DNA of 38,061 bases from positions 1 through 38,061 of the IMG/VR virus record IMGVR_UViG_3300027911_000034. One strand, given 5' to 3'. The translations under genes and the position numbers were made by a program. This document shows positions 1 to 38,061 of the stretch, piece by piece (position 1 is the first letter of the stretch; each line of letters opens with the position of its first letter). This DNA comes from a virus. Below the pieces are notes generated by a model. The model did not search any database. It saw only the letters and a program-made list of their open reading frames with translations, and was not told the origin of the DNA.

Positions 1-815
1 GCCTTGTAGGCGGGCAGCGTCTCCTCGATGGCCCGAGCAACCGACCCGTGCGACAGCGGTTCCTTGATGCCCACGTCGGCCGCGGCGACCTCCCGGGCTC
101 TCTCGGCGTTGTGGGCGGACAGCTCGCGCTCATACTGCGGGCGGCCGGCAAACGCCTCGACCCGCTTGCCGATAGGGGCGCCGACGTCCTGCGAGGACAG
201 CCTGAGCCCCAGCTTGCGGGTTTCGCGGATGAGGTCGTTCTTTTCCTGCGCCGCAACATTGGCGGTTGCCGCCTTCGCCTCGCCGCGCGCCGCCACCTTT
301 TCGGCCGCGGGGGCCAAGGCACGCTCGATGGGGCGGGCCGCGGTTGCCGCCACGTCGCCCACCAGCCCGCGGGCGCCGGCCACATTCTCGGCGCCCCTGA
401 GGTAGGCCCCACCCTGCTCCTCGGCCTGCTGGGGCGTCGTAGGTGTTGGTAGGGCCTTGTCCATCCACTCGCCGGCCGCGTTGACCGCCGTGTCGTAGGG
501 GTGGGTTACGGCTTGCTTGACCTTGTCGAGCCATTCCTGCGCTGCCTTCAGTTTCTCCGGGTTTTGACTGAAGGTCTCGGCCGTCGAGGTCGGCGTCAGG
601 CCCCGCAGGACGGTATTTCCGGCCCAGATGACTTGGCCCAAGGCCTCTTTTCCGGCCCCCAGCAGGTTGTAGCCCACACGCTCCGCGGTGGGTAGCGGCT
701 TAGGCGCCTCTGCCTCACCCGGGGGCTTGCGAAACTTGGCCCACGGGTCCGCATCCGCGGAACCCCCGGCACCGGCCGGCGGCTGCCTGAATTTGGCCCA
801 CGGATCTTCGGCCAT
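1..815 (-). CDS. Ejection (internal virion) protein with zeta-type kinase, N-terminal part, cut by window edge
   Basis: This is the N-terminal 271 codons of a protein that runs off the left edge and continues at the right edge (36218-38061). The ATG at 815 overlaps the TAA of the upstream ejection protein (TAATG). Two copies of DPWAKFR (about residues 4-10 and 23-29) sit at the very N-terminus, followed by Pro/Ala/Gly-rich linkers and a long Ala/Glu/Lys/Arg-rich helical region. That composition is usual for podovirus proteins injected with the DNA. The position, last after the gp7-like and gp20-like genes, matches the gp16 slot of P22-like phages. Collapsing the 7-bp end overlap gives one reading frame of about 883 aa. 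The ejection role is inferred from order and composition; the joining is seen in the sequence. Confidence 0.75.
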   Translation of the reverse strand, partial: MAEDPWAKFRQPPAGAGGSADADPWAKFRKPPGEAEAPKPLPTAERVGYNLLGAGKEALGQVIWAGNTVLRGLTPTSTAETFSQNPEKLKAAQEWLDKVKQAVTHPYDTAVNAAGEWMDKALPTPTTPQQAEEQGGAYLRGAENVAGARGLVGDVAATAARPIERALAPAAEKVAARGEAKAATANVAAQEKNDLIRETRKLGLRLSSQDVGAPIGKRVEAFAGRPQYERELSAHNAERAREVAAADVGIKEPLSHGSVARAIEETLPAYK

Positions 816-2356
816 TACTGCGCCCACCCCTGCGTGCCGTCAGGCAGCAGAATCGGCGTCCCGCGGGGCAGTTTGGCGGCCTCCTCGGGGGTCGATACCT
901 TCACAGGCGCCCCGCCGCCCGCGGGGGATGCCGGGGGGCCAGAGGGGGCCCGCCCGGGGCCGCCACTACCCGGGGGTGCGAGTGAGGCCTCGGAGGTCTT
1001 GATTTGATCGTCAATGGCGCTCTTGCGCACGTCCATTTCGGTGAACAGTCGATTGATGACCCGCTTGCCCTGATCGGTTGACATGCTGTCCGGGGTCATC
1101 TTCATGACCTCCGCGCGCAGCGAGTCGGTGACGACACCGGTCATGTTGGGATTGGCAAGGATCCGGGCGGCTTCTTGCTGGAACGTGGTCAGTACGGACG
1201 CGAATTCCGCGGCATCCACGCCGCCCAGCTTGGCCGTCCCCGCACGCCGCACCCCCTCGATCATGGGCACGCCCGTGGCGTCGACCTTGTCGAGCAGCTC
1301 GAGCACCCGTTGACCGTTGAACTTGGCGAGTTTCTCGAACGCCGTAATGGCATTTTGCTGCCCAACCAGCTTCTGAATGCTGCCGGACTCCGCCTTGGCA
1401 TTGGCGCGTAATTGAATGAGGTCGGCGGGCTTCATGCCGGCCTCTTTGAGCCGCTCCGTGATGCGCTGGTTGATTTGCCCGCGGATTGCCTGTGCGCCGC
1501 GGCCGTACCCGCCCGCGTAGTCTCGTATCCGGGCCGGGTCCACCATGACCTCGGAGGCCGCGCGGTCGAGCGTGTCCTCGTCAATCTGCGCGTGGGATGG
1601 GTCACCCTGCCGCAGACGTTCCGCGCCTTGGGCTTCCGTTATGCCCATGTGCTCCATGCTGCGCTCGGCGACTCGCTCGTCCAGCGCGTCTTTCTTGACG
1701 CCGCGGAAGTGGTCCTGCAGCTTGACGATGGTCTGCATGCCCTCCCGGGTCTGCCCCAGCACCTGCGTGATGCCATTGGACAGCGTCCCCGGGGGGGCAT
1801 TGGGGTCGAGCAGAGCCTGCGCGCGCTCCATCATGTTGGGGTCGAGGATGGGCTTGCCGTCCCGGGTCTGAGCGGTCTTAAGCACCCCAATGGCCCGATT
1901 GGCCAGCGGCAGGAGATGGGCGTCGAGTTCCTTGGGGGTAGCCCCGGGATTTTTCTGCAGGAACGCCTGTTTTTCCATCTCGATGGGCTCGAGCGCCCCG
2001 CTCAGGATCTGTTGGTGTTCCTCCCACAGCTTGAGCTTTTCGACGTTGAGCGCCGTTGCGCTTTGCTGCTGTGCAGTAAATTCCCGGTTGAGCTTGAGGC
2101 CGAGCGTCGGATTCTGCTTGTAGGCCTTCTCGAGAATCTTGGCCTGCCCCTCCTCGGTGGACCAGTCGTCCCCCTTGGTGGCGGCCTGAAAAGCGGCCAT
2201 GTCGGCCTGCTCTTTCTTGGCGTCCGCGAGCCCGATTTGCGACAACTGCTGCTTGTTGACCAAGTCGGCGAGCGTGAGCGCCCGCTCCGGCGCCTTGGAA
2301 AGGGGGCCGGTGACGTTCTCGCCAATCTGCCCCAAGCTGCTCGGATCTATCGGCAT
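815..2356 (-). CDS. Putative ejection / DNA-transfer protein (513 aa)
   Basis: The predicted protein is almost wholly alpha-helical, rich in Gln, Ala, Lys and Glu. A Gly/Pro/Ala-rich linker (about residues 460-490) precedes a short C-terminal segment. No signal peptide or enzyme motif is visible. The size compares with P22 gp20 (471 aa) and gp16 (609 aa), and it lies directly downstream of a gp7-like gene and upstream of the large kinase-bearing ejection protein. The likely role is an internal virion protein that leaves the capsid with the genome and helps form the trans-envelope channel. The ATG at 2356 was chosen for its position just after the upstream stop. The function is inferred from order and composition. 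Confidence 0.65.
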   Translation of the reverse strand: MPIDPSSLGQIGENVTGPLSKAPERALTLADLVNKQQLSQIGLADAKKEQADMAAFQAATKGDDWSTEEGQAKILEKAYKQNPTLGLKLNREFTAQQQSATALNVEKLKLWEEHQQILSGALEPIEMEKQAFLQKNPGATPKELDAHLLPLANRAIGVLKTAQTRDGKPILDPNMMERAQALLDPNAPPGTLSNGITQVLGQTREGMQTIVKLQDHFRGVKKDALDERVAERSMEHMGITEAQGAERLRQGDPSHAQIDEDTLDRAASEVMVDPARIRDYAGGYGRGAQAIRGQINQRITERLKEAGMKPADLIQLRANAKAESGSIQKLVGQQNAITAFEKLAKFNGQRVLELLDKVDATGVPMIEGVRRAGTAKLGGVDAAEFASVLTTFQQEAARILANPNMTGVVTDSLRAEVMKMTPDSMSTDQGKRVINRLFTEMDVRKSAIDDQIKTSEASLAPPGSGGPGRAPSGPPASPAGGGAPVKVSTPEEAAKLPRGTPILLPDGTQGWAQ

Positions 2357-2365
2357 GGCGGCACC

Positions 2366-3064
2366 TCAGATATACCCGGCGCCCGGGTCCGTAACCGGCG
2401 AGTAGGACAGGCCCGGGCCGCTCACCCCGGGCACTGCGGGCGCTGCGGCGGCGGCGGGGTTGCCGGCCTGAATGGTCTTTAAGAGGTTGTTGGTCTGGTT
2501 GTTGGCCAGCGTGTTGCCAAGGATGCTCGAGAGTGACTGCCCGACGCCAATGCCGATGTTGGCATTGTTGTTGCCCTGCGCAATGCCGATGTTGCTGATG
2601 TTGTTGGCCGTGTTCCCGATGGCGGAAGACACCCCGGAAGCTGCATTGGCGCCAATTCCCACGGTCGCCAGCAGGTTGCCAATCTCCGAGTTTGCCGTCG
2701 TGCTCGCGAGCCCCGACGTGTAATTGCCAATCTGCTCGAGCGTCGAGCCGCTCAGGCCTGCGCCACTCGCCGCCGCCGCATTGGTGATGGCGGCATTGCC
2801 CTGATCCTTGGTGAATTCGTAGCCGGGCAGGCTCTGCAGGGTCTGCAGGGCCCCCGGGCCGCCATTCAGCAGCGACTGCAGGGTGGGGATCTCGGACTGT
2901 CCCAGCGCCGTATACGGGGCGGCCTCGGCCTTCTGCTGCTGCAGGGCCTGCTCCTGTACCTGAGTGGCATTGTTGGATGCCGTCTCGGTGGCGCTGGCCG
3001 CCTCGTGGCCGGCCACCAGCGTCGCCGCGGCAGCGCCTGCAATTGCTACGCTTATCCCGGCCAT
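2366..3064 (-). CDS. gp7-like DNA transfer / ejection protein (232 aa)
   Basis: The N-terminus is a hydrophobic Ala/Gly segment (about residues 4-22). It is followed by a Gln-rich stretch, AAPYTALGQSEIPTLQSLL and then LQSLPGYEF; this order recurs in podovirus proteins annotated as gp7-like DNA transfer proteins. The C-terminal half is rich in Asn, Ala, Gly and Ile with many NNxxNIG-like turns and ends in a flexible Pro/Ala tail. The length nearly equals P22 gp7 (229 aa). The start overlaps the end of the cupin gene by 13 bp. It probably enters the host envelope with the DNA. Confidence 0.75.
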   Translation of the reverse strand: MAGISVAIAGAAAATLVAGHEAASATETASNNATQVQEQALQQQKAEAAPYTALGQSEIPTLQSLLNGGPGALQTLQSLPGYEFTKDQGNAAITNAAAASGAGLSGSTLEQIGNYTSGLASTTANSEIGNLLATVGIGANAASGVSSAIGNTANNISNIGIAQGNNNANIGIGVGQSLSSILGNTLANNQTNNLLKTIQAGNPAAAAAPAVPGVSGPGLSYSPVTDPGAGYI

Positions 3065-3561
3065 GCGTCTCTCCCGGTGGCTATTACCGTCGTCATCGTC
3101 CCGTACCTGTGCAGTGTCTTGCGGGCGGCCTCAATGGTCAAATTCAGCTGTTTCATGCGCTCCTGAGCCTCAAGATACGCGGCGCTCTTGTCCATGAACC
3201 GCTCCTCGAGTTTCTCGACGTCCCGCTCGTTATCGGGGTTCGGGTACACGTTCATGATGCGTACCTGCGTGCGGCAGTACCCGAGCTTTCGCCCCGGTGG
3301 CGCCACAAAGTATTTCGGTCCCTTCAATTCGACTTTCGAGCCATCCGCATTCACAAGCACGCCCTCGCCCTCCACCAGAAAGAACAAATGCTCGAACCGC
3401 TGCGCGTGACCGATCACATAGGTGTCTGCAGGGATGGCTACCTCGCGGATGTAGAGGCCCGGCAGAAAGGTATGCTTCACCGGACACTCAACCTGCGGTA
3501 GCTCGAGGAACTGCCGCTCGAGCATCCCGAGTTTCTCATCGGAGAGAATCAGGTCTGTCAT
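3052..3561 (-). CDS. Cupin-fold protein in the tail module (169 aa)
   Basis: A cupin-like beta-barrel is suggested by REVAIPADTYVIGH (about residues 38-51) followed by FEHLFFLVEGEGVLVNADG and a later GP-containing strand. These correspond to the two conserved cupin boxes, with His residues as possible metal ligands. The C-terminal third (about 115-169) is helical and charged. The start at MTDLIL was chosen because its ATG overlaps the TGA of the tail protein gene (ATGA); an upstream in-frame start would intrude into that gene. Its location between a fibre-like gene and the gp7-like gene suggests a structural or assembly role rather than metabolism, but an enzyme acting on sugars cannot be excluded. 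Confidence 0.6.
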   Translation of the reverse strand: MTDLILSDEKLGMLERQFLELPQVECPVKHTFLPGLYIREVAIPADTYVIGHAQRFEHLFFLVEGEGVLVNADGSKVELKGPKYFVAPPGRKLGYCRTQVRIMNVYPNPDNERDVEKLEERFMDKSAAYLEAQERMKQLNLTIEAARKTLHRYGTMTTVIATGRDAWPG

Positions 3562-4580
3562 TCCATTACCCAAAACCAGCGGCGGCGGGTGGCGCTGGCC
3601 CCCGCGTGAATGACCCACCCGCCCTTACTCATGCGGCTGTAGGAATACGTGTTGTATCCGAAAGGGTTGGCGGCGTCATTCCAAATGTAGCCGACGTTCA
3701 CCGTCGTGCCGGTGAAAAACCCCCAATTGTACGGGGCCATGCCCCCGGGGTGGCCGCCAAACGCCGAATTACCGAACGCAGAACCCACCGAATCTGCATA
3801 CCCGCCGGGCGCGGAATACGTTGGGCTTTGGTTTCCGGAGATATAGTTGATTGTCGGGTAAAACGGCGGCGGCTGAGGAATCCACGGCCCGTCGTACGGG
3901 TAGATGAATTGCGCGGCGCCAGTGATGTCGGATGAATCCGGGATGATGCACCCGCCGCTTTGATCCTGCGCGCAAGTGCAAAAGAAAATATCCCCGGGGT
4001 TCCCCGACAGACTAAACGGGTTGGGATTGGCTCGGGCAGGATCGCTCACCGCCGACGCATTGTAGTTGTACGTCGACAGGAAATTCGGGTTCGCGGCTAG
4101 ACCGCCGTTGTATCCCGTGATGACGGCTATTCCGTAGTTCGCGCTGGACGTCGAAGGCAATCCGCTCGCGCCAGTGTTGTAGTTTCCATTGATCGTCAGT
4201 GTCGTACCGCTAGCCGGGTTGTAACCGTCCAGCGGGATATAGCCGACCACGCCGCCATACCAATTGACGATATCGGTTGGGTTCATAACGTCGCCGCCGG
4301 CTGGCGTCGTGGTAGTTGGATATGAGTAGAACTGCGCTTGCCCGGTCACGTTCCCGTACGTGCACGATCCGGTGAAATATGGTGCGTATACAGGAGATGC
4401 GTTATACGCCTGCGTGATAAGGGTCGTCCCAACCGTGCTCGCCATGTAGAACAGGAACGTGCCGGGATTGCCGGCATTGAAGCAATTTTGCGGGTCGGTG
4501 TACGTGCACGTTGACGAACTGAATCCGGTGCTCGTCATCACGATGCGCTGGAAATTGCTGCTGTAGAGCGTGACGGCCAC
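3558..4580 (-). CDS. Putative tail fibre / receptor-binding protein (340 aa)
   Basis: A Gly, Asn, Ser, Thr, Tyr and Pro-rich protein with almost no charged residues through its first 300 positions, as in extended beta-structured fibre or appendage proteins. Cys residues are frequent (SSSTCTYTDPQNCF near the N-terminus, FFCTCAQDQSGGC near the middle), which is unusual for a phage structural protein. The C-terminus is compact and aromatic (GGWVIHAGA, then RRRWFWV). The GTG start overlaps the upstream TAG by one base (TAGTG). It occupies the place of tail-needle or tail-knob genes in P22-like gene order. No enzymatic motif is seen. A receptor-binding role is an inference from composition and position. 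Confidence 0.5.
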   Translation of the reverse strand: MAVTLYSSNFQRIVMTSTGFSSSTCTYTDPQNCFNAGNPGTFLFYMASTVGTTLITQAYNASPVYAPYFTGSCTYGNVTGQAQFYSYPTTTTPAGGDVMNPTDIVNWYGGVVGYIPLDGYNPASGTTLTINGNYNTGASGLPSTSSANYGIAVITGYNGGLAANPNFLSTYNYNASAVSDPARANPNPFSLSGNPGDIFFCTCAQDQSGGCIIPDSSDITGAAQFIYPYDGPWIPQPPPFYPTINYISGNQSPTYSAPGGYADSVGSAFGNSAFGGHPGGMAPYNWGFFTGTTVNVGYIWNDAANPFGYNTYSYSRMSKGGWVIHAGASATRRRWFWVME

Positions 4581-5050
4581 TAACTGCCCCGGGTGCCCGA
4601 TATCGTTACGCTGATATCGGCGAGTGTCGTGTCCTGCACGCCGGGCCCCACGATGTTGATGATGTCTCCCGCGTTGAACATCGGCACCGTGGTCGCGTTG
4701 AACGTGCCGACCGTGGCGCCTGCCGCAAACGTGATGTTTCCAAACACCGCGCCGTTACGACCAAGCGTGAACTGCGCGCTCGAGGTCGCCGCGGTCTGCG
4801 CAATCGCCTCGCTGCCGGTCAACCCATTGGGAAAGGTCACCGTGCGCGCAAACACGTGGTCGAGCAGTTTCTCGCTGACCGCGGGCTTGCCCGCCCACCA
4901 ACAACCGATGTCATAGGGACCCGGGCCCGAATTCAGCGCTGTGGTCAGCCGGTAGAACCAACTGAGCCATGGCGCGGTCAGGACGCCATTGCTCTTGGCA
5001 TCCGGTGTCGTCATCAATGGCCCGGGAATCGGCGGTACAGTGAGACTCAC
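4580..5050 (-). CDS. Small tail/fibre-associated virion protein (156 aa)
   Basis: The start is the GTG at 5050, whose last two bases form the TGA of the gp10-like gene (GTGA). The longer open frame upstream is a shadow inside that gene. The N-terminus VPPIPGPLMTTPDAKSNG and then LTAPWLSWFYRL is a pattern common next to gp10-like genes in podoviruses. The second half is beta-rich with repeated V/T/G strands (VFGNITFAAGATVGTFNATTV) ending ISGTRGS. It may be a needle, adaptor or fibre-anchoring protein, analogous in position to P22 gp26. The function is inferred from order only. Confidence 0.5.
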   Translation of the reverse strand: MSLTVPPIPGPLMTTPDAKSNGVLTAPWLSWFYRLTTALNSGPGPYDIGCWWAGKPAVSEKLLDHVFARTVTFPNGLTGSEAIAQTAATSSAQFTLGRNGAVFGNITFAAGATVGTFNATTVPMFNAGDIINIVGPGVQDTTLADISVTISGTRGS

Positions 5051-6525
5051 TGCTTGCGCTCCCGTACCGTGATTGCGCCTCCCGTCACCACGAACTTGAC
5101 CGGGTCGCTCATCCGGATGCGGAACACGAAGTCGCGCGCGGAGCCAAAGCGGCGCCACACCGCGCGATAGAGATACCCGCCGAGCGGGCCTATGCCGGCG
5201 GCCACCGGCATGGTCCACGTGCGCCCGTTATCCTTGCTGCACTCAATGGTGACCGTGGGCACGGAGCCCTGACCGCTCACGAGCCCCACGCCCGTCTCGA
5301 AGTCGAGATATACCTCGTCAATGCTGAAGACATTGAAGTCCTGCGAGGCGTGGCGCGTGACAATCTCTCTGAGCTGCGTATTGGCGGCAAAGGGATAGGT
5401 GAAGGCGTACCCATCCACATAGGACGTCGGGTCTATGTAGTGAAGCGGCGCCGGGATTTCCGCCACCGACACGATGGTCTTCCCTTGGAAGGCGGTAGAC
5501 AGCACGGCGCGGTGGCGCTGCGCATAGGCACCCGTGATGCCGCTCTGTACCTCGGTCCACAGCGACGTGGAAAAGTCGTAGAGGAATGAGCGGCTCGCGG
5601 AGGGGCTCGTCAATTGGTACATGGGATGCGAGTCGACCACGTACGAAATAGCCGTCATGTCCGACCAGTAACCAATCTTGTTCAAGACATTGTCGAGGTC
5701 AGGATCGCTGATCGGCGTGGTCGTGTAGCCATTGATGGCCACCACCTGCACGGTGCCCTGCCGGTTGAGGGCGAGATAGCACAGGTTTCCGGCTATGTGC
5801 GCGCGTGAGGAGATCGCAGCGAGTCCGTACTCGGAGGTCGCCGACAGCACGCAGGCAAAGGGATTTCCCGCGGAGCCCACCACTTGCCAGAATTCGGTAT
5901 GACCCGCGCACAGGATGATGAGATTCGAGGTCAGCGCGTCCACAGCGACAATCGTGTCGCCGTATTGCACCGCATAACCAACATCTATGCCGACCGGATT
6001 GACGCCCCACGACGTCGCGTCCAAGTAGTTAGAGACGTAAAACTGATTGGTGCCCGCGTTGTCGGCAACAAAGAATCCCGCGCAGAATGTGCACGTGTTG
6101 GATGCAGCCGGCGGGAATGGCGTCACCGGATTGATGAGACCGGTGGACGGCGTGAACACAAAGGCGCCTAGCGTGGGGTCGACAATCAATAGCTGCGTGG
6201 CGCTCGCGGCCATGGAGCAGAATGTGGTGCCCGTGAACCCGGGCGGCCCGTAACCGTACTGGTTGATCGTGTTGCCGGTGATATCTATCTGCTGAAGCGT
6301 GCCGCCGATAATGGCGTACATGAACGCAGGCAGGCCAAGCAACGCCCGGAAGGGCTGTAAATAGGCGACATTGGAAAGCGCCGTCAGTCCCGGCGTGCCA
6401 TAGAGCGCGAGCCCGGTCTTGTCGCCGTCCGGACGCTGCTCCGCATAGACGTTAAGCAGTCGCTGCCGGGTGGTTACCGCCGACTTTCCAAAGAGTCCCG
6501 CACCGGTGAGCGGGACCTTTTTCAC
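5047..6525 (-). CDS. P22 gp10-like packaged-DNA stabilisation protein (492 aa)
   Basis: The N-terminus KKVPLTGAGLFGKSAVTTRQRLLNVYAE, followed by a GTPGL turn, matches the hallmark opening of the gp10 family of tail-hub proteins. These plug the portal channel after packaging and carry the tailspikes or needle. The body is beta-propeller-like with repeated aromatic/Gly strands. The length is close to P22 gp10 (472 aa). The GTG start at 6525 overlaps the TGA of the gp4-like gene (GTGA). Gene order gp4-gp10 is conserved with P22-type tail machines. Confidence 0.8.
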   Translation of the reverse strand: MKKVPLTGAGLFGKSAVTTRQRLLNVYAEQRPDGDKTGLALYGTPGLTALSNVAYLQPFRALLGLPAFMYAIIGGTLQQIDITGNTINQYGYGPPGFTGTTFCSMAASATQLLIVDPTLGAFVFTPSTGLINPVTPFPPAASNTCTFCAGFFVADNAGTNQFYVSNYLDATSWGVNPVGIDVGYAVQYGDTIVAVDALTSNLIILCAGHTEFWQVVGSAGNPFACVLSATSEYGLAAISSRAHIAGNLCYLALNRQGTVQVVAINGYTTTPISDPDLDNVLNKIGYWSDMTAISYVVDSHPMYQLTSPSASRSFLYDFSTSLWTEVQSGITGAYAQRHRAVLSTAFQGKTIVSVAEIPAPLHYIDPTSYVDGYAFTYPFAANTQLREIVTRHASQDFNVFSIDEVYLDFETGVGLVSGQGSVPTVTIECSKDNGRTWTMPVAAGIGPLGGYLYRAVWRRFGSARDFVFRIRMSDPVKFVVTGGAITVRERKQ

Positions 6526-7511
6526 GGGTCACCGGCGTTGCACTGAAAGAATAGCTCGGTGGTCTCGGGGTAGGCCTCGCGCGCCGTGCGTATGGCCACG
6601 TCGTGGTTGTCCTGCATTTCCTGCGTCCACGGCGCATTGAACATCGGCGCGCCGCGCTTGGTCAGCCCCCAGCACAGCGCGTCAAACCACTCCGCCGGGT
6701 AGTCCGGGTTGTCCGTCGTGTTGACGAAGTCCTGAATGGGGCGCAGGCCGACAATGTGGATGTTCTTGGTAACGTCGGAGGCGCCCGCCACGTCGATATA
6801 GAGCACGCCGTTAGTGAGCACCTGCTCGTAATAGATGGACGTGGGATCCGACAGCACACCGGTCGCCACCTTGTTGGGCAGATTCTCGTAGGTCTGCAGC
6901 GTCATGAAATTGAGCGGCGTGTCATTCTGGTTGCTGTCCCTGAGCACCGCCGTCTGTATCTCGAGGGGGCGCACCTGCTTGACGGTGTAATTCCACACGT
7001 AGTTTCCGGAATTGGCCGCCGAGGGCACATTGGTCGTCAGGGTCACGCTCGGCGAGGCAATCGAGAGTACCGTGCTCGAGAAAATATCGCCGGAGTTCAA
7101 CTGCACCACGACATAGTCGCCCACCGTGAACTGCGCGGCATTGGTGGCGCCGACATTGAGCACCGCGGAGCCGCCCGCATTGGCCACGGCCAGCGTCGAG
7201 GTCGCGTAATTCTGGCCGGGCACCGCGGTCACACCACCCGCGTAGTTGTCGCCGGTCTGCCCCAATTGGTAGGAGAACTTGCTGGACGACAGAAAGAGAT
7301 CGCCACGGGAGCGGGTCCACATCTTGAGGCCGGGCGCAAAGTCGGTCCTGCCCATCCACTGCTTGACCATGAGGTTGAGCTTGCGCTGCATGTCGAGGTA
7401 TTCCTGCGGCCCGATAGGATCGCTGGCCCCGAGCTTGCCCATGTTGAGCATCGACTCGCGGATGATGTCCGACTGCGTGACCGTGAAGGTGTATGTCCCG
7501 CTGGTGGCCAT
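6522..7511 (-). CDS. P22 gp4-like head-completion / tail adaptor protein (329 aa)
   Basis: The N-terminal region (IIRESMLNMGKLGASDPIGPQEYLDMQRKLNLMVKQW, about residues 16-52, shown here only as a landmark span) is the typical gp4-family helix pair that docks on the portal. A central beta-rich insertion (about 85-170) has the TVGDYVVVQL type found in longer relatives. The C-terminal part (PAEWFDALCWGLTKR and AREAYPE) also matches the family. It is longer than P22 gp4 (166 aa). The ATG at 7511 follows directly on the TAG of the methyltransferase-GT9 gene. The protein seals the portal after DNA packaging and receives the gp10-like protein. Confidence 0.75.
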   Translation of the reverse strand: MATSGTYTFTVTQSDIIRESMLNMGKLGASDPIGPQEYLDMQRKLNLMVKQWMGRTDFAPGLKMWTRSRGDLFLSSSKFSYQLGQTGDNYAGGVTAVPGQNYATSTLAVANAGGSAVLNVGATNAAQFTVGDYVVVQLNSGDIFSSTVLSIASPSVTLTTNVPSAANSGNYVWNYTVKQVRPLEIQTAVLRDSNQNDTPLNFMTLQTYENLPNKVATGVLSDPTSIYYEQVLTNGVLYIDVAGASDVTKNIHIVGLRPIQDFVNTTDNPDYPAEWFDALCWGLTKRGAPMFNAPWTQEMQDNHDVAIRTAREAYPETTELFFQCNAGDP

Positions 7512-9155
7512 CTATGCCGCCTTGGCCTCTTTGGCATGTTGTATGGCGTGCCAAAGCACCTTGATGACCAGCTCAGGCGGTATGTCCGCCTGACACTGCG
7601 CGATGCCCATGGGCAGACCGTCGGGGCCGTCCGCCTGCTTGCAGTGCTCCCAGCTGTAGTGCAACTGGTGACAGGCGGGCGCCTCATTCTTGCCGCGGCC
7701 GGGGCACTCGGTGACATCCGAGTACAGGACGTGCGTGTTGACCCAATCGCGCGTCAGGTTCTCATCCGTCGAGTGCGACAGAAACACGACCTTTGGTATG
7801 GGCAGCATGGAGGCCATGTTGAGCACGCCGGTCTCGGGCCCGATGATGAGATCGGCCTGCTCGCAAAATGCCATGGTCTCGCGGATGGACCACTCGCCGG
7901 ACGTGCACAGGACCCGCGGCTCGACCATGATCCGCCGGCCCACAATGTCGCGCAGCGGCTCGCCGTCGTGCGTCTTGAACCATCCCTGCTCAAGCAGGAT
8001 GCAGTCGGGCCCGCCGACAATGACAAACTGAATGTCGGGGTAGTCGACCAGCATGGTCGCGATGACGTTGTCCACCCACAGCCATTTTTTGTGCACCGCG
8101 GAGCCCGCCATGGACCACACCACCGTGAACCCGGGACGCTTGGCGCGCTCGGTCTTGGCCCATTCGCGCTCGGCATCAGTGGCGTAGAACTTGACGGCGG
8201 GCACGTGCGGGACGCCCGCGATCAAGTGTTGAAACTCGAGGTAGTTGATATCCATCATCCGGTGGCGCGCCGCGGGTGGCCACATATGCTGTGAGCGCCC
8301 CGGGATGGCCAGCAGGTTGCCCTCCGCGGACTCGGACAGGTTCACCCACTTGTCGAAGCGTTTCTCGTGGTAGGCCCAAAAGTCGCCCAGCGCGGTATTC
8401 GGGACTTGGTCCTTGTCCTGATAGTAGAACTCGTCAATGTTCGGATCGTGCAGGATGACGTCGGAGCCCGGCGCGGAGCAAAACACCGTGACGTGATAGC
8501 CCTGCTGCTTGAGGCCGGAAAACACGGAGGAGGCCTGCAGGACGTCGCCATACGCCCCATAACGCACCACGCCAGCCCGCTTGACGTTGGGCTTGGGTCG
8601 GCTCCACGAGTGAAGGTGACCGTCCTTGCGCTTCTGGAAGACGAAGTAGAGGCTGTATTCCGTGCCTTGGTCGCGCTTCTGGAAGTCGCGCAGGTCCCAA
8701 TGGCCGGCCTTCTCCATGACCTCAATGAGCACGTCGTAATTGACGTTCCACTTGTGGTCCCGGTTGGCGCCCTCCTCCCCGACCTTGGGGTAGAGGTCAT
8801 CCGCCGGCAGGTACAGGATGAGGTGCCCGCCGACCTTGATGACGCGCAGCCATTCCTTGAGCGCCTTGACGACCTTCGACTCCTCAATATGCTCGAGCAA
8901 GTGGCTCGAGAACACGAAGTCGAATTGGTCCGTGGCAAAAAGCCTGAGATCGGTGGCGTCGTCTATCCAGACATCGGGGCGAAACTGATGCCCAAATAGG
9001 GCAATGTCAGCGCCGTTGTCGAGTCCAATGAAATGCGGGAACGCCTTGTAGGCCCCGCAACCAATGTCGAGGCCTTTCCCCCGGGTCCACTTGACCAGCT
9101 CCCAGCGGATTTTTCCGGCTTCGTTCCCCTGTGGGTCCTCGCGCCGCCAGACCAC
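7512..9155 (-). CDS. Fusion: class I methyltransferase + GT9 ADP-heptose-type glycosyltransferase (547 aa)
   Basis: The N-terminal domain (about 1-175) is a Rossmann methyltransferase: SAM motif GLDIGCGAYKAFP at 28-40, SHLLEHI at 84-90 and GGHLILYLP at 109-117. The C-terminal domain (about 192-547) looks like glycosyltransferase family 9, the LPS heptosyltransferase family: RYGAYGDVLQASSVFSGLK at 198-216, SMAGSAVHKKWL near 348 and the donor-site motif IGPETGVLNMA at 438-448. A C-terminal Cys cluster (ECPGRG...PACHQ...EHCK...AQCQ) resembles that of many GT9 proteins. The GTG start is at 9155, just after the TAA of the preceding gene. It is embedded in the virion gene block, away from the gmhA-hldA-hldC cassette that could supply ADP-heptose. 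The acceptor is unknown: LPS core, capsid or DNA are all possible. Confidence 0.8.
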   Translation of the reverse strand: MVWRREDPQGNEAGKIRWELVKWTRGKGLDIGCGAYKAFPHFIGLDNGADIALFGHQFRPDVWIDDATDLRLFATDQFDFVFSSHLLEHIEESKVVKALKEWLRVIKVGGHLILYLPADDLYPKVGEEGANRDHKWNVNYDVLIEVMEKAGHWDLRDFQKRDQGTEYSLYFVFQKRKDGHLHSWSRPKPNVKRAGVVRYGAYGDVLQASSVFSGLKQQGYHVTVFCSAPGSDVILHDPNIDEFYYQDKDQVPNTALGDFWAYHEKRFDKWVNLSESAEGNLLAIPGRSQHMWPPAARHRMMDINYLEFQHLIAGVPHVPAVKFYATDAEREWAKTERAKRPGFTVVWSMAGSAVHKKWLWVDNVIATMLVDYPDIQFVIVGGPDCILLEQGWFKTHDGEPLRDIVGRRIMVEPRVLCTSGEWSIRETMAFCEQADLIIGPETGVLNMASMLPIPKVVFLSHSTDENLTRDWVNTHVLYSDVTECPGRGKNEAPACHQLHYSWEHCKQADGPDGLPMGIAQCQADIPPELVIKVLWHAIQHAKEAKAA

Positions 9156-9156
9156 G

Positions 9157-9411
9157 TTACGCCGCCTTTGGCGGCCGGCCCGGGCCTCGTTTCATGGGGA
9201 CATCAGGAACCGGGCCTGACCCCTCGAGAGTGGGGTCCGCCACATAGCCCACCGGGTATCCGTCGGCCCGGTACTGGATCCCGTCCTGTACGTAGCGGGC
9301 ATCCGAAAATCCGTCGGCAAAGACGACCCCGTGCGGGCGGGTCTGGTTGAACAGTCGCGTTACCCCATCCGGGGCAAACTCATCCGGCAATACCTTGGTG
9401 ACGGTGGCCAT
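9157..9411 (-). CDS. Small protein with AT-hook-like C-terminus (84 aa)
   Basis: The start at ATG 9411 was chosen because the longer frame upstream is a shadow of neighbouring genes. The body contains GVVFADGFSDARYVQDGIQYRADGYPV-type short strands (about residues 28-55). The protein ends KRGPGRPPKAA, a good AT-hook-like basic GRP motif, so minor-groove DNA binding is plausible. It lies between small virion genes and the methyltransferase-GT9 fusion, with a TAA one base before that gene's GTG. The family was not recognised. A role on packaged DNA inside the capsid is conjecture. Confidence 0.6.
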   Translation of the reverse strand: MATVTKVLPDEFAPDGVTRLFNQTRPHGVVFADGFSDARYVQDGIQYRADGYPVGYVADPTLEGSGPVPDVPMKRGPGRPPKAA

Positions 9412-9422
9412 TCTGATCCTCC

Positions 9423-9761
9423 TCAGTCCCACAGCGCGTTGTACTGCCCCGCCGTGCCAGTGGTCACGGCTACAAGGGCGCCACGGTAGCGTACACCCAA
9501 GGGGCCCGGACCGGGAGAGACCAGACCGCCGACAGCCGTCGACGTACCGGTGGCCAAAATCACTGTGGTCGTGGCAGTGCCCGCCACGTAAATGTCGTAC
9601 ACGGTCACCCCGAATGACGTGCCCACCGACACCATGTTGGCACCGTAGAACGCCCCGGGCTGAGTCGGAGGGCCTGACGCCTGCCCCGGGTTGATAGTGG
9701 TCGTCCCGACCGTGGTCAGGGCCGTGTACTGGCAATTGCCCTGCGAGACGGTGATGGTCAT
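9423..9761 (-). CDS. Small beta-rich virion protein (112 aa)
   Basis: The predicted protein is a Thr/Gly/Val/Ala-rich beta protein with few charged residues (VSVGTSFGVTVYDIYVAGTA, then TVILATGTSTAVGG), typical of capsid-decorating or tail-surface proteins. The ATG at 9761 overlaps the upstream TGA (ATGA). No enzyme motif, signal peptide or membrane segment is visible. It is probably structural, judging by neighbours and composition. Confidence 0.55.
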   Translation of the reverse strand: MTITVSQGNCQYTALTTVGTTTINPGQASGPPTQPGAFYGANMVSVGTSFGVTVYDIYVAGTATTTVILATGTSTAVGGLVSPGPGPLGVRYRGALVAVTTGTAGQYNALWD

Positions 9762-10213
9762 CAGCTGCGGTCCAGATAGTTGTTGCGCTCGCAGAAACCT
9801 CCCACGTCATCGTAGAAGGCGTCGTTGTGCTCGCGGGTGTAGGCGTCGTCGGTCTGCAGCAGCTTCTTGCGGTCGAAGCCCTTGCGCAGGGACATGGCAT
9901 GCAGCTCGCGGTTCGAGACGTCGCCCTGCGCGTACTCGGTCGGGAAGTTTCCCGCGACATTGATGCCCATCCGGCGAATGTCGCTAACCTCCTGATCCTC
10001 AATGTCCATGCCGGGCGGGAGCCCGTTATAGAACACGTTGTTCATGGCATAGCGCGAATCGTAGTCTCCGCCAGAGCCGCCCTCACGGCCATGCGGCAGA
10101 TTTTTCTTGGCCCGCGCATTCATGTCCGGGCACCACCCCTGCACGTCCTCCTCGTTGCGGGAGTCGTAATCGGGGTAGGTGACTTGGAACTTTTCCTGTA
10201 CGACCTTGGGCAT
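9761..10213 (-). CDS. Virion-module protein, paralogue of the next gene (150 aa)
   Basis: A hydrophilic, mostly helical protein with many Asp/Arg/Asn/Tyr residues. Residues about 65-85 contain LPPGMDIEDQEVSDIRRM, almost identical to a segment of the adjacent upstream gene (10224-10730); both also share an upstream NARAKK/NARAQK and a Y-x2-N-x2-F pattern. The pair therefore arose by duplication. ATG at 10213. The function was not recognised. The position between the capsid operon and the tail adaptor suggests a virion or assembly factor. Confidence 0.6.
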   Translation of the reverse strand: MPKVVQEKFQVTYPDYDSRNEEDVQGWCPDMNARAKKNLPHGREGGSGGDYDSRYAMNNVFYNGLPPGMDIEDQEVSDIRRMGINVAGNFPTEYAQGDVSNRELHAMSLRKGFDRKKLLQTDDAYTREHNDAFYDDVGGFCERNNYLDRS

Positions 10214-10223
10214 GGCCTACCCC

Positions 10224-10730
10224 TTACTGTCCCCGCGGGTTGCGCGGATTGAGCCCGCTCGAGCCCATGTAGTTGGTCTCGCCCGGACGGCCACGATCCG
10301 CCTTGCGGGGCATCTGACTGCCACGCGGGCGCTTCACCCACCCGTCGCCCGGATAGCCGAGCCCCGTGTCGTACACGACCATCTCCATCTCACGGATGTC
10401 GGCCATTTCCTGATCTTCGATGTCCATGCCCGGGGGCAGCGTGTTGAACATCGCGTTGACCCCATACACGGTGTTTTTCTTGCTGAGATACCCCGAATTG
10501 CGCACGCCCACCATTTCGTTGCCGGCGAGTTCCGCGGAATCCGGCAGCACCTCGATATCGGCGAGCCCCTGCTTTTTCATCTCGTGGCGCTTCTGCGCCC
10601 GCGCATTGGCCGACTTGATGATGTCGACGTGGCTCGGCGCCATGCCGCCATGCATCTCGGTGGCCAGCTGCTCGCTGGTGATCTGCGGGGTTTCCCACAT
10701 GCCTTTGAGAGACTGAGTCAGTTTCGCCAT
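10224..10730 (-). CDS. Virion-module protein, paralogue of the preceding entry (168 aa)
   Basis: The start at ATG 10730 (MAKLTQSLKG) was chosen because the upstream extension would cross the terminator hairpin at 10743-10767. The protein is hydrophilic and helical, with LPPGMDIEDQEMADIREM at about residues 98-115, duplicated in the neighbouring gene. The C-terminus is basic and Arg/Gly/Pro-rich (KRPRGSQMPRKADRGRPG). It is the first gene after a strong hairpin-T terminator, so it is probably expressed at a lower level than the capsid pair upstream. The function was not recognised. Confidence 0.6.
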   Translation of the reverse strand: MAKLTQSLKGMWETPQITSEQLATEMHGGMAPSHVDIIKSANARAQKRHEMKKQGLADIEVLPDSAELAGNEMVGVRNSGYLSKKNTVYGVNAMFNTLPPGMDIEDQEMADIREMEMVVYDTGLGYPGDGWVKRPRGSQMPRKADRGRPGETNYMGSSGLNPRNPRGQ

Positions 10731-10742
10731 TGCCTTTGCTCC

Positions 10743-10767
10743 AAAAAGAGGGGCCCGTAAGGGCCCC
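10743..10767 (-). terminator. Rho-independent terminator after the capsid gene pair
   Basis: On the minus strand a 7-bp perfect stem GGGGCCC/GGGCCCC with a 4-base loop is followed by TCTTTTT. It lies 15 bp after the end of the putative decoration protein and 12 bp before the next start. Partial termination here would raise capsid and decoration protein relative to the downstream genes. Confidence 0.8.
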
Positions 10768-10782
10768 CTACAGGGGGATGAC

Positions 10783-11346
10783 TTAGGCCTGCACGCTCGC
10801 CAGCGGCTGGGTCTGGTAGTCCAGCGTGATGACGTTGACCGCGGTCGCGTCCGTGCCCGACACCACGTAGAGCGAATCGCCTGCGTTGACCGCGACGCCG
10901 CCTTGGTTGGTAAGGCTCGAATTGGGCAGCACAGTCGAGGTACCCACATACAGCCCCGAGTTGACCGGGTAGGCCGCCGCCTGACCGACGGCGCCCGTGT
11001 AGGTGCCGTTGGCAAACGAGCCGCCCGCGATGAACGGGCCGAAAGTCGCCGTCGCCAGAGCCGGAGCCACACCGGCCGATGCCGTGTTGTAGATACGAAT
11101 CAGGTTCAACAGCTGACAGTTGACGTGCACCTGTGAGGCCGCCGTGGCCGGGGGCGCCGCGTTGGTCGTGGTGGTGGTCGACGTGCCCGCGATGGTCGTA
11201 TACGACGTGATGCCGTAAATCTGCAGGTTGGCGTGCGCCGTGAATCGACCGGTGACACCGGCGGCGCCCGCGGTAATGGCGCCCAGCGACACCGCCTGAC
11301 GGGCGACGTAGGAGGGGTGGTCGTAGGCAAAGTTTTTCAGTGACAT
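10783..11346 (-). CDS. Putative capsid decoration / head protein (187 aa)
   Basis: An Ala/Thr/Gly/Ser-rich beta protein of very low charge, directly downstream of the major capsid gene and upstream of a terminator. Beta strands such as LYVVSGTDATAVNVITLDYQ lie near the C-terminus and a low-complexity Thr run at about 58-63. ATG at 11346 with AGGAG about 10 bases upstream. The capsid-plus-small-beta-protein pair bounded by a terminator suggests a highly expressed decoration or cement protein. This is inferred from composition and position. Confidence 0.55.
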   Translation of the reverse strand: MSLKNFAYDHPSYVARQAVSLGAITAGAAGVTGRFTAHANLQIYGITSYTTIAGTSTTTTTNAAPPATAASQVHVNCQLLNLIRIYNTASAGVAPALATATFGPFIAGGSFANGTYTGAVGQAAAYPVNSGLYVGTSTVLPNSSLTNQGGVAVNAGDSLYVVSGTDATAVNVITLDYQTQPLASVQA

Positions 11347-11395
11347 GGCTCAGGCTCCTAGTAAGCGGACCTCTCCCGCGTTGTTATGGGGTTGT

Positions 11396-11423
11396 GCCGG
11401 GTAGGGAGGAGGTCCTACCCGGC
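11396..11423 (-). other. 10-bp stem-loop with anti-Shine-Dalgarno-like loop between capsid and decoration genes
   Basis: A perfect 10-bp inverted repeat (GCCGGGTAGG/CCTACCCGGC) encloses an 8-base loop that reads ACCTCCTC in the leftward mRNA. This is complementary to Shine-Dalgarno cores and nearly the 16S anti-SD sequence itself. There is no T-tract, so it is not a simple terminator. It lies about 16 bp after the capsid stop and about 50 bp before the next start, whose RBS contains AGGAG. Confidence 0.7.
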
Positions 11424-11438
11424 CCCCAACAGAGCCGC

Positions 11439-12410
11439 CTAGGCGGCCGAGTCCCACTTGACAATACGCACGTTGATCGGGTTCGTGTGTACAATCCCGA
11501 ACCCACCGAGGTAGTACCAAGCAATTCCTTTCGACCGGCCGTAGTCGGTCGGGATCTTGCCGCGCATCTCCTCGGGCACCGCAATGGCCTCCGCCACCGT
11601 GTCGTTGCCAAAAAAGAACAACCAGTCCGACTGACCGTTGACCCACGGGGTCGTGGTCACGCCGTCCGTACCGGTACCCTTCGGTATATTGGTCTGCTCA
11701 ATATACCTTGTGTTTTCATAGCGCCCAATCTCACCGTTCATAATCAGGTTGAAGCCGGTATCGCTGTACTGGTGGATCGCCTCAAGGGCGTTCTTGAAGG
11801 TTCGCAGGGTCGTTGGCCATCCGAGACAGTAGTAGTCGTCAGCGATGTAGGCCGGGATGTTGCGCTCCTTCATCGCGTCCACGATCGCCTTCGCGTGGCC
11901 GTTGCTGAAAGCCACCGAATTGGTGCCGGTCACCGTGCCATTTGTATACAACGTGATCGACGTCGGGCTCGTGCCACCGGTCGGGATCACGCGGATTTGC
12001 GTCTGGTTGAACTGCGTCCACGCCGCGCGGTCGAGGTACTTCACGCAGTCATTCTTGCAGACCTTCTTGATGACGTCCTCGACGGGGAACTTCGACAGGT
12101 TGTCGAGCTTGCCCGAGTACGGCACCGAGTTACCGGCCTCGGTCACCGTGAGGGTGCCCTGCGTGATCGTGAAATTCGTCTCGGGCATCGTGTTGGTTTC
12201 GACCAACACTGCACCAGCCGTGGCGACGTCACTGAAGACATCCCACGTGAAAGTGTCTCCCTTCTTTTTTCCCTGCTGGGAAATATCATGAACATCGGCA
12301 AACTGCCGGAATTTCACGAGTGGCTGCACGTTTGCGCGCAGCACATTCGACAGCTGCCGGGAATACATGAAGCCGCCCAAACTCGAGACGGCCCAGACTT
12401 GACCTGCCAT
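11439..12410 (-). CDS. Major capsid protein (323 aa)
   Basis: Size, position after a scaffold-like gene and composition fit a major capsid protein. TEAGNSVPYSGKLDNLSKFP (about residues 90-109), followed by CVKYLDRAAWTQFNQTQIR, resembles the N4-gp56-like group of HK97-fold capsid proteins. The C-terminus has the usual beta strands (GIAWYYLGGFGIVHTNPINV). ATG at 12410 has a strong GGAGG site upstream and a leader hairpin at 12427-12451. It forms the icosahedral shell. The exact subfamily is uncertain without a profile search. Confidence 0.8.
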   Translation of the reverse strand: MAGQVWAVSSLGGFMYSRQLSNVLRANVQPLVKFRQFADVHDISQQGKKKGDTFTWDVFSDVATAGAVLVETNTMPETNFTITQGTLTVTEAGNSVPYSGKLDNLSKFPVEDVIKKVCKNDCVKYLDRAAWTQFNQTQIRVIPTGGTSPTSITLYTNGTVTGTNSVAFSNGHAKAIVDAMKERNIPAYIADDYYCLGWPTTLRTFKNALEAIHQYSDTGFNLIMNGEIGRYENTRYIEQTNIPKGTGTDGVTTTPWVNGQSDWLFFFGNDTVAEAIAVPEEMRGKIPTDYGRSKGIAWYYLGGFGIVHTNPINVRIVKWDSAA

Positions 12411-12426
12411 GTTGCGTAACCTCCAC

Positions 12427-12451
12427 AGTCACGCAGCATGGAGGCGTGACT
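12427..12451 (-). other. Leader hairpin just upstream of the capsid RBS
   Basis: An 8-bp perfect stem AGTCACGC/GCGTGACT with a 9-base loop lies immediately before the GGAGG ribosome site of the major capsid gene and right after the scaffold stop. It could act as a processing or mRNA-stabilising element. It has no T-tract, so it is not a terminator. Confidence 0.55.
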
Positions 12452-12453
12452 GA

Positions 12454-13479
12454 CTAGCGTTTGTGAACGACCGGGCGGGACTGGCCGCGGGACTTCGCCA
12501 TATCCTGTATGACGGACCCGACGTCTTCGTCCTCGTCTTCCGATTCGGACTCGACACGGCGGCCTGAGGCTGCCGGAGGAATCCGGACCTTGACCTTTCG
12601 GGCATCCTTTTCGGCCAGCTTCTGCGCGGACACGACCGGCGAACGACCACCGCGCATGCGGCGGGCTTTCTCGCCGACCATCCTCAGACGTTCATCGAAA
12701 GGCATGCGCGGGTTGGACTCGGCCAACTTCGCATCCTCCGACTGCATGAAATCCCGCCAATCCGGGTCGTTCCATTCGTCTTTGTAGTCGCGCTCGAACT
12801 TCGAAAATGCGTCCCGAAACGTCAACCGACCGTCGACTCGCTCATCCACCGCCCTCAGGACGTCCGGGGTTACGTTTCCGGATAGTCCCCTTGTCAGGGT
12901 CGCTGCTAGCTCGTCAACTGCCTGTTCCTCTCCCATTAAGGCGCGGGAGAACAATTCGCGCACCCGGCCTTTATCCGGGCTCGCCTGCTCGTCCGGTGAG
13001 GATGGAGCCTGCGTAACTGCAGTTCTAGCAGCTTGCTTGGCATCATGCAAATACTGGTCGGCAGCCGCCACTTTGCTGGCCGTATCCCGAATTTGCTGCA
13101 AGGTCAGCCACTTTTCCTGACCGTTCACGATCAATTGGTAATAGGTCTCCCCATTGACCTCTTTGACGTCGGTCGCGCCCGCATCCCGGGCCTCATCCGC
13201 GGCGCGGTCAGCCCCCTCCGCCTCGGCCACCACCTTGTCGGCGGGCTCCTCAAGATCGACCTCGCGGGCCTTGCGACGGGCGCGGGCTGCGCGGTCATCC
13301 CACTCCTCATCCGCAATGTCGCGCATCTCATCCTGCTCGACCTTGCGCTCATCGGCTTGGTCGGCAATGGAGTTGAGCCGCTCGAGGCGCTCATTGTTGC
13401 GGCGCTCGTTGGCCTCGATGGCGGCTTTCCTGAGGTCAGCCTCCATTTCGGCTGGGGTCTTCTCGGTTTCCTCACTCAT
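12454..13479 (-). CDS. Putative scaffolding protein (341 aa)
   Basis: A strongly charged, helical protein, Glu/Asp/Arg/Ala-rich from end to end. Long coiled-coil-like regions lie at residues 1-110 and 240-310, with a short folded element around 108-130 (GETYYQLIVNGQEKWLTLQQI). An acidic run (ESESEDEDEDVG) precedes a basic C-terminal tail, a common arrangement for scaffolds that bind capsid protein. It is immediately upstream of the major capsid gene. The ATG overlaps the previous stop (ATGA). The call rests on composition and gene order. Confidence 0.7.
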   Translation of the reverse strand: MSEETEKTPAEMEADLRKAAIEANERRNNERLERLNSIADQADERKVEQDEMRDIADEEWDDRAARARRKAREVDLEEPADKVVAEAEGADRAADEARDAGATDVKEVNGETYYQLIVNGQEKWLTLQQIRDTASKVAAADQYLHDAKQAARTAVTQAPSSPDEQASPDKGRVRELFSRALMGEEQAVDELAATLTRGLSGNVTPDVLRAVDERVDGRLTFRDAFSKFERDYKDEWNDPDWRDFMQSEDAKLAESNPRMPFDERLRMVGEKARRMRGGRSPVVSAQKLAEKDARKVKVRIPPAASGRRVESESEDEDEDVGSVIQDMAKSRGQSRPVVHKR

Positions 13480-13766
13480 GTCATGCCCTCCTCACGTAGC
13501 AGCTCAAGCGCCTGCAGCCCACGCTGCACGGCCTCGCCGAGCCAAGTCTGGAAATTCCTCGCCCTGAAGATACGCTCGCGCAGCTCGGCCTCGGTGGGAC
13601 CGTCCTCCCAGCGCTTCCACGAGACCAGCGCCTCAATGGCAGCGGCCTCCTCCTCGGCAGCCCGTTTCAGCAAGTAGTCACCGATGTCCGACTGCAGGAA
13701 TTGCTGTACCTGCTCGCCAAACACCGCGGTGCGCACCGCCATGTCCTCCGGGTCGAGTTTAGCCAT
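13476..13766 (-). CDS. Small acidic helical protein in the head module (96 aa)
   Basis: The ATG at 13766 (MAKLDPEDM) was preferred over an upstream TTG; it overlaps the end of the repeat protein by 8 bp. The protein is helical and Glu-rich (AAEEEAAAIEALVSWKRW), possibly with a coiled coil, and has no catalytic motif. It lies between the repeat-containing virion protein and the scaffold, so an assembly or structural role is likely. The family was not recognised. Confidence 0.55.
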   Translation of the reverse strand: MAKLDPEDMAVRTAVFGEQVQQFLQSDIGDYLLKRAAEEEAAAIEALVSWKRWEDGPTEAELRERIFRARNFQTWLGEAVQRGLQALELLREEGMT

Positions 13767-15834
13767 CAAGCCCCCCAATCATGACCAGCTCCATGAACGC
13801 CTGCGCGGCCTGCTCATCGGCCAACCGCTCGAGTTCCTGCGCCCGGCGCCGTTTGCGCGCCTCCGCGGACTTCGCGAGCTTAGCCTGCGTCTCGGCCCGC
13901 TTGCGCGCCACATAGGCCGTCTCAATCCTCGCCGTGGCCTGCTTGACCGCGGCCGACTGACGGGGGCTCTCGAGAATCACTTGCTGCGCCGCAGCGCGGA
14001 CCTCGACCTCGGCGGTGATGGCGGCCTGTACCTGCTCGGCCCTGCGCGCTGACGCGGCCTCTGCCTGCGCCACAGCCCGCTTGGCGGCCTCGAGGCGAGT
14101 CCACAGCCTGCGGATCTTCTCGCGTTCCTCGGCCTTCAGGCGCCGCTGTATGGCCTCGTAGACCTCGACCGATCCATGGCCGCCTGACGGGGTCAGTGTG
14201 CCCGTCAGCGCGCCATAGGACATCGACACCGAGATTGAAAGGCCGGCAATCGGCGTCAGTGACAGCCCGTCAAGTTCGCCCGATGCGGTCGTGGCCGTCG
14301 TGGTGAGGCCCGACAGCGTGCCGACACCGGTCAGTGCGCCGTAGTCGACTACGCTCGTCGTGGCGAGACTCGAGAGCGCCCCGGCGCCGTCCAGCTCTGC
14401 GTAGGCGAGTGTCGCTGTCGTGGTGAGCCCCGACATGGCGCCAGACATCAGAGTCGACAGAGCGCCGTACGAGACCGTGACCGTCAGCGCGCTGCCAGCC
14501 AATGCGCCCGCACCATCCAGCTCTCCGGCCGCTGTCGTCGCGGTGGTAACGAGTCCGGCAAGAGCCCCCGCGCCGTCAATCTCTCCGGCCGCGATTTCCC
14601 CGGTCAGCGTGAGCCCAGCGAGCACGCCCGTACCCGTCAACGCACCGGATGACACCTCATTGGTGACGGTGAACCCGGCCAGCGGGAGGGTGCCCATCAA
14701 ATTTCCGTAGGCCACCTCGGTGGTCGTGGTCTCGCCTGAGAGTGCTCCTGCGCCGTCAAGCTCGCCCTGTCCCGTCTCGTTGGTGAGCGCGAATCCGGCC
14801 AGCACGCCAGTGCCCACAGCGGCACCATAGCCAACCGTGGCGCTCGAAGTGAGTCCCGATATCTGCGTCAGTGACAGCGACGCACTGAATCCTTTGAAAG
14901 CATCCGGAATGAACAGCGGCCCGATCTTTGGGCCAAGTCCCGGCCTGAAAGCTATGGGATTTGAGATAGCGGAGGGACTATAAACGCCGGAGCCTATGGG
15001 GATGGATATCGACAGCCCCACATAGTTGTCGCCGGTCGAGCCAACGAGAGCAACAAACGTGACAGTGCTCAACCAATACGCGCCGAAATTTGGTGGCGGG
15101 TATATGGTCTTGTCGAAAGTCCCGTATACAAACCCTTGTCCGCCGCTTCCGTTGCCTCTCAAAATCTGCTGAAAATTGCTTCCGGTAGATCCCGGGGAAA
15201 AAAGAGTCGGAACAGTCTGCGGTGCCGCAGATCCGGCAATCCCCGATGAACTAACCGTATTTGCCCCGGTTTTAATCGTGTCGTCAATCACAAAGCAGAT
15301 TGTTGCGTACGGCGTGTTTGCAAAACCAGCGGCAGTGAATGAGACATTGTTGCCGGCAGTAAATGCTCCGTAGACCGATCCAGATCCAGAGTAAAAATTA
15401 CTGCAATTAAGTCCGCTGTACTCCAATACGGTCAATCCGCCTACCTGACCACCGGACCCCGCCGTCACCAGCGTCACCGTCAATGGCAGCGGATTTGCTA
15501 TGGGGTTCGGGCAAACCCAGCAATACAAAATCGGCTGGGCATTCCCCACTGCCAGAGAACTGTTGCCGCAGAAAATCCATGTGTTGCCGATCGTGTCGGT
15601 TATGTACTTTGGATTGGCCAGACCGCCGAGATTTGACCAATAGAACGCAATCAGCGTGTTGCCGGCAGTGGTTGGGTTGGTAAAAATGGCGTTGGCGAAA
15701 CTCGTAGCCACGCCGTCTGCCCGTTGAACAAGCGCATAACCACTTGACCCCGGCCATGGCGGGGCATAGGGGAACGGCGGGGGCGTCGCCCCCGGCACCA
15801 GAAAGCCGGGCCTCTGCCCCCAAGGCCCGGCCAT
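13759..15834 (-). CDS. Large modular virion protein with eleven 20-residue repeats (691 aa)
   Basis: Three regions can be seen. The N-terminal part (about 1-300) is a Gly/Ser/Thr/Asn-rich beta domain with little charge (YALVQRADGVATSF, FYWSNLGG, VTFVALVGSTGDNYVGL), lectin- or jelly-roll-like in character. Residues about 324-551 are eleven tandem units of 20 (twice 22) residues with consensus L-[AS]-G-L-T-x-T-x-x-x-x-x-G-[EA]-L-[DT]-G-x-G-x. Residues about 555-680 are a highly charged Ala/Arg/Glu/Gln helix, probably coiled coil. It sits between small virion proteins and the scaffold/capsid genes, so a head fibre or long surface appendage is plausible. The family was not recognised. Confidence 0.65.
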   Translation of the reverse strand: MAGPWGQRPGFLVPGATPPPFPYAPPWPGSSGYALVQRADGVATSFANAIFTNPTTAGNTLIAFYWSNLGGLANPKYITDTIGNTWIFCGNSSLAVGNAQPILYCWVCPNPIANPLPLTVTLVTAGSGGQVGGLTVLEYSGLNCSNFYSGSGSVYGAFTAGNNVSFTAAGFANTPYATICFVIDDTIKTGANTVSSSGIAGSAAPQTVPTLFSPGSTGSNFQQILRGNGSGGQGFVYGTFDKTIYPPPNFGAYWLSTVTFVALVGSTGDNYVGLSISIPIGSGVYSPSAISNPIAFRPGLGPKIGPLFIPDAFKGFSASLSLTQISGLTSSATVGYGAAVGTGVLAGFALTNETGQGELDGAGALSGETTTTEVAYGNLMGTLPLAGFTVTNEVSSGALTGTGVLAGLTLTGEIAAGEIDGAGALAGLVTTATTAAGELDGAGALAGSALTVTVSYGALSTLMSGAMSGLTTTATLAYAELDGAGALSSLATTSVVDYGALTGVGTLSGLTTTATTASGELDGLSLTPIAGLSISVSMSYGALTGTLTPSGGHGSVEVYEAIQRRLKAEEREKIRRLWTRLEAAKRAVAQAEAASARRAEQVQAAITAEVEVRAAAQQVILESPRQSAAVKQATARIETAYVARKRAETQAKLAKSAEARKRRRAQELERLADEQAAQAFMELVMIGGLDG
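14180..14865 (-). repeat. Coding tandem repeats, about 60 bp x 11
   Basis: This part of the 691-aa virion protein is built of roughly 60-bp units encoding 20 residues each. Representative units are LAGLTLTGEIAAGEIDGAGA and LAGLVTTATTAAGELDGAGA. Two units carry an extra two residues. Units alternate between GELDGAGA-type and YGALTGTG-type endings, suggesting an original two-unit block that was amplified. Confidence 0.75.
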
Positions 15835-15848
15835 CTATTTGCCCTCTG

Positions 15849-16418
15849 TTAGTTCAACGACTCGACAATGAACTGCATGCAGGTAATGCCGTTACCCGCA
15901 TTCGCCGCCGAGAACGTCGCGAAATGGTCGATGGCGTTGGACACCGTCGAGTCGAAGCCCGACCCCACTACCGGCGCCGCGTTGTAAGGCACCGCAACTG
16001 CGACGTAGGCGGTAGCCGTCGGCGCGCCGCCGCCTATCAGGTTGTAACTCGACAGCGTGCCAATGCCCATGAACGTGCAAGCCGTGGCGCTGCCCACGGT
16101 CCTCGCAATCAGGTCTACCTTGAGTTCGTACGGGAACGGTCCTACTGCCGCGCCCGTCGCCATGGGAATTGCGTTTGTCGTGAAAACCACGGTCGAGCCC
16201 ATGCGAATGTCGAGCGTCAGGTTGCACGCCGTGGTCGAGTTCTGCAGCTGGCCGCGCGACGTGATTCGCAGGCCGTCGCCGATACGCTCGATCCACTGCG
16301 CGGGCAGTGTTGGCTTGCCCTGCCCCGTGAGGATGGAGGTCGCCGTGGTCGAATTGATGAGCTGCGTGCCCGCAGCCTGCATCGAGGCGACAGTTTGAAC
16401 CCATGACTGTTTTGCCAT
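15849..16418 (-). CDS. Putative virion structural protein (189 aa)
   Basis: A beta-rich protein with low charge. The N-terminus SWVQTVASMQAAGTQLINSTTATSILTG is followed by alternating Val/Thr/Ala strands (LTLDIRMGSTVVFTT, AYVAVAVPYNAAPV). The ATG at 16418 comes one base after the preceding stop. It lies within the portal-capsid interval among similar beta proteins. A trimeric decoration or tail-surface protein would fit. No specific family was recognised. Confidence 0.5.
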   Translation of the reverse strand: MAKQSWVQTVASMQAAGTQLINSTTATSILTGQGKPTLPAQWIERIGDGLRITSRGQLQNSTTACNLTLDIRMGSTVVFTTNAIPMATGAAVGPFPYELKVDLIARTVGSATACTFMGIGTLSSYNLIGGGAPTATAYVAVAVPYNAAPVVGSGFDSTVSNAIDHFATFSAANAGNGITCMQFIVESLN

Positions 16419-16419
16419 C

Positions 16420-17136
16420 TTAGAGCCCCTGAATGATGAGATTGCTGGCCGCGAATGAAGGCGTGATGTTGGTGCTCACCGCGAGCGGGGAACACTTGTA
16501 GATCACGCCTGAGCCCGTGCTCGAGGTGTTCACCGGGTTGGCATTCGACAGCGTGGTGGACAGGGTCAGCGTCTGGCCGCCCGGCGCGGTGCCGACGTAA
16601 TAGATCGTGCCCGACGTGATGCCGGTCGGCAGGCCCTCCGAGCCCGGCAGGGCGTACACGCAGACCTGATCGTTGACCACCGGCGTGTAGCCGTAGGCCG
16701 TCAGCACGCCCGGCGAGGCATTGGTGCACGTGAAGGGCACCGCGGGGAAGCCCGACGTGTTGACCGGGCCAAAGGCATTCAGGGTGCCCGCGCCGGAACT
16801 CGAGAGACCGATACCCCAATGGGTGATGGTGTTGCTGCCGCCCGTGCACTGCGGGAAGGTGATCGCACCCGCATTGACCACCTGCGAGCCCGGCGTCAGC
16901 GAAGACGTAGTCCAGCCGCCTGTGGTACGCGCCACCGCAACGCGCGCATAGGACGTATACGTCGCCTCACTGGTGTTCTGGCTACCGCCCGCGCCGGGGT
17001 CCGCGGTGTGCAGGCTGACGTACAGGTTGGTGGCGGGAGCGGCGGCATTCTGCGCAATGGTCGACCACGTGCCAGTGAATACCGCCGTGAAAAAGGCGTC
17101 CATCACAGCCTTGTCTTGGACAGTCGTGTAACTCAT
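16420..17136 (-). CDS. Phage virion protein of the YVSLHTADPG type (238 aa)
   Basis: The segment NLYVSLHTADPGAGGSQNTSE (residues about 37-57; key residues SLHTADPG) is a recognisable signature of a widespread phage structural family. The following YARVAVART and later THWGIG strands also fit. Residues about 150-215 form a Val/Thr/Ser-rich insertion with YYVGTAPGG, a putative extra beta module. ATG at 17136. The role is presumably a virion surface or head-tail component; the precise function is not established here. Confidence 0.6.
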   Translation of the reverse strand: MSYTTVQDKAVMDAFFTAVFTGTWSTIAQNAAAPATNLYVSLHTADPGAGGSQNTSEATYTSYARVAVARTTGGWTTSSLTPGSQVVNAGAITFPQCTGGSNTITHWGIGLSSSGAGTLNAFGPVNTSGFPAVPFTCTNASPGVLTAYGYTPVVNDQVCVYALPGSEGLPTGITSGTIYYVGTAPGGQTLTLSTTLSNANPVNTSSTGSGVIYKCSPLAVSTNITPSFAASNLIIQGL

Positions 17137-17145
17137 GGGGGTCCT

Positions 17146-17481
17146 TTACTGGTAAGTGATCGCGATGATCGCGCCCGCGGGCGCCGGTGTCGTGTCCAAG
17201 TCATCCGGTCCGCCGGTCGCCCAAAAGTATATGTGTCCCGGGACGTTCAGGCCGTCGCCGCTGAACCCGATACCGCCCTGATTGCCGGCCAGCGCCGAAA
17301 GGGTGGCCACCGGGTGGGTCACGCCAACCTGCGGAATGGCCGTGGGCCCAATCAGATACAAACGCACGTACACGTCCGCGGCACCCGCCGTGTTGTCGAT
17401 CGTGGCCGCCAAGAATTGGTGAATGCCAGACACCAGCGTGAGGTTGGTGCCCGCCGTGGTGGTCTTGGTGAACACCGGCAC
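17146..17481 (-). CDS. Small virion protein next to the portal (111 aa)
   Basis: A beta-rich, nearly uncharged protein (VFTKTTTAGTNLTLVSGIHQF, then TAGAADVYVRLYLIGP). The GTG start at 17481 overlaps the portal TAG by one base (TAGTG). Composition and location suggest a head or portal-associated structural protein. No family was recognised. Confidence 0.5.
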   Translation of the reverse strand: MPVFTKTTTAGTNLTLVSGIHQFLAATIDNTAGAADVYVRLYLIGPTAIPQVGVTHPVATLSALAGNQGGIGFSGDGLNVPGHIYFWATGGPDDLDTTPAPAGAIIAITYQ

Positions 17482-19916
17482 TATTGTTCCTCCATCTCGA
17501 ACTCCATCATGGCGCCGCTCGGTAGCTTGGCCTTGCCGGTCCGCTTGCGCGGTTTCTTGGGCTCCTCGGACTTCGAGGCCTTCAATTGCGCGCCGAGCAT
17601 GTGGGCGAGCCCCATGATGGCCTCCTGCACCACCTTGGTGGCCTCGGCATTCTGCTTGGCCAAGTGCACGAGTTCCTGTAGCTCAGGATTGGGCTCTGCA
17701 GGGGCCACAGGGGCGGCAGCAGGCGTCGCGTCGGTCGCCTTGGCCTTGGCAGCGGGGGATACCGGCTCAGGCGGCGTAATGGCCTGCTGGTGCTCGGCAG
17801 CCATCATCTGCCGGCCCATGTCGGCATCTCCGGCCTCGAGGCCAAGGCTGTGCTCCTGCTGCTTGGCGTTGAGCCCAAGCGCGTGCTCGTGCTCGCGGTC
17901 GTGGATGCCAAGGGCGTGCTCGGCCACGGTCTGTACCTTCTCGTGGTGGTGCTGCTTGTCCTTGGCCTCGGCGGCAATCTTGGCGACCAGCAGCCTGACC
18001 ATGTTGGCCTCGTGCTTGTTGTTCTTGTCCATGGAGAGTTTCTGCACCAGCACGGTGAGCTGCTTGAGCTGCTGCTGCAGACGGATGGCCTCGGGGTCCT
18101 GCCCCATGCTGAAGCGCTCGCCGTCCGAGTAGCCGGTCAGCGCCATGATTTCCTTCCAGACCTCGCCAAGGTTGACCCCGGGCGGGGGCTTGACGCTGAT
18201 CTTGGCGAAGGATTCGACCCCGAGCAGGAACTTCTGCAGCTTCATCACGGGGTCCGTGGCGCCCATGCCGACGTTCACATTGACCGCAAGCTCGCGCTCA
18301 ATCATGTCGTCGGTAATCTTGTCCATGCCGAGCTTCTGCCAGAGCTTCGACTTGGCGCCGGCGATCTCGAGCACCACTTGATCGGTCTCGTAGTGCTGAT
18401 TGAGGAGCACTAGCTGCCTGAGCGTGGGCTGCACAAAGGTCTCGGCGAAGGTCTTCAGCATGTACTCGGTGAGCACTCCGGCAGGTGCCTGCAGCAGCGT
18501 CATCGCACGGGCGGGCTCGCGGGGCGCGCGGGCGGTCTGGACGCTTGCGGCACTGAAATTGCCCACCAGCTCGTCAAAAGCGGCGTTGTTGCGGTCCTCC
18601 TCGAGGTATGACGACTGCGTCACGTCCTGCCACTGATTCTCGACCACGTCGGTCGCCGGATCGTCCATCAGCGCCAAGCGGCCCGGGACATTGCGCACCA
18701 AGGCGGGCAGGTCGACATTCTTGCCGCGTTTGACAAAATAGCCCTTGTTGAGTACGAACTTGACGTTGTCCAGCCGGGAGTTCTTGATCTCGTTGATTTC
18801 ATCCTGCAGGCCGCGCGCCATCTGCGGCAGCGGGGTCGGGATAGGCTTGTGGGTCTCGATACTCGTGACCCCCATCACATAGGGACGCAACCCATGGAAA
18901 ACTGTCTGATCCAATGGCTCGGGGTCGGTGAGGAGTTTGCGCGAGTTGAGCGTGTAAAACTCATAATCGGTGCCGCGCCAGCGGTGAATGTGCCGGTGGA
19001 CGTAGCAAATGTCGTAGTCGCTGATATCCCGTTTCAGGTTGTAGGAATCCTCGCGGTTTCCTCCCCTTGTACGCCGGGTCGAATCGTCCTCATCCCGTGA
19101 TAGCAGGTCAGAATCGGGGTGGCTGGTCCACTTCCGGCCCTTGGGGTCCGGATGGTCCATGCGCGCCCTGACGTCGACCACGTACATGGGCAGAATGTGG
19201 ATGATGTAGGGGCTCGTGTTGACGGGGTCCGTCCAGCTTGCGGCCGGGTCGAATCGGAAATTCTCGATCGGGATGAGGTCGACCTGCGGCTGGTCCTTGT
19301 CGCGCATCAGCTTGCCGTCAGCGTCGCGCCGCATGCTGTAACGCCAGAAAATGTGCGCAATGGCGGCGCCCACGGTCTGCGCGTCCTGTATGGCGCCCAT
19401 CATGACCTGAAACCACGGGATGCTCTTGGTCAGGCGGTACTGCAGCAGCGCCTCATTAATCTCGGCGCTCGCCCGCTCGTTGGCATCGTTGCCGTTCACC
19501 GGGGTGATGGACACGCGGTCGAGGTTGCTGAAGAACGCAGCGGCAGCGGCTGCCTCGTTCTTGCGGATGATCGAGCGCGTCTTGGGTACGAAGATGTTCG
19601 AGCGCTTGCGCATGGACTCGGAGTTGAATTTCGAGTCGCCCGGGTGCTGCGAGTTGAAGGCGCGTATCGAGTCCTCCCACTCGCGGCGGTAGTTGGTGTC
19701 GATGAATGAGGTCGAGAACTTGTAGGCGTCCTGCGCCCGCGACTCCCACTTGGGCTGCTTGTCCTTGTTCGAGCCGCCATCGACGTCGGAGTCATTCTGC
19801 TCGGGCATGACGCCCTCGTCCTCGTCCTCCTCGCCGAGCTGCACCAGCTCGAGGTCACCCTCCTCGGGATCCTTGATGGAGGGCGGCTGCGGACGGTAAT
19901 TGGTGGACTGAGCCAT
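17481..19916 (-). CDS. Portal protein (811 aa)
   Basis: The start at ATG 19916 overlaps the preceding TGA (TGATG); an upstream in-frame start lies inside another gene. The acidic N-terminus is followed by the portal-like core: YRREWEDSIRAFNSQHPGDS, then KRSNIFVPKTRSIIRKNEAAAAAAFF, GAIQDAQTVGAAIAHIFW and a wing/stem region. The C-terminal 250 residues are Gln/Glu/His/Lys-rich helices with heptad character ending in a basic patch and an acidic tip. The length fits large podovirus portals (P22: 725 aa). It forms the dodecameric DNA channel and binds terminase; the terminase large gene is three genes upstream. Confidence 0.85.
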   Translation of the reverse strand: MAQSTNYRPQPPSIKDPEEGDLELVQLGEEDEDEGVMPEQNDSDVDGGSNKDKQPKWESRAQDAYKFSTSFIDTNYRREWEDSIRAFNSQHPGDSKFNSESMRKRSNIFVPKTRSIIRKNEAAAAAAFFSNLDRVSITPVNGNDANERASAEINEALLQYRLTKSIPWFQVMMGAIQDAQTVGAAIAHIFWRYSMRRDADGKLMRDKDQPQVDLIPIENFRFDPAASWTDPVNTSPYIIHILPMYVVDVRARMDHPDPKGRKWTSHPDSDLLSRDEDDSTRRTRGGNREDSYNLKRDISDYDICYVHRHIHRWRGTDYEFYTLNSRKLLTDPEPLDQTVFHGLRPYVMGVTSIETHKPIPTPLPQMARGLQDEINEIKNSRLDNVKFVLNKGYFVKRGKNVDLPALVRNVPGRLALMDDPATDVVENQWQDVTQSSYLEEDRNNAAFDELVGNFSAASVQTARAPREPARAMTLLQAPAGVLTEYMLKTFAETFVQPTLRQLVLLNQHYETDQVVLEIAGAKSKLWQKLGMDKITDDMIERELAVNVNVGMGATDPVMKLQKFLLGVESFAKISVKPPPGVNLGEVWKEIMALTGYSDGERFSMGQDPEAIRLQQQLKQLTVLVQKLSMDKNNKHEANMVRLLVAKIAAEAKDKQHHHEKVQTVAEHALGIHDREHEHALGLNAKQQEHSLGLEAGDADMGRQMMAAEHQQAITPPEPVSPAAKAKATDATPAAAPVAPAEPNPELQELVHLAKQNAEATKVVQEAIMGLAHMLGAQLKASKSEEPKKPRKRTGKAKLPSGAMMEFEMEEQ

Positions 19917-20278
19917 CAGTGGAAATTCCTGTCCTGACCGCGGTTGTAGGTGGGGATGCGTGGCTGCTCCTCGCCGTCCCATGCGCCGCGCTTGAGCGCG
20001 AACGCCTCGAGCAGGCGCCCGCCGTACTCAATCGCCGCCTGCTGCAGCTGCTTAGGGGTAGAGCGGCCATTGACGGGCAGAAGGCAGCTGAAGCCCTCGC
20101 GGCCGGTCTTCCACTTGACCATCTGCGCGATGTTGAGGTGCCGGAGCACCAGACAGCCGCCCTGAAACCCGACAACCCACGGGTGATTGGGGTAGAACTT
20201 CTGCAGCGCCTCGCCAAAGCGCACCGCGGCCTCGAGGTCCGAGACCTCATCCGGGTTGCCGTGCTCGAGGATATCCAT
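19916..20278 (-). CDS. Hypothetical protein between terminase and portal (120 aa)
   Basis: The ATG at 20278 overlaps the stop of the upstream gene (TGATG), which fixes the start; the longer open frame is a shadow. The fold appears mixed alpha/beta: LEAAVRFGEALQKFYPNHPWVVGFQGGCLVLRHLNI followed by a basic QLQQAAIEYGGRLLEAFALKRG helix. No motif is recognised. Position in the packaging block suggests a head-assembly accessory protein. Confidence 0.6.
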   Translation of the reverse strand: MDILEHGNPDEVSDLEAAVRFGEALQKFYPNHPWVVGFQGGCLVLRHLNIAQMVKWKTGREGFSCLLPVNGRSTPKQLQQAAIEYGGRLLEAFALKRGAWDGEEQPRIPTYNRGQDRNFH

Positions 20279-20472
20279 CAGCTGCCCGGCCGCCGGTAGA
20301 AGCCGGTGTAACCGCGGTCGGTCGAGTCGAAGGACCGGCCATTGCTGAAAACGTAGACGCGGTGGTCGGGCGCCGTGAACTCGCTGCCCCACGCGCGCCG
20401 CACCATCTCGTTGAGCGAGAAATTGCGGGTCGTGACCGGCAGGCCAAGGCTCGGAGGTACGGTGTTTGCCAT
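20278..20472 (-). CDS. Hypothetical small protein (64 aa)
   Basis: The ATG at 20472 (MANTVPPSLG) was preferred to a TTG one codon earlier; it overlaps the upstream TGA (TGATG). The sequence contains LNEMVRRAWGSEFTAPDHRVYVFSNGR, with no known motif. Tight coupling on both sides argues that it is translated. The function is unknown. Confidence 0.55.
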   Translation of the reverse strand: MANTVPPSLGLPVTTRNFSLNEMVRRAWGSEFTAPDHRVYVFSNGRSFDSTDRGYTGFYRRPGS

Positions 20473-20660
20473 CAATAGCTCCCTTCAATGCCGGCCATGA
20501 ATGCCACATTCGCCTCTCGGTCACGCAGCTCCCTGACCTCGCCGGCCAGCCGCCTGACCTTGATGACCAGCTCCACCGGTAACGGCTCCTGCCTTGCTGC
20601 AATGCGATCGAGGCGCTGCAGCAGGCTGCGGATCTCGGTCTCGGTCAGGTCAAGCCTCAT
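20472..20660 (-). CDS. Small helical protein downstream of terminase (62 aa)
   Basis: Begins with ATG overlapping the TGA of the terminase large gene (ATGA). The sequence is Leu/Arg/Glu-rich and probably a coiled coil: EIRSLLQRLDRIAARQ and VRRLAGEVRELRDRE. It could be a packaging accessory or portal-associated peptide. The function is not recognised. Confidence 0.55.
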   Translation of the reverse strand: MRLDLTETEIRSLLQRLDRIAARQEPLPVELVIKVRRLAGEVRELRDREANVAFMAGIEGSY

Positions 20661-22294
20661 GTGTACTCGGGCTCCAACACGGTCGAGTCGATGAACTCAG
20701 GCGGACGCACGTCCATGTCGTAGATTCGCGAAACGGCGTCGATCAAGTCCTTAAGACCTGTGAACGGGTAGTAAGCCACCTGCATCCTAAACCGCTCGCT
20801 CAAATTGTAAAGTTGACCGTTCTCATCCCGCTGGATGATGGGTTTCGCTATGCGGTAGTCGTAGCCGGAGGCAATCATCCGCTGCTGCGACTCGGTGAAG
20901 TCGGGATCCTCGTCGGCGGGCTCGTAGGGCAGCCAAAAGGCATGGGAGCGGATGTCAGGCACAAGGCGGCTCACGCGGTCATCCTTGCTGCCCGGGCCGT
21001 CTGAGGGCCACTCAAGCTCCTCGATCTCGAGCCCGGAGACGTTCTCCACCCGGCGGCGCTCGAGGAAATAGTCCATATCGGCCTGCGCGCCGTACTTCTC
21101 GTAGCCGACCTTGACGCCCACCACGCCCGGCGCCACCCGCCACTTCTGCCAAAGCCCGCGCAGATGCGTCCAGCGCTCGAGCAGGTCCATGCGGTGATCG
21201 TAGCCGTCGAGCAGGAACTTGTTGCCATCGAACCCGACGCCAATGACCGCCATGGCCGTGCGCGCGGAGTCCTTTTTCTTGCTGCGGGCCGGGTCGATGG
21301 TGATGTAGACCATGAGGGTCTCGGGGCGCCACTCGTAGACCTGCAGGTCATTGGGATCGAACCAGCGCTGACTGCCTGCCAGCGGGTTTTGCAGCATTTG
21401 GGTGGCAATGGTCTCCTCGAGCTGCGTCTTGACCCGGCGGCGCCACTCGGCCTCGCTGAAAAGCACCGGGCGGCCCTCGACCGTACCGTCATGGGTCGCC
21501 GGGTAGATGCGCGCCTTGACGCTGCCGGTGGCCAATATCGAGGAGTAGGTATCGCCGTAGTGGTATCGCGTGCCGCACATTTGGCGCCTGCCACCCGCGG
21601 TACCAAGGTTGTCGGACATCGACCATGCTGCGGTGCACTTATGGATTTGCTCGGGGGTGGAGACCGACTCCATGGTGACGACGTCGTCATAGACCATCAG
21701 CTTGAAATGCCGGCTGGTCGGCTGGCCGTCGACTAGCCCGTGGGCCTCTACGGTGCATTCCTTGGGGTTGCTCGAGCGCTTGACTATCAGGCCCCCGTCC
21801 AGTGACCAGCTGGACGCCTCTGCCTGCGGGTTGGTCCACAGGATGTCCGGGAACAGGGCCTGCAAGTGGTGGTTGGTCTCCATCTCGCGCTTGAGCTGCG
21901 CAAGGAACGCCTTGGCGATCGGCTTGGTGTGGCTGAAGATCCCTACCGTGATTTCCGGGTCGCGCAGGATCTCCTGAAGGATGCCCGCGAAGGTAACGAC
22001 GCTGGATTTGTAGTGTTCCCTCGCCCATAAATCGAGGTAGCCATCGGGGGCGGCCTCGACCTCCCGGCAGCGCGCATAGATCCAGTGATGCCAGCAGTCC
22101 ACACGGCCACACGCCCGTACCAAGAGGTAGTAGCGGTCGTTTTGGCAGAGCCAGCGGGCGGCCTCGAGATTGTGACCTTTCTCGTCGAGCGCATCCCACG
22201 CCCCGAGGACATCACTGAACGCTAACGACTGAAGGGTCTGCCGGAGCCCGTCCAGCGAGTGCGGCTTCGAGTCGGGCACGCATGTCCTCGGCAT
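20657..22294 (-). CDS. terL: Terminase large subunit (545 aa)
   Basis: The ATPase domain has a Walker A-like segment AREHYKSSVVTF (residues 91-102, degenerate as in many phage terminases) and a Walker B, LMVYDDVVT, at 199-207. The nuclease domain begins with VYITIDPARSKKKDSARTAMAVIG, with the first catalytic Asp at about 334; later acidic residues lie in VKVGYEKYG and the DLIDAVSRIYDMD region near the C-terminus. ATG 22294 overlaps the small-subunit gene by 83 bp; no later start that would keep the ATPase domain is obvious. The enzyme drives packaging of the genome through the portal and cuts concatemers. Confidence 0.9.
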   Translation of the reverse strand: MPRTCVPDSKPHSLDGLRQTLQSLAFSDVLGAWDALDEKGHNLEAARWLCQNDRYYLLVRACGRVDCWHHWIYARCREVEAAPDGYLDLWAREHYKSSVVTFAGILQEILRDPEITVGIFSHTKPIAKAFLAQLKREMETNHHLQALFPDILWTNPQAEASSWSLDGGLIVKRSSNPKECTVEAHGLVDGQPTSRHFKLMVYDDVVTMESVSTPEQIHKCTAAWSMSDNLGTAGGRRQMCGTRYHYGDTYSSILATGSVKARIYPATHDGTVEGRPVLFSEAEWRRRVKTQLEETIATQMLQNPLAGSQRWFDPNDLQVYEWRPETLMVYITIDPARSKKKDSARTAMAVIGVGFDGNKFLLDGYDHRMDLLERWTHLRGLWQKWRVAPGVVGVKVGYEKYGAQADMDYFLERRRVENVSGLEIEELEWPSDGPGSKDDRVSRLVPDIRSHAFWLPYEPADEDPDFTESQQRMIASGYDYRIAKPIIQRDENGQLYNLSERFRMQVAYYPFTGLKDLIDAVSRIYDMDVRPPEFIDSTVLEPEYT

Positions 22295-22556
22295 TGGGGA
22301 GCCTGTGCTGTGTGTGCTCTACGGTTGCATGGACTGTCTGCGCGGGCCTGCCCCATCCGCGGTCGAGCAGGGCAGTAGCCGCCACCACGGCAGCCCGCTC
22401 GTTGTCGCTGCGGGCGATCTCGACCAATTTGAGCACGCACTCAGCCGTGTACGCCCGGCACAGCTCCTGTGCGGTCTTGACTGCCGGGTCGAGCCTGCGA
22501 CCCCCGACCTTGGGGTGGCCCTTCTGGAAAGAGCCAGAGTTGGGTTGCCTTGCCAC
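22212..22556 (-). CDS. Terminase small subunit (114 aa)
   Basis: The N-terminus SGSFQKGHPKVGGRR is typical of DUF5681-like small terminase proteins. It is followed by a helical region (ALLDRGWGRPAQTV) often seen in phage small terminase annotations. The GTG start at 22556 has no better alternative. It overlaps the large subunit by 83 bp in another frame. It would recognise the packaging site and regulate the large subunit. Confidence 0.75.
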   Translation of the reverse strand: MARQPNSGSFQKGHPKVGGRRLDPAVKTAQELCRAYTAECVLKLVEIARSDNERAAVVAATALLDRGWGRPAQTVHATVEHTQHRLPNAEDMRARLEAALAGRAPADPSVVSVQ

Positions 22557-22565
22557 TAGAAGCCA

Positions 22566-22697
22566 CTACTCCTCGTCATCATCCTCACAGTCTAGGTCGG
22601 GATCGCGCATGTCGTCCATAAACAACACGTCGACCGTCTCGTCATCGTCGCTCGGCCCTACGTAGTCGGGCATGCGCATAACCGCATAGGAGGCCAT
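22566..22697 (-). CDS. Very acidic microprotein upstream of terminase (43 aa)
   Basis: An open frame starts at ATG 22697 (MASYAVMRMPDYVG) and ends at TAG 22566, ten bases before the small terminase start. About 19 of 43 residues are Asp or Glu, with an almost uninterrupted acidic C-terminus after residue 29 and essentially no Lys. It fits neatly between two real genes with no large gap. A DNA- or nucleic-acid-mimic, or a modulator of the packaging motor, are options; none is demonstrated. Confidence 0.55.
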   Translation of the reverse strand: MASYAVMRMPDYVGPSDDDETVDVLFMDDMRDPDLDCEDDDEE

Positions 22698-22709
22698 GGC
22701 AGCGACGCC

Positions 22710-22931
22710 TTACGACCGCGACTTGTCCATGCGGCCCTTCTCGTAGCGCCCCGCATTGGCCGTCCTGTCGCCCTTGGTGACGGGATTGACGACCTTGATG
22801 CCGTAGCTGGTCATCGCTGGCGTGGCCGTGCGCCCGCGCTTGTTCTGGCTCAACTTCTGCGGCTTCTGGCGGGGGCGGCCGGGCTTGTCGGTCAGGTGAG
22901 CCGACTCGTCCTGTACAGGTGTGTAGACCAT
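22710..22931 (-). CDS. Small basic protein with AT-hook-like motifs (73 aa)
   Basis: Lys/Arg/Gln-rich, with KPGRPRQKPQK (about residues 16-26) and NKRGRTATPA shortly after, both resembling AT-hook minor-groove binders. The rest is flexible. ATG 22931 directly precedes the previous gene's stop by one base. Its place just upstream of an acidic microprotein and the small terminase suggests DNA binding connected with packaging, but this is inference. Confidence 0.55.
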   Translation of the reverse strand: MVYTPVQDESAHLTDKPGRPRQKPQKLSQNKRGRTATPAMTSYGIKVVNPVTKGDRTANAGRYEKGRMDKSRS

Positions 22932-23165
22932 TCACTCATCTCCGTGGTAGCCGCGACGCCCACTGTAGGCGCTGCGGGTGCCGTAAGTCCCTGATCCCTT
23001 TCGCAGATACAGCTCGAGCCGGTGCCCGATGTCCTTGTTCCTGCGGTGCAGGATGGTGCTGTCGAGGTCGTAATCCCCGGTGAGGTTCGGCGTCCGGCGC
23101 CACTCACGGGGCGCGCATTGGTGGCAATGACCGTGGTTGATTTTCAGCATGTCTCGGGCGCGCAT
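22932..23165 (-). CDS. Hypothetical basic protein (77 aa)
   Basis: The ATG at 23165 follows a GTG in the same frame, and the stop of the FnIII-like gene overlaps it (GTGATG). The sequence has one Cys pair with His residues (HGHCHQC at about 12-18), which may bind metal, followed by an Arg/Lys-rich segment. The C-terminus is Gly/Arg/Tyr-rich. No family was recognised. Confidence 0.5.
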   Translation of the reverse strand: MRARDMLKINHGHCHQCAPREWRRTPNLTGDYDLDSTILHRRNKDIGHRLELYLRKGSGTYGTRSAYSGRRGYHGDE

Positions 23166-23536
23166 CACTTCACCAGCGTGTTAGTGGGCGGGTTGGGCTT
23201 GGCGTGCGGGAAGGTCTTGCAGGCGACGGCCGAATAGGCCGATTCGCCGGCCAGCGGGGTGACTGCGGTCACCGCGTAGCAGGCTGTGCTGCCGGCCGTC
23301 AGGGCGGCTTGTGAGTCGGTGTAGGTGGTGCCGGTGAGGCCGGACGCCACCTGCGTCAGGATACCCGTGGCGGTCGTGCCGAAATACACGTTGTAGGTGA
23401 TGGCCTCGGTGATGGCCGTGCCGTCGGTGTACGTGGTGGGCGCCACCCAATTGAGCAGCGAGACGTTGGGCGACTGCGCCTTGACGCCAAAGAATGGGGC
23501 GAGGATGACTACGAGTGCGAGCATGGTGCGCTTCAT
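23165..23536 (-). CDS. Secreted FnIII-like protein (123 aa)
   Basis: The start at MKRTMLALVVILAPFFGVKAQS was chosen because its ATG overlaps the hldC-like TGA (ATGA). Residues 1-20 are a Sec signal peptide with an AQ cleavage region. The mature part has the W, Y and T pattern of a single fibronectin type III domain: LLNWVAPTTYTDGT, ITYNVYFG, then YTDSQAALTAGSTACYAVTAV and SAYSAVACKTF. Two Cys could form a disulfide in the periplasm. It is coupled to the heptose genes, so an envelope role such as a surface shield or superinfection factor is inferred. Which surface it binds is unknown. Confidence 0.65.
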   Translation of the reverse strand: MKRTMLALVVILAPFFGVKAQSPNVSLLNWVAPTTYTDGTAITEAITYNVYFGTTATGILTQVASGLTGTTYTDSQAALTAGSTACYAVTAVTPLAGESAYSAVACKTFPHAKPNPPTNTLVK

Positions 23537-23940
23537 GGCGTGGCCTCTTGGGCTAGCCGAGTGGTGGAGTAGCCGGCCAGTTCGGGCAGCTTGATGACCG
23601 GGACGCCGCAATACGTCTCGCCTTCTGTTGCCTGATCGTAGCCCCGAAAGTACACGGTCGGGCGCACGGCGGCAACTAACAGGCCCTCATCCCCTTCGAA
23701 GGGCATCAGGGACAGCGGGGCGCCGCCTTGGCGCAGGATGACCTTCCCCAGCTCATCGAGGTGCGCCAACCGGTGCGCCATGGTCCAGAAAGGCCGGTCG
23801 CGACCCTTCAGCGACTTGATGGACCTGTCCGAATTGACCGCCACCACGAGCCGGTCGCACTGCTGCGCGGCCAGCGTGAGCATGAACCGGTGCCCGTCAT
23901 GCAAGAGGTCGTAGCAGCCATTGGTCATGCCGAGAATCAT
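23533..23940 (-). CDS. hldC: HldC-like heptose-1-phosphate adenylyltransferase (135 aa)
   Basis: A nucleotidyltransferase of the cytidylyltransferase fold: NGCYDLLHDGH at residues 7-17 holds the HxGH signature. VNSDRSIKSLKGRDRP at 35-50 is characteristic of the second half of HldE/RfaE, and the C-terminal VIKLPELAGYSTT matches the same domain. It is expected to convert D-glycero-beta-D-manno-heptose 1-phosphate plus ATP to ADP-heptose. ATG 23940 overlaps the TGA of the kinase gene (ATGA). In many Gram-negatives this domain is fused to the kinase; here the two are separate genes, as in organisms with hldA and hldC. Confidence 0.85.
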   Translation of the reverse strand: MILGMTNGCYDLLHDGHRFMLTLAAQQCDRLVVAVNSDRSIKSLKGRDRPFWTMAHRLAHLDELGKVILRQGGAPLSLMPFEGDEGLLVAAVRPTVYFRGYDQATEGETYCGVPVIKLPELAGYSTTRLAQEATP

Positions 23941-24755
23941 GAGGCCAGCCCCTTGAGTGTTGCTGCGGTGCACGCAGAGGTACCCACCTCGCCCACTACG
24001 AAGCCTGACGACAGGATCGCCAATTGCACGGCCTGATCGAGCGGGGCGTCCACTGACATGGCGGCGGCCATGGTGGCCACGAAGGTATCGCCCGCCCCGG
24101 TGACGTCGTAGACGTGCTGCGCCTTAGCGGGATAGTGGACGCCACCCATCATGGCGCCTTTTTCGCCCTGCTTGACCACAAGGGTGGGGCCTAGCCTTTG
24201 CCATCCGCTCAGGATGGATTCCATATCCTCACTGTGTTTGCGCCACGCCGCATATTCGTCCGCATTCGGGCAAATCACATTCGCCCATCGGTATCTACCC
24301 CATTCCGCGCCTTTGGGGTCCACCACAGTCGGAATGCGGGACGACTGGCATTTCCTGATAATTTCCCTGACAAACCAGCTAGTTAGCCAGCCCTTGGCGT
24401 AGTCGCTGAAGACCACGGCGTCGATACCCTCGAGGGTTGGCAAATCCTCCTCTTTGGGGGATTGGTGCACGTCATAGTCCGCCCGGAACAATTGGTGCCG
24501 GCCCACCATGAACCGACGCTTGACCGTCCACGGCTTGGGCGGGAAACACTGCACGGGCCTGCAGCCGAACGCGGCGAGATTCTGGCAGACGTTGTAGGCG
24601 AGCCCGGGCCGGTCCTCGAGGCGCTCCTCGACAAACACGGGGACCGGCGCCTCCGGGCTCAGCCGGTCCACCCGCCCGTGGTGGTAGACATCGAAACCCG
24701 GGTCACCGACCACGAGAATGCGCTTGCCCTGCCATTGGTCAACAAGCTCTTTCAC
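23937..24755 (-). CDS. hldA: HldA-like heptose-7-phosphate kinase (272 aa)
   Basis: A PfkB/ribokinase-fold sugar kinase. The N-terminus has VVGDPGFDVYHHGRVDRLSPEAP and then ERLEDRPGLAYNVCQNLAAFG, the HldE kinase-domain pattern. VFSDYAKGWLT (about 115-125) and VVDPKGAEWG follow. The catalytic loop is VTGAGDTF at 218-225, with the base Asp at 223. It is expected to phosphorylate D-glycero-D-manno-heptose 7-phosphate to the 1,7-bisphosphate. The GTG start at 24755 overlaps the TGA of gmhA (GTGA). It is somewhat shorter than host HldE kinase domains (about 318 aa). Confidence 0.85.
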   Translation of the reverse strand: MKELVDQWQGKRILVVGDPGFDVYHHGRVDRLSPEAPVPVFVEERLEDRPGLAYNVCQNLAAFGCRPVQCFPPKPWTVKRRFMVGRHQLFRADYDVHQSPKEEDLPTLEGIDAVVFSDYAKGWLTSWFVREIIRKCQSSRIPTVVDPKGAEWGRYRWANVICPNADEYAAWRKHSEDMESILSGWQRLGPTLVVKQGEKGAMMGGVHYPAKAQHVYDVTGAGDTFVATMAAAMSVDAPLDQAVQLAILSSGFVVGEVGTSACTAATLKGLAS

Positions 24756-25327
24756 GCGGGTATCCCCCGCTCGATCCCCTCGACCAGAAGGTGAGTGATG
24801 AGGAGGTGCATTTCCTGTATCCGGGCCGTGACCTGACTCGGGACACGCAGCTCGACGTCCGCGGACTGCGCGAACCCGCGCTCCCCGGTGATGCCGAGCG
24901 TCGTCATGCCTTTCTTGCGGGCCGCGGCCAGTGCATTCAGCACAACCACGGACCGCCCGGACGTGCTGTAAGCCACGAGACAGTCGCCGGGGTGGGCGAG
25001 AGCCTCTATCTGCCGGCTGTACGCCTGCGGCCATCCTAGGTCGTTTGCGGCGGCCGACAGGATGGCCCCGTCGGAAGTCAGCGCCACAGCCGCCAGCGCC
25101 CGACGGTCAGTCGCATAGCGCACCTGAAGCTCGGCAACGAAATGACTAGCCTGAGCCGCGGAGCCACCGCAACCACACACCAGCAATTTACCGCCCTCAG
25201 CCAACGCCTTGAGGAGCATGGAGACCGCCGGCTCATACTCGAGATCGAGCGCCTTCGACAGCTCCGTGAGGATCCTGCCGTGCTCCACGCACGCCTTGTG
25301 CGTGAGGACAAATGTGGGTTCCTTCAT
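24752..25327 (-). CDS. gmhA: GmhA sedoheptulose-7-phosphate isomerase (191 aa)
   Basis: A SIS-domain isomerase. CGCGGSAAQASHFVAELQVRY (residues 51-71; key residues H62 and E66) and STSGRS at 121-126 match GmhA. RIQEMHLLITH near the C-terminus holds the equivalents of the zinc and catalytic residues (Q171, H179). It should convert sedoheptulose 7-phosphate to D-glycero-D-manno-heptose 7-phosphate, the first step to ADP-heptose. ATG 25327 overlaps the stop of a membrane microgene (ATGA). The size matches E. coli GmhA (192 aa). Key residues are intact, so activity is likely. Confidence 0.88.
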   Translation of the reverse strand: MKEPTFVLTHKACVEHGRILTELSKALDLEYEPAVSMLLKALAEGGKLLVCGCGGSAAQASHFVAELQVRYATDRRALAAVALTSDGAILSAAANDLGWPQAYSRQIEALAHPGDCLVAYSTSGRSVVVLNALAAARKKGMTTLGITGERGFAQSADVELRVPSQVTARIQEMHLLITHLLVEGIERGIPA

Positions 25328-25425
25328 GGCGCATTGGCGCCAAACAAATGCCCCAAGCACACGACGCCCGCCACCAGCAGAATGAGCGCCACCCACCCCA
25401 CCGCAATGGCGCCGATCAATTTCAA
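25324..25425 (-). CDS. Membrane microprotein (33 aa)
   Basis: A TTG start at 25425 overlaps the nuclease TGA (TTGA), and its own TGA overlaps the gmhA ATG (ATGA). The 99 coding bases translate to a short basic start (KL) followed by one transmembrane segment: IGAIAVGWVALILLVAGVVC. The C-terminus is GHLFGANAP. Exact coupling at both ends and one coherent hydrophobic segment argue for a real gene. It may act at the inner membrane with the heptose cassette. The TTG start is unusual and lowers certainty. Confidence 0.6.
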   Translation of the reverse strand: MKLIGAIAVGWVALILLVAGVVCLGHLFGANAP

Positions 25426-25784
25426 GTAGTCGAGTCGGGTGCACTCCTCGCTGTCTTGCGAGCAATCAGCTGCTTTTCTCCGCTCCCCTTCCATGCTCCT
25501 CTCCCCTCTGTAGCCCCAATCGCCCGCAGCGCCTCCTCAGGCGTCGTGACTATGGGAATGTGATGCAGTTCACACAATCGCTTTTGCTTAAGCATTTTCC
25601 CATTGGGGCCCATCATGTTGTTGACCAAGCCGGGCGTCTTGCACTCGAGCACGTGCCACCGATCACGGTAGTGAACCAGCAGGTCTACGGGCTCATGCAG
25701 GCGCCACACGGTAGCGCCATGCGCCCTGAGCCACTCCACAATGGCCTTCTCCGACTTGTCTCGAGCCTTTGCGTACAGTCTCAC
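25422..25784 (-). CDS. PD-(D/E)XK nuclease-like protein (120 aa)
   Basis: KSEKAIVEWLRAHG (early Glu) is followed by VDLLVHYRDRWHVLECKTP, in which Asp-x14-Glu-x-Lys matches the PD-(D/E)XK active-site pattern found in VRR-NUC and Holliday-junction-resolvase-like nucleases. A later VTTPEEALRAIGA helix is typical of small VRR-NUC proteins. The C-terminal 30 residues are a polar tail. The GTG start at 25784 overlaps the stop of a 28-aa microgene (GTGA). Probable roles are recombination or resolution of branched DNA before packaging, in line with the nearby exonuclease and SSB. Confidence 0.65.
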   Translation of the reverse strand: MRLYAKARDKSEKAIVEWLRAHGATVWRLHEPVDLLVHYRDRWHVLECKTPGLVNNMMGPNGKMLKQKRLCELHHIPIVTTPEEALRAIGATEGRGAWKGSGEKQLIARKTARSAPDSTT

Positions 25785-25867
25785 CAGCGACGCTTCCCCA
25801 CAGTACACTGTGGACCATAGCGCGCATAGGTCTCGCGGACAATATCCCCCAGCTGCTTGAAACTCAC
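25781..25867 (-). CDS. Microgene of 28 codons
   Basis: The open frame starts at GTG 25867, overlapping the upstream TGA (GTGA), and its TGA is overlapped by the GTG of the nuclease gene (GTGA). The peptide VSFKQLGDIVRETYARYGP then a basic KRRW end is amphipathic and helical at the start. A 16-bp near-palindrome (25798-25813) lies inside it. It could simply be a translational linker between two genes; the double coupling supports translation. Confidence 0.5.
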   Translation of the reverse strand: MSFKQLGDIVRETYARYGPQCTVGKRRW

Positions 25868-26079
25868 GTAGGTCTGCCGGACTTCCGGCTGCGCTTCATC
25901 AGGTCGATGTCCGCTATCAGCCACAGCGGCCACTCCGACCGCGGGTGCTGCTTGAGCCACACCGACCACGCTTTCAGTGCCTGACTGCCCGGGGGCAAAT
26001 AACGGGGGCTGGTGAGGTGCCCCGTCGCATCCACCGGCAAGCGACTGTTCTCGGCGGCGATTACGCTTAGGTCGGTCAC
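25864..26079 (-). CDS. Hypothetical protein (71 aa)
   Basis: The GTG start at 26079 overlaps the TGA of a lipoprotein microgene (GTGA). The sequence has a Pro-rich middle (SPRYLPPGSQALKAW) and WLKQHPRSEWPLWLIADIDLMKRSRK, and ends basic. No family was recognised. It is part of the chain of coupled small genes between DUF1367 and the nuclease. Confidence 0.55.
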   Translation of the reverse strand: MTDLSVIAAENSRLPVDATGHLTSPRYLPPGSQALKAWSVWLKQHPRSEWPLWLIADIDLMKRSRKSGRPT

Positions 26080-26165
26080 TCACTTCTCCCACTCGCCGCG
26101 GAGGGCGGCCACCAACCGCAGCCAGCCAGTGACAGGAATGGAACAATCAGCAGAATCCGTTTCAT
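26076..26165 (-). CDS. Microlipoprotein (29 aa)
   Basis: The ATG at 26165 overlaps the DUF1367-like gene's TGA (ATGA), and its own TGA overlaps the next GTG (GTGA). The peptide has the n-region MKR, a hydrophobic core ILLIVPFL and a textbook lipobox SLAGC, with the lipidated Cys at residue 16. The mature part is only 14 residues, beginning CGWWPPS. It should be exported and lipid-anchored in the envelope. Rz1-type spanins are similarly small, but this lies far from the lysis genes. A superinfection-exclusion role is an inference. Confidence 0.7.
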   Translation of the reverse strand: MKRILLIVPFLSLAGCGWWPPSAASGRSE

Positions 26166-26584
26166 GACATGCACCGCTGTATCTCCTCCTCGAGTTCCTT
26201 GGGGCCCGTGCCGGGCAGAAAATCCTTCGCTATCGCATCACAGCAGCGCGTCCAGTATTGTGCAAATTCCGTCTCGTCCATGCTGCCGAATCGAATCGAC
26301 TTAGGAATGCATACCGCCTCGCCGGTGCCGCGCACGCACACCACTTCATAGTGGCCAATGGCGAGCTTGAGCGCCACGTGTACGGCTTCCGGGCTCTTGT
26401 AGACATCCGAGTTTTGCCACACGAGATTGACCAGCGCCCAATACTTGCGGTGAAACACAAGGTTGCGCGGCTTGGTGATGTTGACCTTGACAATGTCGCC
26501 CTGCCCTATCTTTCTCAAGACATCGGCCGACGCATCGTCGGATGCCTCGAGCCCCCTGATGCTGCGCTTGAGATAGACCTCCAT
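26162..26584 (-). CDS. DUF1367-like phage protein (140 aa)
   Basis: The conserved pattern is KPRNLVFHRKYWALVNLVWQN (key residues RN, FHRK, ALVN, at about 39-58). It is followed by HVALKLAIGHYE, CIPKSIRFGSMDETEFAQYW and a C-terminal acidic helix, as in the DUF1367 family found near phage recombination or replication genes. The ATG follows the upstream TAG by two bases. Biochemistry of the family is not known to me. Confidence 0.7.
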   Translation of the reverse strand: MEVYLKRSIRGLEASDDASADVLRKIGQGDIVKVNITKPRNLVFHRKYWALVNLVWQNSDVYKSPEAVHVALKLAIGHYEVVCVRGTGEAVCIPKSIRFGSMDETEFAQYWTRCCDAIAKDFLPGTGPKELEEEIQRCMS

Positions 26585-26586
26585 GG

Positions 26587-26859
26587 CTAGAACGGCAATT
26601 GCTCTTGGCGGTTACTATCGCCCCACCAATCCGAGATGGTCTTGACGGCCTCCTCAAACAGTGACATGGGGTAGTGCGCGATGACGTGCGGCGCGGCCAC
26701 CGACGGGTCGGGGCTCGTTTTCTCCGTGAGAATCCGCGCGAGCTCGATACCGCGCTTTGCGGCAAGCGCTACCAGCATTTGGCCCACGGCCCAATTGGTC
26801 TCGTTGGTCGATGGGATGCCCACGCGCATGATGACGTGCCGGAAATTAAAGTAGTTCAC
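26587..26859 (-). CDS. Hypothetical early protein (90 aa)
   Basis: The GTG start at 26859 overlaps the TGA of the preceding gene (GTGA); the longer open frame starts inside that gene. The sequence is mainly helical (NEGNWAVGQM-type region followed by VALAAKRGIELARILTEK), then HVIAHYPMSLFEEAVKTISDWWG. It ends RQEQLPF, which resembles short protein-docking tails but lacks the acidic run of SSB. The family was not recognised. Confidence 0.5.
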   Translation of the reverse strand: MNYFNFRHVIMRVGIPSTNETNWAVGQMLVALAAKRGIELARILTEKTSPDPSVAAPHVIAHYPMSLFEEAVKTISDWWGDSNRQEQLPF

Positions 26860-27089
26860 GGAAATGGTTTCTCGCGCAGTTTCGACTCGAACCATCGACC
26901 ATCAGGACCGCAAAAATTTTCCTCCGTTCTTGTTCTTTGAGCATAACTACTGGCCTCATGCCAAATTGGCCTGCCGTCCACCGCACTCAGTCCGAAAATG
27001 TTTTTCGGCGCTCGGCAAGCATATGAGAATTTGACTTTCTCCATTAATACCTGCTCACAGTGCTCACAATTTATGCAGTATTTATTCAC
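26856..27089 (-). CDS. Cys-rich putative zinc-binding phage protein (77 aa)
   Basis: The N-terminus is YCINCEHCEQV, a CxxCxxC cluster, followed by YACRAP and a distal NFCGPDGRWFE. This Cys spacing is common in small phage proteins believed to bind zinc. The GTG start at 27089 overlaps the exonuclease TGA (GTGA). It lies in the replication/recombination block. The function is unknown. Confidence 0.6.
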   Translation of the reverse strand: MNKYCINCEHCEQVLMEKVKFSYACRAPKNIFGLSAVDGRPIWHEASSYAQRTRTEENFCGPDGRWFESKLREKPFP

Positions 27090-27739
27090 GCCGTCATCCT
27101 CCGGTATATCTCCCGGACAAGCCGCACGTCCTCCGCGCAGTGAGCAATGACATCAGTGACCCGTCCCTCAGCCAAGGCCTGCGCGACGTCGGCGCCACCG
27201 AATAGCAGCGGGTCGGAACGGTGCAGGTTGAAGGCAAGCTCGAGGTCCTTCTGCGATACCCGATTGCCGTATCCGCCCCACTCGAGCATGGTGTCGTAAC
27301 GGTGCCGGCTGTGGCGCTCGAGCGGCATGTTGGGCGGGCGCACGCCATTGATGACGCAGCGCTGCCACAGGAACCGGAGGTCGAAAGACTCGATGTTGTG
27401 GCCGATCCACGTGGGCGACACGTGCACGGAAGGGCGCAACTCGATCATGCCGGCGAAATGCCGCAGCAGCTCGGCCTCAGGCTCGTCAGGGCGACGATAA
27501 TGGACGGTGATCTTGCCGTCATCTATGGCAAGTCCAATAGCGATCACTTCGCCCCACAGGCCATTGAGCGCCGTCTTGTTGATGGCCTCCTCGCGGGCCT
27601 TGGCGCCCTCCGTCTGGAACCAAGCGTCGATACTTTCCTGTTTCTTGTAGTTGGAGGGCGGGCGCACCTCGCCCGCCACAAGGGACCGCACGTCTTCGCG
27701 GGAAGTCGCACAGGTTTCAATGTCGATAAAAACTTTCAT
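27086..27739 (-). CDS. DEDD-family 3'-5' exonuclease (217 aa)
   Basis: Motif I is VFIDIET at residues 3-9. Motif II is WIGHNIESFDLRFLW at about 110-124. Motif III is AHCAEDVRLVREIY near 199-212. This is the DnaQ-like / predicted PolB-like exonuclease arrangement, with the acidic residues in place. ATG at 27739. It lies directly downstream of the SSB gene. With no phage polymerase visible, it more likely works in recombination, end processing or host DNA breakdown than in proofreading. Confidence 0.75.
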   Translation of the reverse strand: MKVFIDIETCATSREDVRSLVAGEVRPPSNYKKQESIDAWFQTEGAKAREEAINKTALNGLWGEVIAIGLAIDDGKITVHYRRPDEPEAELLRHFAGMIELRPSVHVSPTWIGHNIESFDLRFLWQRCVINGVRPPNMPLERHSRHRYDTMLEWGGYGNRVSQKDLELAFNLHRSDPLLFGGADVAQALAEGRVTDVIAHCAEDVRLVREIYRRMTA

Positions 27740-27754
27740 GGCGCTTTCCTTCGG

Positions 27755-28387
27755 TTAGAACGGAATGTCATCGTCATCAATTTCTTGACTCGAGTGCCCG
27801 TGAGCCATCAGCGGTGACTTTTCCGGGATGTCCTCATCGGGCATGCGCTTCTCGATGCGCTCCTGCATCCAGCGCGGCAACCGCTGAAACTCTTTATCGT
27901 CGGGCTCATCGAGTGAGAAAAACAGGGACGCATTGGACTGACCCTTGTCAATCTTCATGCCGGCCGGCAGCGGACCCGCCGAGTGCACATGCGGGTAGGT
28001 GCGCCCACCGCGCTGGTCGTGCGTGACGGTCACGAGACAATTGCGCCCCAGCAGGTTGCGGAACTCGAAGTTTTCCGCCTCGCTGTCTGACGGGAACTTG
28101 CGCCCGTAGAGTCCCTCGATGAAAGGCCTGAGGTTGCCCATGCTCGACATGGTGAAACTGAAAGTCCGGCCGATGGACATGGGGCCGTTCACTTTCTGGC
28201 CGTCCTTCTCGTACTCGACCGACTCGTTGACCAGCTCGAACCGCAGATACACGCAGCGCTTGGGCTTGGGGAACTTCTCCGAGCCCGGCTGCATGCCAAA
28301 GTCGACCACCGCATTGAGGATCGCCATGTGCGATCCCTGCGGGGCGATCTTGAAATCTCCGGCGTACTTAGACTTGGGTGCCTTCAT
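27755..28387 (-). CDS. Phage single-stranded DNA-binding protein with host-like C-tail (210 aa)
   Basis: The core has strands typical of a phage SSB family: KRCVYLRFELVNE, then RTFSFTMSSMGNLRPFIEGLYGR and LLGRNCLVTVTHDQRGGRTYPHV. The last residues, QEIDDDDIPF, are nearly identical to the acidic tip of bacterial SSB (DDDIPF), which recruits host repair and replication enzymes. ATG at 28387. The length (210 aa) exceeds E. coli SSB (178 aa). It would coat phage ssDNA and dock host factors. The fold assignment is by pattern only. Confidence 0.75.
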   Translation of the reverse strand: MKAPKSKYAGDFKIAPQGSHMAILNAVVDFGMQPGSEKFPKPKRCVYLRFELVNESVEYEKDGQKVNGPMSIGRTFSFTMSSMGNLRPFIEGLYGRKFPSDSEAENFEFRNLLGRNCLVTVTHDQRGGRTYPHVHSAGPLPAGMKIDKGQSNASLFFSLDEPDDKEFQRLPRWMQERIEKRMPDEDIPEKSPLMAHGHSSQEIDDDDIPF

Positions 28388-28399
28388 TTCGTTTCGCTC

Positions 28400-28567
28400 C
28401 TAGTTGGCGCAGGTCGACATGACCCACGGCAGATATTCTGGATCTCGGGACAGCAGGTAGTCGGCTACCTCGCGATTGCAGGCCTCGATGCGCTCCTGCT
28501 CGTGACGCTCGCGCTCCTCGAGCTGCGCCTGCGCCCACATGGCGTCGATGAGGTCGAACTCATTCAT
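28400..28567 (-). CDS. Small helical protein (55 aa)
   Basis: The ATG at 28567 overlaps the TGA of the upstream gene (ATGA) and the frame ends at TAG 28400, twelve bases before the SSB start. The sequence is Glu/Arg-rich (AQLEERERHEQERIEACNRE), probably one long helix, ending PEYLPWVMSTCAN. It fills an otherwise empty 170-bp gap. The function is unknown. Confidence 0.55.
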   Translation of the reverse strand: MNEFDLIDAMWAQAQLEERERHEQERIEACNREVADYLLSRDPEYLPWVMSTCAN

Positions 28568-28881
28568 GGCGCGGCCGTGTCGTCAACAAGCTTCTGCGCC
28601 TGCAGGGCGTTGATCTTGTCTTGAATCTGCCGCAGCCCACTGTTGTCACGCAGGCGCTCGGCGACGTCCTCTCGCAGGCGGTCGGCTTCCGCAACCAGCG
28701 TGGCGAGCTTAAGGTCGCGCATCTCAGGCCCGTCGATCACCTCGACTTCTAACGAGTACGACTTGCTGATGAGAAACAGGTCCGGACGAAATTTCGGGCT
28801 CGGTCCTTCGTACTGCAGGACGGTGTCATAGTCGAATCGGGCGTTGTGGTAAACGGCGACTTCAACGGTCATGGTCTTCAT
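28564..28881 (-). CDS. Hypothetical early protein (105 aa)
   Basis: N-terminal beta strands (MTVEVAVYHNARFDYDTVLQYE, then LFLISKSYSLEVEVIDGP) are followed by a long helix rich in Leu/Arg/Glu (ADRLREDVAERLRDN). ATG 28881 has AGGA four bases upstream; a second ATG three codons later is an alternative. No known motif was found. Confidence 0.5.
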   Translation of the reverse strand: MKTMTVEVAVYHNARFDYDTVLQYEGPSPKFRPDLFLISKSYSLEVEVIDGPEMRDLKLATLVAEADRLREDVAERLRDNSGLRQIQDKINALQAQKLVDDTAAP

Positions 28882-28892
28882 AGGTCCTCGCT

Positions 28893-29087
28893 TTAGTAGG
28901 CTTGCCCGGGCGGGCGGAGGAAATCAGGGACCGGAGGGATGGAGCCCTCCGGCATCGCGGTGAAAATCGGCTGAGTCTTGCCATGCTTGTCGAGCGTCCA
29001 CGTGATGGCAATTATCAGGCCGTGACGCTCGCACAGCTCGGCAATCTGTCGGCCCGTCATGTACGGGTGGAATGAAATCCCGCTCAT
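28893..29087 (-). CDS. Hypothetical protein (64 aa)
   Basis: The ATG at 29087 (MSGISFHPYMTG) overlaps the upstream TGA (ATGA), fixing the start. Compact alpha/beta: GRQIAELCERHGLIIAITWTLDKHG, then IFTAMPEGSIPPVPDFLRPPG. The function was not recognised. Confidence 0.5.
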   Translation of the reverse strand: MSGISFHPYMTGRQIAELCERHGLIIAITWTLDKHGKTQPIFTAMPEGSIPPVPDFLRPPGQAY

Positions 29088-29437
29088 GACAGGAAAAACC
29101 CTGTGATGATTCCGATGAGCACGCCCCACGACAGCCACAGGATGATGTCCTCCGCGGCGTGCCGCAGGTTGCGGCGGCTATTCTCGGCTTCCCACAGGGC
29201 ACGCACATGGCGCCAATCGGTTTCGGTGTACTTCACTCTTGGTCTCCCATTCTCTTGGTGATTAAGATCGCCATCGACAGTGCGGCATGCCATTCGGGGG
29301 GGGGCCAATTCATCCGTCGACACAATGTTAGGAACCATGCAAAGCATGTTCCTCATAACCATTGCCTCGAGGCGCGTCGCTTCATCACCCATCAGCTCGG
29401 CGAGTTCGGATAGGTCCATGTGCGGTGAGATAATCAC
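29084..29437 (-). CDS. Small membrane-tail protein (117 aa)
   Basis: The GTG start at 29437 overlaps the TGA of the Ala-repeat gene (GTGA), in the repeated junction sequence described under 29433-30332. The first two thirds are soluble and charged (LAELMGDEATRLEAMVMRN, WRHVRALWEAENSRRN). The C-terminus is a transmembrane anchor WLSWGVLIGIITGFFLS. A C-tail-anchored inner-membrane protein is predicted. The function is unknown. Confidence 0.55.
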   Translation of the reverse strand: MIISPHMDLSELAELMGDEATRLEAMVMRNMLCMVPNIVSTDELAPPRMACRTVDGDLNHQENGRPRVKYTETDWRHVRALWEAENSRRNLRHAAEDIILWLSWGVLIGIITGFFLS

Positions 29438-29853
29438 GGCGCACCCCCCACGATTCTCAGGAATTCTTTGAGTTGCGCATCCCCCGCGGCATCCCTCGCG
29501 GCAGCACACGCGGCAGCACACGCGGCAGCCCTCGCGGCATCCAATTGCTTTTTTGTTGCCTTGCCGTGCGCGTACTTTTCTGCCACGTCGATAGCCGCTA
29601 TTGAGCGCTGGTCAGTCGTCAGGTGTTGCACCTGCCTTGCGCACCAGACCGCATACAGTCGCCACGTTTTGTTGTGGCGAGGCGCGGCCCGCGTAGCCCA
29701 TAGCGCATCCTCTAGTCCGCACGCTTCGACGATGACGGCGAACGGCAAGGGCGCGTTGTCGGCCCGCGTCTTGCCGAGATGCTTTAGCAACTTGTGCCAC
29801 GAGTCTTCGCAAGGGTGGTGCTTGCGGATCGCGTTTAGGGTGGTGCAGATCAC
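29434..29853 (-). CDS. Protein with Ala-Cys-rich tandem repeat (139 aa)
   Basis: The GTG start at 29853 overlaps the upstream TGA (GTGA). The body contains CEDSWHKLLKHLGKTRADNAPLPF and WRLYAVWCARQVQHLT, a pattern common in phage hypothetical proteins. Near the C-terminus a run of A-A-[RC]-A units is encoded by five 12-bp repeats (29486-29545). The end is IVGGAP, part of a repeated junction sequence. The function is unknown. Confidence 0.6.
   Translation of the reverse strand: MICTTLNAIRKHHPCEDSWHKLLKHLGKTRADNAPLPFAVIVEACGLEDALWATRAAPRHNKTWRLYAVWCARQVQHLTTDQRSIAAIDVAEKYAHGKATKKQLDAARAAACAAACAAARDAAGDAQLKEFLRIVGGAP
29486..29545 (-). repeat. 12-bp tandem repeat x5 inside a gene
   Basis: Five consecutive 12-bp units of the type gcggcagcacac run without a break. 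They encode the four-residue repeat A-A-x-A. Units 2 and 3 are identical; units 1 and 5 differ at a few bases. Being in frame, copy number can vary without disrupting the protein. Confidence 0.85.
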
Positions 29854-30038
29854 GGCGCACCCCCCGTCGCCTTGGCAACCCGGCCGTGGAACACGTCGGC
29901 GCAACGCTCATCGCAGAAGCACGCGACGGGCGTGCATTCAGGATCGGCGCCACGTTCCTCTGTGTCGTAAAACCCATCGGCGTCGACTTCTACGAATCGA
30001 CCGCAGTTAGGGCAACGCCATTGCTCCAATGTGTTCAT
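29850..30038 (-). CDS. Zinc-ribbon-like small protein (62 aa)
   Basis: RCPNCGRFVEVDADGFYD and then CFCDERCADVF give CxxC...CxxxC spacing typical of a zinc ribbon. ATG at 30038 overlaps the upstream TGA (ATGA). It ends KATGGAP like its neighbour, because of the repeated junction DNA. It could be a small nucleic-acid-binding or regulatory protein. Confidence 0.6.
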   Translation of the reverse strand: MNTLEQWRCPNCGRFVEVDADGFYDTEERGADPECTPVACFCDERCADVFHGRVAKATGGAP

Positions 30039-30322
30039 GCGGCACCCCCCGTCGCCTTGACGATCGCGGCGCGGGCGCGCTCTACTTGTCCGCGATAGGC
30101 GGGAATTCCCCCGCCGCCGCCCAGCGTGTTCACCAGCGATTGCAAAATGACAAGCATGTCCGGCGCGGCGGCGATCAGCGCGGCATTCGCCGCCGCGTTG
30201 ATGTTGGTGTGATTGCCGCCCAAACGGCAGACAGGGACGCCGTCAGTGCCGTGCACCGAAAAGTGCCCGGCTTCGTCTAGGCTTTCGACCGTCTGCCACG
30301 GCCCCGGCGTGTGCGCGCTCAT
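30035..30322 (-). CDS. Conserved phage protein, HTPGPW type (95 aa)
   Basis: The start at ATG 30322 (MSAHTPGPW) overlaps the upstream TGA (ATGA); the longer open frame is a shadow. The opening AHTPGPWQTVESLDEAGHFSVHG is shared by many small phage proteins of unknown function. AAANAALIAAAPDMLVILQSL is a helical core also typical of that group. It ends KATGGAA. Confidence 0.65.
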   Translation of the reverse strand: MSAHTPGPWQTVESLDEAGHFSVHGTDGVPVCRLGGNHTNINAAANAALIAAAPDMLVILQSLVNTLGGGGGIPAYRGQVERARAAIVKATGGAA

Positions 30323-30570
30323 GCGGCACCCCGGGCGGCTTCGCGCCGCATCCTGCTGGTCATCATCTTCATGCGCGGCGGCTGCATGCCCTTGCAGAAG
30401 TAGGCGCTGGCGCGGCGCACGCAAGAGGCCACGTACTCGGGCGTCGTGCCGAACAGGTCGGCCACCAGTGATTCGGAAATGACGGGGAAATCTTCGTTGC
30501 CCGCATCGCCGTCGTTCAGCGCGATCCATTCGATCGCGGCGCTAAAGGTCGGCTTGCCAGTCGTGCTCAT
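30319..30570 (-). CDS. Hypothetical early protein (83 aa)
   Basis: ATG 30570 overlaps the upstream TGA (ATGA). AAIEWIALNDGDAGNEDF, then VADLFGTTPEYVASCVRRASAYF, resembles a small helical fold that could contain a helix-turn-helix, followed by a basic tail. The N-terminal IEWIALNDG segment is seen in other small phage proteins. The function is unknown. Confidence 0.5.
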   Translation of the reverse strand: MSTTGKPTFSAAIEWIALNDGDAGNEDFPVISESLVADLFGTTPEYVASCVRRASAYFCKGMQPPRMKMMTSRMRREAARGAA

Positions 30571-30746
30571 GAGAACACCTCCTGCAGCAGCTCGATCTTG
30601 GCGCCCAACTGGTCCCGCGCTATCAGGATCGTGCGCATCGTGAGGGTCGCCGTGCCGGCTATCGAGGCCAGCGCCTTGGCCGCATCGTTCACGGGGTAGT
30701 AAACCGTGTTGCCGTAGACCTGCTTTTTCTGGATGATTACGTTCAT
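30567..30746 (-). CDS. First gene of the second early transcript (59 aa)
   Basis: The ATG at 30746 (MNVIIQKKQVYGN) was chosen because it follows an AGGAG site and the in-frame start at 30788 lies inside the -10 box. The body VYYPVNDAAKALASIAGTATLT is followed by MRTILIARDQLGAKIELLQ. It lies downstream of promoter 30780-30807. The family was not recognised. Confidence 0.55.
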   Translation of the reverse strand: MNVIIQKKQVYGNTVYYPVNDAAKALASIAGTATLTMRTILIARDQLGAKIELLQEVFS

Positions 30747-30779
30747 GTCTGTTCGCTCCTGTTTATTCACCACGATTCG

Positions 30780-30807
30780 AGTATACACCTTTTCGAGTAG
30801 AGTGCAA
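30780..30807 (-). promoter_or_regulatory. Leftward early promoter 2
   Basis: On the minus strand TTGCAC, 16 bp, TATACT, close to the sigma70 consensus, with a short leader before the ATG at 30746. It contains the operator-like dyad at 30784-30799. The surrounding about 45 bp match promoter 1 (31140-31167), including upstream AAAGTGTGAAC. Confidence 0.8.
30784..30799. promoter_or_regulatory. Operator-like dyad O2 (TACAC-N6-GAGTA)
   Basis: A 16-bp imperfect inverted repeat between the -35 and -10 of promoter 2. It is one of three copies in the control region. Confidence 0.7.
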
Positions 30808-30815
30808 GCCCTAGT

Positions 30816-31109
30816 TCACACTTTTTCACACCAACTGCAATCCGGGTCCTCGCACGGGGTAAGGCCTTCCGAGACAATCCTCCTGAGCTGCCCCTCGAGT
30901 ATCTTCCAGTCAGGGGTAACTTCTCCCTCGCCGCCCATCAAGGATCCGTCGGAATGGCACTGACTCCCGGAAAACACCATCGTGGGATGGTCAAGCATCA
31001 ATTCATAGCTGACCGGTTCGCCGGTTCGCGGGTGACGCTTGCGTCCGGGCGTGAACTCGACCTCGATCCCGGCTTGAGCGGCAATCCTCATAAATTCCGA
31101 CTTGCTCAT
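30816..31109 (-). CDS. Gene flanked by duplicated promoters (97 aa)
   Basis: The start at ATG 31109 (MSKSEFMRIAA) was chosen for its GGAGGAG site; the upstream ATG would be almost leaderless. EVEFTPGRKRHPRTGEPVSYELMLDHP is beta-rich and basic. The C-terminus CEDPDCSWCEKV holds three Cys and may bind metal. It is the first gene of the leftward transcript, directly under the operator-bearing promoter. The function is unknown. Confidence 0.6.
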   Translation of the reverse strand: MSKSEFMRIAAQAGIEVEFTPGRKRHPRTGEPVSYELMLDHPTMVFSGSQCHSDGSLMGGEGEVTPDWKILEGQLRRIVSEGLTPCEDPDCSWCEKV

Positions 31110-31139
31110 TGCTCCTCCATTTCCCAACCCTCGAGGCCT

Positions 31140-31167
31140 ATTATACTCTTTTCTGAGTAGAAGTCAA
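31140..31167 (-). promoter_or_regulatory. Leftward early promoter 1
   Basis: On the minus strand TTGACT, 16 bp, TATAAT: an excellent sigma70 promoter. It reads into the 97-aa gene and on into the early operon. The operator dyad at 31144-31159 fills the spacer and overlaps the -10. Confidence 0.88.
31144..31159. promoter_or_regulatory. Operator-like dyad O1 (TACTC-N6-GAGTA)
   Basis: A perfect 5-bp inverted repeat with a 6-bp spacer, in the spacer/-10 of promoter 1. It is the best match among the three copies. Confidence 0.75.
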
Positions 31168-31191
31168 GTGCTGGTTCACACTTTCTGCATC

Positions 31192-31221
31192 TTGCTTTTG
31201 GTACACGAGAGGGAGTAGGAT
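31192..31221 (+). promoter_or_regulatory. Rightward promoter of the HTH gene
   Basis: TTGCTT, 18 bp, TAGGAT: a moderate sigma70 match about 30 bp before the AGGAGG ribosome site of the HTH gene. The third operator-like dyad (31202-31217) lies between the boxes, which suggests autoregulation. Confidence 0.65.
31202..31217. promoter_or_regulatory. Operator-like dyad O3 (TACAC-N6-GAGTA)
   Basis: A third copy of the 16-bp dyad, located in the rightward promoter spacer. Same half-site arrangement as O2. Confidence 0.7.
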
Positions 31222-31252
31222 AGACCGACGCCCCTATGGGCAGGAGGTCGGT

Positions 31253-31444
31253 ATGGAGGAATGGGCTAAGAAACTGGCACGGGTGCTGCAGCGCACCAGT
31301 CAGTCGGAATTGGCTAAGGCTTGCGGGGTGAGCCCGCAGCATGTGTGCGACGTGGTGGCCGGCAGGCGCAGGCCTCGTAACGCCCTGCTGCATTACCTTG
31401 GGTTCGAGCGAGTCACCATAACGCGACCCCGGAGGGCGGCCTAA
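31253..31444 (+). CDS. Cro/XRE-type helix-turn-helix regulator (63 aa)
   Basis: The only rightward gene. SQSELAKACGVSPQHVCDVVAGRRRP (about residues 16-41; recognition helix in SPQHVCDVVAG) is a clear lambda-repressor-like HTH, followed by a short basic C-terminus. It has no extra dimerisation or cleavage domain, so it is Cro-like in size. ATG 31253 follows AGGAGG. Its own promoter and the two leftward promoters carry the same dyad, so it is the natural candidate to bind all three and time the early-to-late switch. DNA binding is inferred. Confidence 0.8.
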   Translation: MEEWAKKLARVLQRTSQSELAKACGVSPQHVCDVVAGRRRPRNALLHYLGFERVTITRPRRAA

Positions 31445-31862
31445 CCCCCCGGGGTTGCGTAACCGGGCAGTGGCGGTATCGGCTTACCCTGTTATAGGGG
31501 GATAATACAGTAGAAAGGGTTTACAACGTAAAAGGGACCCGTTAGGGTCCCTCTCACCGGTCGGGGTCAAGCCGATTCGGGGCGCGCAAAGCGGGAAAAC
31601 GCTCCCCTCCGATGGAGCAAATTTCCTCCTCTCCCCCGGACCTGTCAAGCCCCCTCCGGTCGCCAAGACGCGCGACAGTCGTGGGGCCTCACAGGGGCCT
31701 GCCCGTCAGCAAACTCTGTGACTGTCCACCGGGGGGTAGCGTGCCCGGTGGGCTTAAGTCCGGGCTCTGAGTACCCCTCTCAACCCGGCGCCCTTGACGG
31801 AGAAACGCAGTCGAGTATCCCCGGTAACCCCTACCGGAAGGGAGAAAGAGGGGTCGCTTTGC
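31445..31862. other. Hairpin-rich non-coding region next to the regulator
   Basis: No convincing ORF was found in 418 bp. Besides the terminator at 31530-31552 it holds stems at 31724-31753 (CCACCGGG/CCCGGTGG, 10-base loop, extendable by a GU and a GC pair), 31689-31721 (TCACAG/CTGTGA) and 31821-31837 (CCGGT/ACCGG). It is the only stretch of this size without a gene. Candidates are a replication origin or a structured 3' UTR / non-coding RNA of the leftward late transcript. Confidence 0.6.
31530..31552 (-). terminator. Terminator of the leftward late transcript
   Basis: An 8-bp perfect stem AGGGACCC/GGGTCCCT, loop of 4, followed on the minus strand by a short T run (TTTTACG). It lies about 310 bp beyond the last lysis-region gene and before the early promoters, so it would stop transcripts that have travelled round the circle. 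Confidence 0.7.
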
Positions 31863-32141
31863 TCAGGGCTTTGGAGCAGCGTTGATAACGGCAGCGTCCA
31901 AGAGCTTCAGGACGGTTAGCGCCCGGTCAATGTCGGCCTGACGCGCTCCGGCCAAGTGACCGGGGTCAATGTGCTCGAGGAGCCACGCCAAGGCCCGCCA
32001 GCCCCGATTGGGCTTACCGCCGTTCATCTCCCTCCAACACAGGCTGGAAATTGTGACGTCACTGCGGTTCCACAGCCACGACGCCAGCAGAATGTCGATG
32101 CTGTAGGCGATCGTGTGGCTGTAGGTTTTGCTCCAACTCAT
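31863..32141 (-). CDS. Hypothetical protein at the end of the lysis region (92 aa)
   Basis: ATG 32141 overlaps the upstream TGA (ATGA). The sequence is Trp-rich (SWSKTYSHTIAYSIDILLASWLWNRSD) with a helical second half (GWRALAWLLEHIDPGHL, then ADIDRALTVLKLLDAAV). It is the last gene before the non-coding region. No family was recognised. Confidence 0.5.
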   Translation of the reverse strand: MSWSKTYSHTIAYSIDILLASWLWNRSDVTISSLCWREMNGGKPNRGWRALAWLLEHIDPGHLAGARQADIDRALTVLKLLDAAVINAAPKP

Positions 32142-32290
32142 GCGCTGGCATCCGCAGCGACCTGCACAGGCGTCAGGGGCGCCGCAAAGGTGGCGGGGGT
32201 AGTCAGCACAGGGACGTTGGCCAGCGCCGCCAGAATCGCCTGTACGGCAGCCACGTCGGTGGCATTGGTCGGGTCAAAGGTAAGGGTCAT
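32138..32290 (-). CDS. Small protein in the lysis region (50 aa)
   Basis: The ATG at 32290 was chosen since it lies just after the upstream TGA; the longer frame is a shadow. MTLTFDPTNATDVAAVQAILAAL followed by PVLTTPATFAAPLTP. It is small and neutral with no membrane segment. The function is unknown. Confidence 0.5.
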   Translation of the reverse strand: MTLTFDPTNATDVAAVQAILAALANVPVLTTPATFAAPLTPVQVAADASA

Positions 32291-32291
32291 G

Positions 32292-32828
32292 TCAGTGCCT
32301 CGCGAGCTGGAAGGTAAAGCCACAGCAGGCTGCCCGCGGGTCGGTCTTGGGGTTGACCGTGGCCGGCGAGGCATCCTGCGGAATCAGGCACCAGCCAATG
32401 CGGAACTCCCAACCGGAAGCCGCCTTGAGCCAGAAACCCGCATAAACGCCCTGCCACGCCAACGACCAGCCGTGACTGCCCGCGGCGTATAGATTCGACA
32501 CTCCTCGGCCTCGAATCTTGGCAGGGTTGATGGGAAACCCGAACCCAATGAACCGCAGGCCGGCGGCTCCATTGCGCAGGGCTGAATTCACATAGACCTC
32601 GAAGGGCGTCATTCCCTTGGACGGCATGACGCCTTGGTCGTAGTCGTTCCACAGCTCGGCCCACGCGGGCGTGAACACGGTAATAGGGGCGCCGCACACA
32701 TTGACCCCGGGGCCCCATAGGCGCCTCAGCGTCAAATACAGCACTGTAATGAGCCCCACCGCACGTACAAGAGCCGTCAGCGCAAGGAACATCGTCCAAA
32801 TGACGATCCACACGGGCAGCAAAATCAT
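32292..32828 (-). CDS. Membrane-associated protein of the lysis region (178 aa)
   Basis: The start at ATG 32828 overlaps the holin TGA (ATGA); the longer frame runs antisense-like through the holin end and is rejected. The N-terminal 35 residues are a hydrophobic segment ([20 protein letters not shown]) followed by a second hydrophobic stretch. The soluble part contains [17 protein letters not shown] and GFGFPINP, with several Trp. It may be a lysis or envelope protein, although no known spanin or holin motif is seen. Confidence 0.5.
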
Positions 32829-33358
32829 GTTGCACCTCCCTTGATGGCACTGCTCACGAGCGCTGCATCCTTGCTGCGGCTGCCGGCACTCGACCCAAAG
32901 TAATACGCAATGACACTGGCCCACGCACCGCCGAGCGCCCCCAGCATGACCAGCAGCGCATCTCCCCCCTCTTTCGGTTTGCCCACAGCCAGCATGTACC
33001 CGAGTACGCCAAAGAAACCCACGGTGACGATAAAAGCCAAAAGGCTCGGCGTCGAATCCTTGACGGCCTCCTCTCGCTTGCGGGCGGAATCGGTGTCCGC
33101 ATACGCGAGCTGGTCCTCCTGTACCCCCAACTCCGACATATGTGCTTTGAAGTCGAGTTCGGCTTTCTTGAGGGACAGCAGCGTCGCCGGATCCCCCGAC
33201 AGCAGCGCCGTGGCTGCCGCGGACGTATCGCCGGGGGTCGTCCCCAATGCCTTGGCGAGAAAGGTCCCCGCGGCGCCTCCCAGCGGTCCGCCGAGCGCGG
33301 CCCCGAGCACCGGCGCCACGGTGCCGATGATGGCCTTGACGTTGTCGCTGAAGTTCAT
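32825..33358 (-). CDS. Putative holin (177 aa)
   Basis: Three hydrophobic segments: an N-terminal Gly/Ala-rich region (about 10-39), [19 protein letters not shown] (about 108-126) and [21 protein letters not shown] (about 135-155). A charged helical domain (about 60-105) lies between the first two. This resembles the three-segment phage holins next to lysis enzymes. ATG 33358 overlaps the endolysin TGA (ATGA). It would permeabilise the inner membrane at lysis. Confidence 0.7.
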
Positions 33359-33699
33359 GCGGTCACCCCGTCGGGCGAGAGACTGAAGTGGTTGCCGTCC
33401 GGGCGGCTATGGAAATCCCCACCCCACCGGTAGGCCGGGCCGAGAGTCTTCCACCACGCGCCGATATCGGCCAAGAGACTGCCGTCCGACACGTAGGCGC
33501 CGGCCTTGAAAAAATTGAGGTCGATGGCGAGGCGGTAAATATGCAGGCTGTGCACGATCCCCGTGCCGTGCTGAGCGTTGAGGAGCGCTTGCTCGGGCGT
33601 CCGGTAGGCCTCGCCCAAGGTCACCCCATAGCCCAGCTCGTGGGCTTTCTGGATGAGCTTGGCGACACTCTGTGAGAACTCCTCCTGCAATGCGCTCAT
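33355..33699 (-). CDS. M15-type endolysin (114 aa)
   Basis: A compact peptidase M15C domain: [12 protein letters not shown] (Arg33) and [14 protein letters not shown] (residues 51-64, zinc ligands His53 and Asp60). [17 protein letters not shown] follows with the third zinc ligand His104. This is the L-alanyl-D-glutamate endopeptidase pattern used by phages to cut peptidoglycan cross-linking peptides. No signal peptide, so it needs the holin. ATG 33699 overlaps the upstream TGA (ATGA). Confidence 0.88.
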
Positions 33700-33908
33700 G
33701 CGTGGTCCCTCTCGTCAAACCGACCTTCAATACGGGTCAGCCGCAGGTTGATGGACTGGATGTCCCGGCCGATCTCATCCATGCGCTTGATGTGCCGGCC
33801 TAGGACCATGCGGGTCACCCACGCCGCTGAGCTTGCCAGCGCGCCCGCGGCCCAGCCGCCGTACTGCGTCAGTGCATCCGTGAGTTCCAAGTGCCGGGCT
33901 TCCTTCAT
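33696..33908 (-). CDS. Small membrane/coiled-coil protein of the lysis cassette (70 aa)
   Basis: Residues about 15-36 (GGWAAGALASSAAWVTRMVLG) form one membrane segment. It is followed by a polar helix DEIGRDIQSINLRLTRIEGRF with heptad spacing. The order fits hemolysin-XhlA-like, holin-like or antiholin proteins next to endolysins. ATG 33908. It could also be an i-spanin fragment; no o-spanin partner is adjacent. Confidence 0.55.
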   Translation of the reverse strand: MKEARHLELTDALTQYGGWAAGALASSAAWVTRMVLGRHIKRMDEIGRDIQSINLRLTRIEGRFDERDHA

Positions 33909-33915
33909 GGCGGCC

Positions 33916-34893
33916 TCAGGTCAGCGGGTAAAGGATGTTGACGTAAGCAGTGAATCCCTTAAGACCGCTGGCCGTGAACCCGTTTGGATTGTTGGCTACC
34001 CCGGCACCAAAGGTAATGGTTCCCGAGCCCACGGCCAAATTCGCGAAGGCCAAAATACCGACGGAATTGTCCTCCATTGGCACAACTGTGACGCATGCAC
34101 TGTTTTGCGGCTGCAGGGCCGCCGGCAGGCCGGTCATCGTGAACGTCGTGGCGTTGGAGGTTGAGTTCCCGGAGGAGATGGACAGGTTGACCATCCGCCC
34201 CATGATGGTCGCCGTCACGGTCGGTGTCAGCGGGCTCGCATAGCCCGTGAGCGTGCCGGTGAAGGTCGTGACTTGGATGGAATTGTTGACCAAGTACCAC
34301 GCGCCGCTGTAGTAGACGACCGTAGTGAACTGACCGGCCTGAATCTGCCCGGCGTGCAGCGCCGCCCCGCCTTGGTTGTAGATGGAGGTCGCGCCGAGAT
34401 AGCCCGAGCCATTGGGGTTGACGTTGAGCGTCGAGCCGCCCGTGTTGGTGTTGGCCGCGTAGAACGTGATTTGAATGCCATTGGACAGCGACGTCCACGG
34501 CACGCTCGGGGCTATCGCGTAGGCATTGGCGGACCCCGTGTCATTGCCGCCAAAGTAGGAGGTCGCATTGGCCACCAGCGAGGTCGGGTCGTTGATGCCG
34601 GGCAATTGGTCGATGTAGGCGGGGGTGGTGAGCCCGGTGCCGCCAAATTGGTCGGTGAGCTGCAGTTTCACCTTGACGCCTGCCGCTACCCACAGCCCAT
34701 TGGGCGGGCGCCCGTTTGACAGGCACACCAGCGGGTTGGCATTCGGGGTGGTCAGGGTCGAGTCGGTGTAGGTCGTCTGCGGTGTCGTGGTGCCCGCCTG
34801 ATAGACGTAAATCTTGTAGCCGTTGCCCAGCTGCAGGTTGTCATTGATGGCGTTGAAAAACGGACCGATGGGGATGTAGTAACCCTGTGCCAT
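33916..34893 (-). CDS. Putative tail fibre protein (325 aa)
   Basis: The N-terminus contains NLQLGNGYKIYVYQAGTTTP, then TDSTLTTPNANPLVCLSNGRP, a pattern shared by phage tail fibres and tailspikes in their head-binding/neck region. The rest is a Gly/Asn/Thr-rich beta structure ending in a compact sheet (GLKGFTAYVNILYPL). ATG 34893. At 325 residues it is short, so it may be a connector fibre carrying another receptor-binding protein. It lies between the ATP-grasp gene and the lysis genes. Confidence 0.7.
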   Translation of the reverse strand: MAQGYYIPIGPFFNAINDNLQLGNGYKIYVYQAGTTTPQTTYTDSTLTTPNANPLVCLSNGRPPNGLWVAAGVKVKLQLTDQFGGTGLTTPAYIDQLPGINDPTSLVANATSYFGGNDTGSANAYAIAPSVPWTSLSNGIQITFYAANTNTGGSTLNVNPNGSGYLGATSIYNQGGAALHAGQIQAGQFTTVVYYSGAWYLVNNSIQVTTFTGTLTGYASPLTPTVTATIMGRMVNLSISSGNSTSNATTFTMTGLPAALQPQNSACVTVVPMEDNSVGILAFANLAVGSGTITFGAGVANNPNGFTASGLKGFTAYVNILYPLT

Positions 34894-34898
34894 AGCGC

Positions 34899-38061: not shown

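Follow-up and report, generated by a model that had tools for sequence, protein, structure and literature searches.

Heptose genes carried by phages are usually classed as generic helpers of lipopolysaccharide (LPS) synthesis, with no named target for the sugar. Such genes are already known in cyanophages and pelagiphages (S-CAM3, S-T4, P-TIM68 and SynMITS9220M01, and the rfaE gene of pelagimyophages), in which, as at the locus described here, a phage-borne short HldA adjoins HldC. The carriers in these cases are large T4-like phages, unlike the present one, and in the three cyanophage loci that were read a SIS-type GmhA was not detected, a cupin and a small HAD protein being present instead; in S-CAM3 there is also an annotated HldD, again unlike the locus described here.

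The ADP-heptose pathway of E. coli (GmhA-HldE-GmhB-HldD, with the transferases WaaC/WaaF) draws on the same enzyme families and presumed intermediates as the window, by which is meant the whole stretch of DNA analysed, an IMG/VR virus record of 38,061 bases. Unlike E. coli, however, the window has separate HldA and HldC proteins and neither GmhB nor HldD, and its glycosyltransferase (GT) domain, which has a fold in common with WaaC/WaaF, is fused to a methyltransferase and encoded among virion genes. The bacterial autotransporter heptosyltransferases TibC and AAH have a GT9 fold, a catalytic-base Asp, a Lys and four conserved Cys near the C-terminus, as does the window protein. The identity between TibC and the window GT domain is ~13%, and where TibC and AAH carry an N-terminal beta-barrel the window protein has its methyltransferase domain; the fusion protein is not classed as a BAHT (TibC-type protein heptosyltransferase), a type marked by that barrel and by a dodecamer.

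The heptose cassette and its surroundings

The features of the window that bear on the cassette are as follows.

24752..25327, minus strand: gmhA-like gene (sedoheptulose-7-phosphate isomerase, SIS domain), ATG start, 191 aa
23937..24755, minus strand: hldA-like gene (heptose-7-phosphate kinase, PfkB), shortened phage form, GTG start, 272 aa
23533..23940, minus strand: hldC-like gene (heptose-1-phosphate adenylyltransferase), ATG start, 135 aa
23165..23536, minus strand: gene for a possibly FN3-like protein of 123 aa that likely carries a signal peptide; 4-nt overlap with hldC
20657..22279, minus strand: terminase large subunit (phrog_38, E 2.7e-39)
11439..12410, minus strand: major head protein (phrog_1357, E 5.5e-19)

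The preliminary description had correctly placed three overlapping genes at 23533-25327. They run gmhA, hldA, hldC on the minus strand (25327→23533) with a 4-nt start/stop overlap at each junction, and are predicted from this arrangement to be translationally coupled. The start/stop coupling continues past hldC into the gene at 23536..23165, for whose product a Pfam search returned only sub-threshold matches and no homologue was found in the related loci checked. The cassette lies upstream of the terminase gene both in the window and in its relatives, where terminase homologues are close to the heptose genes. Elsewhere in the window, at 34899-36221 (minus strand), the gene for an ATP-grasp GARS-like protein is coupled to a second one (36218-37897, minus strand), whose product has a zeta-toxin-like kinase domain. 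This pair (34899-37897) sits within a block of virion-type genes, and both proteins have homologues in the relatives, the GARS-like one in Paraburkholderia prophages as well.

Identity of the three proteins

For each of the three proteins a heptose family is the top curated family. The isomerase matches TIGR00441 gmhA best (E 1.5e-47, 161.5 bits, with DiaA next at 118.7 bits), contains a SIS domain (PF13580, 87 bits) and has phosphoheptose isomerases as its top solved relatives (1tk9, E 1e-40). The kinase matches TIGR02198, domain I of rfaE, at E 9.9e-60 and 202.3 bits, as against 44.9 bits for ribokinase, while the adenylyltransferase matches TIGR02199, domain II of rfaE, at E 1.9e-21 and 76.4 bits, the next specific family being pantetheine-phosphate adenylyltransferase at 26.9 bits. 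The scores nevertheless lie below the NCBIfam equivalog cut-offs in all three cases (161.5 versus 209.45 bits, 202 versus 345 bits and 76 versus 181.5 bits, respectively), hence the names GmhA-like, HldA-like and HldC-like; the GmhA copies of related phages likewise fall below the cut-off.

The catalytic residues named in the preliminary description are present. In the GmhA-like protein, H62, E66, Q171 and H179 are invariant in eight phage homologues and, by alignment, common to E. coli GmhA; in the HldA-like protein the GAGD motif occupies 220-223; and the HldC-like protein has the HxGH (H14-D-G-H17), RP and STT motifs. There are departures too, in that the GmhA-like protein reads CGCGGS (N53 to C) where its relatives and E. 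coli have CGNGGS, and the HldA-like protein reads GLAYNV in place of the GGAANV of its relatives and is missing ~30 aa after residue 65, a shortening common to its nearest phage relatives and cyanophage HldA. A high-confidence AlphaFold2 model of the HldA-like protein (pLDDT 92.8) has B. cenocepacia HldA (4e84) as its top fold match, at Z 31.1 and 37% identity, with ribokinase-type structures next at Z 25.5. The enzyme identities first proposed thus hold, the family search having placed no non-heptose family closer than TIGR00441, TIGR02198 or TIGR02199, and the reading of the cassette as a heptose pathway is supported at the family level.

Completeness of the pathway

Among 19 cassette-bearing phage records GmhA is present in 13 and GmhB, one of two steps that the cassette otherwise lacks, in six (the L094 copy has an NCBIfam E of 4.8e-40), and HldD was not found in any of them. 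In five loci (L093-L097; records G035, G036, G037, G038 and G041) the order is hldA-gmhA-hldC-gmhB, and the cassette is near a DNA hypermodification set. GmhB was not found in the window, as the preliminary description had it; the six records that have it are relatives. The same description held that HldD was missing and would be supplied by the host: the absence extends to all 19 records, but such a supply need not be invoked, since TibC-type protein heptosyltransferases use ADP-D,D-heptose directly (PMC4358343). By analogy, the cassette would fit a product ADP-D,D-heptose that is used directly, as it is by TibC; a contribution from host HldD is possible.

A methyltransferase fused to a GT9-fold domain among the virion genes

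The likely user of this product is encoded in the same genome.

7512..9155, minus strand: SAM methyltransferase (~1-175) fused to a GT9 heptosyltransferase-fold domain (~190-547), 547 aa, assigned by Pfam and fold

This gene (9155..7512) lies between head and tail genes, within the virion-gene block. The N-terminus of its product matches Methyltransf_11 (E 7e-9) and has a methyltransferase fold in the model. The window GT domain itself had no PF01075 match, nor any other Pfam match above noise, and two homologues from relatives match PF01075 Glyco_transf_9 at E 3e-4 and 1e-3, their 20.6 and 18.8 bits being under the cut-off of 22. In the AlphaFold2 model (pLDDT 91) residues 190-541 match the GT9 structures 3tov (Z 24.5), E. 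coli WaaF 1psw (23.4), TibC (20.8) and WaaC (20.1) over 263-291 residues, such that the domain is predicted to have a GT-B fold of the WaaC/WaaF type. The domain boundary of the fusion is confirmed by the relatives, some of which encode methyltransferase and GT in two distinct genes and others of which carry a second copy of the GT gene; in L054, L056, L059 and L060 two GT9-like copies flank a separate methyltransferase gene.

Profile alignment with E. coli WaaF/WaaC places D204 at the catalytic-base Asp (WaaF D13), K356-x-W358 at the K-x-W motif with its donor-binding Lys (WaaF K195), and E441-T442-G443 at D-S-G, the (D/E)-x-G loop. Across 24 homologues each of these, together with four cysteines (C484/C495/C505/C521), is fully or almost fully conserved. 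The spacing of the cysteines in L055-type homologues (C-x2-C-x9-C-x11-C) resembles that of TibC (C-x2-C-x15-C-x11-C), in which C339/C342/C358/C370 form an iron finger (PMC4358343); the resemblance is one of sequence spacing in some homologues.

The transferase is core and the heptose genes are accessory

With the major head protein as a marker by which the phage family can be traced independently of heptose genes, the methyltransferase-GT gene was found in all 39 family loci that extend at least 6.5 kb past the head-protein gene, the prophage loci among these having been found through the methyltransferase-GT gene itself. The fusion gene belongs to the core of the family. The heptose genes are accessory: 9 of the 15 family records with a length of 30 kb or more encode HldA (6 of 12 with near-identical records merged) and the other six do not. 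These records, all of them possibly fragments, were collected by means of the transferase or the head protein, without using the heptose genes.

By comparison, the window HldA has matches in 35 of 50,697 isolated-phage records, almost all of them cyanophage or marine, and the GT9-methyltransferase fusion was not found in isolated phages. Scanning viral contigs with the window HldA as a lone query yielded no relatives; these were recovered with an alignment query. Relatives were also present in 28 genome contigs, in most of which the portal and head-protein genes of the phage family can be recognised, the genomes including those of Paraburkholderia sp. C35, P. rhynchosiae, Aromatoleum anaerobium and Pseudothauera rhizosphaerae. 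A full host HldA is encoded in 10 of the 12 tested bacterial genomes with transferase-bearing prophages, and phages with no cassette could therefore use host ADP-heptose.

Cassettes of unrelated layout place the kinase gene next to or near the GT gene. In L107 the GT gene is followed directly by hldA, in L144 and L145 the GT gene overlaps a fused hldE, in L152 it is followed by hldE with one gene between, and in L106 hldA and hldC are near it. In a maximum-likelihood tree of HldA the GT-bearing phages fall in four places, namely the clade of the window (support 100/97), a clade with adjoining gmhB (100/99), a clade of fused HldE (100/99) and, for L105/L107, a position among Burkholderiales-like sequences. 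Since the backbone between the four groups has only moderate support, the tree argues for at least three, and probably four, separate acquisitions of HldA by transferase-bearing phages. Phages with one transferase have gained HldA repeatedly, and this is the chief reason to think that the heptose product is used by the transferase.

A cupin as candidate replacement of GmhA

Phages that have hldA without a SIS-type GmhA often have a cupin of ~110 aa adjoining hldA, as at the following positions and in ~50 other hldA contigs.

L092:4757-5080: cupin beside hldA
L106:6626-6952: cupin beside hldA
L329:3930-4253: cupin beside hldA
L330:5242-5589: cupin beside hldA

Across 78 HldA clusters (80% identity), 13 have GmhA, 50 have the cupin, none has both and 15 have neither (Fisher p 1.7e-7); the window locus (L001) was scored as GmhA-less in this count, and counting its GmhA shifts one cluster out of the group with neither gene into that with GmhA, which does not weaken the exclusivity. 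Within the HldA clade of the window all 11 members have either GmhA or the cupin, never both. Among the isolated phages, 11 of 14 cupin matches are in Synechococcus phages, and all 10 cupin-bearing phages among the records listed are cyanophage or marine. The pattern, which outside the window clade is partly confounded with phylogeny, suggests a non-orthologous replacement, and the cupin is a candidate replacement sedoheptulose-7-phosphate isomerase. No paper linking a cupin to heptose synthesis was found in a search of the literature.

A gene annotated as 'phosphoheptose isomerase 1' in cyanophages was considered as a GmhA and rejected, the genes read encoding small HAD-like proteins with no SIS match.

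L002:8710-9030 (S-CAM3): short HAD-like protein annotated 'phosphoheptose isomerase', no SIS domain
L003:9275-9613 (P-TIM68): short HAD-like protein annotated 'phosphoheptose isomerase', no SIS domain
L004:9572-9919 (S-T4): short HAD-like protein annotated 'phosphoheptose isomerase', no SIS domain

These cyanophage genes are possibly misannotated, and their products are perhaps phosphatases that stand in place of GmhB.

Proposed function and alternatives

A heptose cassette and a heptosyltransferase-family gene in one virus make it possible that the phage does its own sugar tagging, beyond feeding that of its host. The GmhA-like, HldA-like and HldC-like proteins would yield ADP-heptose, likely ADP-D,D-heptose; this nucleotide would pass to the GT9-fold transferase fused to the methyltransferase; and the fusion protein would heptosylate, and perhaps O-methylate, an acceptor. 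In other words, the genome would encode a heptosylation system in which the cassette feeds the phage's own transferase, acting on, for example, a virion protein or a molecule of the host surface, a reading to which we give a probability of roughly 0.6. What is observed is the gene order, the family and fold assignments, the conservation of motifs and the recurring co-occurrence and adjacency of heptose and transferase genes; from these we infer the enzymatic activity, the donor sugar, the acceptor and the benefit. As counterpoints, the GT9 fold leaves the donor sugar unfixed, and N53C in GmhA and GLAYNV in HldA deviate at otherwise conserved positions.

The preliminary description had the phage boost or redirect the heptose-nucleotide supply of its host, and so overlooked the GT9-fold enzyme in the same genome, which, being core to the phage family, is the likelier consumer of ADP-heptose. 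A plain auxiliary role, in which the cassette does no more than raise or restore the ADP-heptose of the host for the LPS inner core, be it for envelope upkeep or for an altered receptor or superinfection exclusion, with the GT9-like protein using a different sugar, is a less likely alternative, if one with precedent: an LPS-related auxiliary role is the prevailing view of the heptose genes of cyanophages and pelagimyophages (PMC7378029, PMC7029224), and the prophage hosts are mostly Gram-negatives with an HldA of their own. It would leave unexplained, however, why HldA or fused HldE has been gained recurrently by phages with a GT9-fold gene, and why the two are at times directly adjacent.

That the three proteins are diverged enzymes for another sugar phosphate, such as a DiaA-like SIS protein and a ribokinase-like PfkB kinase, is improbable. 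The sub-cut-off scores, the shortened HldA and the unusual residues of GmhA and HldA would all be in keeping with such divergence, whereas the margins in favour of the heptose families are wide (161 versus 119 bits for DiaA, 202 versus 45 for ribokinase, and 76 versus 27), HldA is also the top fold, the three genes co-occur, and GmhB joins them in relatives. Less probable still is a role for heptose as the donor in DNA hypermodification: the cassettes of G035-G038 and G041 are near genes for a TET-associated glycosyltransferase (TAGT), an hmdU DNA kinase and thymidylate-synthase-like proteins, yet TAGT and hmdU-kinase genes are absent from the window and from the other 13 cassette-bearing records.

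Implications for the phage family

The proposed heptosylation system may be drawn more specifically, if only tentatively, as a conserved heptosyltransferase-methyltransferase that adds methylated D,D-heptose to virion proteins or another acceptor of the phage's choosing, with some members of the family bringing the donor pathway along, either with GmhA or with the cupin in its place as a hitherto unrecognised sedoheptulose-7-phosphate isomerase. In this regard, the exclusivity of GmhA and cupin points to an unrecognised isomerase in the heptose cassettes of cyanophages. With a candidate end-user enzyme in the same genome, core to a family that has prophages in cultured Paraburkholderia, Aromatoleum and Pseudothauera, it becomes possible to test what phage ADP-heptose is for. 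Should the acceptor be the virion, bacterial protein O-heptosylation would have a counterpart in a prokaryotic virus.

Follow-up and report, generated by a model that had tools for sequence, protein, structure and literature searches.

In the cluster I mycobacteriophages, comparison of Island3 genes 67/68 with Brujita has revealed an extra gene whose 3′ end (60 bp, encoding 18 C-terminal residues) repeats that of the preceding gene, with Brujita carrying a single recombinant copy whose upstream portion matches one of these two ends and whose downstream portion matches the second (PMC3029335). Lambdoid boundary sequences (Susskind & Botstein 1978; Clark et al. 2001, HK620), as they are presented where cited in PMC3029335 and PMC3233612, are short conserved inter-gene sequences proposed to allow homologous exchange of modules. 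Start-associated sequences (SAS) of cluster K mycobacteriophages have a 13-bp consensus present in 11–19 copies genome-wide, mostly in intergenic regions of >50 bp (PMC3203893), and phage Rad52-like annealing proteins carry out a relaxed homologous recombination that tolerates short and diverged homology and has left traces at ~30% of mosaic borders (PMC3945230). Mosaicism at gene borders could stem either from homology at boundary sequences or from illegitimate exchange followed by selection, and for most borders no boundary sequence can be identified (PMC3029335, PMC3233612).

The window, the whole 38,061-base stretch analyzed here, is an IMG/VR phage record with a portal-like protein at 17481–19982 and a terminase at 20657–22294, and it contains an array of small minus-strand genes in the 5′ to 3′ order A, B, C, D, E, F. 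Gene A (30567–30746, 59 aa) is the upstream neighbor of a repeat array formed by four successive junctions, J1 to J4, and its own ATGA overlap with gene B has a Shine–Dalgarno (SD) sequence, AGGAGGTG, that differs from theirs. Gene B (30319–30570, 83 aa) ends in ..REAARGAA, and gene C (30035–30322, 95 aa), between J1 and J2, ends in ARAAIVKATGGAA. Between J2 and J3 lies the Cys-rich gene D (29850–30038, 62 aa; tail RVAKATGGAP), which looks zinc-ribbon-like as judged by eye, and between J3 and J4 lies gene E (29434–29853, 139 aa), which starts with GTG, contains Ala-rich repeats, and ends in FLRIVGGAP. The GTG-initiated gene F (29084–29437, 117 aa) is the first past the last repeat, and the motif is absent from its own 3′ end. 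Genes C and E match phrog_1273 (E = 1.4e-17) and phrog_18326 (E = 4.4e-39), respectively, by which we take both to be real genes, and the homologs of E start at ATG/GTG-ATCTGC, in agreement with its GTG start. Homologs of B, D, and F were not detected (B was searched in the phages collection), and the third codon positions of these genes are GC-rich, like those of the remaining phage genes.

Around this array, two 43-bp direct repeats, 77% alike, lie upstream of gene A (30782–30824) and of the gene at 30816–31109 (31142–31184), beside a small plus-strand helix-turn-helix (HTH) gene (31253–31444), and look like paired operator/promoter regions. Elsewhere on the minus strand, at 23533–25465, three adjoining ADP-heptose-pathway-like genes constitute unusual cargo for a 38-kb phage; they resemble a heptose-1-phosphate adenylyltransferase (HldE domain II-like), a heptose-7-phosphate kinase (HldE domain I-like), and a GmhA-like phosphoheptose isomerase, all below the NCBIfam equivalog cut-offs. 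Also on the minus strand (34899–37897), a PurD/GARS-like ATP-grasp protein (TIGR00877, E = 8.7e-25, below cut-off) has a 4-nt overlap with a 559-aa protein that matches a zeta-toxin-like P-loop kinase (Pfam E = 5.6e-11), and this pair could serve nucleotide or DNA modification chemistry.

All four junctions are minus-strand 4-nt stop/start overlaps. At J1 (B/C, 30319–30332; GGGGTGCCGCATGA), which includes the SD core, the stop of B overlaps the ATG of C (ATGA, 30319–30322). J2 (C/D, 30035–30058; AAGGCGACGGGGGGTGCCGCATGA; ATGA, 30035–30038) matches J3 on its left and J1 on its right, J3 (D/E, 29849–29873; AAGGCGACGGGGGGTGCGCCGTGAT; GTGA, 29850–29853) matches J2 on its left and J4 on its right, and J4 (E/F, 29433–29449; GGGGGGTGCGCCGTGAT; GTGA, 29434–29437) contains the VGG codons of the family-typical end of E (IVGG). 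An earlier note on this DNA had claimed four stop/start overlaps in a row with nearly the same sequence, and this proved correct: GGGGTGCNNNRTGA has exactly four matches in the window, all at these overlaps, against a shuffle expectation of 0.07, with four matches reached in 0/100 shuffles. Since the core GGGGTGC alone is not enriched in the window (7 found versus 11.5 expected), the signal is its placement at the junctions. Comparison of longest common runs across 18 overlap junctions of the window yielded 14 bp for J1–J2 (the right side of J2, like J1), 18 bp for J2–J3 (CAAGGCGACGGGGGGTGC, the left side of J2), and 16 bp for J3–J4 in the scored context, or 17 bp with the next base (the right side of J3), whereas non-consecutive pairs share only 7 bp (J1–J3 and J1–J4) or 9 bp (J2–J4) and every other junction comparison gave ≤8 bp. 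The sharing between adjacent junctions that the note described was thus borne out, but not its single boundary element: the four junctions are three overlapping repeat pairs rather than copies of one consensus element, and because the similarity is between nearest neighbors only, C, D, and E are each flanked by their own direct repeat. The same holds in part for the protein tails, with C (KATGGAA), D (KATGGAP), and E (IVGGAP) ending in GGAP or GGAA as had been stated and B (RGAA) not doing so. Within the 18-bp run of J2 and J3, the tail codons are identical including their third positions while the gene bodies are unrelated, such that unrelated adjacent genes have the same 3′ end at the DNA level; J4 has only the SD/start part in common.

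A regulatory function of the repeats, recognized by a phage or host factor in the manner of the SAS, would place them directly before starts, in one orientation, in a non-structural region, and with the SD within the repeat (PMC3203893), and the window repeats share all of these properties. However, in place of a ~13-bp genome-wide consensus at many starts, there are four sites only, confined to one array and matching their neighbors alone, and all four sit inside coding overlaps of 4 nt rather than in the >50-bp intergenic gaps of most SAS, which makes this reading highly improbable. Tandem duplication of whole genes, whose bodies then diverged while their ends were conserved, is also very unlikely here. 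It does hold for one group of other loci (L084–L094/L162–L174), where the tail AAIRARGEKP belongs to a tandem paralog family, but blastp among genes A to I of the window recovered no relation (the best hit being a 13-residue, chance-level match of C and E), C and E belong to different known families, and 19 of 21 survey pairs described below are non-paralogous.

Functionally, the core is a strong SD located inside the last codons of the upstream gene. Assuming a standard 16S tail, its pairing with the anti-SD reaches −13 kcal/mol in J2–J4, equal to the canonical AGGAGGU, and a weaker −8.7 in J1; by this pairing energy the core acts as the ribosome-binding site of the next gene, and the overlap presumably couples translation. 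An alternative explanation is convergence: with the frame set by a 4-nt overlap and an optimal SD required 6–7 nt ahead of the start, a GC-rich genome would arrive at GGGGGGTGC each time, and the likeness would be that of ordinary ribosome-binding sites. Consistent with such convergence, GGGGGGTG has the full strength of an SD, and when 85,000 genomes were scanned for AARGCNACGGGGGGTGCNNNRTGA, the two matches obtained were both located where unrelated actinobacterial genes overlap stop to start, with KATGGA tails. Moreover, in the families of C and E an SD of this sort is often encoded by the final residues (KA[TEK]GG and IVGG), and J4 may accordingly be native to E in part. Against it, other window junctions use other SDs, matches of >9 bp occur only between consecutive J junctions, the match takes in sequence ahead of the SD (AAGGCGAC) as well as part of the spacer, and in the survey below, same-locus non-adjacent junctions under equal constraints match ~19 times less often. 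Convergence can build a single junction of this kind, but it leaves neighbor-only matching unexplained, and, already weakened by the adjacency effect, it seems to us a rather unlikely account of the array.

Relatives of the window array were sought with genes B, C, D, E, and F, the NGO0469-type gene, and the terminase, and in the collections searched there were none, only fragments of the same virus (L002 and L208) or distant phages. Of the fragments, L002 is 100% identical to the window over 29417–34694, all four junctions included. Another contig containing GGGGGGTGCGCCGTGAT, L082, was rejected, as its match lies inside a gene and is due to chance, and J3 had only chance matches, in Microbacterium phages, in the phages collection. 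As a positive control, the lambda nin junctions were weak (longest run 9 bp), and in isolates with a gene E homolog (AF, phiEt88, PPpW-3, and Manatee Spring) the adjoining junctions are not obviously alike. Indels in the Ala-rich repeats of gene E homologs are changes in repeat length and were set aside, as was an ARAAIAKA tail common to several protein families, which is dominated by one family. Separately, the gene E homologs of L084, L086, L089, L091, L093, and L162 are extended by a tail, ..TETxCCEAIRARGE, with the same ending as an adjoining tandem paralog family, as if it had been grafted on.

Searching for the motif elsewhere, as the earlier note had suggested, did locate the J3 core between other genes: AAGGCGACGGGGGGTGC is present in two further viral contigs, L175 and L176, each time at a KATGGAP*/GTGA overlap. 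The first 24 bp of J3 are identical in both contigs (29/30 bases in L176), so that one short sequence adjoins different genes from phage to phage. Downstream, L175 and L176 share 98.8% identity over 5060 bp, starting inside the motif at L175 position 1482, which is 38 bp ahead of the GTG start of a gene for a NrdR-like zinc-ribbon protein; upstream of the breakpoint the genes differ, L175 encoding a 56-aa protein and L176 a Cys-rich protein of 110 aa. In L176, the gene for the latter sits between two motif copies, JL and JR (CCCGCGCAACC[A/G]TTGCAAAGGCGACG), giving a repeat of 26 bp with one mismatch at both gene ends, and the lone L175 copy matches JL on its left side over 43 bp (91%) and JR on its right side. 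One-copy and two-copy states are thereby seen for the same motif, though the gene upstream differs too, and by sequence comparison the arrangement appears to be the recombinant pattern published for Island3/Brujita. The earlier proposal that the motif is a boundary for cassette swapping is thus partly supported, by the change of gene content exactly at the motif in L175/L176 and by the survey and breakpoints described below; what does not stand is a single element, and the SD core can arise by convergence.

To place these junctions in a wider context, we surveyed 127 loci after dereplication; these were collected through genes C and E and are hence not an unbiased sample. In them, 357 genes are flanked on both sides by SD-bearing overlaps. 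The two ends share a run of at least 14 bp in 18 of the 357 (5.0%), compared to 3/1155 (0.3%) non-adjacent junction pairs of the same locus and 11/19961 pairs between loci (Fisher P = 2e-9). When junction order was shuffled within loci, such genes numbered 4.7 on average and never more than 11, versus the 18 observed (P ≤ 0.0005), and the excess persists when the window or the paralogous AIRARG group is left out. The 19 non-paralogous pairs mentioned above, out of 21 with runs of at least 12 bp, are spread over 16 loci. Common ribosome-binding preferences do not explain this adjacency effect. Runs of at least 10 bp occur in 0/38 adjacent pairs of terminase-side control loci versus 32/357 in early arrays, a contrast that is suggestive only (Fisher P = 0.058). 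The shared sequences vary between phages: GAGGAGGTGAAGCCGTGA is at three junctions of L133 and nearly whole at a fourth, while L124 has CAAAGGAGGCAAAGTGA and L087 has GGAGACCGCCGCATGA. The longest seen is a 30-bp exact repeat in L014 (GAAATAAAAGGAGCTTTAGCTTCATTGTGA, at 7416 and 8099) around a 228-aa gene, which makes this gene a good candidate for locating an empty site.

Between related loci, left edges of identity fall at −40 to +9 of overlapping starts in 33 cases versus 7.1 expected, and right edges at −20 to +9 in 20 versus 3.8 expected; because edges pile up at these starts, a downstream gene retains the final ≤40 bp of upstream coding sequence and, within them, its own SD. The same edge placement is seen for single gene indels between related loci. 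In several of these (L126/L133, L150/L134, and L037/L008), only 3–10 bp, about an SD plus ATGA, are common at the seam, and here illegitimate exchange plus selection is possible. Extended to all of the junctions, this would mean random breakpoints among which the survivors kept an SD and a start, with no homology-directed step, and the clustering of breakpoints at junctions is expected from this process too. Alone, however, it gives no 24–30-bp repeats at both ends of a gene, such as those of L014 (30 bp), L176 (26 bp with one mismatch), and L162, and we consider it unlikely as the general explanation.

Taken together, we think it probable that SD-bearing 3′ tails with overlapping starts act as seams in an early accessory operon, joining one single-gene cassette to the next: neighbors alone pair, the same seam joins other genes elsewhere, and a breakpoint lies inside it. 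In so tight an overlap, each gene has its ribosome-binding site within the final codons of its upstream neighbor, so gain, loss, or replacement would be harmless only if the SD-bearing tail and overlapping start were kept or duplicated. Exchange would then be resolved within these few tens of bases, most likely by annealing-type homologous recombination of the phage or by direct-repeat deletion, leaving each inserted gene flanked by matching ends (C by J1/J2, D by J2/J3, and E by J3/J4) and letting unrelated proteins inherit the same C-terminal tail. That recombination at the seam is homologous is something we infer, as are the enzyme and the order of insertion in the window phage. Weighing against this reading, the collections searched yielded no relative that would show gain or loss in the window array, and the 14–18-bp runs of the window are shorter than the ~30-bp minimum cited for Red-beta (PMC3945230), although L175/L176 have 26–43 bp. 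More tentatively, and with more doubt than conviction, we posit that lineage-specific, self-propagating junction sequences, each made up of an SD-bearing 3′ tail and an overlapping start, might form a general seam for gene-by-gene exchange in phage accessory operons, where each insertion copies the seam, seams multiply along the array, and single-gene gain or loss becomes progressively easier while each gene keeps its ribosome-binding site.

With respect to the origin of gene-border mosaicism, the survey suggests that boundary sequences can be found when both ends of a gene are compared within a single genome, in ~5% of the overlapping gene pairs of these arrays. Such a two-end comparison is a simple genome-wide test and yields a repeat-length prediction for a bench assay. 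It also calls for caution in annotation, as a C-terminal tail that recurs in small phage proteins with no relation to one another can be a seam at the DNA level and not a protein motif.

Among the known systems, Rad52-like annealing is the agent proposed here, although its published substrates are hundreds of bp long; no such recombinase was recognized among the window proteins scanned, and in isolates the gene E homolog can lie near Erf or RecT genes. Lambdoid boundary sequences, as far as they are described in the papers that cite them, are alike in being short conserved inter-gene sequences and proposed sites of exchange, but are conserved between phages at a given junction, whereas those of the window are repeated at successive junctions of one genome. 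Island3/Brujita shares with L175/L176 both the repeated 3′ end and the recombinant single copy, but involves one gene pair, compared to three consecutive genes in the window, each with its own 14–18-bp repeat; in addition, and unlike Island3/Brujita, the seams of the window always combine an SD with a 4-nt overlap, and the survey suggests that they recur in many phages. The window seams are serial, very short, and SD-bearing, with Island3/Brujita as one published precedent of the same kind, and such seams are apparently recurrent in phages.
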